Source: Sphingobium sp.
Lineage (GTDB): Bacteria > Pseudomonadota > Alphaproteobacteria > Sphingomonadales > Sphingomonadaceae
Assembly (NCBI GenBank): GCA_020446425.1
Contig: JAGRES010000001.1
Location: forward strand, 1-63,928
Direction of reading: 5' to 3'
Length of the DNA stretch: 63,928 nt
This document shows, one piece after another, positions 1-63,928 of the stretch. The position numbers were made by a program, and so were the translations under genes. The notes beneath the pieces were generated by a model. It did no database searches. It saw only the letters and a list, made by a program, of their open reading frames with translations, and had not been told where the DNA came from. Each line of letters begins with the position of its first letter. The first letter of the stretch is position 1.

Positions 1-1511
1 ATGCAGGCGCGAAAGTTGTCCTGGTCGGCGATCCGCAACAGCTCCAGGCCATCGAAGCCGGAGCCGCCTTCCGCGCGATCCATGAACGGCACGGCGGCGT
101 CGAAATCAGCGAGGTCCGCCGCCAGCATGACGGCTGGCAGCAGGACGCAACGCGGCACCTTGCCACCGGGCGCACTGGTCTTGCCATTCAGGCCTATGAG
201 ACAAGCGGCATGGTGCATGTTGCCGAGACGCGGGAGGCAGCGCGTGGCGAGCTGATCGAGCGTTGGAATCGCGACCGGCAGGCCAGCCCCGACGATACGC
301 GGATCATCCTCACCCATACCAATGACGAGGTGCGCGAGATCAATGACGCTGCCCGCGAAAAGCTGCGCGCCAGTGGCGATCTGGGCATTGATGTGAGCAT
401 CCAGGCCGAGCGAGGCGAACGCCAGTTCGCCAGCGGCGACCGCATCATGTTCCTGCGCAATGAGCGGGGCCTGGGCGTCAAGAATGGCACGCTCGGCACC
501 GTCGAACAGGTGACGCCGCAGCGCATGGCTGTTCGAACCGACGATGACCGCAACGTCGCTTTCGACACCAAGGATTATGCGCACATCGATCATGGCTATG
601 CCGCCACGATCCACAAGGCGCAGGGCATGACTGTGGACCGCACCCATGTGCTGGCGACGCCGGGCATGGACAGCCACGGTGCCTATGTCGCGATGTCCCG
701 CCACCGTGATGGCGTGGATCTGCACTATGGGCGCGACGACTTCGCCGATCAGTCGAAACTGGTCCGCACTCTAAGCCGCGAGCGCGGCAAGGATATGGCC
801 AGCGACTACAAGCCAGAGCAGCGGTTCGCCGAGCGGCGCGGCATTACCTTCCGCGAACGTATCGTGGAAATGGCCCGTCAGTTGCCGGAACGCGCTAAGT
901 CGATCTTCGCCGGTTTCCGCCCGCAGGCCAACCGGCTCGAAGCGCTGCCGACCGATCAGGCTGGCCTTCCAAATCAGCGCCGGGCTGTCGAACGCTATGC
1001 CCGTGCCGCCGCAGACATCGGGCAGATGCGCGAACAGGGATTGCCGGTCCTGCCCCACCAGCGCGACGCGCTGGAGAAGGCCGGGAAGGCACTCGACGCG
1101 ATCCGGCCCCATGGTACAGCCGACCTTGCCAGCGCCTTGCAGCGCCACCCCTCGCTCGCCCGAGATGCCGCCGATGGTCGCAGTCAGGGAGCGATGCGGG
1201 CGATGCAGCTTGAAGCAGAAATCCGCGTCGATCCCGCGCAGCGCGCCGACCGCTTTGTCAGCGACTGGCAGCGGCTCGGACAGGCACGGCAAGCGATGCA
1301 GCGCGATGGCGACACCAAGGGCGCGCAGAGGCTCACCAACCGTATGACGGACATGGCGAAGGGGCTGGAGCGCGACGCGCAGGTCGAATCCCTGCTGCGC
1401 GGTCGCACCTGCGAGCTTGGCATCAAGACAGAACTCGGTCGCGATCTGGCCCGCGACCTTGCGGCTTCCATCTCGATGGAGCGGAGCCGGTCAATCGGCA
1501 TGGGCCTGTAG
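1..1511 (+). CDS. traA: Ti-type conjugative relaxase/helicase TraA, C-terminal part
   Basis: Partial gene, open at the left edge; the reading frame starts at base 3 and gives about 502 residues. Seen in the sequence: a helicase motif III-like VLVGDPQQLQAIEAG near the start, then ATIHKAQGMTVDRTHV and YVAMSRHRDGV (RecD-like motifs V and VI), followed by an Arg/Ala-rich tail. The family nicks oriT with an N-terminal MobA/TraA relaxase domain, absent from the visible part, and unwinds plasmid DNA with the RecD-like domain seen here during conjugative transfer. The next gene starts 11 bp downstream behind a GGAGAAG ribosome site, so the two are probably co-transcribed. An internal ATG at 210 is not the start, because the frame and the helicase motif continue upstream of it. 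Confidence 0.88.
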   Translation, partial: AGAKVVLVGDPQQLQAIEAGAAFRAIHERHGGVEISEVRRQHDGWQQDATRHLATGRTGLAIQAYETSGMVHVAETREAARGELIERWNRDRQASPDDTRIILTHTNDEVREINDAAREKLRASGDLGIDVSIQAERGERQFASGDRIMFLRNERGLGVKNGTLGTVEQVTPQRMAVRTDDDRNVAFDTKDYAHIDHGYAATIHKAQGMTVDRTHVLATPGMDSHGAYVAMSRHRDGVDLHYGRDDFADQSKLVRTLSRERGKDMASDYKPEQRFAERRGITFRERIVEMARQLPERAKSIFAGFRPQANRLEALPTDQAGLPNQRRAVERYARAAADIGQMREQGLPVLPHQRDALEKAGKALDAIRPHGTADLASALQRHPSLARDAADGRSQGAMRAMQLEAEIRVDPAQRADRFVSDWQRLGQARQAMQRDGDTKGAQRLTNRMTDMAKGLERDAQVESLLRGRTCELGIKTELGRDLARDLAASISMERSRSIGMGL

Positions 1512-1521
1512 GAGAAGCGTA

Positions 1522-2346
1522 ATGGATACCGATGATGATGACGTAGAATTGACCTTGGACCTTGAGCCGGAGCCGGACCCCGTTCCCGACGCGCCCGTTC
1601 CGGAGGCCGCAGGCGACCCCGCCGCCGAGGCGTTTGCCCGCCTTGAAGGTGAATTGGCTTTGATGCGCCGTGCGGTTCAGCACCTTGCCGCCGAGCGCGC
1701 CGACATTGTTATTCCCGACTACGGCGCGACTCTCACCGACATGGCCAAGCGAATGGGCGCGATCAGCGAGAGCCTGAAGGGCATGGCGCGCCATCCCGCA
1801 TTGCAGATGACCCCTGACAGCATTGGCAATCAGATCGCCGCCGCAGCCGAAGCCGCGCGACGCAGCGATCAGGACAGGATAAGCCAGGCTCGGAGCGACT
1901 TGAACTACGCCGCCCAGGAGATGCGCAGCGTCACCGCCCACGCACGCACCGCCGCCGAGCAGCGGCAGCAGCTCTACCAGGTGGCAGGCGGAGCCTTGCT
2001 TGCAGGCATCCTGCTTTGGTCCTTTCTTCCTGGCACCATTGCCCGTGTCATGCCGGAAAGCTGGCACTGGCCCGAGCGCATGGCAGCGCGGATGGTTGGC
2101 GCATCCTCCCGCTGGGACGCGGGTGCACAGCTGATGCAGAGCGACAGCCCCGAGGCATGGAATGCGCTGGTACGGGCCGCTGACATCCAGCGCGACAACC
2201 GCGATGCCATTGACGCTTGCCGGAAGACCGCTGCAACGTCGCAACAGCCAGTGCGATGCACCGTCAAGATTCGTCAAAGCAGTCAAGAAGGGGAAACAGC
2301 CGCAACGCAGGTGGAGGCCGCGACACGATCCCAGAAAGGGGCATAA
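1522..2346 (+). CDS. DUF6118 family membrane protein
   Basis: 274 residues. The start ATG lies 5 bases after GGAGAAG, directly behind the relaxase stop codon. The N-terminus is strongly acidic (runs of Asp/Glu/Pro, residues 1-35), followed by an Ala/Glu/Arg-rich helical region (about 40-150) and one hydrophobic segment (VAGGALLAGILLWSFLPG, about 155-175). The remaining 100 residues would lie on the other side of the membrane. It resembles DUF6118 proteins that accompany traA in sphingomonad conjugative plasmids. A role at the cell envelope during transfer is inferred from position only; no catalytic motif is visible. Confidence 0.7.
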   Translation: MDTDDDDVELTLDLEPEPDPVPDAPVPEAAGDPAAEAFARLEGELALMRRAVQHLAAERADIVIPDYGATLTDMAKRMGAISESLKGMARHPALQMTPDSIGNQIAAAAEAARRSDQDRISQARSDLNYAAQEMRSVTAHARTAAEQRQQLYQVAGGALLAGILLWSFLPGTIARVMPESWHWPERMAARMVGASSRWDAGAQLMQSDSPEAWNALVRAADIQRDNRDAIDACRKTAATSQQPVRCTVKIRQSSQEGETAATQVEAATRSQKGA

Positions 2347-2446
2347 CAGCCCATTCCGACCTGCACAAAATGTGGGAACGAATGTGGTTTCGATTTTCCG
2401 AAAAAGTCATTTTATCCTTTGAAAACAAAGCAATAAATGACTTGAA

Positions 2447-2523
2447 TGGTAGCGGAGGAGGGACTCGAACCCCCGACACGCGGATTATGATTCCGCTGCT
2501 CTAACCAGCTGAGCTACTCCGCC
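2447..2523 (-). tRNA. tRNA-Met (anticodon CAT)
   Basis: Read on the minus strand, this is a complete 77-nt cloverleaf. The acceptor arm GGCGGAG pairs with CTCCGCT (the first pair is a G-T wobble), the D arm contains AGCTCAGCTGGTTAGAG, the anticodon stem GCGGA/TCCGC encloses the loop ATCATAA with anticodon CAT, the T arm contains GGTTCGAGT, and CCA is encoded. It is called an elongator methionine tRNA from its resemblance to alphaproteobacterial elongator tRNA-Met; CAT can also belong to tRNA-Ile2 with lysidine, which cannot be excluded by eye. Its 3' end faces the conjugative genes on the left and is the likely integration site. Confidence 0.93.
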
Positions 2524-2746
2524 CCGTGCATGCAGCGGCCGAATTCCGGTCGCGCTACCGTCCAAACAAGGCTCCACACAGGCCACCGCCAATGTGGAAG
2601 GCGCGCTATACGAAGCAGTCTCGCCTTGGTCAACACACCAAATGCGACCCCATGCATTTCGGTCCGGTTTGGCTTTGCCATTGGCCATTAATGCAGTAAG
2701 GCTGCCCGCCCGGATAGAATTCAAAAGGTTGATTAGGGGGATCGGA

Positions 2747-3976
2747 ATGACTGCTTGGGACATACTCATTATTGGGGCAGGCCATGGCGGCGCGCAAGCA
2801 GCCGTCGCGCTGCGCCAAATGGGGTTTGAGGGCAGCATCGCCATGCTGGGCGACGAAAAACAGCTTCCCTATGAACGCCCGCCGCTGTCCAAGGAATATA
2901 TGGCCGGCGACAAGGAGTTTGAGCGTATCCTGATCCGCCCCGCCAAATTCTGGGAGGATCGCAACATCGACATGCTGCTCGGTAAACGGGTTCGCAGCGT
3001 CGATCCCGCCGCCAAGACAGTCCGCACCACAACGGACGAGGAAATCGGCTATGGCAAGCTGATCTGGGCCGCCGGCGGCAGCCCGCGCCCCCTCACCTGC
3101 CCCGGCGGTGACGCCAAGGGCGTCTATTCCGTGCGCAAGAAGGACGATATCGACTCCATATTGGCGCAGCTTACTGCGGTCGATCATGTCGCCGTGATCG
3201 GCGGCGGCTATATCGGCCTGGAAGCCGCGGCGGTGCTGACCAAGCTGGGCAAGAAAGTGACCCTGCTCGAAGCGCTGGACCGCGTGCTGGCGCGTGTGGC
3301 GGGCGAGGAACTGTCGCGCTTTTACGAGGCCGAGCACCGTGCGCATGGCGTCGATCTGCGCACCGGCGCGATGGTCGAGAGCATCGAGACCGAGAATGGC
3401 GCGGCCAAGGCGGTGATCCTGACCGACCAGACCCGCATCGCCGCCGAAATGGTGATCGTCGGCATCGGCATCATCCCCGAAACCGCCCCGCTGATCGCAG
3501 CAGGCGCGAGCGGCACCAACGGCGTCGATGTCGACGAATATTGCCGCACCAGCCTGGACGATATCTATGCCATCGGCGACTGCGCGGCCCATACCAATGT
3601 GCATGCGCGCGGCGACACGATCCGCCTGGAATCCGTGCAGAACGCCAATGATCAGGCCAAGACGGCGGTGCAGCACATCATGGGCGAGGCCAAGCCCTAT
3701 GACGCGCTGCCCTGGTTCTGGTCCAACCAGTATGACCTGAAGCTGCAGACCGTCGGCCTGTCCACCGGCCATGACCAGACCATCGTGCGCGGCGACCCGG
3801 CCAGCCGCAGCTTCTCCGTGCTGTACCTGCTCGACGGCAAGCTGATCGCAGTCGATGCGGTCAACGCAGTGAAGGATTATGTGCAGGCGAAGAACCATAT
3901 CCTCTCCGGCGCGAAGCTGGATCAGGCGCAGCTGGCCGATGCGGACAAGCCACTGAAGGAAGTGGAGCTGGCCTGA
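2747..3976 (+). CDS. FAD-dependent oxidoreductase, ferredoxin/rhodocoxin reductase type
   Basis: 409 residues. An FAD-binding motif IIGAGHGGAQAA lies at the N-terminus, a second dinucleotide fold VIGGGYIGLEAAAVL near residue 150, and the FAD-contacting YAIGDCA near 275, followed by a C-terminal reductase domain. The family passes electrons from NAD(P)H through FAD to a small [2Fe-2S] ferredoxin that serves a P450 or a ring-hydroxylating oxygenase. No such partner gene is nearby, so the substrate system is unknown. The start at 2747 was chosen because an AGGGGG ribosome site precedes it and the dinucleotide fold starts at once; the frame is open 51 codons further upstream, but without family character. 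Confidence 0.87.
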   Translation: MTAWDILIIGAGHGGAQAAVALRQMGFEGSIAMLGDEKQLPYERPPLSKEYMAGDKEFERILIRPAKFWEDRNIDMLLGKRVRSVDPAAKTVRTTTDEEIGYGKLIWAAGGSPRPLTCPGGDAKGVYSVRKKDDIDSILAQLTAVDHVAVIGGGYIGLEAAAVLTKLGKKVTLLEALDRVLARVAGEELSRFYEAEHRAHGVDLRTGAMVESIETENGAAKAVILTDQTRIAAEMVIVGIGIIPETAPLIAAGASGTNGVDVDEYCRTSLDDIYAIGDCAAHTNVHARGDTIRLESVQNANDQAKTAVQHIMGEAKPYDALPWFWSNQYDLKLQTVGLSTGHDQTIVRGDPASRSFSVLYLLDGKLIAVDAVNAVKDYVQAKNHILSGAKLDQAQLADADKPLKEVELA

Positions 3977-4099
3977 GGCTCATCTCATGCGGGCCTGCGA
4001 ATGCCGATTTCCTCTGCTCCGGTGCTCACGTACCTGATAGTACGCTGCGCTCCGGTGCTCGTAAATCAACATTCTCGGCTCCACCTGAACTGAGCCTCA
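3974..4099. repeat. Nested inverted repeat at the 3' end of the flavoprotein gene
   Basis: The outer arms TGAGGCTCA and TGAGCCTCA are perfect, and the left one includes the stop codon of the preceding gene. Inside are a second imperfect pair (GAATGCCGATTT at 3999 and AAATCAACATTC at 4063, 10 of 12 pairing), a direct duplication GCTCCGGTGCTC at 4016 and 4049, and a central small hairpin CGTAC/GTACG at 4029-4044. The whole 126 bp can fold into one long stem-loop. There is no T-run, so it is not a simple intrinsic terminator; it looks like a dispersed extragenic palindrome. Confidence 0.65.
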
Positions 4100-5342
4100 A
4101 CCGTCCATACGGATAGCGAAAGGTCACAAAAGTCACGCCGCGTTACAGGGCGCTCCCCCTTCCCTGCCCGCCCCGCTGGCGCGCAGCTTTCCAATGCCGG
4201 CAACATCAAAGAGCCAACCAGAGCGCAATGCCCAGGACCGGGCCAGCCATTCCCGCCGTCCGAAAATCCACATTTGTGCGCGGAATATGCGCCGCGCCGC
4301 CGTCAGGCCGGATCGCCTCGCCCGGTGCACATGGGAAACCCGGATTGCCGCTGGCTGACCGGTTAAGCCAACCGGCGGCGGGATGCGGCAAGGAGCTTCA
4401 CGCAAAAGCGGCAATATGGGGCCTTTGCGGGAGGGGATAGCAGAGGGGGCGGCACGTAGGACAGAGTGATGACAGGGTTGTCGTCGAGTTCGGAATAGCA
4501 GGTTCTGGGAGATCAAATTGAGATAGCTGCCTTCCTCAATTCATCCTGTCCTGGGCTGATGCCGCCAACATTGCGGAACATCGAGGAACTGCTGTTTGAA
4601 CGTGGTTACGACGTATGCCAGGAGATTGTGCCGCTAGTGACTCTGGTTGTAATCCGGCTTCCGTTAGCTCGTGGGGACAAAAAAGCCAGCGGAAGCCGGA
4701 CCCTAGAGGTTCCCTTCAGGGGAAGGTAAATCACCCCTAATGATAATAACGCTAAAGGAAAAATATTAACATTAAGATAAAATATCGTTATTTTTCAATA
4801 ATTTGATTCTCATTACAACATGCAGGTGTTTCCGCGCGTTCAGTCACCAAAAAATTGAAGCGCGCACATCTGACCGGACTTGGTCATTCGCTGAAGGAAA
4901 TCTCCCCCTGCGCAATAAAATAGTAAGAAGCCTTCAACAACGCCATCACAACTCTAGGGTCAGGCCCCTCGTAGACCGCCTCCGCGCCCCTGGGAAAGCC
5001 GTATAAGGCCGTGTTCATTGCCATCGTACGAAAACCCGTCGCCATCGCTGGCACTCATTGTTGAGCACAACAAAACTGCGTCACGTAAAGTGTGGTGGAA
5101 ATACAGTTGCTAGCTGGGCAAGCGGTACATTGTCGGGGCATCCCCCACCCTGATCGAACCTCATTACCAGAAAAAATATTCTGTTTAACAGTGCTCCGGG
5201 GCGAGCCGGTGACGTGACATATTCGTCCACCCTTTGACAGAGCGCTCACCCTCAAGAGCAGCGGTTTTAATGATTTGTAAAATGATTTCTGGCATTTAGA
5301 GGCTGGGGAAATATCACGAGCTGCGAGAACAAAGCGCGAGAT
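4100..5342. other. Gene-free stretch, partly AT-rich, before the GGDEF/EAL gene
   Basis: No convincing coding sequence is seen. Open frames here (around 4133-4516 on the minus strand, 4803-5006 on the plus strand, 5055-5255 on the minus strand) have compositions unlike real proteins and no family character. The stretch holds the IS6-like remnant at 4501-4625 and, behind it, a hairpin with 10-bp perfect arms (CCGGCTTCCG at 4654 and CGGAAGCCGG at 4690). From about 4740 to 4870 the DNA is far more A/T-rich than its surroundings. This suggests insertion and decay of foreign DNA. Promoter elements of the GGDEF/EAL gene should lie near 5250-5340, but I cannot name them. Confidence 0.6.
4501..4625 (+). 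mobile_element. Decayed IS6-like transposase remnant
   Basis: The frame through 4559 reads MPPTLRNIEELLFERGYDV, which resembles the N-terminal helix-turn-helix region of IS6/IS240-family transposases (pattern RNIEELLxERGxDV). It then runs out into unrelated sequence with no DDE domain. About 50 bases upstream, GGTTCTGGGAGATCAAATT resembles the GG(C/T)TCTG type of IS6 terminal repeat. Only the left tip of an element would remain. The match is short and by eye, so the family call is tentative. Confidence 0.4.
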
Positions 5343-6971
5343 ATGGCTGGAAAAAACAACACCTCAAATCTTTATTACGTCCAACGTGAACTGATAACCG
5401 GCAGCGTCGTCATCGCTGCCATTGTCATGTTCATATGGACCGGCGGCTCGGCCATGACGGCCGTTGTACGCTACCTGACCGGCGTCGGCCCCAATGTCGA
5501 GCAGATCCTGCTGACCACCCTTCTGCTCAATATTGCGCTCATCCTTTTCGGCTGGCGCCGCTATCGCGACCTGCAGATAGAGGTCCTCCTGCGGCGTGAG
5601 GCCGAAGAACGTGCCAACTCGCTCGCCGAAACTGATTCGCTCACCGGCTTCCTGAACCGCCGCTCGATGGCGGAACGTAGCGCCATGTTGCTCAAAAGCG
5701 CCAAAGCCACGAGCAAGTCGGTGGCGGTCTTCATGCTCGATCTCGATAACTTCAAGAAGATCAACGATATCCATGGCCATGCAGCGGGTGATACTGTTCT
5801 TGCGACCGTCGCAAGCCGGATCAAGGAGCTGATTCCGCCATCGGCTCTGGCCGCGCGTCAGGGTGGCGACGAATTCACCTGCGCTTTTGTTTTCGACCCG
5901 AATTCACCAGAAAACGTTGATCATCTGGCCGAGGAACTGGTGGCTTCAATCGCCAAGCCAATTATCGACAATGGCCTGCACCTTTCCGTCAGCGCATCCA
6001 TTGGCATTGACGCGTCATGTACCGATCGCGAAGCCCTGGACGCGTTGATGCAGCATGCAGATATCGCCATGTATTGCGCCAAGAAAAAGGGGCGTAACTG
6101 CTATATGTGGTTCGATGAGTTGATGGGGCGTGAACTTCATACCCGCAACATGCTGGAGGAAGGCATTCGCCGGGGTATTCCCAACGGCGAATTCGTTCCT
6201 TATTTCGAACCGCAGATAGACCTGTCAAACAATAGCCTGATCGGCTTCGAGGCTCTGGCACGCTGGAATCGGCCGACTCTTGGCGTGATGATGCCGGAAC
6301 GGTTCATACCGATTGCCGAAGAAAGCAACCTGATTACAGATTTGTCGCTGGCGATCATGCAACAGGCTTTTGTTGAGGCCCGGACCTGGAATTCGGCGCT
6401 CACTCTCTCAGTTAACATCTCACCTGCACAATTGATGGACTCTTGGCTGAGCCACAAGATCCAGAAATTGTTGATGGAAACCGGCTTTCCCGCCAACCGG
6501 CTGGAAGTTGAGATTACCGAGAGTGCGTTGTTCGAGAATATTGCTCTTGCTCAAGCGATTGTAGCATCACTCAAGAACCAGAATATTCGCGTTGCGCTCG
6601 ATGAATTTGGCAGCGGATACAGCTCACTTGCACATCTGCGGGCGCTCCCCTTTGACCGGATCAAGATCAGCCGCAGCTTCGTTTCGTCAGTCAACCAAAG
6701 TAACGAGAGCGCGTCGATTGTCGGAGCGATCATCCAGCTGGGTAAAAGCCTCAACCTACCGGTCACGGCAGAGGGTATTGAGGACAGCAAAACCGAGACG
6801 AAATTGCGCGAGATGGGCTGCTCCGCTGGTCAAGGCTGGCATTTCGGGAAACCGATGCCGGCAGACGAAACAGCCCGGATGCTTGCGGATAGAGGCCTCC
6901 TTGTCTCTGCCCCCATGCGAGACGAGGCCTCAGTGGAAGCGTATTCTGGGGGCTGTCGAGAGGCTGGTTGA
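5343..6971 (+). CDS. Membrane-anchored GGDEF-EAL cyclic-di-GMP protein
   Basis: 542 residues. Two hydrophobic segments (about 18-40 and 54-71) are followed by a short helical linker, a GGDEF domain with an intact GGDEF motif at 174-178, and an EAL domain with EAL at 303-305. The family makes c-di-GMP with GGDEF and breaks it with EAL, controlling motility and biofilm. No RxxD inhibitory site precedes GGDEF. In the EAL half the usual DDFGxGYS metal-site motif reads DEFGSGYS (residues 420-427) and KIDRSF reads KISRSF, so phosphodiesterase activity may be altered. The ribosome site is weak, but no better start is seen. It converges with mltG. Confidence 0.9.
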   Translation: MAGKNNTSNLYYVQRELITGSVVIAAIVMFIWTGGSAMTAVVRYLTGVGPNVEQILLTTLLLNIALILFGWRRYRDLQIEVLLRREAEERANSLAETDSLTGFLNRRSMAERSAMLLKSAKATSKSVAVFMLDLDNFKKINDIHGHAAGDTVLATVASRIKELIPPSALAARQGGDEFTCAFVFDPNSPENVDHLAEELVASIAKPIIDNGLHLSVSASIGIDASCTDREALDALMQHADIAMYCAKKKGRNCYMWFDELMGRELHTRNMLEEGIRRGIPNGEFVPYFEPQIDLSNNSLIGFEALARWNRPTLGVMMPERFIPIAEESNLITDLSLAIMQQAFVEARTWNSALTLSVNISPAQLMDSWLSHKIQKLLMETGFPANRLEVEITESALFENIALAQAIVASLKNQNIRVALDEFGSGYSSLAHLRALPFDRIKISRSFVSSVNQSNESASIVGAIIQLGKSLNLPVTAEGIEDSKTETKLREMGCSAGQGWHFGKPMPADETARMLADRGLLVSAPMRDEASVEAYSGGCREAG

Positions 6972-7017
6972 ATATGGGGCGAACCGATGAATAACCGCAA
7001 TGCCGCTCGAAGCCCTC

Positions 7018-7989
7018 TCACATCTCCCCCCGCGCCTTCCTGATCTCGAACCACTTCTTCACGTTCGCGTTGTGCTCTTCCAGTGTGTCAGCGAAGATAT
7101 GCCCGCCCTTTCCGTCCGCCACGAAATAGAGCGCGGAGGTATCAGCGGGGTTGAGCACGGCCTCTATGGATGACAGGCTGGGGTTGGCGATGGGGCCTTT
7201 GGGCAGACCCGCCATCGCATAGGTGTTGTAGTCATTCTTCGCCGCGATCTCTGACCGCTTGATGCGGCGGCCCAGCGGCTTGCCCTTCGTGATCGGGTAG
7301 ATGATCGTCGGGTCGGCCTGAAGCATCATGCCGATGCGCAACCGGTTGGAATAGACGCCCGCCACCGTGGGCCGCTCGGCGGAGATCGCGGTTTCCTTCT
7401 CGACGATGCTGGCGAGCGTGACGGCCTCTTCCTTGCTCTTCACCACCGTGCGCTGTGAACGGTTGGCCCAGGCTTCATCGAGCGCCTTCGTCATCGCCGC
7501 CTGCATGCGCGCCAGCACGTCGGCGCGCGGCTCGCCCTTGTCATAGGCATAGGTGTCGGGCAGCACGCTGCCCTCCGCTGGCACCTCGATTGTGCCTGTG
7601 AGCGGCTCGACCGCCATCAGGCGCTCATACACCAGTATCGACGGCATGCCCTCCGGCACGGTGACGAAGCGGTTGATGCCCACGCCCTCGGTAATGATGC
7701 TGAGGATTTCGCGGTTGCTCGCGCCCTTAGGGATCAGATATTCGCCCGCCTTGATAACGCCCCCGCCCCCCAACAGGCGCGCGCGGGCATAGAAGGTATC
7801 GGCGGAGGATATCAGCCCCTCCTCCTCCAGCAGCGACGCCGTGCTTTTAAGCGTCGCGCCGCCAGGCACGATGAAGGCCGTGTTCTCCTTCGCGGGGCCG
7901 GCGCCCGTCCATCCGTGCAGGAATACACCGCCCGCAATGGCGCCTCCGATCAGGAGCGCCGCCAGCAGGATCAGGATAAAACGGCGCAT
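7018..7989 (-). CDS. mltG: Endolytic murein transglycosylase MltG
   Basis: 323 residues: one N-terminal membrane anchor (about 5-25), a LysM-like segment, and the YceG domain with the catalytic glutamate in ASIVEKET and the conserved LQADPTIIY and YNTY..GLPKGPIANP blocks. MltG cleaves nascent glycan strands at the outer face of the inner membrane and so sets their length. It is the last gene of a run transcribed from fabD through fabF; fabF ends 22 bp upstream. The position next to fabF is common in Proteobacteria. Confidence 0.93.
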   Translation of the reverse strand: MRRFILILLAALLIGGAIAGGVFLHGWTGAGPAKENTAFIVPGGATLKSTASLLEEEGLISSADTFYARARLLGGGGVIKAGEYLIPKGASNREILSIITEGVGINRFVTVPEGMPSILVYERLMAVEPLTGTIEVPAEGSVLPDTYAYDKGEPRADVLARMQAAMTKALDEAWANRSQRTVVKSKEEAVTLASIVEKETAISAERPTVAGVYSNRLRIGMMLQADPTIIYPITKGKPLGRRIKRSEIAAKNDYNTYAMAGLPKGPIANPSLSSIEAVLNPADTSALYFVADGKGGHIFADTLEEHNANVKKWFEIRKARGEM

Positions 7990-8011
7990 CGCGAACGCCC
8001 TATTCTATGGT

Positions 8012-9268
8012 TCAGATCGCCTTCAGGATCAGGCTGGCGTTGGTGCCGCCAAAACCGAAGCTGTTGTTCAGCACCGCACGCACTTCGCGCTTACGCGCTG
8101 TATGCGGCACCAGATCGACACCGTCCGTGCCTTCGTCCGGTGTGTCGAGGTTGAGCGTCGGCGGTACGATCTGGTCACGAATGCTGAGAATGCAGAAGAT
8201 CGCTTCCACCGCACCAGCCCCGCCCAGCAGATGGCCGATGGCGGACTTGGTCGAGCTCATCGACACATTGGCGATCGCGTCGCCGAACAGGCGGCGGACC
8301 GCGCCCAGCTCAATCGTGTCGGCCATGGTCGACGTGCCATGCGCGTTAATATAGTCGATGTCAGCAGGCGTCATCCCGGCCTTTTTCAGCGCGGCGGACA
8401 TGGAGCGGAACGCGCCGTCCATTTCCGGATCAGGCGCGGTGACATGATAGGCATCGCCCGAGAGGCCATAGCCGACGACCTCGGCATAGATTTTCGCGCC
8501 GCGCGCCTTGGCGTGCTCATATTCCTCGAGCACGACGACGCCCGCGCCCTCGCCCATCACAAAGCCCTCGCGGTCCTTGTCATAGGGGCGGCTGGCCTGC
8601 TCGGGCCGGTCGTTGAAGCTGGTGTTGAGCGCGCGCGCCTGCGCGAACCCCGCGATACCGATGGGGCAGATGGTACTTTCCGCGCCGCCCGCCAGCATGA
8701 TGTCGGCATCGTCATCCTTGATCATGCGCGCGGCATCGCCAATGGAGTGCGCGCCGGTCGAGCAGGCGGTGACGACGGCGTGGTTCGGCCCCTTGAGGCC
8801 ATATTTGATCGAAACCTGCCCGGAGATCAGGTTGATGAGGCGCCCGTGGACGAAGTGCGGCGAAACGCGCCCCGGCCCTTTTTCCGCCAGCACAAGGGAT
8901 TCGCTCTCGATGCCCGGCAGGCCGCCAATGCCGGAGCCGATGGAGCAACCGGTGCGCAGCTTGGTCGCTTCGTCCATCTCGGTCAACCCGGCGTCTTCAA
9001 GCGCCTGCCCCGCCGCGTCGATACCGAAGACGATGAACGGATCGACCTGGCGCTGGATCTTATGATCGACGCGCTTGTTGGGATCGAAGCCATATTCATG
9101 ATCGGCGGGTTTTACCTCGCACGCGATCTGGCATTTCTGGTCCGACGCATCGAACTTGGTGATCGGCCCCGCGCCGCTTTTCGACGCGAGAATGTTCTTC
9201 CACGTGGTTTCGACATCGCTACCCAGCGGCGAAACCATGCCAAGGCCCGTTACGACCACACGACGCAT
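8012..9268 (-). CDS. fabF: 3-oxoacyl-ACP synthase II (KAS II)
   Basis: 418 residues, the usual length. It condenses malonyl-ACP with acyl-ACP in fatty-acid elongation. The catalytic triad is visible: Cys169 in TACSTG, His310 in NAHGTST and His346 in SAIGHLLGG, with Lys341. The start is the ATG of MRRVVVTGLG, preceded by GGGAG at good distance; the frame is open upstream to 9349, but those residues are not family-like. It lies 163 bp downstream of acpP on the same strand, the classic acpP-fabF order. Confidence 0.96.
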   Translation of the reverse strand: MRRVVVTGLGMVSPLGSDVETTWKNILASKSGAGPITKFDASDQKCQIACEVKPADHEYGFDPNKRVDHKIQRQVDPFIVFGIDAAGQALEDAGLTEMDEATKLRTGCSIGSGIGGLPGIESESLVLAEKGPGRVSPHFVHGRLINLISGQVSIKYGLKGPNHAVVTACSTGAHSIGDAARMIKDDDADIMLAGGAESTICPIGIAGFAQARALNTSFNDRPEQASRPYDKDREGFVMGEGAGVVVLEEYEHAKARGAKIYAEVVGYGLSGDAYHVTAPDPEMDGAFRSMSAALKKAGMTPADIDYINAHGTSTMADTIELGAVRRLFGDAIANVSMSSTKSAIGHLLGGAGAVEAIFCILSIRDQIVPPTLNLDTPDEGTDGVDLVPHTARKREVRAVLNNSFGFGGTNASLILKAI

Positions 9269-9431
9269 AAACTGCTCCCAATTCCGATGCCGGCCGGAAT
9301 GCTGCTCTGGCCCGGCAAAACCGAAATGGCGGCCTCCATCACGGAACATGCCCCGCGCCGGAAAGCCGCCATCTTAAATCTCGCGACTCAACGCCCGCGC
9401 GCTATGCGCAGGCTCAAAGCCCGGACAGCGC

Positions 9432-9665
9432 TTACTGCTTGCTGTCGATATACGCGATTGCATCCTTGACGGTGCCGATCTTTTCAGCCGCATCGTCGGG
9501 GATTTCGACGCCGAATTCTTCCTCGAACGCCATCACCAGCTCAACGATGTCAAGGCTGTCAGCGCCCAGATCGTCGATGAAGCTTGCATCCTCGGTCACC
9601 TTGTCCGCCTCGACGCCCAGATGCTCGATGACGATTTTCTTTACGCGATCCGCAGTCTCACTCAT
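9432..9665 (-). CDS. acpP: Acyl carrier protein
   Basis: 77 residues, acidic. Ser37 in the DSL motif ([12 protein letters not shown]) takes the 4'-phosphopantetheine arm that carries growing acyl chains. A strong AAGGA ribosome site precedes the ATG. It sits between fabG (126 bp upstream) and fabF, and serves as substrate for all Fab enzymes of this cluster. Confidence 0.97.
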
Positions 9666-9791
9666 GAGTGGTCCTTCTTGATGTTAGTCGATATGAATGA
9701 CGTTAATAATATCAGTCCCGATTTGCCCTAGAGCCATGGCGACCAAGAGGCAAGAGGGGTTTGTTTATTGTTGTTCTTGGCCCGAACCAAA

Positions 9792-10532
9792 TCAGATCAT
9801 CGCCATGCCGCCGTTAACGTGCAGCGTCTGGCCGGTGACATAGCCCGCTTCCTTTGAGGCGAGATATACAGCAGCGGCGGCGATATCGTCACCCTCACCC
9901 AGCGCACCGGCGGGAATCTTGCCCAGAATGGCGTCTTTTTGCGCATCGTTAAGCGCATCCGTCATGGCCGAGCGGATGAAACCGGGCGCAACGCAGTTGA
10001 CGGTGACGCCGCGGCTGGCGAGTTCGGCGGCGAGCGCCTTCGACATGCCGATCAACCCGGCCTTGGACGCGGCATAATTGGCCTGCCCCGGATTGCCGGT
10101 CACGCCTACGACGGATGTCACCGAAATGATGCGGCCAAAGCGCGCCTTCATCATCGGCTTGGCGGCAGCGCGCGCCAAGCGGAAAGCCGCCTCCAGGTTG
10201 ATGCGGATCACATCCTCCCACTCGTCGTCCTTCATGCGCAGGATCAGGTTGTCGCGGGTGACGCCAGCATTGTTGACCAGAATATCGAGCTTGCCGCCCA
10301 GCGCCTCGACCGCCGAGGGCACGAGCGCGTCGACCGCCGCGCTATCCGACAGGTTGCAGGGCAGCTGCACATGATCACCGCCCAGTGAATTGGCGAACGC
10401 GCCGAGCTTCTGCACATTGCTGCCGGACAATGCGAGTGTCGCGCCCTGCGCCGCAAGGCCCTTGGCGATGGCGGAACCGATGCCGCCCGAAGCGCCAGTC
10501 ACCAGCGCGGTCATTCCCGTCAAATCGAACAT
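9792..10532 (-). CDS. fabG: 3-oxoacyl-ACP reductase FabG
   Basis: 246 residues, a short-chain dehydrogenase that reduces 3-oxoacyl-ACP with NADPH. It has the cofactor loop TGASGGIGSA at 12-21, NNAG at 87-90 and the catalytic Ser140, Tyr153 and Lys157 (NYAASK). Two start codons lie 9 bp apart. The downstream ATG (MFDLTGMTALVTG) was chosen because AGGAG sits 9 bases before it, whereas the upstream ATG directly touches that ribosome site. Five bases separate it from the methyltransferase stop codon upstream, so translation is probably coupled. Confidence 0.94.
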   Translation of the reverse strand: MFDLTGMTALVTGASGGIGSAIAKGLAAQGATLALSGSNVQKLGAFANSLGGDHVQLPCNLSDSAAVDALVPSAVEALGGKLDILVNNAGVTRDNLILRMKDDEWEDVIRINLEAAFRLARAAAKPMMKARFGRIISVTSVVGVTGNPGQANYAASKAGLIGMSKALAAELASRGVTVNCVAPGFIRSAMTDALNDAQKDAILGKIPAGALGEGDDIAAAAVYLASKEAGYVTGQTLHVNGGMAMI

Positions 10533-10537
10533 ATATG

Positions 10538-11155
10538 TCATTCTCCTTTAGGCTTGCGCGCCAATATCTGGACAACGGCGCTCATACCATGATGCATTTC
10601 GCTTTCGTTGATTTCCCGGTCGATTTCACGCCCGATGACGATATCCAGCCCAGCCAGCTCATCGCGAAGATCCACCTCGCTCATTAGCAGCTCGATATTG
10701 GGTGGACCACCGGTTCCTCCCATTTCAAGTTGCCTGGGCGTATAGGCTTCGAGCAGAAATGTGCCGCCCGGCTTTAGCGCCCGGACAACGGCTTCGTGCA
10801 CATGCCGCCGCAAAGGCTGGGGCAAATGCGCAAAAATGGCAATGATGGCATCCCAGCGCTGCTCTCCTAAATCATAATCCGCCAGATTGGCGACCTGGAC
10901 AGAGAGGGAAACACCCTCGTCTTCAGCCTGTTTCGCCGCGCGCGCCATACCGACAGACGACTGGTCGACGGCCGTGACATCAAAGCCCTGTCGCGCCAGC
11001 CAGATGGCGTTACGCCCTTGCCCTTCCGCCAGGCACAGGCATTTTCCGTTCGTCAGCGCGCCAACCTGCTCCGCCAGGAAATCATTGGGCTTGTCGCCAT
11101 ATACCAACTTCTCCGCGCCGTAGCGCTCGTCCCAGAATTCTGCATCGAAAGCCAC
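10538..11155 (-). CDS. Class I SAM-dependent methyltransferase
   Basis: 205 residues. The SAM-binding glycine loop is LCLAEGQGRNAIWLARQG (about residues 40-57), followed by the acidic end of strand 2 (VTAVDQSS) and a LKPGGTFLLEAYTP motif. This resembles TehB/UbiE-like small methyltransferases; the substrate is unknown. The start is a GTG preceded by GGGAG with a six-base spacer, just after the fabD stop codon. It is embedded between fabD and fabG, so it is co-expressed with fatty-acid synthesis, but nothing in it shows a direct role there. Confidence 0.8.
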   Translation of the reverse strand: MAFDAEFWDERYGAEKLVYGDKPNDFLAEQVGALTNGKCLCLAEGQGRNAIWLARQGFDVTAVDQSSVGMARAAKQAEDEGVSLSVQVANLADYDLGEQRWDAIIAIFAHLPQPLRRHVHEAVVRALKPGGTFLLEAYTPRQLEMGGTGGPPNIELLMSEVDLRDELAGLDIVIGREIDREINESEMHHGMSAVVQILARKPKGE

Positions 11156-11168
11156 GCGATACTCCCTA

Positions 11169-12104
11169 TTAGAGCGCCGCCAGCAATGCCTCGACATCCT
11201 CCATCGTCACGACACTGGTGACGTTGGCGTCGGGCGCGATGCGCTTGACCATGGAGCCGAGCACCTTACCGCCCAGCTCAACGAAATCCGTGACGCCCGC
11301 TTCCGCCATCGCGGCAACGCTCTCGCGCCAGCGCACACGGCCCGTCACCTGTTCGACCAGGCGGGCGCGAATATCGTCCGGCGCGGCAATCGGCGCGGCC
11401 AGCACATTGGCGTAAACCGGAAGCAGCGGGGCGTTGATGCTCGCCTTGCCAAGCGCCTCTTTCATCGCATCGGCGGCGGGCTGCATCAGCGGACAGTGGA
11501 ATGGCGCGGACACGGGCAGCAGCACGCCACGCTTGATGCCATGGTCCTTGACCATAGCAACAGCGCGCTCGACCGCGCCCCTGTGGCCTGAGATGACAAC
11601 CTGAGTGGGATCATTATCGTTGGCGACGGTGCAAACTTCCCCCTCGGCGGCGGCATCCGAAAGCGCCTGCGCCTTCTCCATATCCGCGCCGAGCAATGCC
11701 GCCATAGCCCCCTCACCTACTGGCACGGCGGCCTGCATCGCCTGCCCGCGCAGCTTCAGCAGACAGGCCGCAGTCGAGAGGTCAAACGCCTCGGCGCCGC
11801 ACAGCGCGGTATATTCGCCCAGACTATGCCCGGCGACATAATCGCCTTTGTCCGCCATGCGCAGACCGCCTTCTTTCTCAAGAACGCGCAATGTGGCCAT
11901 AGCATTGGCCATGATTGCAGGCTGCGCATTTTCGGTGAGCGTCAGATCTGCCTCCGGCCCCTCGCACATGATGCGGAACAGGTTTTGCGACAGCGCATCG
12001 TCCACTTCCTGAAACACTTCTTTCGCAGCCGCGCTGGCCTCGCTCAGCGCCTTGCCCATGCCGACCGACTGGCTGCCCTGTCCCGGAAAGATGAATGCGC
12101 GCAT
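11169..12104 (-). CDS. fabD: Malonyl-CoA:ACP transacylase FabD
   Basis: 311 residues, full length. It loads malonate onto acyl carrier protein. The FPGQGSQSVGMGK motif lies at the N-terminus, the nucleophile Ser94 in AGHSLGEYTA and the catalytic His in the APFHCPLM block near residue 200. It is the first gene of the minus-strand cluster fabD-methyltransferase-fabG-acpP-fabF-mltG. The promoter should lie in the 324-bp gap before rpsF, which also carries a large palindrome. Confidence 0.95.
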   Translation of the reverse strand: MRAFIFPGQGSQSVGMGKALSEASAAAKEVFQEVDDALSQNLFRIMCEGPEADLTLTENAQPAIMANAMATLRVLEKEGGLRMADKGDYVAGHSLGEYTALCGAEAFDLSTAACLLKLRGQAMQAAVPVGEGAMAALLGADMEKAQALSDAAAEGEVCTVANDNDPTQVVISGHRGAVERAVAMVKDHGIKRGVLLPVSAPFHCPLMQPAADAMKEALGKASINAPLLPVYANVLAAPIAAPDDIRARLVEQVTGRVRWRESVAAMAEAGVTDFVELGGKVLGSMVKRIAPDANVTSVVTMEDVEALLAAL

Positions 12105-12130
12105 GAATGCGTCCTCTCATTGAATTTGGT

Positions 12131-12206
12131 CCGGCTCCAGCCCTCTCCCCCTCCCAACCGCCCATCAAGTTACCCTATCGGGTGGTTGGGAGGGGGAGAG
12201 GGCCGG
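12131..12206. repeat. Large intergenic palindrome, repeat family copy 1
   Basis: Perfect 19-bp arms (CCCTCTCCCCCTCCCAACC at 12141 and its complement at 12184) flank a 24-base loop in the gap between the divergent fabD and rpsF genes. A related 75-bp palindrome in the opposite orientation lies at 51263-51337; over the right-hand 41 bases the two agree at 33 positions. This indicates a dispersed palindromic repeat rather than a gene-specific terminator. The rest of the 12105-12428 gap holds the divergent promoters, which I cannot delimit. Confidence 0.75.
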
Positions 12207-12428
12207 TACCGTCATTGGAAACAACAGCCGCTTCCATAGCGATTTGCACGGCGGTGGGAAGCCCCATCGCGGAAAAGCGGGGTTATCCCTTGCATTTCGA
12301 CCCGCTTTCCGCCATAGGCGCGCCTTCGCGAGCCGGTTTCGGCCTGCGATGCGAATATTGAGACGACAGCCGGAGGGGCGTCGCATTGGGCGGCGTCAGC
12401 GATCGGCCAACAGAAAAGGCAAGCAACC

Positions 12429-12791
12429 ATGCCGCTTTACGAGCATGTTTTTCTTGCGCGTCAGGACCTGGCCCAAGCCCAGGTGGACGCGCTGGCGGAA
12501 GCCGCCACAGCCCTAGTTGAAGCGAATCAGGGCAAAGTGACGAAAGTCGAAACCTGGGGCCTGCGTTCGATGGCGTACAAGATCGCCAAGAACCGCAAGG
12601 CGCATTACGTGATGCTCAACATTGATGGCCCCGCTGGCCTCGTCGCTGAGCTGGAGCGCCAGACCCAGATCAACGAAGACGTCATCCGCTACATGACCAT
12701 CAAGGTCGATGAGCTTGAATCCGGCCCGTCTGTCATGATGCGCAAGGGTGACCGCGAACGCCGCGGCCGCCGCGACCGTGACGGCGAATAA
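12429..12791 (+). CDS. rpsF: Small-subunit ribosomal protein bS6
   Basis: 120 residues. The start matches the family ([20 protein letters not shown]), with the conserved [20 protein letters not shown] block and an Arg-rich tail. It binds 16S rRNA together with S18. It is first in the rpsF-rpsR-rplI operon, with S18 beginning 14 bp downstream behind AAGGAGG. No ssb or DUF2232 gene is interposed, unlike in some other bacteria. Confidence 0.97.
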
Positions 12792-12805
12792 GGAGGTTTA
12801 AGACT

Positions 12806-13030
12806 ATGGCACGCCCATTTTTCCGCCGCCGCAAGAGCTGCCCCTTCTCCGCGAAGAATGCTCCAAAGATTGATTATAAGGACGTTCGTCTGCTGCAGGG
12901 TTTCGTATCCGAGCGTGGCAAGATCGTCCCCAGCCGCATCACCGCGGTTTCCGCAAAGAAACAGCGCGAACTGGCCCAGGCCATCAAGCGCGCCCGTCAT
13001 CTGGGCCTGCTGCCCTACATCGTGAAGTGA
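12806..13030 (+). CDS. rpsR: Small-subunit ribosomal protein bS18
   Basis: 74 residues, normal length: [15 protein letters not shown] at the start, [19 protein letters not shown] in the centre, and the conserved [11 protein letters not shown] end. It partners bS6 on the 30S platform. A near-perfect AAGGAGG ribosome site precedes it. The middle gene of the S6-S18-L9 operon. Confidence 0.98.
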
Positions 13031-13041
13031 GGAGCTGAGCC

Positions 13042-13683
13042 ATGGAAATCATTCTGCTCGAAAGAATCGAGAAGCTCGGCGTGATCGGCGACATCGTCAC
13101 CGTCAAGGATGGCTATGCGCGCAACTATCTGCTGCCCAACAAGAAAGCGCTGCGCTCAAATGCTGCCAACAAGGCCGTTTTTGACGCAAACCGCGCCAAG
13201 ATCGAGGCCGATAACGAGGCTCGCCGTACCGATGCCGAGAAAGAAGCCGGAAAGGTCAACGGCCATCAGGTCGTCCTGATCCGTTCTTCCTCGAACAGCG
13301 GTCAGCTTTATGGTTCGGTTTCGGTGCGCGACGTCGTCGAAGCACTGCATGCCGATGGCCATGACCTGGTCTCCAAGGCGATGGTCGTGCTCGAACGCCC
13401 GATCAAGACGCTCGGCCTGTTCGACGTACGCGTCAACCTGCACCCCGAAGTGTCGGTGACGGTGCAGGTGAACGTCGCCCGTTCGCCGGAAGAAGCCGAC
13501 CTGCAGAAGGACGGCGTCGACGTAATGGCGCAGATGTTCGAGAAGGACGAAGCCGGCTTTACCGAAGAGTTCGACCCACATGCCGAACCCGGCGTGATTG
13601 CTGGCGAAGCGGAGGAAGCACCGGAAGCCGAAGCGGCTGCCGAAGCGCCCGAAGCAGTGGAAGGCGAGACCTCCGAAGCCTAA
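13042..13683 (+). CDS. rplI: Large-subunit ribosomal protein bL9 with acidic tail
   Basis: 213 residues, longer than the roughly 150 of standard L9. The N-terminal rRNA-binding domain (MEIILLERIEKLGVIGDIV, GYARNYLLPN) and the C-terminal domain are complete by about residue 170. The extra 40 residues are a Glu/Ala/Pro-rich acidic tail, a kind of extension found in several sphingomonad L9 proteins. It is the last gene of the operon and is followed by a strong intrinsic terminator. Confidence 0.97.
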   Translation: MEIILLERIEKLGVIGDIVTVKDGYARNYLLPNKKALRSNAANKAVFDANRAKIEADNEARRTDAEKEAGKVNGHQVVLIRSSSNSGQLYGSVSVRDVVEALHADGHDLVSKAMVVLERPIKTLGLFDVRVNLHPEVSVTVQVNVARSPEEADLQKDGVDVMAQMFEKDEAGFTEEFDPHAEPGVIAGEAEEAPEAEAAAEAPEAVEGETSEA

Positions 13684-13714
13684 TTCTTACCTGTTACTTA
13701 ATACAGGATACGTA

Positions 13715-13744
13715 CCCGCCGGAGCGATCCGGCGGGTTTTCTTT
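13715..13744 (+). terminator. Intrinsic terminator of the rpsF-rpsR-rplI operon
   Basis: Perfect arms CCCGCCGGA and TCCGGCGGG around a four-base loop, followed directly by TTTTCTTT. It lies about 30 bases after the rplI stop codon. Confidence 0.92.
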
Positions 13745-13821
13745 ACATTTTTGTTACCATCTTCATATTATATTGCGTCCCCATATAGTGTGGGAGCGGT
13801 GCCTCGGCGCCGAATGATAAT

Positions 13822-15342
13822 ATGGGACAGGACGCAAAGGCCCAGCTTGGGCAACGCATGAGCTTTTATGAGCTCGACATACATAAGAAAGAATATGCAA
13901 GCATATATAAAACGCTGGAGTCGCATGCCGACGCAGCGCTTGACCTTTTTTATGAAAAGCTGAACGCCACCCCGGAAGTCAGCCAGTTCTTCTCGTCAGA
14001 TCAGATGGTCGATAGGGCGCATCAGGCGCAGAAAAACCACTGGCTGCGCCTGTTCGGCGAAGGGCTGGATCAGGAATATCTCGACCGCGCCATCAATATC
14101 GGCAACACTCACGCGCGCATCGGCCTGGAGCCGCAATGGTATATTGGCGGCTACGCGCTGATCCTCGAGCAGGTGCTCGAACAGATGATCGCCGGAGGGG
14201 CCCGCAAAGCCATACCCGGTCAGCGCAAACTGGCCCGCACCGTCTCTTCGCTGGTCAAGGTCGCGCTGTTGGACATGGACCTAGCGCTTTCGACCTATTT
14301 CGTGAAGGCGGAGGAAAATGTCCGCACCACTGTGGTCAGCAAGATCGGCAGTGCGCTTGAGGATATTTCCAACGGCGATCTGACGTCGCGTATCGACGAT
14401 CTGCCGGAAAGCTATGCCAAATTGCAGAGCGACTTCAACGAAGCCATGGAAAAACTGCGCGGTATTATCGAAGCAGTCACCGAAGGCAGCCGTTCCATCA
14501 CAGCTGGCTCTGGCGAAATTCGCACGGCGTCGGACGATTTATCGCGTCGCACCGAGCAACAGGCCGCCCGGCTGGAAGAAAGCGCGGGCGCGATGAGCCG
14601 CCTGTCGGACGCGGTTTCCGAAACGTCGCAGTCCATTTCCGGCCTCAATACGTCTGTGAACATGACGCACAAGGAAGCGTTGCAGGGCGGCGAAGTCGTT
14701 CGCAACGCCGTCAAGGCGATGGACGATATCCAGAAAAGCTCCGACTCGATCGCCCAGATCATCAAGATCATCGACGGCATCGCGTTCCAGACCAACCTGC
14801 TGGCCCTGAACGCAGGTGTTGAAGCAGCCCGCGTCGGCGAGCTGGGCAAAGGCTTTGCCGTAGTCGCCAACGAGGTGCGCGCGCTGGCGCAGCGTTCCTC
14901 CGAAGCGGCGGAAGAGATTAAACATCTGATCGGTGAAAGCCTGGGCCAGGTGGAAAGCGGCGTCCGGCTGGTGAACGACACCGGCAAGGTGCTGGATATC
15001 ATCGTCAACCAGATGGGCGAAATCAGCGAAGTAGCGACCCAGATATCGGAGTCGACCACCGTTCAGAGCCAGGATCTGCAGCAGATCAACCATGCCGTTT
15101 CCGACATGGACCAGGTTACGCAGCAAAATGCGGCAATGGTCGAGGAAGCAACAGCGGCAGCCCGCGCCATGGCCGCCGAGGCCGAACGGCTGTCCAGTAT
15201 GGTCGCCCAGTTCAAGGTTTTGGCTGGCCAAGGGGCTTCTGCTCCGGCCGCGCAGCCGTTGAAAGCCGTGAAATCGGCTCCTGTCCGTACGGCGGGTAAT
15301 CTGGCCATAGCCACTGACGAGAGCGACTGGGACGAATTCTGA
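13822..15342 (+). CDS. Globin-coupled methyl-accepting chemotaxis sensor
   Basis: 506 residues, no membrane segment. The N-terminal protoglobin domain (about 13-180) has the proximal haem histidine His97 in NIGNTHARIGLEPQWY; a HAMP-like and MCP signalling region follows, with the kinase-control tip IAFQTNLLALNAGVEAAR. It is a soluble HemAT-like oxygen sensor that would steer aerotaxis through CheA. The protein ends in DWDEF, which resembles the C-terminal xWxxF pentapeptide that docks the methylation enzymes CheR/CheB. The ribosome site is poor at the chosen ATG; an ATG at 13858 (MSFYELDIHKKE) is an equally possible start. It is flanked by terminators on both sides, so it is monocistronic. 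Confidence 0.92.
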   Translation: MGQDAKAQLGQRMSFYELDIHKKEYASIYKTLESHADAALDLFYEKLNATPEVSQFFSSDQMVDRAHQAQKNHWLRLFGEGLDQEYLDRAINIGNTHARIGLEPQWYIGGYALILEQVLEQMIAGGARKAIPGQRKLARTVSSLVKVALLDMDLALSTYFVKAEENVRTTVVSKIGSALEDISNGDLTSRIDDLPESYAKLQSDFNEAMEKLRGIIEAVTEGSRSITAGSGEIRTASDDLSRRTEQQAARLEESAGAMSRLSDAVSETSQSISGLNTSVNMTHKEALQGGEVVRNAVKAMDDIQKSSDSIAQIIKIIDGIAFQTNLLALNAGVEAARVGELGKGFAVVANEVRALAQRSSEAAEEIKHLIGESLGQVESGVRLVNDTGKVLDIIVNQMGEISEVATQISESTTVQSQDLQQINHAVSDMDQVTQQNAAMVEEATAAARAMAAEAERLSSMVAQFKVLAGQGASAPAAQPLKAVKSAPVRTAGNLAIATDESDWDEF

Positions 15343-15370
15343 CCTGATTTTCCTGTCGCATCAGCAAAGA

Positions 15371-15404
15371 GCCGTCCGGTGATTCCGGGCGGCTTTTTCT
15401 TTTT
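15371..15404 (+). terminator. Intrinsic terminator of the globin-coupled sensor gene
   Basis: Arms GCCGTCCGG and CCGGGCGGC (one mismatch) around TGATT, followed by TTTTTCTTTTT, 28 bases after the stop codon. Confidence 0.9.
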
Positions 15405-15504
15405 GGTCAGCATATTTTCAGGGATCATGCCGCGATAAAGCGCCCCGCCCGCCTATAATATAAGCCTTGGACACTCTTATCATGACATGAAGGGCAGGAT
15501 CGCC

Positions 15505-15714
15505 ATGAAACCGCTTCACATTATCGCCATATTGACCGGAACGCTCGCCTTTGCCGTGGCTGCAAACGCCAACCCGCCCGAGGGCGGACACCAGGACGAT
15601 GCGCATCACGAAGATGCCTCACATGATAAGCATAACGCGCATCAGGACGATGCGCACGGCGACGGACATGATAATGGCGACCATCATGAGGATGACAGCC
15701 ATCACGGCGAATAA
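15505..15714 (+). CDS. Small exported His/Asp-rich protein
   Basis: 69 residues. A signal peptide of about 24 residues (LHIIAILTGTLAFAVAANA) is followed by a mature part of about 45 residues made almost only of His, Asp, Glu, Gly, Asn and Ala, with HQDDAH occurring twice and HGDGHDNGDHH-type clusters. Such composition suggests binding of divalent metals (Ni, Zn, Cu, Co) in the periplasm, as a buffer or sink; this is inferred from composition alone. The start at 15505 has an AGGA site; an ATG six codons upstream has none. It is a single-gene unit between two terminators, with no transporter or regulator beside it. Confidence 0.75.
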   Translation: MKPLHIIAILTGTLAFAVAANANPPEGGHQDDAHHEDASHDKHNAHQDDAHGDGHDNGDHHEDDSHHGE

Positions 15715-15748
15715 GCCCTGACATCCAGACAGGATTCAAAACAGACAG

Positions 15749-15785
15749 AACGCGCTGGGCTGGTTCCGGCGCGTTTTTCCTTTTG
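15749..15785 (+). terminator. Intrinsic terminator of the His/Asp-rich gene
   Basis: Arms AACGCGC and GCGCGTT around a loop of about 13 bases, then TTTCCTTTT. It separates this gene from the convergent SDR gene that ends at 15789. Confidence 0.8.
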
Positions 15786-15788
15786 GAG

Positions 15789-16550
15789 TCAGAGGTACAT
15801 GAAGTCGCGCGGATAGCTGTGCATATGCGCTCCGCCATCGACGAAGAGCGTCTGCCCGGTCACGGACTGCGCGTGCGCCAGATATAGTATCGCGTCGGCG
15901 ATATCGGACGGCTGCGGCAGATGGCCCAGCGGCATCACCTGCGCCATGCGCGCGATACGCCCCTGATCATAGTCATCGGTGGCAATGGTCAACCCCGGCG
16001 CGACCGCATTGACGCGGACCCCCTTGGAAGCCAGCTCGCGCGCAGCCATCCGCGTAAAGCCCTCCAGAGCCTGCTTGGAAAGCGTATAAGCAAGCTGGTC
16101 CCCATGCGGATGGGCGATACGCTGGTCGAGTATGTTGACGACACAGCCAATACCGTCCCGTCTGCAATCGGCGAACGCCCTGGTGAGCAAGACGGGGGCG
16201 ATGGCATTGACATTATAATGCCGCAGCAAGTCTTCCGCCGTTACGCTGTCTAACCTGTCCTGCCCGAACAGCGCGGCACTGTTGACCAGCAGGTCCGGCG
16301 CCCTGCCGAACCGCGCCTTAACCTGCTCCATCAACCCTGCGGCCGCTTCTGCTTCCTCGAAATCAGCGATGAAACCATGCCATTGCGCGCCACTGGCTCC
16401 CAATGCCAGCTCAAGCTCCGAATCCAGCGCAACATCATGGCTTCCATGTATGGCGAGCGCATAACCTGCCCTCGCCAAGGTGGCGCTGATGCGCCCGCCC
16501 AGACGGCGATGGCCGCCTGTCACCAATGCCAGCGGTGCATCGCCTGCCAC
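15789..16550 (-). CDS. FolM-like short-chain dehydrogenase (pteridine reductase type)
   Basis: 253 residues, SDR fold. The cofactor loop reads TGGHRRLGG, the Arg-rich variant typical of pteridine reductases and FolM rather than FabG (TGASGGIG). NSAALF stands for NNAG, and the catalytic pair is in YTLSK. FolM/PTR1-type enzymes reduce dihydromonapterin or dihydrofolate with NADPH. It lies directly downstream of folE, which makes the first pteridine precursor, and the genes nearly overlap, which supports a pterin substrate. The GTG at 16550 was chosen for spacing to a GGGA site; the GTG at 16556 overlaps the folE stop codon. Confidence 0.78.
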   Translation of the reverse strand: MAGDAPLALVTGGHRRLGGRISATLARAGYALAIHGSHDVALDSELELALGASGAQWHGFIADFEEAEAAAGLMEQVKARFGRAPDLLVNSAALFGQDRLDSVTAEDLLRHYNVNAIAPVLLTRAFADCRRDGIGCVVNILDQRIAHPHGDQLAYTLSKQALEGFTRMAARELASKGVRVNAVAPGLTIATDDYDQGRIARMAQVMPLGHLPQPSDIADAILYLAHAQSVTGQTLFVDGGAHMHSYPRDFMYL

Positions 16551-16552
16551 GC

Positions 16553-17146
16553 TCACATTCCCATCAATTGCAGGACTTCCTTGCGGCTCTTGTCGTCGTC
16601 GCGGAACACACCCATCATACGGCTGGTCTTCATCATGACATCGGCGGTACGCACGCCCCGTCCCGTCATGCAGCCATGGCTGGCTTCTATAACGACCGCG
16701 ACACCGCGCGGATGGAGATTTTCCCATATGCAGTCGGCTACCTGCGCGGTCAGCCTCTCCTGCACCTGCAACCGCCGCGCAAAGCCATGCAGCACGCGCG
16801 CCAGCTTGGAAATACCGACCACATAGTCGCCCGGCAGATAGGCGATATGCGCAACGCCGGTAATCGGGGCCATATGATGCTCACAATGCGAATGGAACGG
16901 GATGTCCTTCAGCATCACGATCTCGTCATAGCCGCCAACCTCGTGGAAAATACGGGACAGATGATAGGACGGATCCTCGGTATAGCCCTCGCAATATTCC
17001 TTCCAGGCGCGCGCCACGCGCTTCGGCGTATCGAGCAGCCCCTCACGCTCCGGGTCCTCCCCCGTCCAGCGCAGCAAGGTCCGGACTGCTTCCATGACGT
17101 CTTCCGGCACATTAGGCTTCGCCGAACCATTTTCCCGATCAGTCAC
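16553..17146 (-). CDS. folE: GTP cyclohydrolase I FolE
   Basis: 197 residues from the chosen start. It converts GTP to 7,8-dihydroneopterin triphosphate for folate synthesis. The zinc and catalytic motif HSHCEHHMAP, then GISKLARVL and EASHGCMTGRGV, are all intact. The GTG start (VTDRENGSAK) has AGGGG eight bases upstream; an ATG six codons earlier is possible but abuts its ribosome site. First gene of the folE-SDR pair. Confidence 0.93.
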   Translation of the reverse strand: MTDRENGSAKPNVPEDVMEAVRTLLRWTGEDPEREGLLDTPKRVARAWKEYCEGYTEDPSYHLSRIFHEVGGYDEIVMLKDIPFHSHCEHHMAPITGVAHIAYLPGDYVVGISKLARVLHGFARRLQVQERLTAQVADCIWENLHPRGVAVVIEASHGCMTGRGVRTADVMMKTSRMMGVFRDDDKSRKEVLQLMGM

Positions 17147-17335
17147 CGATTTTTCCCCTGGCATTCCTGTTATTCCGTTCCTTGATGAGTGACCCATATG
17201 GGAAATGGGAGAGCAATTGCCAGACATTCCTGTTCCATATGGTCCGGTTTCTCATGGCGAATGGAATGGATCGGTTTATAAGGTGGTACCGGAGTCCCCG
17301 CGAATTTTTTTCGGAAATATTTCGCTGAAGTGACG

Positions 17336-17349
17336 TTACGGTGCCGTAA
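17336..17349. promoter_or_regulatory. Inverted repeat upstream of the thiolase gene
   Basis: TTACGG-TG-CCGTAA, perfect 6-bp arms, 120 bases before the thiolase start, in the gap shared with divergent folE. The arms resemble the TTACG...CGTAA pattern of MerR-type LiuR operators that control acyl-CoA catabolism. That match is by eye, and no regulator gene is adjacent. Confidence 0.35.
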
Positions 17350-17468
17350 GGGCATTGACGGCAATGGGCGATTTCCCGCGAAAGGCGCGGGTTTCCGCCT
17401 CTTGTACTAAAGAAAAACATAAGCACATAGATGTGCGTTGCGTCTGACCGGAAACAGGAGAGTTCAGC

Positions 17469-18677
17469 ATGGAAGCCTATATTTATGATGCTGTCCGCAG
17501 CCCGCGCGGCAAGGGCAAGAAGGATGGCGCTCTTCACGAGATCACACCTATCGAGCTGGCGACGCAGGTCCTGAAGTCCGTGCCCGAACGGACCGGTATC
17601 GACACGGCCGATATTGACGATGTGATATTGGGCTGCGTCACGCCTGTGGGCGAACAGGGCGCGGATATTGCGCGCGTTGCCGTCATCAATGCCGGGTATG
17701 ACGAGCTGGTGCCGGGCGTACAGATCAACCGTTTCTGCGCATCCGGCCTGGAAGCCGTCAACATGGCGGCGGCCAAGGTCGCATCCGGCGAGGCGCGCTT
17801 CGCCGTGGGCGGCGGTGTGGAGTGCATGAGCCGCGTTCCCATGGCGTCGGACGGCGGCGCATGGGCGACCGACCCGCGCGTCGCCTATGACACCTATTTC
17901 GTGCCTCAGGGCATCAGTGCGGACCTGATCGCCACCAAATTCGGCTTTTCGCGCGAAGATTGCGACGCGTATGCAGTGGAAAGCCAGAAGCGCGCCAAGA
18001 TGGCATGGGATGAAGGGCGGTTCGCCAAGTCAATATTGCCAATCAAAGACGTGATTGGCGAGGTTGTGCTGGACCATGACGAACATATGCGCCCGGGCAC
18101 GGACATGCAGTCGCTGGGCAGCCTCAACCCCAGCTTCGAGGCGATGGGCACGCAGATGCCCGGTTTCGACACTATCGCCCTGCTTCGTTACCCTGAAGTC
18201 GAGCGCATCAAACATGTGCATCATGGCGGCAACAGCTCCGGCATTGTTGACGGATCCGCCGCTGTCCTGGTCGGCAGCAAGGAAATGGGCGAGAAATATG
18301 GCCTGAAACCGCGCGCGCGGATCAAGGCCGCTGCATCCATCGGCTCAGAGCCGACCATCATGCTGACCGGCCCGGAGAGCATCGCGCAAAAGCTGCTCGG
18401 CAGAGCGGGCATGAGCAAGTCCGATATCGACCTGTGGGAGCTCAATGAGGCGTTCGCCAGCGTCGTGCTGCGTTACATGCAGGCGCTCGATCTCGATCAT
18501 GCCGATATCAATGTGAATGGTGGCGCCATTGCGATGGGGCACCCGCTCGGCGCGACCGGTGCGATGGTGCTGGGCACCGCGCTCGACGAGCTGGAGCGTT
18601 CCGGCAAGGGCACTGCCCTCATAAACCTGTGCGTCGGCGCCGGTATGGGCACCGGCACGATCATCGAACGCGTTTGA
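17469..18677 (+). CDS. Acetyl-CoA acyltransferase (thiolase)
   Basis: 402 residues. It cleaves 3-ketoacyl-CoA with CoA in beta-oxidation, or runs in reverse. The nucleophile Cys90 lies in [15 protein letters not shown], and the C-terminal [15 protein letters not shown] (His) and [10 protein letters not shown] (second Cys) blocks are present. CAGGAG precedes the ATG. The FadB-like gene follows after 26 bp, so the pair should act as the trifunctional beta-oxidation unit. The order thiolase-FadB is the reverse of E. coli fadBA. FadA and acetoacetyl-CoA thiolases are hard to separate by eye; the neighbour favours fatty-acid degradation. Confidence 0.92.
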
Positions 18678-18703
18678 AGAACGAAACGGAAAGGATTGAA
18701 ATC

Positions 18704-20878
18704 ATGACAAACACTATCCGTTACGATGTAGACAGCGACGGTATCGCGACACTGATGATGGACGCGCCGGAGCAGTCGATGAACGTCATCGACGCGCAGT
18801 TCCTCACTGATCTCGAAACTCTGGTCGGGCGAATTGCCACGGACGAGGCGGTAAAAGGCGCCATCATCGCTTCGGGCAAGGACAGCGGCTTTATGGGCGG
18901 CATGGACCTGAAAGCCATGGAAGGCATGCTGCTGACTGGCGAAGGCGGCATGGCGGGCCTTTACAATCGCGTGTTCCAGCTCAATCGCGTGCTACGTGTG
19001 CTGGAAACATGCGGCAAGCCGGTCGCCGCCGCCATTGAAGGCACCTGCGTGGGCGGCGGGTTTGAACTCGCGCTCGCCTGCCATCGCCGTATCGCGGGCG
19101 ACAATCCCAAGACGCGGCTGGGCCTGCCCGAATGCATGCTTGGCCTTTTCCCCGGCGGCGGCGGCAGCCAGCGCATGCCACGTATTACAGGGGTGCAAAC
19201 GGCACTGATGTACATGCTTCAGGGCAAGATGTTCCCGGTCACCGAAGGCGCGGCGCTCAAGCTGGTGGACGAGGTCGTTCCCGCTGGCACGGCGTTGGAG
19301 GCAGCCAAGACATGGGTGAAGGAAAATCCGAGCGCCCATACCCAGCCCTGGGACGTCAAGGGCTTCAAGGTGCCCGGCGGCGGCAGCGCCATGTATCCCG
19401 GCTTTGCCCAGACCTTCATGGGCGCGGTGCCAATGACGGTGAAGCAGACACAGCATAATATCAACGGCCCGATTGCCCTGCTTTCCGCCGTTTATGAGGG
19501 GCTGCAGCTGCCCATGGACCGCGCAATCCAGATCGAGAGCAAATATTTTGCCCGCGTGCTGGCCGACCCGCAGGCGCGCAACATGGTCCGTACTCTGTTC
19601 GTCAACAAGCAGGCGGCGGAACGCGGCGCACGGCGGCCCGCCGATGTGGCCCCTGCCCCCACCAGGAAGCTCGCGATGCTGGGCGCAGGCATGATGGGGG
19701 CCGGCATCGCCACGGTGTCTGCACAAGCCGGCATGGAAGTGATGCTGCTCGATCGCGACATGGAATCTGCCGAGCGCGGCAAGGCGCACGTCGAGAAGGA
19801 ACTGCAGAAACGCGTCTCGAAAGGCAAGATGGCGCCGGACAAGATGTCGGAAATCCTCGCGCGCGTGACACCCGTGGTCGATGTGGCGGACCTCGCCGGG
19901 TGCGATTTCGTGATCGAGGCGGTGTTCGAGGATGTCGGCATCAAGGCGGAGATGACCAAGAAGGTCGAAGCCGTGCTGGGCCCCGATGTGATTTTCGGCT
20001 CCAATACCTCTACCTTACCCATCACCGGTCTCGCCAAGGCATGGAGCAAGCCGGAAAACTTCATCGGCGTTCACTTCTTTTCACCAGTCGAGAAAATGCC
20101 GCTTGTCGAAATCATATTGGGTGAGAAAACAGGGCCGCAAGCCATTGCAAAGGCTCTGGATTATGTCCGGCAGATCAAAAAGACGCCGATTGTCGTCAAT
20201 GACAGCCGCGGCTTTTACACGTCACGCTGCTTCGGCACTTACGTCAGCGAAGGTACGCAAATGGTCGGGGAAGGCATCAACCCCGCACTCATCGAAAATG
20301 TCGGTAGGCAGCTCGGCATGCCTGTCGGTCCGCTAGCGGTGTCCGATGAGGTTTCCATTGAGCTTGGCCTTAAAGTGCTGAAAGCCACAAAAGCGGCAAT
20401 GGGTGACGCCTATAAAGCGACCGGCGCAGATGATGTGATCGAGAAAATGGTCACCGGTCTGGGCCGCCTGGGCCGCAAGAACGGCAAGGGCTATTATGAC
20501 TATCCAGAGGGTGGCCAAAAATCGCTCTGGCCCGGCCTATCGGACCATTTCCCGCGCGCGGCGAACCAGCCCTCCGCAGAGGATGTGCGCGAACGCCTGC
20601 TCTACCGCCAGCTCATCGAATGCGCACGCTGCTATGAGGAAGGCGTGCTCACTGCGCCGGAGGATGGCGACATCGGCGCGATCTTCGGCTGGGGTTTCGC
20701 GCCCTATACGGGCGGGCCGTTCAGTTGCATGGATACAGTGGGCATCGCCAAGGTGGTCGAAACGCTCGACCGTCTGGCGCAGGTGCATGGCGAACGCTTC
20801 GCACCAACGCAACAATTGCGCGATATGGCGACCAAGGGCGAGAGCTTTTACGCATCCGCGACAAAAGCCGCCGCTTAA
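18704..20878 (+). CDS. Bifunctional enoyl-CoA hydratase/3-hydroxyacyl-CoA dehydrogenase (FadB/FadJ type)
   Basis: 724 residues in two halves. The crotonase domain (about 1-190) has an oxyanion-hole [11 protein letters not shown] and the catalytic [21 protein letters not shown]. The NAD-dependent dehydrogenase (about 320-700) has the Rossmann loop [19 protein letters not shown] and [15 protein letters not shown]. It hydrates enoyl-CoA and oxidises the resulting 3-hydroxyacyl-CoA in the cytoplasm. An AAAGGA site supports the ATG at 18704. It is co-transcribed with the thiolase upstream, which would take its product. Confidence 0.93.
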
Positions 20879-20950
20879 CCATTAATCCACGTTGCCAAGC
20901 GGGCAGAGCCTATCTATCCCCGGCCCGTGTCAATCTGGGGATAGAGGGCT

Positions 20951-21958
20951 ATGACGACAAAACCGGCTATCATGGTGACAGGCGGCGCGGGTTATATCGG
21001 CAGTCATGCCGTCCTGACGCTGCGGGATGCGGGGTGGCCGGTCGTCGTGATCGACAATCTGTCCACCGGGTTCCGTTTCGCCATCCCCGAAAATGTGCCG
21101 CTGGTGGAAGCCGATATCGCCGACCAGGCCACCGTCGAACAGACGCTGCGGGATCATGATATCCGTGCGATCATGCACTTCGCCGGTTCCATCGTGGTGC
21201 CCGAGTCGGTCGAAAACCCGCTCAAATATTACAAGAACAACACGGTCAACAGCCGCGGCCTGATCGAAAGCGCGGTGCGGTGCGGCGTGCCGCATTTCAT
21301 CTTTTCCTCGACCGCAGCGACATATGGCATGCCCGAAGTCAGCCCGATCAGCGAAAGCTGCCCGCAAAAGCCGATCAACCCCTATGGCATGTCGAAGCTG
21401 ATGACCGAGATCATGCTGGAGGATGTGTCTCAGGCGCATCCGATCAATTACTGCGCGCTACGCTATTTCAACGTTGCGGGGGCGGACTCACAGGCGCGCA
21501 GCGGCCAATCGACCGCCGGCGCGACGCATCTGATCAAGGTCGCGGTCGAAGCCGCGCTGGGCAAGCGGGATTATGTCGGCGTGTTCGGCACCGATTTCGA
21601 CACGCCGGACGGCACCGGCGTACGCGACTATATCCATGTCTCCGACCTTGCCTCCGCTCATGTGCTGGCGCTCGAGGCACTGATGGCCGAACCACAGCGC
21701 AACCACCAGCTCAACTGCGGCTATGGGCGCGGCTTTTCCGTTCTGGAGGTACTCAACGCCGTGGACCGCGTGACCAACAAGCCAATCGAGCGCCGGATCG
21801 AAGGCCGCCGTGCGGGCGACCCCCCTTCCCTGGTGTCCGACAATCGCGAGATCATGGAGCGCTTCCCGTGGAAGCCCCAATATGCCGATCTGGACACCAT
21901 TATTGCCCATGCGCTGGAATGGGAACGGAAGCTGACCGAGATACGCGGCGAGGGCTGA
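20951..21958 (+). CDS. galE: UDP-glucose 4-epimerase GalE
   Basis: 335 residues. The NAD-binding TGGAGYIGSHAVLTLRDAG lies at the N-terminus, SSTAATYG carries the catalytic Ser region, and YGMSK the Tyr and Lys. It interconverts UDP-glucose and UDP-galactose for surface polysaccharide. The gap to the beta-oxidation genes is 72 bp and no sugar-catabolic genes are near, so a role in exopolysaccharide or glycan precursor supply is more likely than galactose breakdown. Confidence 0.93.
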   Translation: MTTKPAIMVTGGAGYIGSHAVLTLRDAGWPVVVIDNLSTGFRFAIPENVPLVEADIADQATVEQTLRDHDIRAIMHFAGSIVVPESVENPLKYYKNNTVNSRGLIESAVRCGVPHFIFSSTAATYGMPEVSPISESCPQKPINPYGMSKLMTEIMLEDVSQAHPINYCALRYFNVAGADSQARSGQSTAGATHLIKVAVEAALGKRDYVGVFGTDFDTPDGTGVRDYIHVSDLASAHVLALEALMAEPQRNHQLNCGYGRGFSVLEVLNAVDRVTNKPIERRIEGRRAGDPPSLVSDNREIMERFPWKPQYADLDTIIAHALEWERKLTEIRGEG

Positions 21959-21976
21959 ATCTAGACCGCGTTTATC

Positions 21977-21993
21977 TGCCTAAAAATTAGGCA
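21977..21993. promoter_or_regulatory. Small palindrome between galE and glnB
   Basis: TGCCTAA-AAA-TTAGGCA, perfect 7-bp arms, 19 bases after galE. No T-run follows on the plus strand, so it is either a weak terminator or an operator for glnB, whose leader runs to 22214. No clear sigma-54 promoter (GG-N10-GC with TGGCAC/TTGC) or full NtrC site was recognised in this leader. Confidence 0.4.
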
Positions 21994-22187
21994 AACCCCC
22001 ACAAAAATGCCCGATTTGCAAGCATTATAGACATTTGCGTCGACATGGCGGAATGTTCATGGCGAGTCGTGCATTTCGCACTGCGCATGCGCATGTCCAA
22101 TAGCGCATGCTCAACGGGGCGGCAGGCCGGCTAAAACAGGGGACAAAGCCCTTTCGGGCGCGCCATATAAAGACGGCCAGAATATAG

Positions 22188-22553
<366 letters not shown>

Positions 22554-22658
22554 GGATCATGAATTGGCCGCGATGCCGCGCAGCCGTAATGATAGCGATG
22601 TAAAACACTGACCGGGCGGGGGTCCATCCGGTAGAAACTGAAGAAAGGGTAATCCGAC

Positions 22659-24071
22659 ATGGCGAACACGCCCAAAGATATTCTGAAGATGATCGAGGAG
22701 AAGGAGATCGAGTGGGTCGATCTGCGTTTCACCGATCCCAAGGGAAAGTGGCAGCACCTCACCATGTGCGCCAGCGTGATCGACCAGGACGCGCTTGAGG
22801 AAGGCCTGATGTTTGACGGCTCTTCGATCGAGGGCTGGAAGACGATCAACGAATCGGACATGATTCTTCAGCCCGACCTCGACGCGGTCTATTTCGACCC
22901 GTTCAGCGCGACGCCGATGATGATCCTCAATTGCGACATCGTGGAGCCGTCCGACGGTTCGCTCTATGCGCGTGACCCGCGCTCGACCGCGAAGCGCGCC
23001 GAAGCCTATCTGAAGACCACCGGTCTTGGCGATACGGTCTATGTCGGCCCCGAACCTGAATTCTTCATGTTCGACGATGTCCGTTTCGAAACCGGCTATG
23101 ACCGTTCGGCCGTGTATCTCGACGATGTCGAGCTGCCGACCAACACCGGCAAGGAATATGAGGGTGGCAACCTGGGCCACCGTCCGCGCGCCAAGGGCGG
23201 CTATTTCCCGGTTCCGCCGGTCGACCCGGTAATGGACGTCCGCGCCGAAATGGTCACGACCATGATGGAAATGGGCCTGCCGATGGACAAGCATCACCAC
23301 GAAGTGGCCGCTGCCCAGCACGAACTCGGCTTGACTTTCGGCAAGCTGGTGGAAACCTGTGACCGCGTTCAGGTCTACAAATATGTCGTGCAGCAGGTCG
23401 CAAATGCCTATGGCAAGACCGCGACCTTCATGCCCAAGCCGATCAAGGACGATAACGGTTCCGGCATGCACACGCACATGTCGATCTGGAAAGACGGCGA
23501 CAACACCTTCTCCGGCGACGGCTATGCTGGCCTGTCCGACGCCTGCCTGTATTATATCGGTGGTGTCATCAAGCACGCCAAGTCGATCAACGCGTTCTCC
23601 AACCCGACCACCAACAGCTACAAGCGTCTGGTGCCGGGCTTCGAAGCGCCGGTGCTGCTGGCCTACTCAGCTCGTAACCGTTCGGCTTCCTGCCGTATTC
23701 CATATGGTTCGGGTGCCAAGAGCCGCCGTGTTGAGTTCCGTTTCCCGGATCCGCTCTGCAACCCGTACCTCTCCTGCTCGGCCCTGCTGATGGCCGGTAT
23801 CGACGGGATCCAGAACAAGATCCACCCGGGCGACGCAATGGACAAGAACCTCTATGACCTGCCGCCCGCTGAGCTCGCAGAAGTTCCCACCGTTTGCGGT
23901 TCGCTGCGTGAAGCGCTGGAAAGCCTGGAAGCCGACCATGAGTATCTGCTCAAGGGCGACGTCTTCACCAAGGATCAGATTGATGCCTATATCGAGCTGA
24001 AGTGGGAAGAAGTATATCGCTGGGAAATGACACCGAGCCCGGTCGAATTCGACATGTATTACAGCTCCTGA
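22659..24071 (+). CDS. glnA: Glutamine synthetase type I
   Basis: 470 residues, full length. It makes glutamine from glutamate, ammonia and ATP. Visible are the GS N-terminal [10 protein letters not shown], the ATP-grasp region [16 protein letters not shown], and the adenylylation site Tyr399 in NLYDLPP, so GlnE control is expected. AGGGTAA precedes the ATG. Together with glnB it forms the ammonia-assimilation operon, closed by a strong terminator. Confidence 0.97.
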
Positions 24072-24096
24072 TCCAGGCGCTTTGTAATAAGGGGGA

Positions 24097-24125
24097 AGGC
24101 CCGGCTTCGGCCGGGCCTTTTTCTT
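24097..24125 (+). terminator. Intrinsic terminator of glnBA
   Basis: Arms AAGGCCCGGC and GCCGGGCCTT around TTCG, followed by TTTCTT. The stable tetraloop and T-run make this one of the clearest terminators in the window. Confidence 0.93.
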
Positions 24126-24144
24126 ATGGGGGAGAAGCTGCGGC

Positions 24145-25926
24145 TCAAGCGGCTTTGCTGGCCGCAATCGCCAGCTGTTCCGGCAGGTCATAATCGACTG
24201 GCTCGCTCGCCTGACCGATACGGAAGCGACGCACCATGTCGCTGAGCCGCCCCGCCTCGTTCTTGAGCACACGAGACGCGGCATTGCATTCCTCGCCCAT
24301 CGCCGCATTCTGCTGCGTCATATGGTCGATGCTGCTGATCGCATCATTGACATGCTCAAACCCTTCCGCCTGATCCGCAGAGGATTTCGCAATCTCTTCG
24401 ACGAGCTTGGAGACTTCACCGACACGCTCCATGATCTGTCCGAGCGCATCGCCCGACTGGCGCACCAGCACCACGCCGCCCTCTACATGGCTGTTACTGT
24501 CGCTGATCAGCGACTTGATATCGCTGGCGGCATCGGCGCAGCGCTGGGCCAGGGCCCGCACCTCGTTGGCAACGACGGCAAAGCCCTTGCCCGCATCGCC
24601 CGCGCGGGCTGCCTCAACGCCCGCATTGAGCGCCAGTAAATTGGTCTGAAACGCAATTCCGTCAATCACGTTGATAATCTGGCCGATGGATGTGGCGCTT
24701 TCCTCAATCTCGCCCATAGCCTTGATCGCATCGGTGACGACGCGGCCATTGTCATCCGCCTGCTGTTGCACTTCGCCCATGATGCCGGACACGCTCTGCG
24801 ATGCATCGGCGGCTTGCTGCACGCGCTGCGTGAGCTGCTGCATAGTCGCGGCTGTTTCCTCCAGGTTGGCGGCCTGATGCTCGGTCCGTTGTGACAGGTC
24901 CTGCGTGGCGGCGGTAATTTCGCCAGCGCTGGAATTGAGCGCTTCGACGGCGTCATTGACCTCGCCGATCGCGGTTTCGACCGATGTTATCGCCGCGTTA
25001 TAATCCTCGCGCAGGCTGATATATTCCGGCGGGAAATCCGCCGCGATCCGATGGGTCAAAACACCTTCACGCAGCTGGGTCAGAGCGATGCCGAGTTCTG
25101 AAACGATGTGCTGCTGCACGGCCATGGCCTCATTGGCTTCCCGCGCCGATTTCTCGGCGACATGGTCGACGATTGCATGGAGCGCGCGGTTGACCTCGCC
25201 AATTTCGTCGCGCCGTTCCTCTTCGGCGTCGCTGAAGCTCATATCACCCTGCGCCATCCGGTTCATCTGCTGTGCCAGTCTGGTGATCGGCGCGAGTACG
25301 CGGAAACGCACAAGGCAGCAGAATGTGAGCACCAGTCCAAATAGCGCCGCGATCAGCGTGCCCAAGATCACCATGGTCGCATGCAGGCGGCTTTCCGCGC
25401 TGGTTTTCAGGTTCATCTGATATTCGGTTGCCTTTTGCACCGTCACATCCACAGCTTTCCGGTGCGTTTCATAGGCTTCGGTCAACCGGCCGAACGCGAC
25501 ATCTATGGCAACCGGATCGCCGCTGCGGACCGCAGGCAGGAAATCGGTATTGAGCAGCGACCAGAACTGCATCGCCGGTTTGTGCGTATCCTGGGTGATG
25601 CGTTTTTGCAGGTCGGCGTCGAATTTCGTTTGCAGCCAGAATTTATGGCGCTCTTCATAATCGGAACGGAGCTTCTCGAGGCGGGCCGTGTGATGGTCCA
25701 GGCTGGCCGGATCGCGCACGAGCAAGGAAGCTTCAAGATAGGGTTCGATCACATATTCGGGCGGCGGCAGGATATCGGCGATAAGGTCTGACGCATATTG
25801 GGTATTGGTCTGTATCGGACCGCCCATGCGTATTTCATTGATCCTGATGGAGCCCCAGACGGCCCCGACAGCCATCAGCAACACCATGACCGCAGACGCA
25901 ATCATCACCAATTTTTTGATAGACAT
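24145..25926 (-). CDS. Membrane methyl-accepting chemotaxis protein
   Basis: 593 residues. A first membrane segment (about 5-25) is followed by a periplasmic four-helix sensor region of about 155 residues, a second segment near 182-205, a HAMP domain, and the MCP signalling hairpin with its tip IAFQTNLLALNAGVEAARA. It relays periplasmic ligand or redox cues to CheA. The C-terminus lacks a CheR-docking pentapeptide, unlike the globin-coupled sensor at 13.8 kb. No che genes are nearby. It converges with glnA across a terminator. Confidence 0.92.
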   Translation of the reverse strand: MSIKKLVMIASAVMVLLMAVGAVWGSIRINEIRMGGPIQTNTQYASDLIADILPPPEYVIEPYLEASLLVRDPASLDHHTARLEKLRSDYEERHKFWLQTKFDADLQKRITQDTHKPAMQFWSLLNTDFLPAVRSGDPVAIDVAFGRLTEAYETHRKAVDVTVQKATEYQMNLKTSAESRLHATMVILGTLIAALFGLVLTFCCLVRFRVLAPITRLAQQMNRMAQGDMSFSDAEEERRDEIGEVNRALHAIVDHVAEKSAREANEAMAVQQHIVSELGIALTQLREGVLTHRIAADFPPEYISLREDYNAAITSVETAIGEVNDAVEALNSSAGEITAATQDLSQRTEHQAANLEETAATMQQLTQRVQQAADASQSVSGIMGEVQQQADDNGRVVTDAIKAMGEIEESATSIGQIINVIDGIAFQTNLLALNAGVEAARAGDAGKGFAVVANEVRALAQRCADAASDIKSLISDSNSHVEGGVVLVRQSGDALGQIMERVGEVSKLVEEIAKSSADQAEGFEHVNDAISSIDHMTQQNAAMGEECNAASRVLKNEAGRLSDMVRRFRIGQASEPVDYDLPEQLAIAASKAA

Positions 25927-26032
25927 TCCCTCACCTACGCCCTGTTATATCTCTCTCCGATCCATCGCTCCCACAGTTGAACCCCACATGTTCAACACGA
26001 CCGAAGCATTATAGGAGGGCGTGGTTAAAGCA

Positions 26033-29000
26033 TCAGTAATCTTTGGATACGCGTAATGCCGTAGACTGCCTGCCCATAGTGGAAATACTCCCCAGCAACG
26101 ACAGCCAGCGGGTGACCTGATATTCCAGACGCGTGGCGGAATAGCCCTGCCCGTCGGTGATCAGTTCGACATAGGTTTTCCGGGTAATATATTTGCCGAC
26201 ACCAATCGAGGTTTTCTGATCCGTAGTGGGGTCGGCGGGCAATATGCGCAGCCGATCAAGTCCCGCCGCTTTCCTAACGGCGTTGATCGGATCGAGACCG
26301 CCACCACCGCCCTGCAACGACCCCACCGCCGAGGCAAGCTGCAAAGCTTCGGGCGCAGAGAGCTGGGTAATCGACGAACCGAACAGCAGGCGCGACATCA
26401 CCTCTTCCTGCGGCAAGGCGGGAACGCTGTTGAAGGATATTTCCGGCGTCGCACTGGTGCCGGTGATGCGGATAGTGACATTCAGGTCTGCGACAGACGC
26501 CTCCGCCGTGATGTCGAGCGTGGGATTGGCCGGAACCGCCCCGGTAAAGCGCAGCGCGCCTTGGGTGAGGTCGAAGCGGCGACCGGCGAAATCATAGCTG
26601 CCGCGCACCAGATCCGCCCGGCCGATCAGGCGCGGATTGGCGACCGAACCGCCAATCTGCATATCCATGCGCCATTCGCTCGCCAGGCCCATGCCCCTCA
26701 CCATCAGCCGGTTGCGCGCCTTGGCCTTGATATCGAGATTCCAGTCGGTGCCGCGCTGCACCGGCACAAAGTCGCTGCGCCGGGAATTGAGTTCGATCAC
26801 CTGCAACTCGGGTATCTGCGCTACTTCGGCCGCTCGTCCGAGGGTGAAACGGCTTCGTATCACATCGAACTCGCCACTGATCGTGCCGCCAACGCCATTG
26901 GAGGTTATCCGTATCGGTCCCGTTACCGTCGCGCCAATATCGTCACGGTCCAGCATTTCGGCGCGATCCGCCTGCATCGTCATATCAATGCCAATGCCTT
27001 CGCCTAGCGAGAAATCGAAGCTGCCGCGCCCGCTGATCGTACCGCCGCCCTTGGTAACGCCGCTCAGCTCGGAAAAGATGAGGCGCGATCCGTCGAACCG
27101 GGCGGCAGACGCCAGATGCGATATGCGCATGCCGGTGATCGGGCTTTCCAGCGTCGCGTCCTTGGTCTTGAGCGCGCCTTCGATGATCGGATTGGCGCCT
27201 GTTCCGCGAATATTGGCCGTAGCGGCGACCTGGCCCTTCAGGTCGATGATTTCGACCGTGCTCAGCCGCCACAGCGCGTCAGCAGGGCCAACATAGCGGA
27301 TTTGCGCGCGAACCGGCGCGGCGCGCAATCGCTCGACCACATCGCCCGTGCCCAGCGGTGTCATCAGCGCCTGTCCCCTGCCAATGATCGCGCCCTTCTG
27401 GCTCGCGACGGCGCGCATCGCCAGCCTGTCGCTGGTCAGCTGCGCATTGAGGCCCAGATCAATCGGCGTAGACGTGCGCGTGAGGCCGGAACGCGTGAGC
27501 CCTTTCACCTTGAGAGTGGCGTCGCCCGTCGGCACGCCTCCGCGCGGCTTGGCATAGCGAATGCGCCCCTCGGCCTTGCCGCCAAGGCCCATATCCACAT
27601 TCGCCAGATCAAGCAGCGAAAGCGACATATTGCTGAGCCCGATATCGAATCGCGTTTCCGCCCCATATGCCGCCGAATGGACGCGCACTTCTCCGCCGCG
27701 ATAGCGCACGCGCAGCGGATCGAGCGCCCATCCGCCCTCTATCCGGCTCAGGCGGCCCCGCCGGTCCAGCGAGAGCTTATATCCGTCCAGCGTGCCCCCC
27801 AGCGAAAAGCGCATGTCGTCTGGCGTGACATCCGCCGCGAGCTGAAGATCGAATGCGCGGCCCCTCTGCCCAACGAGCTGCGCATTCACGGTACCCGCAC
27901 CATTTTTGAGCTTGGCGTTGCCAGCAAAGCGGCTGAAGCGCATTTTGCCCGCCTGAATACCGCTGCCTCGCAGGGTTGCATCAATTGTCGCGCCGTCTGG
28001 ATCGAAGCTGATGTCCACGTCAATATTGCCGCGATTGACCGATAGCGGCATCGCGCCCGCAAATTCGGCACGTGCCACGCGCATGTCCGCCTTCAGCTTC
28101 TGGATGCCGCCGACAACCGACAGCTCAACCGGTCCCTTGACCGAACCGTTGAAATCAAGCCTTCCGGCCAGACCGCCATCCACCACCCGAAGCCGTCCCT
28201 TCCCTTCGGCGCCGTTAACAACAAGCGATGCGACATCTATGCTGGTGTCGCCGCCGCGCGGCATCAATATGTCACCCTTGCCGGTAAACGGCCCGGCGGC
28301 AGACTGGCCATCCGCCGTGAAATGGTACCCATCCTGATAGGGATCGAGCATCACATGTACATCGGCCAGCCCGGCGGCATCGAGCGGGCGCGCAAGCACA
28401 AGGTCGACCGCCGGACGATCCAGCATGCCGGTCAGTGTCAGGCGCAGCGGGCCATATTGCCGATGCGTGCCGGTTCCGCGGATGTTTATCGTTCCGTCGG
28501 GATTGCGCACCCCAGAACCATCGAAATGCATCAGCGGCGAACGCAACGACAGGTTGGAGAGCATCAGGCGTCCGTCCGAGCCCAGCGCGATACCCGATTG
28601 CAACCGAGGCAAGCCACCGCCCAATGTACGGAAAAAGCCATTGTCGAGACGCCGCATATCGGCCTGTACGCGCCCGGTCAGCGAGAACGCCCCGGCCCTG
28701 TCCGGCACTGCCTTCGCCCTGGTATGCAGGTCAACGATGCCCAGACCGGGAATAAGCAGCCCGCGAATATCGCCAAGAAGCGCGAGATCGTATCGCCCGG
28801 ATTTCATATCGAACATGGCGAGAAGTTCGCCGTCAATCTTGTCGGATTTGAGCCGCAACGGGCTGCTGGTAATCACCGTACCCCTTTTTTGCAGCATTCC
28901 CTCGATACGCACATTGCGCAATATGGATGCGACAAGCTCTCCCTGGCCATCTACTTGTCGCGCGGAAAGCTTCAGCGGGATCAGCGTGACACCGTTCTTG

Positions 29001-30226
29001 CCGCCACCCCGGCCATCGCCAGTGCCATAGACATCGTGCAAAATGGTCCGCCCCAGCTGTAGCCGTTTGGCGCGCAGCAGATATTCGAACCGCGCCGTGT
29101 CGAACGGCCCGTCCAAACGCATGCGTGCGACCAGGCCGTTAGTCGACAGGTTCTTCATCAGCGCCGCCGGGCGCCGCACGCCCAGATCGAGCGTCAGATT
29201 GTCATAGCCCTGTCCGCCCAGATGCACGCCACCCTTCACATCCAGTGCAATGGCGTTCGAGCTGGCCTGCATATGGCCCGAGATCAGCTGGTTCCTGAAC
29301 GTGCCATCGGCGACCAGACGCAGCCGGGGCGACGCCAGACGGGGGAGCAGCCCCTTGGTCCCAAGGGCGGAACCAGCAATATTGCCGTCGATATGAAAGT
29401 CGCCCTTGCGCAGGCCAATCTCGAAGCCCGCCGCCGACTTGCCGTCCACGGTCGCCACCAGCTGCCCGTCCCAGCGTTTCCAATCGCCATCCCCTTCCAG
29501 CCGGACATTGGCGTCTTGCGACAAACCCGCCAGCTGGCCGATCAGGCCTCCTGCGGGCGCGTTGGCCGTCAGGTCTATGTCGAAGCGATTATTGTCCGGG
29601 CGGCTGTCCAGCGCCAACACCAGCCTGTCGCGCCCCCTTAGCGCGCGAACAGATAGATCGAGGACAGCGCGGCCGCTGCGAATATCGGCGTCGCCCTCCA
29701 TCGTGAAGATATCGGCGCGCCCCAGTACAGCCTTGTCCACATCCAGCCTGCCGACCTTCATGCGCATGATGCGGATGTCGAAATCGGGCAGTATCTTGCC
29801 GCTCGGTTTTTCCGACGGATTGAACTGCGGCATGCGCAACAGGCGAGCGCGCGGCACATCGAGATCATCAATGGCCAGCCGGTTCGAGAGCCAGGCCAGC
29901 GGCCACCAATCCAGCCTAATTATTGGCGCGGAGAGGAAAACGCCCTTGGGATCGGACAGGCGGACATCCTGCAATATCGCCTTGCGATAGAGGCTGCCCT
30001 CAATCTCGCCAATCTCGATACGCAGACCAGACTGCGGCTCCAGCGAGGCAATTTCCTGCGCAACGAAGCGGTGACCGGAATCACTGTCCAGCCATGTCAG
30101 CCCGCTCACGACCATCAGACCGAGCCCAACAAGCACCAGCATCAGCCGATGACGCCATTTGAGGCGGCGCTGCGTGCGGCCCTCTGTTTGTTCCTCAGGA
30201 GCGGAATCGGGGGTTTCTGCGGCCAT
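26033..30226 (-). CDS. tamB: Translocation and assembly module protein TamB
   Basis: 1397 residues. One N-terminal signal anchor (about 27-47) is followed by a very long beta-rich repetitive region and the C-terminal TamB/DUF490 domain with the conserved LPQEEVMSRLLFGSSITQL stretch. TamB spans the periplasm as a lipid-conducting groove and works with TamA in outer-membrane assembly and phospholipid transport. Its ATG overlaps the tamA stop codon (TGATG), so translation is coupled. Slightly longer than E. coli TamB (1259). Confidence 0.93.
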   Translation of the reverse strand: MAAETPDSAPEEQTEGRTQRRLKWRHRLMLVLVGLGLMVVSGLTWLDSDSGHRFVAQEIASLEPQSGLRIEIGEIEGSLYRKAILQDVRLSDPKGVFLSAPIIRLDWWPLAWLSNRLAIDDLDVPRARLLRMPQFNPSEKPSGKILPDFDIRIMRMKVGRLDVDKAVLGRADIFTMEGDADIRSGRAVLDLSVRALRGRDRLVLALDSRPDNNRFDIDLTANAPAGGLIGQLAGLSQDANVRLEGDGDWKRWDGQLVATVDGKSAAGFEIGLRKGDFHIDGNIAGSALGTKGLLPRLASPRLRLVADGTFRNQLISGHMQASSNAIALDVKGGVHLGGQGYDNLTLDLGVRRPAALMKNLSTNGLVARMRLDGPFDTARFEYLLRAKRLQLGRTILHDVYGTGDGRGGGKNGVTLIPLKLSARQVDGQGELVASILRNVRIEGMLQKRGTVITSSPLRLKSDKIDGELLAMFDMKSGRYDLALLGDIRGLLIPGLGIVDLHTRAKAVPDRAGAFSLTGRVQADMRRLDNGFFRTLGGGLPRLQSGIALGSDGRLMLSNLSLRSPLMHFDGSGVRNPDGTINIRGTGTHRQYGPLRLTLTGMLDRPAVDLVLARPLDAAGLADVHVMLDPYQDGYHFTADGQSAAGPFTGKGDILMPRGGDTSIDVASLVVNGAEGKGRLRVVDGGLAGRLDFNGSVKGPVELSVVGGIQKLKADMRVARAEFAGAMPLSVNRGNIDVDISFDPDGATIDATLRGSGIQAGKMRFSRFAGNAKLKNGAGTVNAQLVGQRGRAFDLQLAADVTPDDMRFSLGGTLDGYKLSLDRRGRLSRIEGGWALDPLRVRYRGGEVRVHSAAYGAETRFDIGLSNMSLSLLDLANVDMGLGGKAEGRIRYAKPRGGVPTGDATLKVKGLTRSGLTRTSTPIDLGLNAQLTSDRLAMRAVASQKGAIIGRGQALMTPLGTGDVVERLRAAPVRAQIRYVGPADALWRLSTVEIIDLKGQVAATANIRGTGANPIIEGALKTKDATLESPITGMRISHLASAARFDGSRLIFSELSGVTKGGGTISGRGSFDFSLGEGIGIDMTMQADRAEMLDRDDIGATVTGPIRITSNGVGGTISGEFDVIRSRFTLGRAAEVAQIPELQVIELNSRRSDFVPVQRGTDWNLDIKAKARNRLMVRGMGLASEWRMDMQIGGSVANPRLIGRADLVRGSYDFAGRRFDLTQGALRFTGAVPANPTLDITAEASVADLNVTIRITGTSATPEISFNSVPALPQEEVMSRLLFGSSITQLSAPEALQLASAVGSLQGGGGGLDPINAVRKAAGLDRLRILPADPTTDQKTSIGVGKYITRKTYVELITDGQGYSATRLEYQVTRWLSLLGSISTMGRQSTALRVSKDY

Positions 30227-32298
30227 CAGAACGCCTGCCCCAGCGACACATACACGGCTATCCGGCTGTCGCCACTCTGGCGATTGAGCGGCGTGCCGAC
30301 ATCAATACGGATCGGGCCGAAGCTGGAATAATAGCGCAGGCCGACACCGGCGCCGAAACGAACATCATCAAGCTCCGGCAGAAAACCGGTTGCGATATTG
30401 CCGGCATCGACGAATGGCACGATGCCAAAGTTGCCCAAGCGTACGCGGGCTTCCAGCGCGAATTCCATCAGGCTCTTGCCCCCAACGGGGTCGTTATTGG
30501 GATCGCGCGGGCCGATCGCCTGATAGCCATAACCGCGCACAGACGCGCCGCCCCCGGCATAATAGCGCCTGGATGGCGCGATCCGGTCGGTACTGACGCC
30601 GCCCACAATCGAGCCCAGCCGCATGCGCGAAGCGATAACGACATTGTCTGAGGCGGGCCAATATATGCTGCCATCAATCTGGGCGCGGGCGTATGTAAAC
30701 GCGCTCCCCTGCCAGGATACCTCTGGGCTGAGACGCCCGCCGATGCGGAAGCCTTTGGTGGGGTCGAGAAGATCGTCGCTGGCGTCGTAGGTGACGGACA
30801 ATGGCACGGCCGCGATCAGATAGTCGCGATTGGACTGGGTCCGTGCGCCGCCGAAGAAATCCCGCTCACGCGACCCCAGCAGCTCTGCCCCGACGCTCCA
30901 CGACCATTTTTTCTGATAGAGGATGTTGGACTGGCGCTCCAGCTCGGCGCTCAGACCGACCGTCGATGCCTTGTATGCGTCATATTCCTGGTGGCGTGCC
31001 GACAAATTGACAGACAGCACATTGTCGCGCCGCCGGAAGTTGTTACGGCGATAGGTGACACCCGCCGCCTGTTCCTTGGTGCCCAGCAAGCCGCGAACGG
31101 TAATTGCGCCTTCCGGCGGGAAGAAATTGCGATGCTGCCAGCTTGCCTCCAGCCGGTAGCCCTCCCCCGTACCGTAACCGATTTCGCCCGCTATGGTATG
31201 AACGGGCGCGGGCGTGAGCGACACAGCCACATCGGCATGTTCACCGTCGCCCCTGTCCTCAGGCTTTACCGTAACCGACGACACCAGCCCGGTCGCGACA
31301 ATGGCGCGGCGCAAATCCTCGACATCGGAAGCCTGATATATGTCATTCTGGTCGAAACGCGCGATCCTTTCCAGATGCCGGGCCGAAAACACCTTCGCGG
31401 TTTCATCGTCCAGCGTGATCTGGCCGAAGCGGCGATAGCCGCCCGCACGCACCGGCACTTCCAGATCGCCTTTCTGGGTTTCATGATCCACCGTCACCAG
31501 CGGTTCCTCTACCGTGGCAAAGGGAAACCCGTTTTCTCCCAAAGCCAGCGCCAATTCCGTCCGCGCGGCCGTGATCGCGTCCGCGTCCAGCGGGTCGCCC
31601 GCCTTGACGTCGAACGCAGTCCCTACCTCCGGCGCGTGAGAGATCGCATAGGCCAAGCCCGGCAGGGTAACGCGTGACACGGTATATTGCGCACCGGTGC
31701 GGATATTGAACACGACCCTGAGTTTGCCGTCCGGTCCGCCTTCGGGCGGCATGATGGAAGGCCGGATGCGCGCATCATAATAGCCTTCGGCTCGCAAGAT
31801 ACGGTCGATCAGGTCGGAGTCGAGGCGCATCCTGCGGTTGATCTGGGCGATATTGGCCGCCTTGCCGCTGCCTTCTTCCAGAAGCGAAAGAGCATTGAAA
31901 CGTTCGCGAAAGCGGCTTCCGTCCGATTGAGGCGTACCATTGACGACTATGCGGTACCGTCGCTCGGACCCGTCATCCTCCACCAGATTTTCCGGCTCCT
32001 GCACGCCTTCCTCACCGATCTGGACGTCGCCGCTGTCGGCGGACTGCGTATCGTCGCCATTGCCAGCGATTGGGCCCTCCTCATCCGGTTCAGGAAGCGC
32101 CAGCTCTTTTTCGTCTATCTCGGCATCCATGTCGGGCCAGGCAAGCCCGACGTCCATCTGTTCATCCATATCGAGGCTGAACTCGCCGTCGCCGACGGCA
32201 GGCGGCGATTGCGGTGGCGCCTGTGCTTCAGGCTGCTGCGTTTGAGCGACTGCGGGCAATGAGGACAACAGAACGAGCACGGCATATAGAGGCGGCAT
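30226..32298 (-). CDS. tamA: Outer-membrane assembly factor TamA (Omp85 family)
   Basis: 690 residues. A signal peptide (MPPLYAVLVLLSSLPAVAQ) is followed by an unusually acidic, Asp/Glu-rich stretch of about 90 residues, then POTRA domains and an Omp85 16-strand barrel ending in Phe (YVSLGQAF), as outer-membrane proteins do. The barrel has the conserved YYAGGGASVRGYGYQAIGPR lid-lock region. The start at 32298 was chosen so that the signal peptide begins the protein; the frame is open 21 codons further upstream. It forms an operon with tamB. The acidic insert is not part of the standard family layout. Confidence 0.91.
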   Translation of the reverse strand: MPPLYAVLVLLSSLPAVAQTQQPEAQAPPQSPPAVGDGEFSLDMDEQMDVGLAWPDMDAEIDEKELALPEPDEEGPIAGNGDDTQSADSGDVQIGEEGVQEPENLVEDDGSERRYRIVVNGTPQSDGSRFRERFNALSLLEEGSGKAANIAQINRRMRLDSDLIDRILRAEGYYDARIRPSIMPPEGGPDGKLRVVFNIRTGAQYTVSRVTLPGLAYAISHAPEVGTAFDVKAGDPLDADAITAARTELALALGENGFPFATVEEPLVTVDHETQKGDLEVPVRAGGYRRFGQITLDDETAKVFSARHLERIARFDQNDIYQASDVEDLRRAIVATGLVSSVTVKPEDRGDGEHADVAVSLTPAPVHTIAGEIGYGTGEGYRLEASWQHRNFFPPEGAITVRGLLGTKEQAAGVTYRRNNFRRRDNVLSVNLSARHQEYDAYKASTVGLSAELERQSNILYQKKWSWSVGAELLGSRERDFFGGARTQSNRDYLIAAVPLSVTYDASDDLLDPTKGFRIGGRLSPEVSWQGSAFTYARAQIDGSIYWPASDNVVIASRMRLGSIVGGVSTDRIAPSRRYYAGGGASVRGYGYQAIGPRDPNNDPVGGKSLMEFALEARVRLGNFGIVPFVDAGNIATGFLPELDDVRFGAGVGLRYYSSFGPIRIDVGTPLNRQSGDSRIAVYVSLGQAF

Positions 32299-32541
32299 GC
32301 GCGTCAAACGCCACTTATGCCCGCAAGCTATTGCGGAGATATTATACCCCTCAGGCATCAAGCGCCGGTCTTTTCATCATCTCAGACATTCAAACCGACA
32401 GCACCAGAGGTCGTTCCATCCCGAGGCCAGCCGCTGCGTTGAGCACCTGACGCCGAAATGGATTAGTGCAGGGATAGAGCCGAAGCAACAGAAACGCGGC
32501 GTCGCGACAGAGAAGCGCGAGCAAGCATATATCGCGGTGGT

Positions 32542-33051
32542 TCAGAACGCCTGTTCGAGACGCGCCAGCAAATCCCGTGCCTGGCCGGGGACCTCATCAT
32601 CATTCGGGATATCGGACGCGGGCGCCGGGGTCAGGTTGATCTGCAGCATCTGTTCCTGCAGGCGGCGCACGCGGTCGTACAGCGACTGGCTACCCGTCAC
32701 CAGATCGCGCGCACAGGGAGGCAGAACCGCCAGAGCCGACATATCGGTCTGGGAGGCGTTTCCGAGGCGATATTTGGGATCGCTCAAAGCCTCTGCCGTT
32801 ATCTCGCCGCGCTGCCATGCTTTCTGGCTGAGCAGCCATGCGATCACATGCATCAGACGCGTTGTCACCTTGAGCGACTCACAGCTGAACGTCAGCCGCG
32901 CCATCATATCGAGGCCACCACGATCCTCTTCCGCCTTGCGGTCGAAATAGGAGCGGGCCTCGTCGGCCATCACCATGGCGTCGACATACAAGCTGTCGAC
33001 AAGGCGCGAAAAAAGCGCGGGATTGAGAGACTCAAGGGCTGTCATGTCCAC
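32542..33051 (-). CDS. rcdA: RcdA homologue (DUF1465)
   Basis: 169 residues, all helical. The family block LTFSCESLKVTTRLMHVIAW lies near residue 50. In Caulobacter RcdA helps ClpXP degrade the cell-cycle regulator CtrA, acting with CpdR and PopA. The N-terminal helix bundle is conserved; the C-terminal 30 residues are disordered and acidic. It is preceded by TTAAC motifs resembling CtrA half-sites. The assignment rests on the DUF1465 pattern seen by eye. Confidence 0.82.
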   Translation of the reverse strand: MDMTALESLNPALFSRLVDSLYVDAMVMADEARSYFDRKAEEDRGGLDMMARLTFSCESLKVTTRLMHVIAWLLSQKAWQRGEITAEALSDPKYRLGNASQTDMSALAVLPPCARDLVTGSQSLYDRVRRLQEQMLQINLTPAPASDIPNDDEVPGQARDLLARLEQAF

Positions 33052-33090
33052 AGGGTTGGCACATCATGAGGGCTTTGTCAGCAAAACTCG

Positions 33091-33163
33091 TGGTTAACGG
33101 ATCAATTGGCGATCACCTGTTTCACCAAGGTACAACAGGCCTGCCCCGGTTAACGGGATTAAC
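33091..33163 (-). promoter_or_regulatory. TTAACC motifs upstream of rcdA
   Basis: On the minus strand, reading toward rcdA, GTTAATCCCGTTAACC (33163-33148) and CCGTTAACCA (33100-33091) occur. TTAACC matches most of the CtrA half-site TTAACCAT. The first pair is spaced TTAA-N5-TTAA, not the N7 of a full CtrA site, so binding is uncertain. Confidence 0.35.
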
Positions 33164-33174
33164 TAGCGAATTCT

Positions 33175-33372
33175 TTACGCGATAATGTCGGGAATAAGGG
33201 TGTCTTCCAGCATCGCGATCTCATCGCGCAACATGAGCTTGCGTTTCTTGAGCCGGGCGAGCTGCAACTGGTCGGTCGAGCCGCTTTCGACAAGCGCCAT
33301 TATCGCGCTATCGAGGTCTCGATGTTCCTGCCTCAACAGCTCGATGCGGCGCATTGTCTCTTCGGGATTCAT
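33175..33372 (-). CDS. YdcH family (DUF465) protein
   Basis: 65 residues, one long charged helical hairpin with the DUF465 core ELLRQEHRDLDSAI and ARLKKRKLMLRDEI. Function unknown across the family. It lies 123 bp upstream of rcdA on the same strand and could share its transcript. A second DUF465 gene lies divergently at 33567. Confidence 0.82.
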   Translation of the reverse strand: MNPEETMRRIELLRQEHRDLDSAIMALVESGSTDQLQLARLKKRKLMLRDEIAMLEDTLIPDIIA

Positions 33373-33566
33373 GGGCGCGAGAATAGCCCAAGCCGCCCTG
33401 TCTGGTCCAGCAAAGATGATATGCAGACAGAGCCACAGATCATGACATCAATGCAGCCCGCCGCACTCCCGCGACAAAATATCGTAAATCGCAAATCAAT
33501 TAACGACTCTCAGCCAGAATCATGTTTTACTCACTGGTCCCGACACACTCAAACAAGGAGAATGTC

Positions 33567-33722
33567 ATGGATAACAGCCACATTTCCGCTCTAAACGCCA
33601 AGCATCACGCGCTTGAGGCAAAGATTCGCACCGAGATGAGTCGCCCCATGCCCGACACTTATTTGCTGGCGGAAATGAAGAAGCGGAAACTGCGGCTGAA
33701 AGAGGAGCTGGCCAGCACCTGA
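33567..33722 (+). CDS. YdcH family (DUF465) protein, short
   Basis: 51 residues. The DUF465 pattern HHALEAKIRTEMSRPMPD and LLAEMKKRKLRLKEEL is complete. AAGGAG lies six bases before the chosen ATG, which starts MDNSHISALNAKH. Function unknown. It is divergent from the other DUF465 gene across a 194-bp gap that must hold both promoters. Confidence 0.82.
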   Translation: MDNSHISALNAKHHALEAKIRTEMSRPMPDTYLLAEMKKRKLRLKEELAST

Positions 33723-33833
33723 CAGCGGCACATCTGTGAAGCGCGGCGCTGTACCGATGTAACAGCGCCGCCCGCTTCCGCTCCTTATTTCATGATATCG
33801 ACAGTGCCCGGCCAGGCAGCCGTCCGCCATTTC

Positions 33834-34178
33834 TCAACGAGGACGGAATTCCTGTGACCCGCCTGTTTTTGCCGTGACGGGCTTACGCGCCAGCGCCGGG
33901 TCAATTTCCTGATCGAACCGGATGCCGAAGCGGCCCTGTTCAACGCGGACGACTTCGCCAGTCACATTGCCGACTCCGCGAATGTTGGATGTCAGTTTCA
34001 TGCCGCGGCTCAGCAGCATATCGCAATCGACCATCATCCCGGTGGCGGAGAGATTCCGAATCCGCCCCCTGCCGAGCTCCTTGCCGTCAGGCGAGCATAA
34101 AGTGGTCAGCAACAGCAAACTGTCCCGCGCGCCCGCGCGCGAACGGGCATCAGCGTCGTTCATTTCATTATCAGACAT
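33834..34178 (-). CDS. PilZ domain protein
   Basis: 114 residues, a stand-alone PilZ-like domain. RAGAR matches the RxxxR motif and NLSATG the second (D/N)xSxxG motif that bind c-di-GMP. A polar N-terminus and a basic C-terminal tail flank it. It would be a c-di-GMP effector or adaptor, perhaps serving cyclase/phosphodiesterase proteins such as the GGDEF-EAL protein at 5.3 kb. The ribosome site is weak at the chosen ATG (MSDNEMNDAD). Confidence 0.75.
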   Translation of the reverse strand: MSDNEMNDADARSRAGARDSLLLLTTLCSPDGKELGRGRIRNLSATGMMVDCDMLLSRGMKLTSNIRGVGNVTGEVVRVEQGRFGIRFDQEIDPALARKPVTAKTGGSQEFRPR

Positions 34179-34334
34179 TATTACGCAACCCACCTGTTTG
34201 CCCCCACGTTCTAGGACGCGATTAAGGCATTCATATTGCCGCAGCTATCGCGGCTGCGCTTTTGTATTCACGCAACTCTTAAAATCAAGTCAAAGCGGCG
34301 GGGCAGATCGGCAATATACCGTATCGCGACAATA

Positions 34335-34748
34335 TCAGTCGTCGCGGGAAATTTTTTCCTGCCGCTCATGCCGTTCCTGTGCTTCCACCGTCATGGTCGC
34401 GATCGGCCGCGCTTCGAGGCGCCCAAGCGAAATGGGCTCGCCCGTCACCTCGCAATAGCCATACTCCCCTTCGTCGATACGGCGCAACGCCGCGTCGATC
34501 TTGGAAATAAGCTTGCGCTGGCGATCGCGCGTGCGCAGTTCGATCGACCAATCGGTCTCGCTGGACGCACGGTCGTTCAGATCCGGTTCGCGAAGAGGTT
34601 CGTTCTGAAGCACGGCCAGCGTGCTTTCCGCCTCGGACAGAATCTGTTTCTTCCAGTCGAGCAGCCGCTGCCGAAAATATTCGAGCTGCGCCGGGTTCAT
34701 GAACTCCTCGTCGGGAGAGGGTGTATATCCCTCAGGCAGGCTGGTCAT
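34335..34748 (-). CDS. dksA: RNA polymerase-binding transcription factor DksA
   Basis: 137 residues. A coiled coil (FRQRLLDWKKQI, then ETDWSIELRTRDRQRKL) carries an acidic tip, followed by the globular domain YGYCEVTGEPISLGRLEARP. DksA enters the RNA polymerase secondary channel and, with ppGpp, controls rRNA and amino-acid promoters. Only one of the four zinc-finger cysteines is present (C-V-T type), the cysteine-poor form common in alphaproteobacteria. The start is set by GGAGATACC before the ATG. Confidence 0.92.
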   Translation of the reverse strand: MTSLPEGYTPSPDEEFMNPAQLEYFRQRLLDWKKQILSEAESTLAVLQNEPLREPDLNDRASSETDWSIELRTRDRQRKLISKIDAALRRIDEGEYGYCEVTGEPISLGRLEARPIATMTVEAQERHERQEKISRDD

Positions 34749-35127
34749 GGTATCTCCGCTATTGCCGATCAATTCCGCCACTCCCTTATGTCCGAAACAG
34801 CGCGCGAATCCGGCGCTATGTCGGATCTATTGATTTTGCTGGGCCTATAGCCATCACACGGCTTGCGCACAAGCGTTCAAAGGCTCAGTATGCTGGGTAA
34901 ATATCATATCGTCATGAATGAGGAATAAACGCTACGTATCGCCATTCAGTGTCAAAATAAGACATTAAGGAAAGGCAGTTACGCGCCGGGTGTGCAATAC
35001 TGCCAAAACGGCACATAATCGCGGTTAACAGGATTGAAGTTAACGCTATGTTTTGCGTTTATCATTAGAGAGCGCAGCACGGCCCGCTATAATGAGGCGC
35101 GCTTTCGGATATGTGGAAGAAAAAGCT

Positions 35128-36231
35128 ATGTCTGTAAGAATGGCCCTTGCCCAGCTATGTGCCGCTGCATGCGGAGGCGCCCTTATTGGCGGCGGCGCCG
35201 TACATGTGGCCGCAACGCCGCGCCCGGAAGGGGTCATGGCGACCAAGGGCAAAAAGACCGTCGCGAAGAAACCGGTCAAGCGGGTTCGCGTCGCCAAGCG
35301 CAAGCCGCGCCCGGCGCCCAAAGCCGCGGCGGCCATCGCGCCTGCACCCGTTCCAGTCCCTGTTCCCGCCCCGGCCCCCGCACCAGCGCCGGTCGTCACG
35401 ACCGCCAGCGCAGCCCCCCCGGTCGTTATCGGCGGCAGTGGCGGCGGACGCTATATCGGCGGCAGCGGCGGCTTTTTCGGCGGTTTCTTCGGCGGAAGCG
35501 GTGGCAGCAGCGGCAGTATCGTCATTTCCTCGACCACCAGCGGCGGTTCGACCAGCACGTCCTCCTCAACCGGCGGCGTCAGCACATCGACCGGCTCGAC
35601 CTCCACTTCTACGGGTGGCGTCAGCACGTCAACGGGCGGTTCCTCAACCTCGACATCGACGGGCGGGGTGAGCACATCCACCGGCGGATCGTCGACATCC
35701 ACGTCAACCGGTGGCGTTTCCTCGACATCTTCGACCTCTACAGGCGGCGTTTCCTCGACATCGAGCACATCGACCGGCGGCGTGTCTTCGACATCGTCTA
35801 CATCATCGAGCAGCAGCTCCTCATCGTCCAGCTCGTCTTCTTCGTCGAGCAGTTCAAGCGGTGGCGGTTCGTCGACATCCACGGGCGGAAGCTCCAGCAC
35901 GGGTGGTTCATCCAGCGGTAGCTCCAGCACCGGCGGGTCATCGAGCGGCAGCTCTTCGTCGAGCGGTTCTTCCTCGACTTCAAGCAGCACCAGCGGTGGC
36001 TCATCCAGCTTCGGCACGACATCGGGCAGCTCTTCGACATCGTCGAGCACGTCCTCGTCAACGTCCAGCTCGACGTCCAGCAGTACGTCTTCGTCGAGCA
36101 GCTCGAGCTCAAGCACCGGCGGCACCGATGTTCCGGCCCCGCCGATGATCCTTCTTTTCGGGGCGGCCGCAGCCGCTCTGGTCGCGCGACGCCGCTTTGC
36201 TAGCAAAGCTAAGGACGACGATCAGGCCTGA
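35128..36231 (+). CDS. Ser/Thr/Gly-rich protein with PEP-CTERM-like anchor
   Basis: 367 residues. A signal peptide-like N-terminus (ALAQLCAAACGGALIGGG) is followed by a Lys/Arg- and Ala/Pro-rich stretch (about 40-95), a Gly-rich patch, and about 190 residues of low complexity built from STSTGG-type units and long serine runs. The C-terminus DVPAPPMILLFGAAAAALVA plus RRR resembles a PEP-CTERM sorting signal cut by an exosortase, with PAPP in place of PEP. Serine codons are mixed (TCG, TCC, AGC, TCA), so the repeat is kept at protein level. It is likely a glycosylated surface or matrix protein. The 380-bp gap upstream shows no gene. Confidence 0.78.
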   Translation: MSVRMALAQLCAAACGGALIGGGAVHVAATPRPEGVMATKGKKTVAKKPVKRVRVAKRKPRPAPKAAAAIAPAPVPVPVPAPAPAPAPVVTTASAAPPVVIGGSGGGRYIGGSGGFFGGFFGGSGGSSGSIVISSTTSGGSTSTSSSTGGVSTSTGSTSTSTGGVSTSTGGSSTSTSTGGVSTSTGGSSTSTSTGGVSSTSSTSTGGVSSTSSTSTGGVSSTSSTSSSSSSSSSSSSSSSSSSSGGGSSTSTGGSSSTGGSSSGSSSTGGSSSGSSSSSGSSSTSSSTSGGSSSFGTTSGSSSTSSSTSSSTSSSTSSSTSSSSSSSSSTGGTDVPAPPMILLFGAAAAALVARRRFASKAKDDDQA

Positions 36232-36257
36232 CGAAGCCTAAAATAGACGACCCGGCT

Positions 36258-36289
36258 GGGCGGCACCCGTTGAGCGACCGGTGCCGCCC
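36258..36289. terminator. Bidirectional terminator-like hairpin
   Basis: Perfect 10-bp arms GGGCGGCACC and GGTGCCGCCC between the 3' ends of the convergent PEP-CTERM-like and host-attachment genes. The T-tracts are short (ATTTCATT on the plus strand), so efficiency is uncertain. Confidence 0.7.
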
Positions 36290-36324
36290 ATTTCATTATG
36301 GGCGTGCGTGTTTCCGATGGAGAC

Positions 36325-36765
36325 TCAGGCGGATTTGACGATCTGCTCGATTTCCGAGACGGGATGGCTGACGAGATCCTTGGCGATCTCTCCGACCAGT
36401 CTTTCCTGCACCGTGCCATGATAATGCTTGCGCATCTCACCCAGTGTCTGGGGCGGCGCAACGATGATGATCTTTTCGAACTCATTTGCCAGCGCGCGCT
36501 TCTGGAGCATTATCGCTGTATCGACAGCGAAACGATCCTCCTCGATCTGGTGAAAATCGGTCTGCTCGACCGAATGCTGGCGCTGTCCCATCGGCGATGA
36601 CGCCTGTCCGGCGGCATGCGTGGCCTGTTCGCGCGTGGGTGGGTTGTCGATTTCATCGACCTTCTCAACCTGGAGGTTGGGATACTCCGCATCGCCCTCG
36701 TTGCGCAGCATCAGCATCTTGCGTCCGTCGGCGACAAGAACGAGGGCGTCATGATCAATTCGCAT
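36325..36765 (-). CDS. Host attachment family protein
   Basis: 146 residues. It resembles the family first described as required for attachment to host cells (Agrobacterium AtsE-like): VLVADGRKMLMLRN at the start, then EKIIIVAPPQTLGEMRKHY and IAKDLVSHPVSEI. Its fold resembles eRF1 domain 1-type proteins, and its actual role is unclear. AAGGAG sits seven bases before the ATG at 36765; the frame is open far upstream, but that part lies antisense to serS and was rejected. Confidence 0.83.
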   Translation of the reverse strand: MRIDHDALVLVADGRKMLMLRNEGDAEYPNLQVEKVDEIDNPPTREQATHAAGQASSPMGQRQHSVEQTDFHQIEEDRFAVDTAIMLQKRALANEFEKIIIVAPPQTLGEMRKHYHGTVQERLVGEIAKDLVSHPVSEIEQIVKSA

Positions 36766-36852
36766 GGCTTTTCTCCTTCTATACGCAAACACCAACGCCC
36801 GGCATTTGCGCAGGGTTGCGCGAAGCACCGCATATCGGCATAGCTCTGCCGC

Positions 36853-38148
36853 ATGCATGATATTCGCTCTATACGGGAAAACCCCGATGCCTTCGACGCA
36901 GCCCTCGCCAAACGCGGCGCGGAGCCGCAAAGCGCCGAGATATTGAAGCTGGACGAAGCACGCCGCGCACTCGCAACCGAGCTGCAACAGGGCCTCGCCA
37001 AGCGTAACGAGGCCAGCAAGGCGATCGGTCAGGCGATGGCGGCCAAGGATATGGACAAGGCCGAGGCGCTGAAAGCCGAAGTGGCGGCGCTCAAGGAGAG
37101 CCTGCCCGCGCTGGAAGAAAAGGAGAAGGAAGTCGGAGCGGAGCTGGAAGCGCTGCTTGCCGCCATTCCCAACCTGCCCGCAGATGATGTGCCGGCGGGT
37201 GCGGACGAGGAAGCGAATGTCGAGATCAGCCGCTGGGGCACACCCTGTGCTTTCGAGTTCGAACCGCAGGATCATGCCGATTTCGGACCTGCGCTAGGGC
37301 TCGATTTCGAGGCGGCAGCGGCGATGTCCGGCGCACGCTTCGCAGCACTGCGCGGCGGCATGGCGCGGCTGCACCGCGCGCTGGCGCAGTTCATGCTGAA
37401 CACACAAACCGGCGGCGCTAATGAAGGTGGTGGGGGCTATGAAGAGGTCAACCCGCCGCTGCTGGTGCGCGACCAGACGCTCTATGGCACCGGGCAGCTT
37501 CCCAAGTTTGCCGAGGATCTGTTCCAGACGACCGATGGCCGCTGGCTTATCCCTACCGCCGAGGTCTCTCTGACCAATCTCGTAAACGGACAGATCGTGC
37601 CCGACGTGCAATTGCCGCTGCGTTTCACTGCGCTGACGCCCTGTTTCCGCTCCGAGGCGGGGTCCGCCGGGCGCGATACGCGTGGCTATATCCGCCAGCA
37701 CCAGTTCGAGAAGGTCGAGCTGGTCGCCATCTGCCGCCCCGAAGAGAGCGAGGCGGAGCATGAGCGCATGGTGAAAGCCGCAGAGGGGATATTGGAGGCG
37801 CTGAACCTTCCCTATCGCAAGATGCTGCTGTGCACTGGCGACATGGGCTTCGGCGCACGCAAGACATTCGACCTAGAGGTGTGGCTGCCGAGCCAGAACA
37901 CCTATCGCGAGATCAGCTCCATCTCCAACTGCGGCGATTTTCAGGCGCGGCGCATGAACGCCCGCTATAAGCCCGAGGGCGAGAAGAATACGCGCTTCCT
38001 GCACACGCTCAATGGCTCCGGTCTTGCTGTCGGACGCACGCTCGTCGCCGTGCTCGAAAACTGTCAGCAGGCGGACGGCAGCGTTCTCATCCCCGAAATA
38101 TTGCATCCCTATATGGGCGGCCTCACGAAACTGGAGCCGGTCCGATAA
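36853..38148 (+). CDS. serS: Seryl-tRNA synthetase
   Basis: 431 residues. The N-terminal long antiparallel coiled coil (about 30-105) reaches the tRNA-Ser variable arm. The class II catalytic core has motif 2 ([21 protein letters not shown]) and motif 3 ([17 protein letters not shown]). It charges tRNA-Ser and tRNA-Sec with serine. The surE start overlaps its stop codon (TAATG), a conserved serS-surE arrangement in this group. Confidence 0.97.
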
Positions 38149-38912
38149 TGCGCATTTTGCTGACCAATGACGACGGCGTGCACGCCCCAGGCCTCAAGGT
38201 ACTGGAAAAGATCGCGCGCGCCATTTCCGACGATATATGGATCGTCGCGCCTTCCGAAGAGCAATCCGGCGCGGGGCACAGCCTTACCCTCACCCGCCCG
38301 CTGCGCCTGCGTAAACATGGCGAGCAGCATTTCAGCGTTACGGGCACCCCGACCGACAGCGTGATGATGGCGATCAGCCATCTGATGAAGGATTGCCCGC
38401 CCGACCTCGTACTCTCCGGCGTCAATCGCGGCGCCAACCTGGCCGAACATGTTACCTATTCGGGCACCGTTTCTGCCGCGATGGAAGGCGCGATATCGGG
38501 CATTCCGTCCATCGCGTTGAGCCAGGTCTATTCCAAGGAAGGCATGGCCGACGAAGTCCCCTTCGCCTGCGCCGAGGCCTGGGGCGAGCGCGTGATCCGC
38601 AAGCTGATCGACGTCGAGCTGGGCCATCGCAAGCTCATCAACGTCAATTTCCCGGCCATTTCACCCGGTGAAGTCAAAGGCGTGCGTGTCGGACGGCAGG
38701 GCTTTCACGATGTCGACATGACCAAAGTTATTCCCGGCAAGGACCCGCGCGGATACAGCTATTACTGGTTCGGACTGGACACCACCGGCGCGCAGGCGCC
38801 CGAAGGCACCGACCTGGCGGCGATCCGCGACGATTATATCAGTGTCACGCCGCTGCATTTCGACCTGACCCATGATGGGTCCATGACCGCGCTGTCAGAG
38901 GTTTTCGACTAG
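38148..38912 (+). CDS. surE: 5'/3'-nucleotidase SurE
   Basis: 254 residues. The metal-binding TNDDG near the N-terminus (Asp8, Asp9), SEEQSGAGHS and SGVNRGANL are all intact. It dephosphorylates nucleoside monophosphates and supports stationary-phase survival. It is translationally coupled to serS; usually pcm or nlpD follows, but here a K+ channel gene starts 3 bp after the stop codon. Confidence 0.95.
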   Translation: MRILLTNDDGVHAPGLKVLEKIARAISDDIWIVAPSEEQSGAGHSLTLTRPLRLRKHGEQHFSVTGTPTDSVMMAISHLMKDCPPDLVLSGVNRGANLAEHVTYSGTVSAAMEGAISGIPSIALSQVYSKEGMADEVPFACAEAWGERVIRKLIDVELGHRKLINVNFPAISPGEVKGVRVGRQGFHDVDMTKVIPGKDPRGYSYYWFGLDTTGAQAPEGTDLAAIRDDYISVTPLHFDLTHDGSMTALSEVFD

Positions 38913-38915
38913 GCG

Positions 38916-39965
38916 ATGCGGATAGCGACCGGCCCCCAGAAGCAGGATGTTTCCCATTTTCTGAGGCGCCGTTCCTCCCTGCCCGTCTGGGCAGACCTGG
39001 TCTGGCGGCTGGGCCTGATACTGACGCTGATCGCCATTGTCCTGCTGGTCCACTGGATGCACCGCGCCGGGCTGCGCGATACGCTTGACGGCCATATCAG
39101 CTTCATCGACGTCCTCTATTTCACGACCGTGACGGTAACGACCGTCGGCTATGGCGATATTGTGCCGATCAGTCCGCAGGCGCGGCTGTTTGAAACCTTC
39201 GTGGTGACGCCGATCCGCCTGTTCGTCTGGCTGATCTTTCTCGGCACGGCCTATAGTTTCTTCCTCCGCAAATCAGTGTACAGGTGGCGCATGGCACGCA
39301 TTCAGAAGGCCCTTCAGGATCATATCGTCGTGTGCGGTTTCGGCGTCAGCGGCAGCGAAGCCGTGCGCGAAATGATCGAACGCGGCGCCAACCCGGAGGA
39401 GATCGTCGTCATCGATGGCTCCGAAGACCGCCTCGCATCGGCCGAGGCGCTGGGCTGCAACGTGATGGGCGGCGATGCGACACGCGACAGCACGCTTTCT
39501 GACGCGCAGATCGGCCGGGCACGCTCCGTGCTGGTATCGGCGGGCCGCGATGACACGTCTATCCTGATCACGCTGACCGTGCGGCACCTCTCGCCTGAAG
39601 TGCCGATCAGCATCGTCGTGCGCAACGAAGATAACGAAATGCTGGCGCGGCAGGCGGGCGCGACCACCGTCATCAACCCAGTGAGCTTTACCGGCCTGTT
39701 GCTCGCGGGTAGCGACCATGGCCCGCACATCGCGGAATATATCGCCGATCTGGCGGCATCCGCCGGGCGCGTCCACCTCAACGAACGCGCTGTCGCACCG
39801 GAAGAAGTGGGCAAGCCGCTCTCGGCCATATCCACTGGCCTTGGCGTACGCGTCTATCGCGAAGATACGGTCATCGGGTTCTATGATGAAGCCGCGCAAT
39901 CCCTGCAAACCGGCGATACGATCATCGAAATCGTGCACAACGGTCATAAGGAAAAGGCGCATTGA
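38916..39965 (+). CDS. Two-TM potassium channel with RCK/TrkA domain
   Basis: 349 residues. TM1 (about 29-50), a pore loop with the K+ selectivity filter TVGYGD (76-81), and TM2 (about 92-112), followed by a cytoplasmic Rossmann-fold TrkA-N domain (HIVVCGFGVSGSEAVREM, about 129-250) and a TrkA-C-like end. It is a ligand-gated K+ channel of the MthK/Kch type. The gap to surE is three bases, so it is in the serS-surE transcript. Confidence 0.92.
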   Translation: MRIATGPQKQDVSHFLRRRSSLPVWADLVWRLGLILTLIAIVLLVHWMHRAGLRDTLDGHISFIDVLYFTTVTVTTVGYGDIVPISPQARLFETFVVTPIRLFVWLIFLGTAYSFFLRKSVYRWRMARIQKALQDHIVVCGFGVSGSEAVREMIERGANPEEIVVIDGSEDRLASAEALGCNVMGGDATRDSTLSDAQIGRARSVLVSAGRDDTSILITLTVRHLSPEVPISIVVRNEDNEMLARQAGATTVINPVSFTGLLLAGSDHGPHIAEYIADLAASAGRVHLNERAVAPEEVGKPLSAISTGLGVRVYREDTVIGFYDEAAQSLQTGDTIIEIVHNGHKEKAH

Positions 39966-40039
39966 ATATTTTCAGTTCGCCCAACCCATAATCACATGAC
40001 GTGACAGCGGCCCGATAAGCGCCTATGGGCGCTGCGGTT

Positions 40040-41404
40040 ATGGCAACGAAATTCCCTCCCGCCCCCAAAGTCGGCATGGTCTCGCTGGGCTGCCCCAAGG
40101 CGCTGGTCGACAGCGAGCGCATCCTCACCAAGCTGCGCTCAGACGGCTATCAGATGTCGCCCGATTATGACGGGGCGGATGTGGTGCTGGTCAACACCTG
40201 CGGTTTCCTGGACAGCGCGAAGGAAGAGAGCCTGGAAGCCATTGGCGAGGCGATTGCCGAAAATGGCCGTGTTATCGTGACCGGGTGCATGGGCAACGAG
40301 GCGGAGCTGATCCGCGAGCGCTTCCCGCAGGTGCTCGCCGTCACTGGCGCGCATCAATATGAGGATGTGGTCAATGCGGTGCACGAAGCGTCACCGCCAG
40401 TGCCTAACGCCTATGTCGATCTGGTGCCCGAGGGCGGCCTCAAGCTGACCCCGCGCCATTACAGCTATCTGAAAATCTCGGAAGGCTGCAACCATCGCTG
40501 CGCCTTCTGCATCATCCCGAGCCTGCGCGGCGACCTTGCCAGCCGCCGGATCGACGCCGTGCTGCGCGAAGCGGAGAAACTGGTCGCAGCGGGCACAAAG
40601 GAACTGCTGGTCATCAGCCAGGACACCTCGGCCTATGGCGTCGATGTACGCCATGAAACGCGTACATGGCACGGCCGCGAAGTACGCACCCATATGACCG
40701 ACCTTGCCGAAGCATTGGGCGATCTGGGTGTCTGGACGCGCCTCCATTATGTCTACCCCTACCCCCATGTCGATCAGGTCATACCGCTGATGGCAGATGG
40801 CAAGCTAACACCTTATCTCGACATTCCGTTCCAGCATGCCGCGCCATCGGTTCTGAAAGCCATGAAGCGCCCGGCCAACGAGGCGAAAGTGCTGGAGCGC
40901 ATCCGCAACTGGCGCGAGATCTGCCCCGATATCGCCATCCGCTCCAGCTTCGTCGTCGGCTTCCCCGGTGAGACGGAAGCGGATTTCGAATATCTGCTCG
41001 ACTGGCTGGAAGAAGCGCAGCTCGACCGTGTCGGCGCGTTCCGCTTTGAGCCGGTCGAAGGTGCGGCGGCCAACGCCCTGCCCGACCCGGTGCCCGAAGC
41101 GGTGAAGGAAGAACGCTACGCACGGATCATGGAGAAAACCGCCGCCATTTCCGCCGCGAAATTGCAGGCGAAGATAGGCCGCACGCTGCCGGTCATCATC
41201 GACGAGGTGGGCGAAGCGGACGAAGACGGCAGCACCGGCGCGACTGCGCGATCACAGGCCGATGCGCCGGAGATCGACGGCAATGTCTTCCTGCGTGACG
41301 TGCAGGATGCGCACCCCGCCCTAAAGCCCGGCGATATCATCGACGTGACGATCGAGGATGCCGACGAGCATGATCTTTACGGCGTGCCGAACCAGCCTTT
41401 GTAA
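40040..41404 (+). CDS. rimO: Ribosomal protein uS12 methylthiotransferase RimO
   Basis: 454 residues from the chosen start. The N-terminal UPF0004 domain ([34 protein letters not shown]) holds three cysteines for one Fe-S cluster. The radical-SAM core carries CNHRCAFC (CxxxCxxC), and a TRAM domain ends the protein. It adds a methylthio group to an aspartate of S12. An ATG 15 bp upstream (40025) is also possible; neither start has a strong ribosome site. The last 28 bp overlap the convergent, broken lipoprotein gene. Confidence 0.94.
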
Positions 41405-42197
41405 GCCGGTTTGACCGCAGCCATGAGATCGGCCTCGACGGGCAGCTCTATTTCATAGCTGCCCTCTGAATATGGCCCTGCATTATAAGGGCCGATGACA
41501 ACACGCAGCGCATCGAAAGCCTTGCCGCCTTTTGATACCGGAATAATCTCGCCATCGGTGATGGCAATACATTGGTCAAACTCGCTGATCGTGCCGTTCA
41601 GTTTGGCATTGCCGCCGCGTTTTTCGGCTCGCTGCACATCAAGTTCCTTGCAGAAAGCATCGCCCACCAGGCCCTCCAGCGCGGCGGTATCGAGCACATC
41701 CTTGATCGCCAGCCGCTTGCCAGCCGCTTGCCAGCCGCCTTGTCCCATATCATCGACACAGTGAACGGCATGCCGTGCGCGCCGCCGGTATATTCATATC
41801 CCTGCGCCTCCATCACCAGCGCCCGGGGCGTGTCGGCAACGGTGACCCAGTTCTGCTGATAGCTATAGCCGCTAAAGGGAAAATCGTTCGCCCTGGCGTC
41901 CTTTTGCGCTTCCTCAGCCATGTTGCGCCATTTGGCATATTGATCGTCATTGTGGGATTGCAGCCACTGGTTCAGAGGCGCGATGGCGGCAGCGGCCGAC
42001 GGCCAGCGATATTCATAGTCCAGCGCCTCGTCCTTGCGCTCGGTAACGACATCCTCGGCGGCAGGCGCAATTTCCTGTGGAGCAACTGCGTTTGCGGCGG
42101 CGGTAGTATTGTTTTCCTGTATCCGCTGCTCGTCTCCGCCGGAACATCCCGCCAGAATGAGCATATAGGCCCAAATCGGGGTCGCGACATATCGCAT
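41377..42197 (-). pseudogene. Frameshifted lipoprotein gene, DUF4163/DUF3298 (PdaC/RsiV type)
   Basis: The N-terminal part has a lipobox (LILAGCSGG) after AAGGAG and ATG at 42197, then a DUF4163-like domain up to GGAHGMPFTVSMIWDKAAGKRLA. From there the matching continuation (IKDVLDTAALEGLVGDAF through the end at 41377, RsiV-like DUF3298) is in another frame. The switch falls in a tandem array of an 11-bp unit at 41711-41743. Removing one unit restores a single frame of about 269 codons reading AAGKRLAIKD. The frame shift of 2 equals 11 modulo 3, so the duplication explains it fully. The product would be a cell-envelope lipoprotein of unknown function. Confidence 0.85.
41711..41743. repeat. 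11-bp tandem duplication causing a frameshift
   Basis: The unit AGCCGCTTGCC occurs twice in full (41711-41721, 41722-41732), followed by a third, degenerate copy (AGCCGCCTTG). It lies inside the lipoprotein gene, and loss of one copy repairs the frame. Confidence 0.9.
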
Positions 42198-42288
42198 AGA
42201 CGGACTCCTTCTTTCATAACAGCGCCCAAACATCATAGCAGGCCGCAAGGCGCTTGCGGCGGCAAATCGCACAGCCTACATCACATCC

Positions 42289-43692
42289 ATGACAGAATAT
42301 GCCGAACTGCTGAAAGCAGATACAGGGCAAAGCGCCCGCTCCATCCATATCGTCGATGACAAGAGCCATGAGGAATGGTTGTCTGCCCAGCCAGACCGCA
42401 CTCGGGGGGCCTTAAAGGCGCAGGCGTTCAAGCCGAAAGCGCATATGTCGGCGATCATCCCCGGCGAGCAGGCCGATGAGTGGACCGTGGTGGCAGGGGT
42501 TGCGGATAGTGCTAAGCTGACCAGCTGGTGCCTCGCCAAACTGGCGGAAACTTTACCGGAAGGTGCCTATCGCATCGTGAATTGCGATGATCTGGGCCGC
42601 GCGGCGCTGGGCTGGCTGACGGCGCAATATCGTTTCGACCGCTATCGCTCGAAAAAGGATGAAAACGGCACCGGCCCGCGCATATTGCTGACGAAAGACG
42701 CGGCGCGCATCGACGCCGCCATCCGCCAGGCACAGGCGACGCATCTGGTACGCGATCTAGTCAACACGCCTACCGCCGATATGGGCCCGCCGGACCTTGA
42801 AAAAGCGGCAGAGGGCATTGCCAAGCGGCATGACGCCACTCTCACCGTCACGCGCGGCGACGCACTGGAACATGGCTATCCGATGATCCACGCAGTGGGC
42901 CGCGCGGCGAGCCGCGAGTTCGCACCGCGCCTGATCGAAATGGAATGGGGCGACCCCGCTCATCCGCGCGTCGCCATTGTCGGCAAGGGCGTGTGCTTTG
43001 ACAGCGGCGGTCTGGATATCAAGCCATCCTCGGCCATGCGCCTGATGAAAAAGGATATGGGCGGCGCGGCACATGCGCTGGCCCTCGCTCAACTGGTGAT
43101 GGCGAACCGTCTGCCGGTGCGGCTGCACCTGCTGGTTCCAGCCGTAGAGAACGCGATAGCAGGCAATGCTTTCCGCCCCGGCGATGTCCTCTCCACCCGC
43201 AAGGGGTTGAGCGTCGAAATCGGCAATACGGACGCCGAAGGGCGGCTTGTATTGGGCGATGCGCTCACCAAGGCTGGAGAAGATGATCCCGAGCTGGTCA
43301 TTGATTTCGCGACCCTGACCGGTGCGGCGCGCGTCGCGCTGGGGCCAGACCTCCCTGCCCTGTTCGCCAATGACGACGATCTGGCGCATGAACTTTATGA
43401 GGCGGGCAAGGCGGTCGACGACCCCGTCTGGCAACTGCCGCTTTGGGCGCAATATGAGGACATGTTCAAATCCGATATTGCCGATATCGCCAATGCCGGT
43501 GAAGGCGGGTTCGGCGGAGCCATTACCGCCGCTCTGTTCCTGCAAAAATTCGCGCCTGAAAAGGCGAAGTGGGCGCATTTCGACACGTTCGCGTGGCGGC
43601 CCGGCCCCAAGCCGGGGCGCCCCAAGGGCGGCGAAGCGCTGGGCCTGCGCGCCGCCTTCGCCATGCTGGAAGCCCGTTACGGACGCAATTAG
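42289..43692 (+). CDS. Leucyl aminopeptidase family M17 protein
   Basis: 467 residues. The C-terminal catalytic domain has the M17 signature NTDAEGRLVLGDAL (metal ligands Asp and Glu) and VGKGVCFDSGGLDIKPSS with the catalytic Lys and Asp. It removes N-terminal residues from peptides with two divalent metals, in the cytoplasm. The N-terminal domain is divergent from PepA. It is followed closely by an NlpC/P60 peptidase gene, so the two may share a role in recycling of murein or other peptides. Confidence 0.92.
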   Translation: MTEYAELLKADTGQSARSIHIVDDKSHEEWLSAQPDRTRGALKAQAFKPKAHMSAIIPGEQADEWTVVAGVADSAKLTSWCLAKLAETLPEGAYRIVNCDDLGRAALGWLTAQYRFDRYRSKKDENGTGPRILLTKDAARIDAAIRQAQATHLVRDLVNTPTADMGPPDLEKAAEGIAKRHDATLTVTRGDALEHGYPMIHAVGRAASREFAPRLIEMEWGDPAHPRVAIVGKGVCFDSGGLDIKPSSAMRLMKKDMGGAAHALALAQLVMANRLPVRLHLLVPAVENAIAGNAFRPGDVLSTRKGLSVEIGNTDAEGRLVLGDALTKAGEDDPELVIDFATLTGAARVALGPDLPALFANDDDLAHELYEAGKAVDDPVWQLPLWAQYEDMFKSDIADIANAGEGGFGGAITAALFLQKFAPEKAKWAHFDTFAWRPGPKPGRPKGGEALGLRAAFAMLEARYGRN

Positions 43693-43740
43693 CCGTGGTC
43701 GGCACTTGACGATCCGCTCCATTCATCGCAGTGGGCAGCG

Positions 43741-44652
43741 ATGAACGCAGAAAATAAATCGCCGAGGCCGGGAGTGGGAAGCCGTATCAGCTTTCACCTC
43801 AATGGCCGGTCGATCTCGCTGGATCCGCGGGTCAATGCTGTGCGCGGCGATCTTGCCGATGTCAGCCTGGCCGGTGTGCTGTTCGCGCCGCATTATGCCA
43901 AGGCGCAGGCCATGCACTGTGTCGCCGACGCAGCCTTTCTGAGAGAGAGCGGTTCAGGCAATGCAGCGGCAGTATCGCAGCTGCTTTTCGGTGAAGTTTT
44001 TCATGTGCTGGATGTCACCGGCAACTGGGCATGGGGCTTTTGCGACCATGATGGCTATGTCGGCTATATCGAGCGCAGCGCCCTGACAGAGGGCGCACCT
44101 GCGGCTACGCACCGGGTTACAGCCCGCAGTGCGCCTATATTTGCAGAGGCGAATATCAAGTCACCGGTCACCGGTTCCCTGAGTGCGGGATCGCGCATCG
44201 CTGGCGAGGAAAATGACGGCTTCCTGATGACCGACAGAGGCGCATTACATTTGCGCCATGTGCTTGCCCTCGGCACCGACAAGCCCGACTGGGTGAAGGC
44301 GGCGGAGCGGCAGCTGGGCCAGCCCTATGTCTGGGGCGGGCGCGGCGCAAACGGCATTGATTGTTCGGGCCTTGTGCAGCTCGCGCTTGGGCAAGCGGGC
44401 GTGAAGGTGCCGCGCGATACGGACCTTCAGCGCGATGCGATTGGCGACCCCTTGGCGGACGATGCGCCGTTGCAGCGGGGCGACCTGATATTCTTCCCCG
44501 GCCATGTCGGCATCATGATGGACAGCAACAACATGCTGCACGCCAATGCCCATTGGATGAGCACGGTTATCGAGCCGCTCGCCGATGTCGTGGCGCGGCT
44601 GAAACCGGATCATGAACAGCCAATAGTGGCGCGGCGGCGGATCACCCTATGA
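43741..44652 (+). CDS. NlpC/P60 family cysteine peptidase with SH3 domains
   Basis: 303 residues. Two SH3-like parts (about 60-115 and 120-175) precede an NlpC/P60 domain with Cys208 in GANGIDCSGL, His255 in FPGHVGIMM and a third polar residue near 267. Family members cut gamma-D-glutamyl-meso-diaminopimelate bonds in murein peptides. There is no signal peptide, which suits a cytoplasmic muropeptide-recycling enzyme next to the M17 aminopeptidase. The start of argC overlaps its stop codon by four bases. Confidence 0.9.
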   Translation: MNAENKSPRPGVGSRISFHLNGRSISLDPRVNAVRGDLADVSLAGVLFAPHYAKAQAMHCVADAAFLRESGSGNAAAVSQLLFGEVFHVLDVTGNWAWGFCDHDGYVGYIERSALTEGAPAATHRVTARSAPIFAEANIKSPVTGSLSAGSRIAGEENDGFLMTDRGALHLRHVLALGTDKPDWVKAAERQLGQPYVWGGRGANGIDCSGLVQLALGQAGVKVPRDTDLQRDAIGDPLADDAPLQRGDLIFFPGHVGIMMDSNNMLHANAHWMSTVIEPLADVVARLKPDHEQPIVARRRITL

Positions 44653-45578
44653 CGCATCAGATTTTCATCGACGGCGCAGCAGGTACGACCGGCATTGAAA
44701 TTCGCGAACGGCTGGAGGGGCGGAGCGAATTCTCGCTGATCCTGCTCGACGACGCACAGCGCAAGGACGCAGGCGCGCGTAAACAGGCGATCAACGACGC
44801 CGATGCCGTGATATTGTGCCTGCCTGATGACGCCGCGCGCGAGGCGGTATCGCTGATCGACAATGATCGCACGAAAGTGATCGACGCATCGACCGCGCAC
44901 CGCGTCGCGGATGGCTGGACCTATGGCTTTCCCGAACTGGTCGGCAGGGATGTTGTTGCCGCGTCGAAACGGGTGAGCAATCCCGGTTGCTATCCTACGG
45001 GCTTCCTCGCGCTTGTGGCGCCGCTGGTGCGCGCCGGGATCATCCCCGCCGACTGGCCGCTCAGCATCAATGCCACATCGGGCTATTCCGGCGGCGGCAA
45101 GGCGATGATCGCAGAATTCGAGGGGGATACCGGTCGCCCGACCGCCTGGCGCGCCTATGGCCTCAGCCTCGCGCACAAGCATATCCCGGAAATGACTCGA
45201 CATGCTGGCCTGAAGCACGCGCCGATATTCGCACCTGCGGTCGCGGATACGCTGCGCGGCATGATTGTCGAAGTACCGTTGCCGCTGGCGGCGATACCCG
45301 GCACGCCGTCCGCCGCCGCGATCAGCGAGGCGCTGGCCAAGGCCTATGACGGGTCGAAACTCGTGCGGTTTGTTGAAAGCTATGAGGCACCGACCATGCC
45401 GCTTGAGCGGTGTGCGGAAACGGACGGCATGGACCTGTTCGTCTTCGCAAGCCCCAACGGCGCGCAGGCGCGTCTCGTCGCCGCCCTCGACAATCTCGGC
45501 AAGGGCGCGTCGGGTGCTGCGGTACAGAACCTCAATCTGCTATGCGGTCTGGATGAAACGGCGGGGCTAAAGCTTTAG
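44649..45578 (+). CDS. argC: N-acetyl-gamma-glutamyl-phosphate reductase, short type
   Basis: 309 residues, the short (type 2) class of ArgC. The NADP loop reads IDGAAGTTGIEIRERL, and the catalytic Cys114 sits in SNPGCYPTGF. It performs the third step of arginine synthesis in the cytoplasm. The ATGA overlap with the peptidase gene couples their translation. No other arg genes are in the window. Confidence 0.94.
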   Translation: MTHQIFIDGAAGTTGIEIRERLEGRSEFSLILLDDAQRKDAGARKQAINDADAVILCLPDDAAREAVSLIDNDRTKVIDASTAHRVADGWTYGFPELVGRDVVAASKRVSNPGCYPTGFLALVAPLVRAGIIPADWPLSINATSGYSGGGKAMIAEFEGDTGRPTAWRAYGLSLAHKHIPEMTRHAGLKHAPIFAPAVADTLRGMIVEVPLPLAAIPGTPSAAAISEALAKAYDGSKLVRFVESYEAPTMPLERCAETDGMDLFVFASPNGAQARLVAALDNLGKGASGAAVQNLNLLCGLDETAGLKL

Positions 45579-45594
45579 CATCCCCTGCCGTACA

Positions 45595-45804
45595 TCAATG
45601 TACGGTGCCGACGGGCTGCTCGATCGACATCAGAACGATCAGGCGCTCAACCTGGCGCCAGCGGCAAAAATGAATGTGATTACCCAGATCACGGCTGCGG
45701 TCCGCACGCGACGCGGCTTCAAAGCTGGCATTGTCGCCGAAAAGCTGAATGAGTTCAGCTGCGTCGTCAAAGCTCTTGCGATCCCCGAGATATGGTATTT
45801 GCAT
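45595..45804 (-). CDS. Small conserved hypothetical protein
   Basis: 69 residues starting MQIPYLGDRKSFDDAAEL, with GGGA before the ATG. The compact motif SRDLGNHIHFCRWRQVERL gives it the look of a real, conserved sphingomonad protein. It has no membrane segment or recognisable domain, and function is unknown. It converges with argC. Confidence 0.65.
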   Translation of the reverse strand: MQIPYLGDRKSFDDAAELIQLFGDNASFEAASRADRSRDLGNHIHFCRWRQVERLIVLMSIEQPVGTVH

Positions 45805-45962
45805 GATTTCCCGCTTATTATTTCGATTGTCCCTTTCTATCTTCAACCCGCGTGCCAAAAATTGCCGGTAACGGGTTTCCCGGTGTCACAAAGGTCAACA
45901 GGAAATTAGGCAAATGCCGTTTTGGGACAATTGTCTACTGGCGGTACAGTCCGTGTCCCGAT

Positions 45963-46187
45963 ATGACGCACGGCATGACAGACGATGATTTGCAGCCGAA
46001 AGGCGTACCGGAACATACAGCGCCCAAGGCAACTTCTTCCGCAGGCGGCGTTTTTATCGCATTGTTCACCCTTGCCGGCACAATTGCCGGCGGTTTCATG
46101 GGGCAGCCCAGCATTGGCCTGCTGGCCGGGCTGGCCTTGGGCGTCGCCATCGCCATCACTATATGGCTGAAGGACAGAGCGCGCTGA
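45963..46187 (+). CDS. Small two-helix membrane protein
   Basis: 74 residues from the ATG at 45963 (MTHGMTDDDLQPKGV); a second ATG at 45975 is possible. The N-terminal half is polar, followed by two hydrophobic helices (GGVFIALFTLAGTIAGGFMG and GLLAGLALGVAIAITIWL) joined by a short turn. No family recognised. The sugar dehydrogenase gene follows 34 bp downstream and could be co-transcribed. Confidence 0.6.
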   Translation: MTHGMTDDDLQPKGVPEHTAPKATSSAGGVFIALFTLAGTIAGGFMGQPSIGLLAGLALGVAIAITIWLKDRAR

Positions 46188-46221
46188 GCCGCGCGCCCAT
46201 GAACCAAAATAGGGAATAACG

Positions 46222-47553
46222 ATGAAAAAGCATATCCTGGCGCTGAGCCTGATCTTTCTCGTCATCGGAGCGGGCGTGCTCTATTATCTGACGCGGCCCG
46301 ATGTGGCGCGACTGGCCGAGGGACAGGATGTCGGCCGCGAGCCAGTGTTCACGGCACCGCGCAGCCAATGGATACCGACGGTTTCCGTCGCCGATGCGGC
46401 AGGGTGGAGAGCTGGTGAAGCCCCCACTCCTGCGGAAGGCCTGACCGTCACACGTTTCGCCGAAGGGCTGGACCATCCGCGCTCGATGCTGCGCTTGCCC
46501 AATGGCGACATATTGGTGGCGGAAACCAACAGGCCACCGCTTGAGGGAGGCGGCATCACAGGCTTTTTCATGCGATACTTCATGGATAAGGCGGGCGCAG
46601 GTGTGCCCTCCGCCAATCGCATCACCTTGCTGCGTGACGCCGATGGTGACGGGGTTGCGGAAACGCGCAGCGCTTTCATCACCGGCCTGAGCTCCCCCTA
46701 CGGAATGGCACTGGCCGGCGACACGCTCTATGTCGCCAATACCGACTCAATTGTCGCTTTCCCTTATGAGGAAGGTCAGACGCAGATCACGGTCGAGGGT
46801 ACCAAGATGCTCGGCCTACCCCACGCCGAGCCAAATATGCACTGGACCCGCGGCCTTATCGCCAGCCCGGACGGCGCGCGGTTATTCATCTCGGTTGGGT
46901 CGAACAGCAATATCGGCGAAAATGGCCTGGAAACCGAAACCAACCGGGCCAGCATCATCGAATATAATCCCAAGACGGGTGAAAACCGCGTCTATGCAGG
47001 CGGCCTGCGCAACCCCGTCGGCATGGCCTGGGAGCCCGCGACAGATACATTGTGGACGGTTGTGAACGAACGTGACGGGCTAGGCTCCGACCTGGTGCCC
47101 GATTATCTCACCCGTGTTGAGTTCGGCGCTTTTTACGGCTGGCCATGGAATTACTGGGGCGGATACGAAGATCGCCGCGTACAACCCGGCCGCCCGGAAA
47201 TCCGCGAATATACCAAACGCCCGGATTATGCGCTGGGCAATCATGTCGCACCGCTCGGCCTGACATTCTCGACCGGGACAAAGCTGGGCGCGCCCTTTGA
47301 ACGCGGCGCATTTGTCGGCCTGCACGGTAGCTGGAACCGCGTGCCACGCGCGGGTTACAAGGTGATGTTCGTACCCTTCACCGACGAAGGCCGTGCAGAG
47401 GGAAAACCTGTCGATGTGCTGACCGGTTTCCTCTCGCCGGATGACAAGGGCGCGCGCGGCCGCCCGGTGGATGTGACTGTCGCCAGCGACGGCGCTCTGC
47501 TGGTCAGCGATGATGTCGGCAATATAGTGTGGCGGGTGGCGAAGAAGCCGTAG
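46222..47553 (+). CDS. PQQ-dependent sugar dehydrogenase (sorbosone dehydrogenase type)
   Basis: 443 residues. An N-terminal membrane anchor (about 4-24) tethers a periplasmic beta-propeller with family blocks LRLPNGDILVAETN, NPVGMAWEP and FVGLHGSWNR. The family oxidises aldoses, or L-sorbosone-like compounds, with PQQ and passes electrons to the respiratory chain. AGGGAA supports the start. No pqq synthesis genes are nearby, so PQQ use is from family resemblance. Confidence 0.87.
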   Translation: MKKHILALSLIFLVIGAGVLYYLTRPDVARLAEGQDVGREPVFTAPRSQWIPTVSVADAAGWRAGEAPTPAEGLTVTRFAEGLDHPRSMLRLPNGDILVAETNRPPLEGGGITGFFMRYFMDKAGAGVPSANRITLLRDADGDGVAETRSAFITGLSSPYGMALAGDTLYVANTDSIVAFPYEEGQTQITVEGTKMLGLPHAEPNMHWTRGLIASPDGARLFISVGSNSNIGENGLETETNRASIIEYNPKTGENRVYAGGLRNPVGMAWEPATDTLWTVVNERDGLGSDLVPDYLTRVEFGAFYGWPWNYWGGYEDRRVQPGRPEIREYTKRPDYALGNHVAPLGLTFSTGTKLGAPFERGAFVGLHGSWNRVPRAGYKVMFVPFTDEGRAEGKPVDVLTGFLSPDDKGARGRPVDVTVASDGALLVSDDVGNIVWRVAKKP

Positions 47554-47614
47554 GTTTGATCCACTTCGTGGAACGGGCTGGCGCCTGACCGCTTCAGTAT
47601 AACAGAAACAAAAT

Positions 47615-48436
47615 CTAGAGCTTCCGCCCCTCGCGCCCCGCAAGCTCAGTCATATATTGCCAAGCTACGCGGCCAGAGCGGCTGCCGCGCTGGGTTGCCC
47701 AGAAGATGGCATCCTGTCCATCGAACGGCAGGTCATAATGGCGCGCATAGCCCTCGACGATGGCGAGATAAGCATCCTGGTCGATATTGTGGAAGCCCAG
47801 CGACAGACCGAACCGGTCTGACAGCGCCATTTTGTCATCAACGATATCCCGCTTGTTGATCGGGTCATCCTGCTCCGACAGATGACGCGGAACGATATGA
47901 CGGCGGTTCGACGTGACGTAGAGGCGCACATTGGCCGGGCGCGCGCTCGCCCCACCATCGAGCAGAGAACGCATCACCCGCGCATCGCTGCCTGAATTTT
48001 CATTGTCGAAACCCAGATCGTCGATGAACAGTATGAAGGAACGGTCGACCGTGCGCAGCAATGCAAACAGTGCAGGCAAGCTGTCCAGATGGTCCGCCGT
48101 GCATTGCACCAGTGCTATATCGACGCTCTCGCCCTGCAATGCACCGATCACCGCGCCCACGCTGGCCGACTTGCCGGTGCCGCGCGCCCCCCATAGCAAT
48201 ACATCATGAGCGGGCAGACCCGCCGCATGCCGCCGGGTATTTTCCAGCAGGCGACCCTTTTGCTCGTCTATGCCGGAAAGCAGCGCATAATCGGCAGGCG
48301 CGAAAACCTCCACCGCCTGGGCGCTGCGCCCGTCCCATATATAAGCGGGATGTGCGGTCAGATCAGCATCACGCGCAGAAAGTGGCGCGAGGCGTTCCAG
48401 TGCATCGGCGATACGGGCGAGCAGTTTTTCATCCAT
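47615..48436 (-). CDS. DUF815 family P-loop ATPase
   Basis: 273 residues. Walker A WGARGTGKSA near residue 83, Walker B FILFIDDLGF near 140, and the conserved TSNRRHIVPR sensor region. Members are AAA-like ATPases of unknown substrate, common beside housekeeping genes in Proteobacteria. It is convergent with the sugar dehydrogenase and lies 24 bp after the acyl-CoA dehydrogenase region on the same strand. Confidence 0.85.
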   Translation of the reverse strand: MDEKLLARIADALERLAPLSARDADLTAHPAYIWDGRSAQAVEVFAPADYALLSGIDEQKGRLLENTRRHAAGLPAHDVLLWGARGTGKSASVGAVIGALQGESVDIALVQCTADHLDSLPALFALLRTVDRSFILFIDDLGFDNENSGSDARVMRSLLDGGASARPANVRLYVTSNRRHIVPRHLSEQDDPINKRDIVDDKMALSDRFGLSLGFHNIDQDAYLAIVEGYARHYDLPFDGQDAIFWATQRGSRSGRVAWQYMTELAGREGRKL

Positions 48437-48460
48437 GCCCGCCCTGTATAGCGCGCAGGA

Positions 48461-50203
48461 TCAGGCGGCAAGCTCCTCATCGCTCAGTGCATAGAGCGCG
48501 GTTGCGCCATTCTTCGCGCTGGCGGCCAGCCCCAGCGCTTCGGCGGCGATCACATCGTTGTAATAGCGTGCACTGACCTGCTTCATCTTGAGGAACGCCG
48601 GATCGCCCTCGCCCTTCGCCAGCAGCTCGCCCGCGACCTTGCCCTGACGCGCCATCAGCCAGCCCGCCGTCGCCACCGACAGCATGGTCAGGAATGGATA
48701 GCTGCCGCCCAGCTTGTCGTCGATGGACGCGTCGTCAGCCATCCATTTGGCGACATCCTCGACCGCATCGACCAGCTGCACCAATGTCTTTTCCTCGCCC
48801 GCCTCTGCGCGAATATCAGCCAGCAGAGATGTGAGCACACCGCCGCCCGCCATAGCCAGCTTGCGACCGACAAGATCAGCTGCCTGAATGCCGTTCGTGC
48901 CTTCATAAATGGCAGCAATACGAACATCGCGGTAATGCTGCGCGGCGCCGGTTTCCTCGATGAAGCCCATGCCGCCATGCACCTGTATATTGAGCGAGGC
49001 GACCTCGCTGCCGATATCGGTGCCATAAGCCTTGGCAAGCGGCGTGAGCAATTCGACCCGCTGGCTGGCGGCTTCATCGCCCAGGCTGGCGCGGTCAAGC
49101 TGGCCAAAAGCGCAATAGATGAGCGCCCGCGCGCCCTGGGTCAGCGCTCGGGCACGCAGTAGCATGCGGCGCACGTCAGGATGTTCGATGATCGTCACGG
49201 ACTCGCGCGACGGCCCGCCCGCCCGCGCGGACTGCACACGCTCTGCGGCGTAAGCAAGCGCCTGCTGAGTGGCACGCTCGGCCACCTGTACGCCCTGCAG
49301 CCCGACGTTGAGGCGCGCATTGTTCATCATCGTGAACATGGCGCGAATACCACCAAATTCAGGGCCGATCAGATGGCCGATGCAATCGTCATTGTCGCCG
49401 AACGATAGCACGCAGGTCGGCGAAGCATGGATGCCCAACTTGTGCTCCAGCGCAACGGGTGTGACATCGTTGAATGCGCCCGGCGTGCCATCGTCGTTGA
49501 GACGATATTTGGGCACGAGGAAGAGCGAGATGCCCTTGGTACCCGCCGGTGCATCGGGCGTCCGGGCGAGCACAAGATGCACGATATTGTCGGTCATGTC
49601 ATGGTCACCGAAGGTGATGAAGATCTTGGTGCCCTTGATCTTGTAGCTGCCGTCTCCCACTGGTGCCGCTGTCGTGCGCAGTGCACCAACGTCCGAACCG
49701 GCGGAGGATTCGGTCAGGTTCATCGTTCCCGTCCACGCGCCATTGGCGAGATGCGTCAGATACGCTTGCTGCTGCTCTTCGCTGCCATGATGAATGAGCG
49801 ATTCGATTGCGCCCACGGTCAACATAGGGCACAGCGAGAAACCCATATTAGCGCTGCCCAGGCATTCCAGCACCACGGTGGCCAGCGACACGGGCAACCC
49901 CTGCCCGCCAAATTCTTCGGGAACAGCCAGGCTGCCCCAGCCATTTTCGACATAGGCCTTGTATGCCGCGCCAAAGCCTTCGGGCATGCGCACTTGCCCG
50001 TCCACGATCTTGGGATGCTCTAGATCACCCTTGCGGCTGAGCGGCAGATATTCCGCCTCCGCGAAACGCCCGGCACCATCGACAATCGCAGCAACCATAT
50101 CCGGCTCCGCTGCGGCGAAGCGTTCGTTCGCCGCCAGTTCCTGAATGCCTGCCACATGGTCGAGAACGAATAACTGCTCGGTTGTTGGGGCTATATAGGT
50201 CAT
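48461..50203 (-). CDS. Acyl-CoA dehydrogenase
   Basis: 580 residues, longer than the 380 of classic short-chain types, with an N-terminal extension and an alpha-helical C-terminal domain, as in the broad-specificity class close to AidB and FadE5. FAD-binding signatures MNLTESSAGSDVGALRTTA and QVHGGMGFIEETGAAQHYRD are intact. It introduces the trans-2 double bond in acyl-CoA at the first step of beta-oxidation. It probably feeds the FadB-like/thiolase pair at 17.5-20.9 kb. Confidence 0.91.
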   Translation of the reverse strand: MTYIAPTTEQLFVLDHVAGIQELAANERFAAAEPDMVAAIVDGAGRFAEAEYLPLSRKGDLEHPKIVDGQVRMPEGFGAAYKAYVENGWGSLAVPEEFGGQGLPVSLATVVLECLGSANMGFSLCPMLTVGAIESLIHHGSEEQQQAYLTHLANGAWTGTMNLTESSAGSDVGALRTTAAPVGDGSYKIKGTKIFITFGDHDMTDNIVHLVLARTPDAPAGTKGISLFLVPKYRLNDDGTPGAFNDVTPVALEHKLGIHASPTCVLSFGDNDDCIGHLIGPEFGGIRAMFTMMNNARLNVGLQGVQVAERATQQALAYAAERVQSARAGGPSRESVTIIEHPDVRRMLLRARALTQGARALIYCAFGQLDRASLGDEAASQRVELLTPLAKAYGTDIGSEVASLNIQVHGGMGFIEETGAAQHYRDVRIAAIYEGTNGIQAADLVGRKLAMAGGGVLTSLLADIRAEAGEEKTLVQLVDAVEDVAKWMADDASIDDKLGGSYPFLTMLSVATAGWLMARQGKVAGELLAKGEGDPAFLKMKQVSARYYNDVIAAEALGLAASAKNGATALYALSDEELAA

Positions 50204-50265
50204 GATATCCTCTATCTGTCCTTTGACGCTTTCGCGCTTATGATCGCGCAGTTATAGCAGCGTCA

Positions 50266-51219
50266 ATGCAGGAGAATCCCCCTATTTTGCGAACTTCGCT
50301 ATGCCGTTACGGCATGGAGGCGTTGGCGCATGCGGAAAAATTGGTCCGCGAAGGTCAGCCGGTCGCCATTCCGACCGAGACAGTCTACGGGCTGGCCGCC
50401 AATGCGCTCGATTCGGATGCCGTCGCACGGATTTATGCGGCAAAAGGTCGCCCCAGCTTCAACCCGCTGATCGTACATGTCTCCGGCATGGAAATGGCCG
50501 AGCGGCTGGCCCATTTCGATGACCTGGCTACGCGTCTGACGGAACGTTTCTGGCCCGGCCCGCTAACACTCATCGTGCCGGTCAGGGAAGATTCAGGGCT
50601 GTCGCCGCTGGTCATGGCAGGGCTGTCCACGGTCGCCCTGCGCATGCCCGCGCATCGCGCCATGCAGGCGTTGATCGACCGGACCGGCCTGCCCCTCGCC
50701 GCGCCCTCGGCCAATCGCAGCGGTGCGATCAGCCCGACAACGGCAGAGCATGTATTGCGCAGCCTCGAAGGGCGCATACCGCTCATCATTGATGACGGTG
50801 CGACCGAACGCGGGCTGGAATCGACCATTGCCGCTCCTGCGGGTGGCCAGATCCGCCTGCTGCGACCCGGCCCGATCACGGCGGATATGCTGACGGAGGC
50901 AACGGGCGTTCCGGTTGTGATGGGCGGGGGCGAGAAAATCGAGGCGCCGGGACAGATGGAAAGCCATTATGCCCCCTCCAAACCGGTGCGCCTCAATGCG
51001 GCGCAAGCCCAAACCGGCGAATATATGATCGGCTTTGGCGATGTCGCAGGCGATATCAGTCTGTCAGAAACAGCGGATCTCGAAGAAGCAGCGACCAGCC
51101 TGTTCGCCGCCTTGCATATCGCCGACGCCAGCTCCGCACCGCGCATCGCGATCGCGCCTGTTCCCGCAGAAGGCATAGGCGCGGCGATCAATGACCGGCT
51201 GCGCCGCGCCGCCGCTTGA
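50266..51219 (+). CDS. Threonylcarbamoyl-AMP synthase, Sua5 type
   Basis: 317 residues: a YrdC domain (about 18-200; PTETVYGLAANAL, KGRPSFNPLIVH, APSANRSGAISPT) and the C-terminal Sua5 domain (about 210-317), as in the longer Sua5 class rather than the short TsaC. It makes threonylcarbamoyl-AMP for t6A37 of ANN-decoding tRNAs. It is divergent from the acyl-CoA dehydrogenase gene across a 62-bp gap. Confidence 0.92.
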   Translation: MQENPPILRTSLCRYGMEALAHAEKLVREGQPVAIPTETVYGLAANALDSDAVARIYAAKGRPSFNPLIVHVSGMEMAERLAHFDDLATRLTERFWPGPLTLIVPVREDSGLSPLVMAGLSTVALRMPAHRAMQALIDRTGLPLAAPSANRSGAISPTTAEHVLRSLEGRIPLIIDDGATERGLESTIAAPAGGQIRLLRPGPITADMLTEATGVPVVMGGGEKIEAPGQMESHYAPSKPVRLNAAQAQTGEYMIGFGDVAGDISLSETADLEEAATSLFAALHIADASSAPRIAIAPVPAEGIGAAINDRLRRAAA

Positions 51220-51230
51220 GAGTCTCTTTC

Positions 51231-51254
51231 GAAATTGCCCTGCATGGCAATTTC
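51231..51254. terminator. Hairpin after the Sua5 gene
   Basis: Perfect arms GAAATTGCC and GGCAATTTC around CTGCAT, 12 bases after the stop codon. No T-run follows, so it is only a possible terminator or a 3'-end stabiliser. Confidence 0.5.
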
Positions 51255-51262
51255 AAGATACA

Positions 51263-51337
51263 GCACCAGCCCACTCCCCGACCCAACCTCCCGACAGGGT
51301 ATCTTATGGGAGGCCGGAAGGGAGAGTGGGCTGGTGC
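51263..51337. repeat. Large intergenic palindrome, repeat family copy 2
   Basis: Outer 14-bp perfect arms GCACCAGCCCACTC and its complement. Read on the minus strand it aligns with the palindrome at 12131-12206 (33 of 41 positions identical over the TACCC-TCGGG-GGTTGGG half). It lies between the Sua5 gene and a convergent small lipoprotein gene. Confidence 0.75.
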
Positions 51338-51385
51338 GGAACGCTCAAAACCGCATGAAACACGGCTTGAAACAAGCTCTGAGCC

Positions 51386-51610
51386 TCAGCAGTCCTCGCG
51401 GCCTTCCTTCTTGCAGGCCTTGCGCTCACGCTCCTCCGCCTTGCGCATTTCCCGTCCACGATTGCGATCCGCCTCTTCCTGACTGGTGGTCGCCCAATCG
51501 GCGGCCTTGGCGCCCGCCTTTACAGGTGCGGTCGCCACATCAAGCGCCGTCTTCGCCACGCACGCAGGCAGCAACAGCATGAAAAGCGAAAGAAAAATCC
51601 GAATATTCAT
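51386..51610 (-). CDS. Small lipoprotein-like hypothetical protein
   Basis: 74 residues. A hydrophobic leader (IRIFLSLFMLLLPAC) ends in a lipobox-like LLPAC, followed by a short Ala-rich helix and a strongly charged Arg/Glu/Lys tail. It is likely an exported, lipid-anchored envelope protein of unknown function. It is divergent from aqpZ. Confidence 0.65.
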   Translation of the reverse strand: MNIRIFLSLFMLLLPACVAKTALDVATAPVKAGAKAADWATTSQEEADRNRGREMRKAEERERKACKKEGREDC

Positions 51611-51703
51611 CGCTCAACACATAACCTTTGTTTGTGACGGAAAAATGCGTACAGTAGCGCCCACGAATAATGAGAAACATTACTTTGGCAGGAGAGACAT
51701 GCC

Positions 51704-52405
51704 ATGGCGAACATTAATCGTGCATTAGCGGAATTTTTCGGAACCTTCTGGCTCGTATTCGGTGGCTGCGGCAGCGCCGTCATCGCGGCGGCCTTTCCCG
51801 ACGTCGGCATCGGCCTGCTGGGCGTATCGCTGGCGTTCGGCCTGACGGTCGTGACCATGGCTTATGCGGTGGGGCATATATCCGGCGGCCATTTCAATCC
51901 GGCGGTGACCATCGGCCTGTGGGCGGGCGGACGTGTCCCGACAGGCGACATACCCATCTACATCGTCGCGCAAGTGCTGGGAGGCATAGTCGCCGCCTAT
52001 GTGCTGTATGTAATCGCCAGCGGCGCGCCCGGTTATGACCTGGCCGTCAACGGGCTGGCGGCCAATGGCTTCGCCGAAGGATCGCCGGGCGGCTATTCGA
52101 TGGGTTCAGCCTTGCTGATCGAGATTTTGCTGACCTTCTTCTTCCTGATGATCATTATGGGCGCAACCGCGAAGAAGGCGCCGGCGGGGTTCGCGCCGCT
52201 CGCCATCGGCCTAGCATTGACGCTCATTCACCTGATTTCGATCCCGGTGACCAATACGTCGGTCAATCCGGCGCGCTCCACCGGCCCGGCGCTGATCGTG
52301 GGCGGGCTGGCGTTGCAGCAATTATGGCTATTCTGGGTCGCGCCGATTGTTGGCGGGGCGCTGGGCGGCTTCGTCTACCGCTGGATGAACGGCGGAGACG
52401 ACTGA
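51704..52405 (+). CDS. aqpZ: Aquaporin Z
   Basis: 233 residues, six membrane helices. Both pore motifs are intact: HFNPAVT near residue 62 and NPARSTGPA near 190. The arrangement with TSVNPARS is of the water-selective AqpZ type rather than GlpF. It serves osmotic water flux. An AGGAG site precedes the ATG. Monocistronic, convergent with msrA. Confidence 0.95.
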
Positions 52406-52460
52406 AACAGGCGGTGCGCCGGTTTCACATGAGGCGAGGCCGGCGTACTAAAAAGCCTTT

Positions 52461-52991
52461 TCAGGCAAGACGTTCGGCGAATTTCTTTCTGAGCTTTTGT
52501 AACTTGGGTGGAATAACCGCCATGCAATAGGGATTGCGGTCACCGGCCCGATTCCAGTAATCCTGATGATAGCCCTCAGCCGGGTACCAGTCCGCCAAAG
52601 GCTCTATCGTCGTCACTATCGGTACGGAATGGTCCGCCTGCGCCCGTTCGATGGCGGCACGCGCTACGTCGGCCTGCGCGGCGTCATGCGGGAATATGGC
52701 CGAGCGATATTGGGTGCCGATGTCATTACCCTGCCGGTTGAGGGTGGTCGGGTCGTGCGTGGCGAAAAACACGTCGAGCAGATCGTCATAGCTGATGACC
52801 GCAGGGTCGAAGTTGATGCGGATTGCCTCGGCATGGCCAGTTGTGCCGCTGCATACCTGTTCATAGGTCGGATCGGGCAGCGCGCCGCCGATATAGCCGC
52901 TTTCAACCGCGCTCACGCCCTTCAGTTGCAGGAACACCGCCTCGGTGCACCAGAAACATCCGCCCGCCAGTGTCGCTTGCGCTTCAGCCAT
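52461..52991 (-). CDS. msrA: Peptide methionine sulfoxide reductase MsrA
   Basis: 176 residues. The active site GGCFWCTEA is at the N-terminus, with YHQDYW and the conserved Glu/Tyr residues present. It reduces methionine-S-sulfoxide in proteins with thioredoxin. AAGGA precedes the ATG at 52991, which overlaps the end of fadD by eight bases, so the two are translationally coupled. No msrB is adjacent. Confidence 0.94.
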   Translation of the reverse strand: MAEAQATLAGGCFWCTEAVFLQLKGVSAVESGYIGGALPDPTYEQVCSGTTGHAEAIRINFDPAVISYDDLLDVFFATHDPTTLNRQGNDIGTQYRSAIFPHDAAQADVARAAIERAQADHSVPIVTTIEPLADWYPAEGYHQDYWNRAGDRNPYCMAVIPPKLQKLRKKFAERLA

Positions 52992-54681
52992 TTTCCTTGC
53001 TCGCCTCATATTTGGCGCGTTCCTCCGCCACCAGTTCCTTGCGGGACAATTTGCCGACCAGGGTCTTGGGCAGGGAATCGCGAATCTCGACCGCTATAAC
53101 ACGTTCATGCTTGCCGAGTTGCGGATTGAGCCATTCTTTAAGGGCCTCCCCAGTGATGTCGGCGTCGGTGTCCAATGTAACGAAGGCTTTGGGGCTCTCG
53201 CCGCGATAGTCATCGGGAACGCCGATCACCAGCGCTTCCTTCACTGCATCATGATGATAGAGCACAGCTTCCACCTGGCTGGGAAACACCTTGAACCCGC
53301 CCACGGCGATCATGTCCTTCATGCGATCGACGATGCGGATATAGCCATCGGCATCGATGCTCGCCACGTCACCCGTGCGCAAATAACCATCGACAAAGAC
53401 ATCGGCGTCGGCGTCCGGACGTTTCCAATAGCCCTTCATCACCTGCGGGCCCGAGAAGGCCAGTTCTCCCGGCTCGCCCGGCTCCGCAGCACGCGTCGGG
53501 TCTTCCCGGTCCAGCAGCCTGATCCGCGTGCCCGGCACGGGCTGGCCGATGGTGCCGGTCTTGTTGAGACCCTCATAGGGATTGGCGCTCACCACGCCGC
53601 TGCTTTCCGTGAGGCCATAGCCTTCGCACACGATTGCGCCGGTGATGCCCTCGAACTTCTGCTTCACTTCCAACGGCAGGGGCGCACCACCCGATATGCA
53701 CACGCGCAGCGATGAGAAATCGGTGTGGCTGATCGCCTGATGATCGAGCAGCGCCTGATACATGGTCGGCACGCCGGGCAGCGCCGTGGCCTTGGTACGC
53801 TCGACCGCGCTCATCACCTGCTTTGCGTCGAAACGCGGCAGCAGCACCATCTCGCCACCGGTGAAGACGGTGCGGTTGAGCACGCATGTATTGGCGAACA
53901 CATGAAACAGCGGCAAAGCGCCGATGATGCGGTCATCCTCGCCGGTGTGCGGGTCGATCAACGCAACCTGTCGCGCATTGGCGGTCAAATTCTGGTGGGT
54001 GAGCATCGCTCCCTTGGGCACGCCCGTGGTGCCGCCGGTATACTGGATCAGTGCAACATCGTCATAGGGGTCGATGGGCACGGGCACGATTTCGCCCTGA
54101 TTGTCGATCAGCGCCGAGAAGCTGGAAAGCCGCGGGTCATCATGCGGCCGATCCGCCACTTCCTTGCCCCGGAACAGACGATAGAACAGCGATTTCGTAC
54201 CCGGAAGCGCACCGGCGACTGACCCTATGATCAGTCTTTCCAGGCTGCTCTGGTCCAGCACCTTGAGCGCCGTCGGCAGCAATGCCTGGGCCGACAGGGT
54301 GAAGAGTATTTTCGTGCCGCTGTCTTCGACCTGATGCTTGAGTTCCTCCACCGTGTAGAGCGGCGAGAAATTGACGATCGTCGCGCCCAACATCATCGCG
54401 CCATAATAGGCCGCGACATAATGCGGCACATTGGGCAGAAAAAGCCCGATGCGGTCGCCGCGCTCCACGCCCAGATCGTGCAGGCCGCTGGCAACCCGGC
54501 GCGCGCCGTCCAGCGTTTCGGCATAGCTGTATTTGCGCCCCATGAAATCGACCAGCGGAGCCAGCGGGTCTCTCTCCGCACTGGCGGCCAACATGTCCGG
54601 CAGGGACAGCGGCGCAAAATCGCTCTCCCAGCGGGCGGGGTGATTATAGTGGGTCGCCCAGATCGTCTCGTCTCTCTCCAT
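52984..54681 (-). CDS. fadD: Long-chain-fatty-acid--CoA ligase
   Basis: 565 residues. AMP-binding motifs YTGGTTGVPKGAMLTH, YGLTESSGV, YLRTGDVASID and a C-terminal Lys in KTLVGKLSRKELV. It activates fatty acids to acyl-CoA through an acyl-adenylate. It may supply the acyl-CoA dehydrogenase at 48.5 kb and the thiolase/FadB unit. Last chromosomal gene before the right-hand islands; msrA is co-transcribed. Confidence 0.92.
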   Translation of the reverse strand: MERDETIWATHYNHPARWESDFAPLSLPDMLAASAERDPLAPLVDFMGRKYSYAETLDGARRVASGLHDLGVERGDRIGLFLPNVPHYVAAYYGAMMLGATIVNFSPLYTVEELKHQVEDSGTKILFTLSAQALLPTALKVLDQSSLERLIIGSVAGALPGTKSLFYRLFRGKEVADRPHDDPRLSSFSALIDNQGEIVPVPIDPYDDVALIQYTGGTTGVPKGAMLTHQNLTANARQVALIDPHTGEDDRIIGALPLFHVFANTCVLNRTVFTGGEMVLLPRFDAKQVMSAVERTKATALPGVPTMYQALLDHQAISHTDFSSLRVCISGGAPLPLEVKQKFEGITGAIVCEGYGLTESSGVVSANPYEGLNKTGTIGQPVPGTRIRLLDREDPTRAAEPGEPGELAFSGPQVMKGYWKRPDADADVFVDGYLRTGDVASIDADGYIRIVDRMKDMIAVGGFKVFPSQVEAVLYHHDAVKEALVIGVPDDYRGESPKAFVTLDTDADITGEALKEWLNPQLGKHERVIAVEIRDSLPKTLVGKLSRKELVAEERAKYEASKENG

Positions 54682-54793
54682 AGTCCTAATCTATAGGAAG
54701 AAGGTTAGCTGACAATGAAATATCTGCGCGAAATCGGTCGGAATGCCGCAATTAGCGGGTGCCGTAGCGTAAAGGGGATTTCGGCCGGGGAAA

Positions 54794-54825
54794 TGGTGGG
54801 CGCGGCAAGGATTGAACTTGCGACC
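54794..54825 (-). repeat. tRNA-Val 3'-end fragment, att site copy 1
   Basis: On the minus strand it reads as a T arm (GCAAG-TTCAATC-CTTGC), the acceptor 3' strand CGCGCCC, discriminator A and CCA. It is identical over 32 bp to the start of copy 2 at 56658. No D arm or anticodon arm follows, so it is a fragment left by integration, not a gene. Confidence 0.85.
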
Positions 54826-54951
54826 TTTACCCCAATAGGGTGACGGCATAGCAGGCAATCGTTGAAATAATCGTCGTATTTTCAATGCGATATTGCGATG
54901 AAATGTTTAGCGAACAATTGCCGCAAGGACGGGCAAAGGACGAAGCTTGAT

Positions 54952-55518
54952 TTAGCAGTCTTTTTTGCGCGTTGAACCTAGCCCACGTTTTCCGAACAAC
55001 ACATTTTCAGCAGTCTTCGTCCAACCCGACGCCGAATGCCAAATAGCGGGCTGACCCATGATGAACACGAACTTATCGTCGTCGGTTTGGCGCATAGTGC
55101 CAACGCGAAATTGAGCGCCCACAAGTCGCATCCCTTCAGCTTCTTTGCCGTAGTTCGTCACATCGTCGTCATGCTCGCCTAGCCAATCAGGAAACAGCGC
55201 GACGGCGGGCAACTGCAACCCGTTGTGGAGAGGCAGGCGGGCGTCAGTGATGCGGGACAGCCGATAGTGGATGGCTTGTCGCACGGCGTCGGCAAACTCG
55301 CTCTTGAACAGATGCGACCGTTTGAACTCCCAACCAAACGTCCATCCGGTCGTGCGACACGTTGCCACGGCGTCAATCCGCATAACGTTGCCATCAGCGT
55401 TGATCGCTTCGACTTCTTCGACAAATTCGAAATGCGACGACAGGCGTTGCAGCACTTCGGCGCGGGCTAACGGTTCGGTCGCGTAACGGCGTCGGCTATC
55501 GTCCTTGGACTTTGGCAT
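54952..55518 (-). CDS. Hypothetical protein with PD-(D/E)XK nuclease-like motif
   Basis: 188 residues. The centre carries Asp49 (NVMRIDAV), then Glu64-Phe-Lys66 (FGWEFKRS) 15 residues later, and Gln81-x3-Tyr85 (QAIHYR). This D...ExK...QxxxY layout is that of PD-(D/E)XK nucleases such as the RecB/Cas4 and restriction-enzyme superfamily. No family was recognised by name, and the motif is inferred by eye. It starts six bases after the membrane-protein gene upstream, so the two form an operon. The base composition is less GC-rich than the chromosome. A defence role is possible but unproven. Confidence 0.6.
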   Translation of the reverse strand: MPKSKDDSRRRYATEPLARAEVLQRLSSHFEFVEEVEAINADGNVMRIDAVATCRTTGWTFGWEFKRSHLFKSEFADAVRQAIHYRLSRITDARLPLHNGLQLPAVALFPDWLGEHDDDVTNYGKEAEGMRLVGAQFRVGTMRQTDDDKFVFIMGQPAIWHSASGWTKTAENVLFGKRGLGSTRKKDC

Positions 55519-55523
55519 TTGAT

Positions 55524-56234
55524 CTACGATCTCTTCGTAGTGCCAAACGGTGTATGGGATCGTATGATTGACAACAATTCAGTTTCTATCGTCTGAATAG
55601 CTGCGTTGACGCTGTCACCAACAGTATCTACGCCATTTTCATCTTTGCCTGACCAGATAACTGCTTCAATTTCTAATCGGCGCTGTAACTGCCTTTCCTG
55701 CCCTTCTTCTGTTCGAGCAGGCGGCCGCTTGATGATGTTAGCATAGCTAATTGCGCCTTGAAAAATTCGATACCGCTGCGTCCAAAATTCATCCAAAGCC
55801 TTTTCAATCTCGTTGCCGAAAATCGCTTTTGCAGATGGTAATGTATCGGTTAATTCATCCCAAAGAACTTTATAAGAATCTGACCTCAACAATGCTGCTT
55901 GCGCGGTCGCTAAAATACCCATGTGCTCTATGGGTGTCTGATCATTTATAAGGTTATTCTTATGAAGCTCTGCGTAGACTTCGCTCCGTTCCCCTTCCCA
56001 CATGCTTGGCGAACGAATGCCCTCAATGGCGCGTCGAAGCTTATAGCCTAACGTCAAAACCTGTTCTGCCAATTCGATGCGACGTTCTTCGTTCTTTTGC
56101 CGCCGCCATTGCTTGAATGTGTCGGCCCCCTTGTGGGCAGCATAGACGACCGCGCCCGCGCCCAACAAAGTTGCCCAACCTGACAGCATCGAACCAGTCG
56201 CTGCCCAATCAATTGAACTACATATCGCTATCAC
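55524..56234 (-). CDS. Hypothetical protein with one N-terminal membrane segment
   Basis: 236 residues. A single hydrophobic segment (about 15-35, GWATLLGAGAVVYAAH) is followed directly by a basic, helical stretch (KQWRRQKNEERRIELAEQV) and about 180 helical residues without recognised motifs. This shape is typical of membrane-bound accessory proteins in mobile elements. It is the first gene of a two-gene operon with the nuclease-like protein. Function not recognised. Confidence 0.65.
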   Translation of the reverse strand: MIAICSSIDWAATGSMLSGWATLLGAGAVVYAAHKGADTFKQWRRQKNEERRIELAEQVLTLGYKLRRAIEGIRSPSMWEGERSEVYAELHKNNLINDQTPIEHMGILATAQAALLRSDSYKVLWDELTDTLPSAKAIFGNEIEKALDEFWTQRYRIFQGAISYANIIKRPPARTEEGQERQLQRRLEIEAVIWSGKDENGVDTVGDSVNAAIQTIETELLSIIRSHTPFGTTKRS

Positions 56235-56341
56235 GACGCCCCTTCCAATCGCCCGGTTATTTGTGGTTCACGCCGAATTCTATGACGTGATTCGGGGTGA
56301 ATGCTAAAAGGCAATCTACTCAAATTGTAGGGAGTTGAACC

Positions 56342-56560
56342 TTGAATACCGCGTCTATCATCATTTCTGTTGTAGGGCTTCTTGTCGCTCTTGGCAGCTT
56401 GCTTATCGCTTGGTTGCAATACCGTCGAACACCGAAGCCGCCTGAACCGGCCTATCAACCGTCCGTCGTAGCGTTCGACGTAGTGCCGATGAAGCCCCCC
56501 GGCCTGCCGGGATACTACGGCAAGCACCGAAAAGTGGGCCTAAATCGTAGCGCCGACTAA
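56342..56560 (+). CDS. Possible small single-span membrane protein
   Basis: 72 residues with a TTG start, GGGAG about ten bases upstream. One N-terminal membrane helix (IIISVVGLLVALGSLLIAW) is followed by a short Pro-rich tail. The composition is plausible for a real protein, but there is no family match. It is divergent from the two-gene operon across a 107-bp gap. Confidence 0.4.
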   Translation: MNTASIIISVVGLLVALGSLLIAWLQYRRTPKPPEPAYQPSVVAFDVVPMKPPGLPGYYGKHRKVGLNRSAD

Positions 56561-56657
56561 TTGCGACGCGTCCTTTTCCGGTCCTTGTTTTTGAACCAGC
56601 CTTCCCCGCCAGAAGATCGGATCACCGTCCTAAATTACTGATTTTATGTTATAAAAG

Positions 56658-56708
56658 TGGTGGGCGCGGCAAGGATTGAACTTGCGACCCCACCCGTGTG
56701 AAGGGTAG
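56658..56708 (-). repeat. tRNA-Val(CAC) 3'-half fragment, att site copy 2
   Basis: On the minus strand: anticodon stem TACCC, loop TTCACAC (anticodon CAC), GGGTG, variable GGGTC, T arm GCAAG-TTCAATC-CTTGC, acceptor CGCGCCC, A and CCA. The D arm and 5' acceptor strand are missing, so it is not a functional tRNA. The terminal 32 bp equal copy 1 at 54794. It marks the left attachment site of island B. Confidence 0.88.
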
Positions 56709-56821
56709 CATCAAATAGTATTGGCTGCCTTCAACGTTATTGATGTTATCTGAATTCCTCACCTTTCAAATTCCACGTGTTTCTGATGTTTTTGTCCGTC
56801 ATAGGGGGTTAAATCCGTTTC

Positions 56822-56899
56822 TAGTGGGGATACGGTGAGACAAATTCCATCTCCACAAAACCAATCGCTTTCGTTATACCCCACTATAATTCCCCACTA
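56822..56899. promoter_or_regulatory. Repeated CCCCACTA boxes before the integrase
   Basis: Three related boxes: TAGTGGGGAT at 56822 (inverted) and two direct copies ATACCCCACTA at 56876 and ATTCCCCACTA at 56889, 13 bp apart. They lie between the att fragment and the integrase start, where arm-type integrase sites or excisionase sites usually sit. They may also regulate the integrase promoter. Confidence 0.5.
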
Positions 56900-56929
56900 C
56901 AAGGGGTAGCAGAATGACAGGATAGCCAG

Positions 56930-58183
56930 ATGACCACAGCGCGACGGCCCATTGGTAGACCGGGAAGATTTGCGAGGTTCGAACAATTTGAAGCCGAACT
57001 CTCGAACGGGATGTGCAAGCGACCCCGCTATTTTGACGGCATAGGGCTGTTCAAAGGCGCGAAGGCCAATACGGTATTCGTAAAGATACGCCTGCCTCAC
57101 GGCGGAACCTTCAAAGGCCGGTCCTATGCCAAGGGCGATGCCGTCGAGATTAAGCTTGGCAATAGAAGCTCTTGGACATGGGAAACGCTCATAAAAAGGC
57201 GAGATGAACTGCAAGGACTAGCGGACCGCAATGAGCCGCTGGAAACCGCTGATGTCGAAACCTTCACAGCCTATGCGACGGAATGGCTAGACCGCAAGAA
57301 ACCTACCTTAAAAAGCTATGGCGTCACCAAAGGTAATGTCTCCAGATCATTGACCCCTCATTTCGGATCGAAAAAGCTCGATGCGATCACAACCGGCGAC
57401 GTAAACAAGTGGATCAGCAAACGAAGCGGCAAATGCAAACCGGCCACCGTCCAGCGGGAATTGAACACATTCAAGTCGATCCTGAATGACGCTGTGAGGA
57501 GCGGGATCATCAAGAAAAATCCTGCAGACGGAGCCGAAAAGATACGCGGGATCGAGCCGCGCCAACGCTTTGTAACCGACGAGGAATGGCAGAAAATTTT
57601 GGCTACTGTCGATAGGATTGAAAAGGAGCAGGAAGAGAAGAAGAAACGCACCCCTCACCAAATCAGGGGTTGGCTGCGCCACTATGTCGTATTTGCATAT
57701 AATTCTGGGATGCGCCGTGCCGAGATTTTGAACCTTACATGGGATCGAGTGCGGAAGATCAACGACACAACAACCCAGATTGAAGTGGTCAATACCAAGA
57801 CCAGCAACCCGCGACTCGTCACCTGCACCGATGAGATGAAAACCGTCCTCAAATCTCTCGAAACGCTTGAGCGAGCAGATGGAGATAACCGGCTTTTTCC
57901 TCTTTCCATGACCACCCTGAAACGCTCTCTGACGCGATTGTGGCGCAGCACTGGCCTGAACGATGTTCGGCTACACGATTTGCGCCGTACACACTCTACC
58001 ATCCTTATGGACCGCAATATCGACGCCCGTACGGTGGCTGGTAGACTCGGCCATTCGAACACAAGCACTCTGATTAAATACTATGCCGCCTATCGAGGTG
58101 ATATCGAAGCCGCAAAGGCCTTTGAAACGCCAGAAAAGCCAGCCTCAAAAAGGCGCGGAGCAAGGAAAAAACGGAAAGCGTAG
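56930..58183 (+). CDS. int: Tyrosine-recombinase integrase
   Basis: 417 residues. The N-terminal arm-binding region is followed by a SAM-like core-binding domain (about 108-200) and the catalytic domain with Arg262 (NSGMRRAEILNL), Lys290, His349-x-x-Arg352 (LHDLRRTHST), His375 (GRLGHSN) and the nucleophile Tyr384 or Tyr385. It integrates and excises the island at the tRNA-Val 3' end 220 bp upstream. The basic C-terminal tail (KRRGARKKRK) is an addition. It is adjacent to its excisionase-like partner downstream. Confidence 0.94.
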   Translation: MTTARRPIGRPGRFARFEQFEAELSNGMCKRPRYFDGIGLFKGAKANTVFVKIRLPHGGTFKGRSYAKGDAVEIKLGNRSSWTWETLIKRRDELQGLADRNEPLETADVETFTAYATEWLDRKKPTLKSYGVTKGNVSRSLTPHFGSKKLDAITTGDVNKWISKRSGKCKPATVQRELNTFKSILNDAVRSGIIKKNPADGAEKIRGIEPRQRFVTDEEWQKILATVDRIEKEQEEKKKRTPHQIRGWLRHYVVFAYNSGMRRAEILNLTWDRVRKINDTTTQIEVVNTKTSNPRLVTCTDEMKTVLKSLETLERADGDNRLFPLSMTTLKRSLTRLWRSTGLNDVRLHDLRRTHSTILMDRNIDARTVAGRLGHSNTSTLIKYYAAYRGDIEAAKAFETPEKPASKRRGARKKRKA

Positions 58184-58422
58184 ATTGGCAGAAATGCGAG
58201 ACAAGTCTTGACAACTCTAAGGGGACTCTTGGAGCAGCAATGATGCCCTGACGCTCAAATCATGGTTAATGATATTGAAATAGAATTTTCGACTCATAAG
58301 ATAAGACTCCGAGACTTGAGTAGATTTCGTTGCTCTTGATCTCAACGCCAGACGGCAAAGCCCATCAAGGGATTGTTCATTTCGTACAGAAATGATCTTT
58401 GGGCCGTCCAAGGTATTTAATC

Positions 58423-58620
58423 ATGAATTCCTCTATGTTTCTCAGTGACAGGGATGTCGCTCGCCTACTGAATTTATCTGCCTCGTGGGTACGAGCTCAA
58501 CGCTACAAACAAGCTCATGGCCTTCCCCACATCTTCGACGTGAAACCGCGTTATATCGGTACATGCGCCCGGTACGTCACCAGTGAGGTTGAAGCCTTCA
58601 TTGCAAAGCTGATCGGGTGA
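58423..58620 (+). CDS. AlpA/excisionase-like DNA-binding protein
   Basis: 65 residues. A winged helix-turn-helix of the AlpA/MerR type (SDRDVARLLNLSASWVRAQR, then HGLPHIFDVKPRYIG with the wing) fills the protein. Such proteins act as recombination directionality factors or as regulators of integrase. The ATG at 58423 has AAGG upstream. The palm-domain gene begins six bases after its stop codon, so they share a transcript. Confidence 0.78.
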   Translation: MNSSMFLSDRDVARLLNLSASWVRAQRYKQAHGLPHIFDVKPRYIGTCARYVTSEVEAFIAKLIG

Positions 58621-58626
58621 AGCGCC

Positions 58627-60012
58627 ATGAAAACCAATAAAACTCCTGATCCCGGCTCGGGAACTTTCTTCGATGAATATGTGGACTTGCGTGATCCGGA
58701 AGGGACCATCCTTACGAAACTCATAATGGAATATTACGACAAGGTGCGTCCAACAAAGCGAAAGCGACACAGGAAAACCTTGGAATTCCGAATTCGCAGA
58801 CTCGCAGCGAACGCCTTACGGGCATATTATTTCCGTGATTGTCCCGCCGTTCTCTTCATCGCCAAAGCGGACGCCGAGCAGCAGGCGAACAAGCCCGGAT
58901 GGATGAGACATGGGGCATTGGGAAAGCTGGTCAGACCTCTAGCTAACGCCAAGCTATTTCATAGGATTAGGGGCAAAAAGATGCCCTGGAATTCCAATCA
59001 AGCGTCGTGGGCATCATCCTATTGGGCAACGAAAACGCTGCTCCGAATGGCTTTGCAATCAGGAGTCCGGAAAGAGTCAATATACCGGCCAATTCCCCTC
59101 GATGAGCTTGTCCAGCTCTATGCGCCAAAACCAAATGCCAAATTCGACACGATGAAGGGAGAATTCATCCATCCTGCCAAGGGGAAGCGAATTTGGTTTG
59201 ATCCGACGCCAGAAACGAAGGAATGGACAGCGACATTGGAAGCTATCAATGTCCACTATCGGCAACAAACAATCGCTCTGGGATTAACTCCCGCCGAACT
59301 GGAAGCGTGGCTGGCCAAACGCAACGCCGATCCCGACCGAAAGGGCGCACCTTACCGCCTGCCAGAGATGTTCTCGACGGACATCCGCAGGATATTCAAC
59401 AATGGAGACGAAGCCAATCCAAGGTTTGATGAAGGCGGCAGGTTGTTCGGCGGGTGGTGGATGCACATCCCGGAGGAACTGCGTGAGGCGATCACCATCA
59501 ACGGCGAGAAAACGGTAGAAATCGACTATTCGCATTGTCATCCCCGGATGCTCTATCATCAGCGCGATCTGAACGGAGAAGGCGAGCTATACATATTGCC
59601 TGAAATAACGGCCTATGAGGCTGAAACAGGGGTAGAGCCAGGCACATACCGGCCATATGTAAAATGGCTGATGCAGGTGCTGATAAACGGTAAAAGACGA
59701 CCCGCAGCCGTCATGCCGCCATCAAAGATTGCAACGCCTCCTGATTTGTCGATCCATCAAGTCGTTGATTTCATCAAAGCACGACACGAACCGATTGCCG
59801 ATACGTTTGGGACAGGAGCGGGCCTCGGCTTAATGCGCTTAGAGTCGGACATTGCCTTGGAAATTATCTCAACTGCGATGACCGAAGGCTGGACCGTTCT
59901 ATCCGTGCACGACTCCTTCATCACAACAATCGACAATCAAGACCGGCTGAAATCGTTGATGATTGATGCCTATGTTCGGAGACTGGGAAGAGAACCAGTC
60001 TTCAAGGAGTAA
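58627..60012 (+). CDS. Uncharacterised protein with polymerase-like palm motifs
   Basis: 461 residues, not recognised as a named family. The C-terminal half carries an ordered set of motifs like family A DNA polymerases and single-subunit RNA polymerases: motif A Asp300 in VEIDYSHCHPRMLYH, a motif-B-like helix YVKWLMQVLING (Lys346), ESDIALEIISTAM before motif C, and motif C His428-Asp429 in VLSVHDSFITTID. The N-terminal half (1-270) is helical and basic, with no 3'-5' exonuclease motifs. It is co-transcribed with the excisionase and integrase, which suggests a replication or primer-making role for the excised island. The start ATG lies six bases after the previous gene. Confidence 0.7.
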   Translation: MKTNKTPDPGSGTFFDEYVDLRDPEGTILTKLIMEYYDKVRPTKRKRHRKTLEFRIRRLAANALRAYYFRDCPAVLFIAKADAEQQANKPGWMRHGALGKLVRPLANAKLFHRIRGKKMPWNSNQASWASSYWATKTLLRMALQSGVRKESIYRPIPLDELVQLYAPKPNAKFDTMKGEFIHPAKGKRIWFDPTPETKEWTATLEAINVHYRQQTIALGLTPAELEAWLAKRNADPDRKGAPYRLPEMFSTDIRRIFNNGDEANPRFDEGGRLFGGWWMHIPEELREAITINGEKTVEIDYSHCHPRMLYHQRDLNGEGELYILPEITAYEAETGVEPGTYRPYVKWLMQVLINGKRRPAAVMPPSKIATPPDLSIHQVVDFIKARHEPIADTFGTGAGLGLMRLESDIALEIISTAMTEGWTVLSVHDSFITTIDNQDRLKSLMIDAYVRRLGREPVFKE

Positions 60013-60090
60013 GGAAGAATACGGGAATGGAGGAAGGAGTACCAAGGAATAACGGAACCTTAGGTGGCCCCACTCTCCATCTCTAGGAAC

Positions 60091-60471
60091 TCATAAGGAA
60101 ACAGGAGGCGAAAGGCTGCGCTTCAAAGCCTCCAAGTTCCGCCCCGTCCAGTAAGTGACCAAACTTGATCCAAGGGTCAGTGCAAATACCGCTGGCAGCA
60201 TTATCCACGTTCCATGATAAACGATGACACAGAGCCAAGGGAATACGAGCAGGCCAGCAAGCCACGCAACAGCATGTACGGCCCTCAGAAGCATCTCTCC
60301 CAATACTCTGGCCAGTTGTTCCGCCTTACGATTGGCTTGACCCGGATTTGTATCCTCAATGGCTTTTGCACGAGCGTTGCATCTGTCGAATAGCGATCCC
60401 AGCAAGGTCACTTGACCGATAAAAAGCGTCAACACCATCAAGCCACCAAAGAATATCGACAGCGCAGACAC
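60091..60471 (-). CDS. Small integral membrane protein
   Basis: 126 residues, GTG start one base after the stop codon of the ClpP-like gene. Three hydrophobic segments (about 5-25, 63-85 and 88-108) with a charged stretch (FDRCNARAKAIEDTN) between the first two. No family recognised. Translation is coupled to the ClpP-like protein, so the pair likely acts together at the membrane. Confidence 0.65.
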   Translation of the reverse strand: MSALSIFFGGLMVLTLFIGQVTLLGSLFDRCNARAKAIEDTNPGQANRKAEQLARVLGEMLLRAVHAVAWLAGLLVFPWLCVIVYHGTWIMLPAVFALTLGSSLVTYWTGRNLEALKRSLSPPVSL

Positions 60472-60472
60472 T

Positions 60473-61513
60473 TCAGCTACAAACTCTGTCGAGCAGCATC
60501 TTCTCTGCTGTTCCGGGCCGGATCGGTCGAGGTTGAGAACTTACAGCCTCGCTGCCTATTTTTCCGTCTTTGTAGTGATCTTCCCAAATTTCCACATATT
60601 CGGTGAAATTCGTGCAATTCAAATGCCATAGGACTAAGCTGTATTGCCTCTTGTCCTCCTGATTTTTCCAATCGACTAATACCCAAACATTCCGGGCTGA
60701 TCCGCCACGAGTATCAATCGACCTACGTACAGAGTTTGCATCGTAATAGGCATTGTTGACATACTTGGCCCATTGCTCGCCGGTCATAGACAGTTTGGAT
60801 GGTAGATATTCAGGCAGCGCCACTGCCTTTGGCGGAGCAAGCCGCACGATTGGTAAGGGAACCGGCTGAGGTTTCGGGTGGGTAGCTATCACGGGAGCCA
60901 CTGTTTGCCCATCATTTTGGCGCTCCTCAGCTTTGATCTCGTCCACGTCGAAATCATCAAAGTCTATACCTGCCGATGCTTTGTTGGCACTCGTCAGCCA
61001 AAGAATTTTATCAGGGGAAGCTCGCGTCGCGAATACAACCGCCCTTTCCGGCAGGTTCAACAACGTCAAATAGCTGCCAATCAAGGCATTGGCCGTACCG
61101 GACTCCTCCAACCTGCCGTTATTGTCGCGATAGCTGGCGTGAAAGCCGACACGCCCATTCGGGGATAACAACCGAGTTTCACCAGCCACCCAAATGAGAG
61201 CGCATGACGATGCACATACGGCCTCATCAGGAACAACCGTTATATATCGAGCAATCTTGATGATCTTTCCTATTTCGATAGCAGGTAAAAGCGAACCGCC
61301 GTTGCTGGAAAGGATGACAACAGCCCTCTTATATTTGATCGAAAATTCCCTGAATTTCTGGGCATCTGACGACTTGATTTCACCCACAACCATTATGCCT
61401 TCAATGTCATCGACGATTGTACGATGTGTGATCTCCGCTGCCCGAGTAGTACCGGCAGCCATGAGAGAATATAAAGATAAGGTCGCCAAAATCAGTCGAT
61501 AAGCGTTCGTCAT
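60473..61513 (-). CDS. Exported ClpP-like serine protease-fold protein
   Basis: 346 residues. A signal peptide (LILATLSLYSLMAAGTTRAA) is followed by a ClpP/crotonase-type fold (about 30-170): SSNGGSLLPAIEIG (oxyanion site), Ser102 in CASSCALIWVAG and His125 in GFHASY, as in periplasmic ClpP-like proteins of the COG3904 type. A linker rich in Pro (about 200-240) and a C-terminal domain of about 100 residues with conserved Trp/Cys follow. AGGG precedes the chosen ATG. The substrate is unknown. It forms an operon with the small membrane protein. Confidence 0.75.
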   Translation of the reverse strand: MTNAYRLILATLSLYSLMAAGTTRAAEITHRTIVDDIEGIMVVGEIKSSDAQKFREFSIKYKRAVVILSSNGGSLLPAIEIGKIIKIARYITVVPDEAVCASSCALIWVAGETRLLSPNGRVGFHASYRDNNGRLEESGTANALIGSYLTLLNLPERAVVFATRASPDKILWLTSANKASAGIDFDDFDVDEIKAEERQNDGQTVAPVIATHPKPQPVPLPIVRLAPPKAVALPEYLPSKLSMTGEQWAKYVNNAYYDANSVRRSIDTRGGSARNVWVLVDWKNQEDKRQYSLVLWHLNCTNFTEYVEIWEDHYKDGKIGSEAVSSQPRPIRPGTAEKMLLDRVCS

Positions 61514-61626
61514 TGCTATTTGCCCTGTCGTGATGGACGCAGAGCCGAAATTTAGTCGGGAGACGTTAAAAAAGAGATACAAACGCCCGTGGACTGATAG
61601 TCATCCTTTACGGCCTAACATGGCCG

Positions 61627-61857
61627 ATGGAAGACAAGGCAATTCTCAAAGAACTGGGGCGCAGAATTCGCGCACAGCGTAAGGGCATTGGCTTGACCCA
61701 GGAACAGCTTGCGCTGGTCGCCAATGTTGATCGGTCCTATTTCGGTGCCGTGGAGCGCGGAGAGAGAAACGTAACTTTCACTGTGCTCTGTCGGCTCTGT
61801 GTCGCTCTGCAATGCGATGTGGCAAAACTGACGGATAAGTTACCATGTACGGCTTGA
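61627..61857 (+). CDS. XRE-family transcriptional regulator
   Basis: 76 residues, a single Cro/C1-type helix-turn-helix (LTQEQLALVANVDRSYFGAVE, with RNVTFTVLCRLCVALQC). It resembles small regulators of restriction-modification or mobile-element genes. It is divergent from the ClpP-like gene across a 113-bp gap and convergent with the TIR operon, so it probably controls its own promoter and the divergent one. Confidence 0.85.
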   Translation: MEDKAILKELGRRIRAQRKGIGLTQEQLALVANVDRSYFGAVERGERNVTFTVLCRLCVALQCDVAKLTDKLPCTA

Positions 61858-61911
61858 TGGCTGCATAGAAAATGCGTGATCTGAGTTTTAATAGCTGAAC
61901 ATACTTTACCG

Positions 61912-62745
61912 TTAACGCGAGAATGCGTCGCGGTCCTCTGCCCACTGTATGAGTTGATTTGTTATCGTGATAGGGCGATGGTCTATCAGATTTTCCAATG
62001 CTTCTAGGCGTTGCATGAGGCCGTCTTTAATTTTCAATTCTATTGAAAAATTGCCTTTTAGCTTTTCTTTTGCCGTTCGAGCCAAGATCAATATGTTTCG
62101 TGCAATATTTTCTGATCTGGATCGCTCGAATAGATTGTCCTCCGCACTAATGATGGAGCGAAGCGTTTCATGAGACTTATTCCAGCCATCCAAATCGGTA
62201 ACGGGATTTCCAAATCTGGCGCTCAAGCTTTTTATCGCGTCCGCCTTGGCCGACTCAATGGATTGCCTCACGCCAGAAGCGAGTGGTGAACAGAGATCGA
62301 AAATGAACACACTTTCCACCTCGTGCTTCAAATCCGAAAAGTCTATTTGCTGGCCTAACTCGCTATGTCGCCCCTCAAGCTCATGGAGCAAGTCCCATCT
62401 TTTTTGCCAGCTTTCCGTTCCACCCCACCTTCCGCGCATTACGTTGTTCATTACAATCTCGCGGGTATAAACTGTGACTACGCTCTTTAAGCGGTCAATC
62501 AAATTCGCAGCTTCCTTCTGCTTGTCCTCCCAGAGTTCAGCTTCAAACCCTAAGCCCTTGAATTTCTTAAACCTAGCGAGATTGGAATAGAAAAAACTGA
62601 AGAACGACATGGCGAATACTGCCGACGCCGACGTAATTTGCCCAGACCATAGGAAAACGAATGTGAATCCCAAGCAAACTGCGCCGACGCATCCAAAGAG
62701 CATACGTTCCCAGCGATTTTGAACGTATGTCCAAAGTCCTTTCAT
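61912..62745 (-). CDS. Two-TM membrane protein downstream of the TIR gene
   Basis: 277 residues. Two membrane helices (about 14-33 and 38-56) joined by a short loop are followed by about 215 cytoplasmic helical residues starting GLGFEAELWEDKQKEA. No enzyme motif is seen. Its start overlaps the TIR gene stop codon by four bases (ATGA), so the two are translated together. A membrane-disrupting effector or a membrane anchor for the TIR protein are both possible; this is inferred from position. Confidence 0.7.
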   Translation of the reverse strand: MKGLWTYVQNRWERMLFGCVGAVCLGFTFVFLWSGQITSASAVFAMSFFSFFYSNLARFKKFKGLGFEAELWEDKQKEAANLIDRLKSVVTVYTREIVMNNVMRGRWGGTESWQKRWDLLHELEGRHSELGQQIDFSDLKHEVESVFIFDLCSPLASGVRQSIESAKADAIKSLSARFGNPVTDLDGWNKSHETLRSIISAEDNLFERSRSENIARNILILARTAKEKLKGNFSIELKIKDGLMQRLEALENLIDHRPITITNQLIQWAEDRDAFSR

Positions 62746-63638
62746 GCGCGCATTACCTTGTTCCAGTCGATCACCTGACCGGCCGCTTCCAGTTCCCTAC
62801 CTAGCCGAGACTTCCACCCTCCGGCTCCATCCATATCTTCCCAAACTACGCCAGCGAAGTCGCTTGGAATTACAACCTCGCCCCGCTTGAGGGCGCAGAC
62901 TCGCTCTCTCCCAAGCTTGGCAATGAAATAGCCAAGTTCCAGTAGCACGTTTTGGCGGGCGCGAGGCTCAAGCTCTGTAGCATTCTCGGCGCGACCAACA
63001 TCATCGGGCGTTAGCAGGACAACCGCAAAGCCAACATCGCTGTGGCCTTCAACCTTCTCGATGACAGTTCGGCCTTTGTTTGGCTGTTCATGCAATATGA
63101 TCGGTTCGAAACCGATGATGCTGAGAAAGCGAGCAACCGTCTCCCGCGCTTCACCATCGTGGCCGTGAACGATAAAAACCTTCCGTGATGTCGGACGCAC
63201 CAACCTTGGCTCATTATCGCCCTGACTAAGAACATAGGCCTTATAGTCTCGCACAAAAGGCATAATCAGGGATCGGTTCATGCCGTGAAAGCCCGCAATA
63301 ACCTTGCGGCTACTACCTGCATAATATGCATGACTGAACTGAAACGCGAAGCCGCTGTCAGGCCCTCCCAATTTGCGGACGATAAGAAGCCGTAGGGCCA
63401 AATCTTCACGAGAGTCCTCGGGCCATTGCAATTCGCCAAAGCCATTGTTGGCTTGCTCACTTGCTTGTAGAAATGCTTCGACATCCACACCATCGGTCAA
63501 CGTCTGATTAATTGCCTCAAGGTCAGGATGGTTAAGCAGCCTAGAAAGTTGCTTCAATGGACGTTCAACGCCCTGATAGTCAGCCGCCTGGAGGTCTAGG
63601 ACAGCATTGTTAATTTGCTCAAACAGGTCCACAGCCAT
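62742..63638 (-). CDS. TIR-domain protein of the CAP12/PycTIR type (PF10137-like)
   Basis: 298 residues. The N-terminal part (about 1-145) is an uncharacterised helical domain; the C-terminal part (152-270) is a TIR-like nucleotide-binding domain: KVFIVHGHDGEARETVARFL, then PNKGRTVIEKVE, VVLLTPDDVGR, and RARQNVLLELGYF with the candidate catalytic Glu234. Related domains in CBASS, Pycsar and Thoeris-like systems degrade NAD+ on activation and cause abortive infection. It has no cyclase or STING partner here. It is flanked by overlapping genes on both sides (TAATG upstream, ATGA downstream), a single operon. Confidence 0.85.
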   Translation of the reverse strand: MAVDLFEQINNAVLDLQAADYQGVERPLKQLSRLLNHPDLEAINQTLTDGVDVEAFLQASEQANNGFGELQWPEDSREDLALRLLIVRKLGGPDSGFAFQFSHAYYAGSSRKVIAGFHGMNRSLIMPFVRDYKAYVLSQGDNEPRLVRPTSRKVFIVHGHDGEARETVARFLSIIGFEPIILHEQPNKGRTVIEKVEGHSDVGFAVVLLTPDDVGRAENATELEPRARQNVLLELGYFIAKLGRERVCALKRGEVVIPSDFAGVVWEDMDGAGGWKSRLGRELEAAGQVIDWNKVMRA

Positions 63639-63922
63639 TAAGCTTCACCATCCCCCAAGCGCGCTTCAGCAGCCTTTTCGATGATAGCTTCACGATATTT
63701 TTCTTTCATTTCGTCAACCATCGGACTCACGATGCTGTTGTTTGCATAGGCACCTAGCTTCGCATCAATCATCTCTTCCATCCCCTGAATGGCAGCCTCA
63801 ATGCTGGCTGGATCATTCGGATCGAAGTTTACTGCCCCAAGTTCACCGTCAATTTCGGCAAACGCCTTCTGCGCTTCGTCCAACTCGCGGGTGAGTTTGT
63901 CTAGGCCGGTAATCTTGAACAT
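63638..63922 (-). CDS. Small helical protein, first gene of the TIR operon
   Basis: 94 residues, highly charged and helical, with no membrane segment: MFKITGLDKLTRELDEAQKA, a conserved-looking VNFDPNDPASIEAAI in the centre and a Glu/Lys/Ala-rich C-terminus. The pattern suggests a small conserved partner of TIR proteins rather than chance coding. Its stop codon overlaps the TIR start by one base. It may be a sensor, inhibitor or chaperone of the TIR effector. The ATG lies seven bases from the window edge, so its promoter is not visible. Confidence 0.65.
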   Translation of the reverse strand: MFKITGLDKLTRELDEAQKAFAEIDGELGAVNFDPNDPASIEAAIQGMEEMIDAKLGAYANNSIVSPMVDEMKEKYREAIIEKAAEARLGDGEA

Positions 63923-63928
63923 GACTAG

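Follow-up and report, generated by a model that had tools for sequence, protein, structure and literature searches.

The gene pol of the window (the whole 63,928-nucleotide stretch of Sphingobium sp. DNA that was analysed) encodes a family-A-type polymerase and lies inside a small element integrated at a tRNA-Val gene. Judged by profile comparison, its product is a homologue of divPolA2, and it is probably a TV-Pol. We think it fairly likely that pol is the element's replication gene, a primase or primase-polymerase that would make DNA on the excised circle. The kind of protein is not new, having been described as TV-Pol in 2008 and as divPolA2 in 2024, and TV-Pols were already reported beside lambda-type integrases in the first of these papers (PMC2579912). 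The addition made here is the genetic context: a small tRNA-integrating element with the order int–xis–pol–cargo. A search of the open-licence literature showed no earlier placement of divPolA2 in elements integrated at tRNA genes.

The element (Table 1) runs in the order integrase (int), excisionase-like gene (xis), pol, cargo, C1-type regulator, TIR operon and tRNA. An earlier note on this DNA had set pol in an integrating element, six bases after an excisionase gene. Both points are borne out, the first by the integrase, the xis-like gene and the att repeats and the second by the gap between the stop codon of the HTH gene and the start of pol (6 nt, 58621–58626); the two genes may be co-transcribed. 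The excisionase itself is a candidate, with an HTH_17 match below the Pfam cut-off (E = 5e-4) and a PHROG excisionase/regulator match at E = 0.012. In the TIR operon, the TIR gene product carries a CAP12/Pycsar-type TIR domain (PF10137, E = 2.3e-38; PADLOC PDC-S35, E = 7.4e-71) and is a candidate anti-phage effector.

The intact tRNA-Val(CAC) is outside the window, on another contig of the assembly (C24:16976–17050), 439 nt from the contig end. That end overlaps the end of the window contig exactly, over 127 nt. The element is therefore very likely whole, with a length of 7,583 bp that depends on this assembly overlap. A search for an empty site found a tRNA in the approximately 1.5 kb beside the left-flank gene in 0 of 19 genus loci; the left-flank gene is present in the genus. 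Next to the element, a 32-nt copy of the tRNA-Val end (54794–54825) bounds a further 1.86-kb unit with two genes and no integrase (54794–56706), which may be a remnant or may have been moved by its neighbour's integrase.

Table 1. Positions in the window of the element's features and of the parts of pol.
Feature	Position	Strand	Evidence or conservation
att copy, integrase end; exact 49-nt reverse complement of the tRNA-Val(CAC) 3' part	56658..56706	.	
Tyrosine integrase, 417 aa (int)	56930..58183	+	Pfam Phage_integrase, E 5.7e-19
Small HTH protein, AlpA/Xis-like excisionase candidate (xis); alternative TTG start 58399	58423..58620	+	
Family-A-type polymerase gene, divPolA2 homologue, probable TV-Pol, 461 aa (pol)	58627..60012	+	
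pol N-terminal domain, about residues 1–190; at best winged-helix-like, not significant	58627..59196	+	
Two predicted helices (195–212, 222–233) at the place of a minimal thumb	59209..59325	+	AlphaFold model
Arg272 of the GGR hairpin	59440..59442	+	21/21 in A1
Motif A, Asp300 (EIDYSHCHPR)	59524..59526	+	21/21 in A1; 132/133 in larger set
Motif B, R342xxxK346, in the fingers	59650..59664	+	Lys 21/21, Arg 20/21 in A1
Motif C, His428-Asp429 (SVHDSF)	59908..59913	+	each 21/21 in A1
Pair of cargo genes, products of 126 aa and of 369 aa (C-terminus Adhesin_E-like)	60091..61582	-	
C1-type HTH regulator	61627..61857	+	HTH_31, E 1.7e-12
Three cargo genes including TIR gene 62742–63638, candidate anti-phage operon	61912..63922	-	

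Conserved residues and family

The translation agrees with the earlier note, which had read a 461-aa open reading frame with motif A, a motif-B-like helix and motif C at the residues given in Table 1. Lys346 sits in YVKWLMQVLING and forms an RxxxK motif with Arg342. Conservation was assessed in an alignment, A1, of 21 sequences including the window pol, which came from a whole-protein search and were not selected on motifs (the 22 order-wide matches minus one truncated sequence, L010). Glu298 is invariant in A1 together with Arg272, Asp300, Lys346, His428 and Asp429, and Arg342 is found in 20 of 21. The three residues whose conservation the note had made its test, Asp300, Lys346 and Asp429, are thus fixed among these homologues, and chance motifs were rejected because the catalytic residues are invariant. 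A larger set of 133 sequences retained Asp300 in 132, Lys346 in 133, Arg342 in 130, Arg272 in 133, His428 in 132 and Asp429 in 131, the counts for Arg272, His428 and Asp429 not being independent, since the set was partly gathered by the patterns GGRxYGGWW and HDSF. Column 320, which holds Asp in 126 of the 133 and Glu in the window pol, is presumably the conserved fingers Asp of the TV-Pol paper (PMC2579912).

No Pfam family scored over its cut-off against pol, and no exonuclease domain was recognised by Pfam, as the note had proposed; NCBIfam and PADLOC gave no match. PHROG 4756, a family of unknown function, matches residues 265–455 (E = 6.4e-29).

Of 186 frames searched with the A1 HMM, AUR84708, the 430-aa representative of divPolA2, scores E = 3.7e-33 (HMM positions 63–450). 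The two proteins are homologous across the N-terminal region and the palm, with the palm conserved and the exonuclease absent in both. They differ at motif C, which reads Phe-Asp-Glu in AUR84708 and His-Asp-Ser in the window pol, and in setting, since divPolA2 was described in phages, whereas the window pol lies in a tRNA-integrated chromosomal element with an integrase (PMC11348598). As described there (Yutin et al. 2024), divPolA2 has an N-terminal domain of unknown type, its structure best matches DNA and RNA polymerases, and a homologous thumb was not found by its describers. Barbaviruses carry it alongside a regular PolB, in variable neighbourhoods, and the describers suggest repair or RNA synthesis while leaving the function open (PMC11348598).

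TV-Pols (Iyer et al. 2008) are 400–600 residues long, a subset having an extra N-terminal domain (PMC2579912). The earlier note's statement that pol is shorter than known members does not hold against this range or the length of AUR84708. Pol has the TV-Pol hairpin Arg (Arg272), the palm with two catalytic Asp and the fingers RxxxK, and where TV-Pols have a reduced two-helix coiled-coil thumb the pol model predicts the two helices of Table 1. TV-PolN was predicted to be all-helical (PMC2579912), whereas the N-terminal domain of the pol model has strands too. When Ma-LMM01 (150 kb) was searched, gp030, which is beside a transposase, was the best of 504 frames, with weak values from two HMMs (E = 0.029 and 0.16); we infer that gp030 is the TV-Pol member of the 2008 paper. 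CCPol of SCCmec was assigned to the TV-Pol group in the same work (PMC2579912).

Predicted fold and the link to family A

AlphaFold2 supplied with A1 gave a confident model of pol (mean pLDDT 90.9, pTM 0.89). Foldseek against the PDB returned 492 matches at E ≤ 10, nine of them at E ≤ 0.001. The 50 listed matches of the 492 consist entirely of family-A DNA polymerases and mitochondrial RNA polymerases, the family-A rows including Pol theta and the apicoplast polymerase, and the top match is 1xwl, a DNA polymerase I (E = 7.4e-5). The model thus supports the family-A-like fold that the earlier note had proposed, in the sense of a shared core and not of a full fold match, because the Foldseek TM-scores are low (approximately 0.2–0.35). 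A viral structure library yielded Aeromonas phage proteins (E = 2e-21), a Rheinheimera phage Barba31A 'DNA polymerase' (E = 5.8e-19) and, at E = 1.7e-4, the DNA replication protein of Zamilon virus, a relative of Sputnik.

Sequence comparisons alone tie pol to family A weakly. The pol profile had no match at E ≤ 10 among PDB sequences, and hhalign against 24 PolA sequences gave a probability of 2.4% (P = 0.019; P = 0.017 with T7 gp5 added), all four landmarks (Arg hairpin, motif A, RxxxK, motif C) being aligned in register. The hhalign value against T7 RNA polymerase was P = 0.031, over 34 columns and motif C only, and that of an integrase control was P = 0.26. A DNA polymerase I fragment was rejected, there being no PF00476 match in pol and no DNA_pol_A in the 21 members; in the own genome, only the host PolA (C11:13849–14982) matches PF00476. 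A T7-type RNA polymerase by family was likewise rejected (PF00940, RNA_pol: E = 0.11, 11.7 bits v a cut-off of 22). The alignment to PolA places the Klenow steric-gate Glu in the His305 column (His in 108/133; 14/21 in A1) and the O-helix Tyr in the Asn354 column (Asn in 120/133; 12/21 in A1). The Klenow Glu acts as a steric gate, and T7 RNA polymerase has Gly at this place.

Residues 1–200 are predicted with confidence (pLDDT 87.7) and have strands besides helices. A fold search with the N-terminal domain gave nothing at E ≤ 0.001; its best row was an unrelated plant immune complex (E = 0.14), and weaker rows comprised winged-helix proteins, the plasmid initiator RepE54 and T7 RNA polymerase (E = 0.46). 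Since no fold match is significant, origin binding by this domain is a guess. Pfam matches to the N-terminal domains were spread over seven families with one member each, and the best of them, VirE2 (E = 0.0034), was judged to be chance.

These comparisons make it unlikely that pol is a single-subunit RNA polymerase, with the task of transcribing the element or of supplying RNA as a primer or regulator. The top structural match is to a DNA polymerase I, the His of the steric-gate column is bulky where T7 RNA polymerase has Gly, and the N-terminal domain lacks a significant match to RNA polymerase promoter-binding domains, the T7 row included. The points on the other side are that the best structural matches include mitochondrial RNA polymerases (6ymv, E = 6.8e-4; 3spa, E = 8.0e-4), that the aligned motif C stretch corresponds to IHDSF of T7 RNA polymerase, and that the same idea has been put forward for divPolA2 (PMC11348598).

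Relatives and their elements

The whole-protein search found pol homologues in 22 of 296 genomes of the order and in 6 of 61 genomes of the genus, the own genome being counted in both and one false positive of both searches, GroEL (G211/L023), being rejected and removed. The distribution is patchy. Phage records gave 27 matches, all annotated as hypothetical except one without annotation, and plasmids gave three. Scans with a 10-sequence alignment identified 312 relatives among 353 pattern matches in genome contigs, of which 80 were kept, and a scan of the same kind identified 36 relatives among 77 pattern matches in viral contigs; viral contigs scanned with a single protein yielded nothing useful. 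The nearest homologue (G368, 65% identity) has int upstream and a C1-type regulator downstream and is near a tRNA-Phe. Several rearranged or multiple copies were seen. In the genus member G358 (L208, approximately 7111–10158) the pol frame is split by an inserted gene, presumably an IS1380-type transposase, and the integrase open reading frame is still there. One viral contig (L136) bears three tandem pol paralogues (1849–3117, 6508–7776 and 9855–11096) and 514-nt direct repeats, and L038, L063 and L093 have two pol copies each.

Exact direct repeats bracket pol in 35 of 126 loci, the minimum length being 16 nt where ARAGORN called a tRNA and 25 nt elsewhere; some of these repeats, at just 17–18 nt, could be chance. 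The repeat overlaps a tRNA in 28 of the 35, L094 and L145 being one element seen twice. L136, one of the seven non-tRNA loci, is a repeat-rich viral contig and not an att pair. Repeats of 38–105 nt lie off recognised tRNAs in four others (L036, L044, L047 and L064), which suggests another target gene; these are Polynucleobacter or other beta-proteobacterial copies, and in L053, also Polynucleobacter, the repeat overlaps tRNA-Arg.

All 17 annotated elements among the bracketed loci contain an integrase, detected with an HMM built by iteration from the window integrase, and the smallest are 4.8–5.3 kb long. Their 87 other open reading frames (at least 70 aa) were scanned for known Pfam families at E ≤ 0.001 in two halves (23 families over 43 frames and 21 families over 44), and no family of replication helicases, primases, Rep proteins or DNA polymerases was among those matched. 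The scan recognised five resolvases, HTH, HNH, methylases, Vsr, GmrSD, MrcB, TIR and transposase. The sole polymerase-type extra was a single RVT_1 frame that also has a maturase domain of group II introns, and the sole ATPases were ResIII and one AAA_22/ATPase_2 ORF set. The PADLOC matches listed (25 of 171 families) include type II and type III restriction-modification and RmrA. Part of the elements' cargo is, by such matches, anti-phage. The cargo also includes ADDT and aGPT-Pplase3 genes and a thymidylate-synthase match. ADDT and aGPT-Pplase3 act in thymine hypermodification and are usually phage-borne.

The earlier note had asked whether homologues always neighbour an integrase and an excisionase. 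Integrase proximity proved common and not universal: among 56 distinct genome pols with flanks of at least 5 kb, an integrase lies within 5 kb in 42 (<1 kb in 23, 1–2.5 kb in 14 and 2.5–5 kb in 5) and is absent in 14. Across 44 loci with 7-kb flanks, integrases per successive kb numbered 16, 8, 7, 4, 1, 5 and 3; in viral contigs, one of 16 loci had an integrase within 5 kb. The excisionase part fared worse, as homologues of the window xis adjoin only six distinct pol genes (L024–L149 and the window searched), namely those of the window, L140, L141 (= L024), L142, L143 (= L029) and L025. In these, xis is directly upstream of pol, and int is 431–468 nt upstream of pol in five of the six, the integrase of L142 being 1,017 nt downstream. 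The int–xis–pol order is thus special to a sphingomonad clade. Homologues of the C1-type regulator lie downstream of pol in L140, L141 (= L024), L142, L025 and L149, and weakly in L026 and L027; L207 has one by eye and L143/L029 none.

TV-Pol elements carry a lambda-type integrase, a resolvase or a transposase, and many are in alphaproteobacteria (PMC2579912). The present elements are of this type, with the integrase upstream of pol in the window and Resolvase in 5 of the 87 other open reading frames of the 17 relatives' elements. The alternative TV-Pol arrangement, a C-terminal D5 helicase, was found neither fused to pol nor in the sampled elements.

The same neighbourhoods bear on a repair or gap-filling DNA polymerase, which would serve integration, excision intermediates or transfer and not copy number. 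Pol is indeed found among recombinase genes, but tyrosine recombinases require no fill-in synthesis, and apart from the RVT_1 of group II intron type the 17 sampled elements yielded no recognisable polymerase but pol. Repair has also been suggested for divPolA2, whose barbavirus copy adjoins a regular polymerase (PMC11348598); for the window pol we hold it to be improbable. That pol itself belongs to the defence cargo, perhaps as a polymerase triggered by phage in the manner of reverse-transcriptase defence systems, is very improbable, for although the elements bear restriction-modification, TIR and GmrSD-type genes, PADLOC did not match pol, which stays constant while cargo varies, is present in elements of approximately 5 kb with little cargo, and is directly abutted by xis in the close clade.

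Role in the element

We therefore return to pol as the probable replication gene of its element. Of the roles that the earlier note had offered, replicase, primase or transcriptase, we favour that of a primase-polymerase. The xis-like protein would turn the integrase towards excision at the tRNA-Val att sites, releasing a circle that the polymerase from the adjoining gene would engage via its N-terminal domain. The two-metal site of Asp300 and Asp429 would then synthesise DNA on the circle, pol acting as a primase or primase-polymerase and host enzymes doing the bulk synthesis if needed. The circle, with its anti-phage cargo, could then reintegrate or move on. Pol would need host help, because the sampled elements yielded no helicase gene. 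We know of no enzyme activity for a close relative of pol.

Related systems offer precedents. TV-Pols were predicted from context to be primase-polymerases (PMC2579912). Like pol, CCPol is a family-A, exonuclease-free enzyme of a chromosomal mobile element with a site-specific recombinase and has a proposed role in replication; unlike pol, it has an OB-fold partner, MP, and a helicase, and it lacks the N-terminal domain (PMC7581432, PMC10061031). CCPol extends primers with dNTPs, reportedly not using NTPs, and makes DNA primers de novo only with MP (PMC7581432). PICMI satellites resemble the window element in their size of approximately 6 kb, their integrase, AlpA-type HTH regulator and single replication gene, and also in anti-phage cargo and a specific integration site (PMC10803314). 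Their primase belongs to other families (DUF3987/DUF5906), unlike pol, and its deletion (prim) led to fewer circular copies (PMC10803314). A further difference from PICMI is that neither a helper phage nor a packaging signal is known for the window element.

A broader and more tentative reading is that divPolA2 and TV-Pol are single-protein initiator-primase-polymerases, in which a winged-helix-like N-terminal domain would pick the origin of the tRNA-integrated circle and the family-A site would start DNA without an element helicase or a separate primase. They might then mark a large class of satellite-like elements, spread across Proteobacteria, that replicate and carry defence genes, and lytic phages would have acquired the gene from these.

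A polymerase family whose function is debated in print, as repair or RNA polymerase in the case of divPolA2, now has a genetic setting. Excision and copy-number assays can address the question, since many of the elements are compact (approximately 5–12 kb) and have borders defined by repeats. Should the replication role be confirmed, pol would provide a second family-A priming route beside CCPol–MP, possibly one that is partner-free, and widespread defence-carrying islands would gain a replication mechanism.
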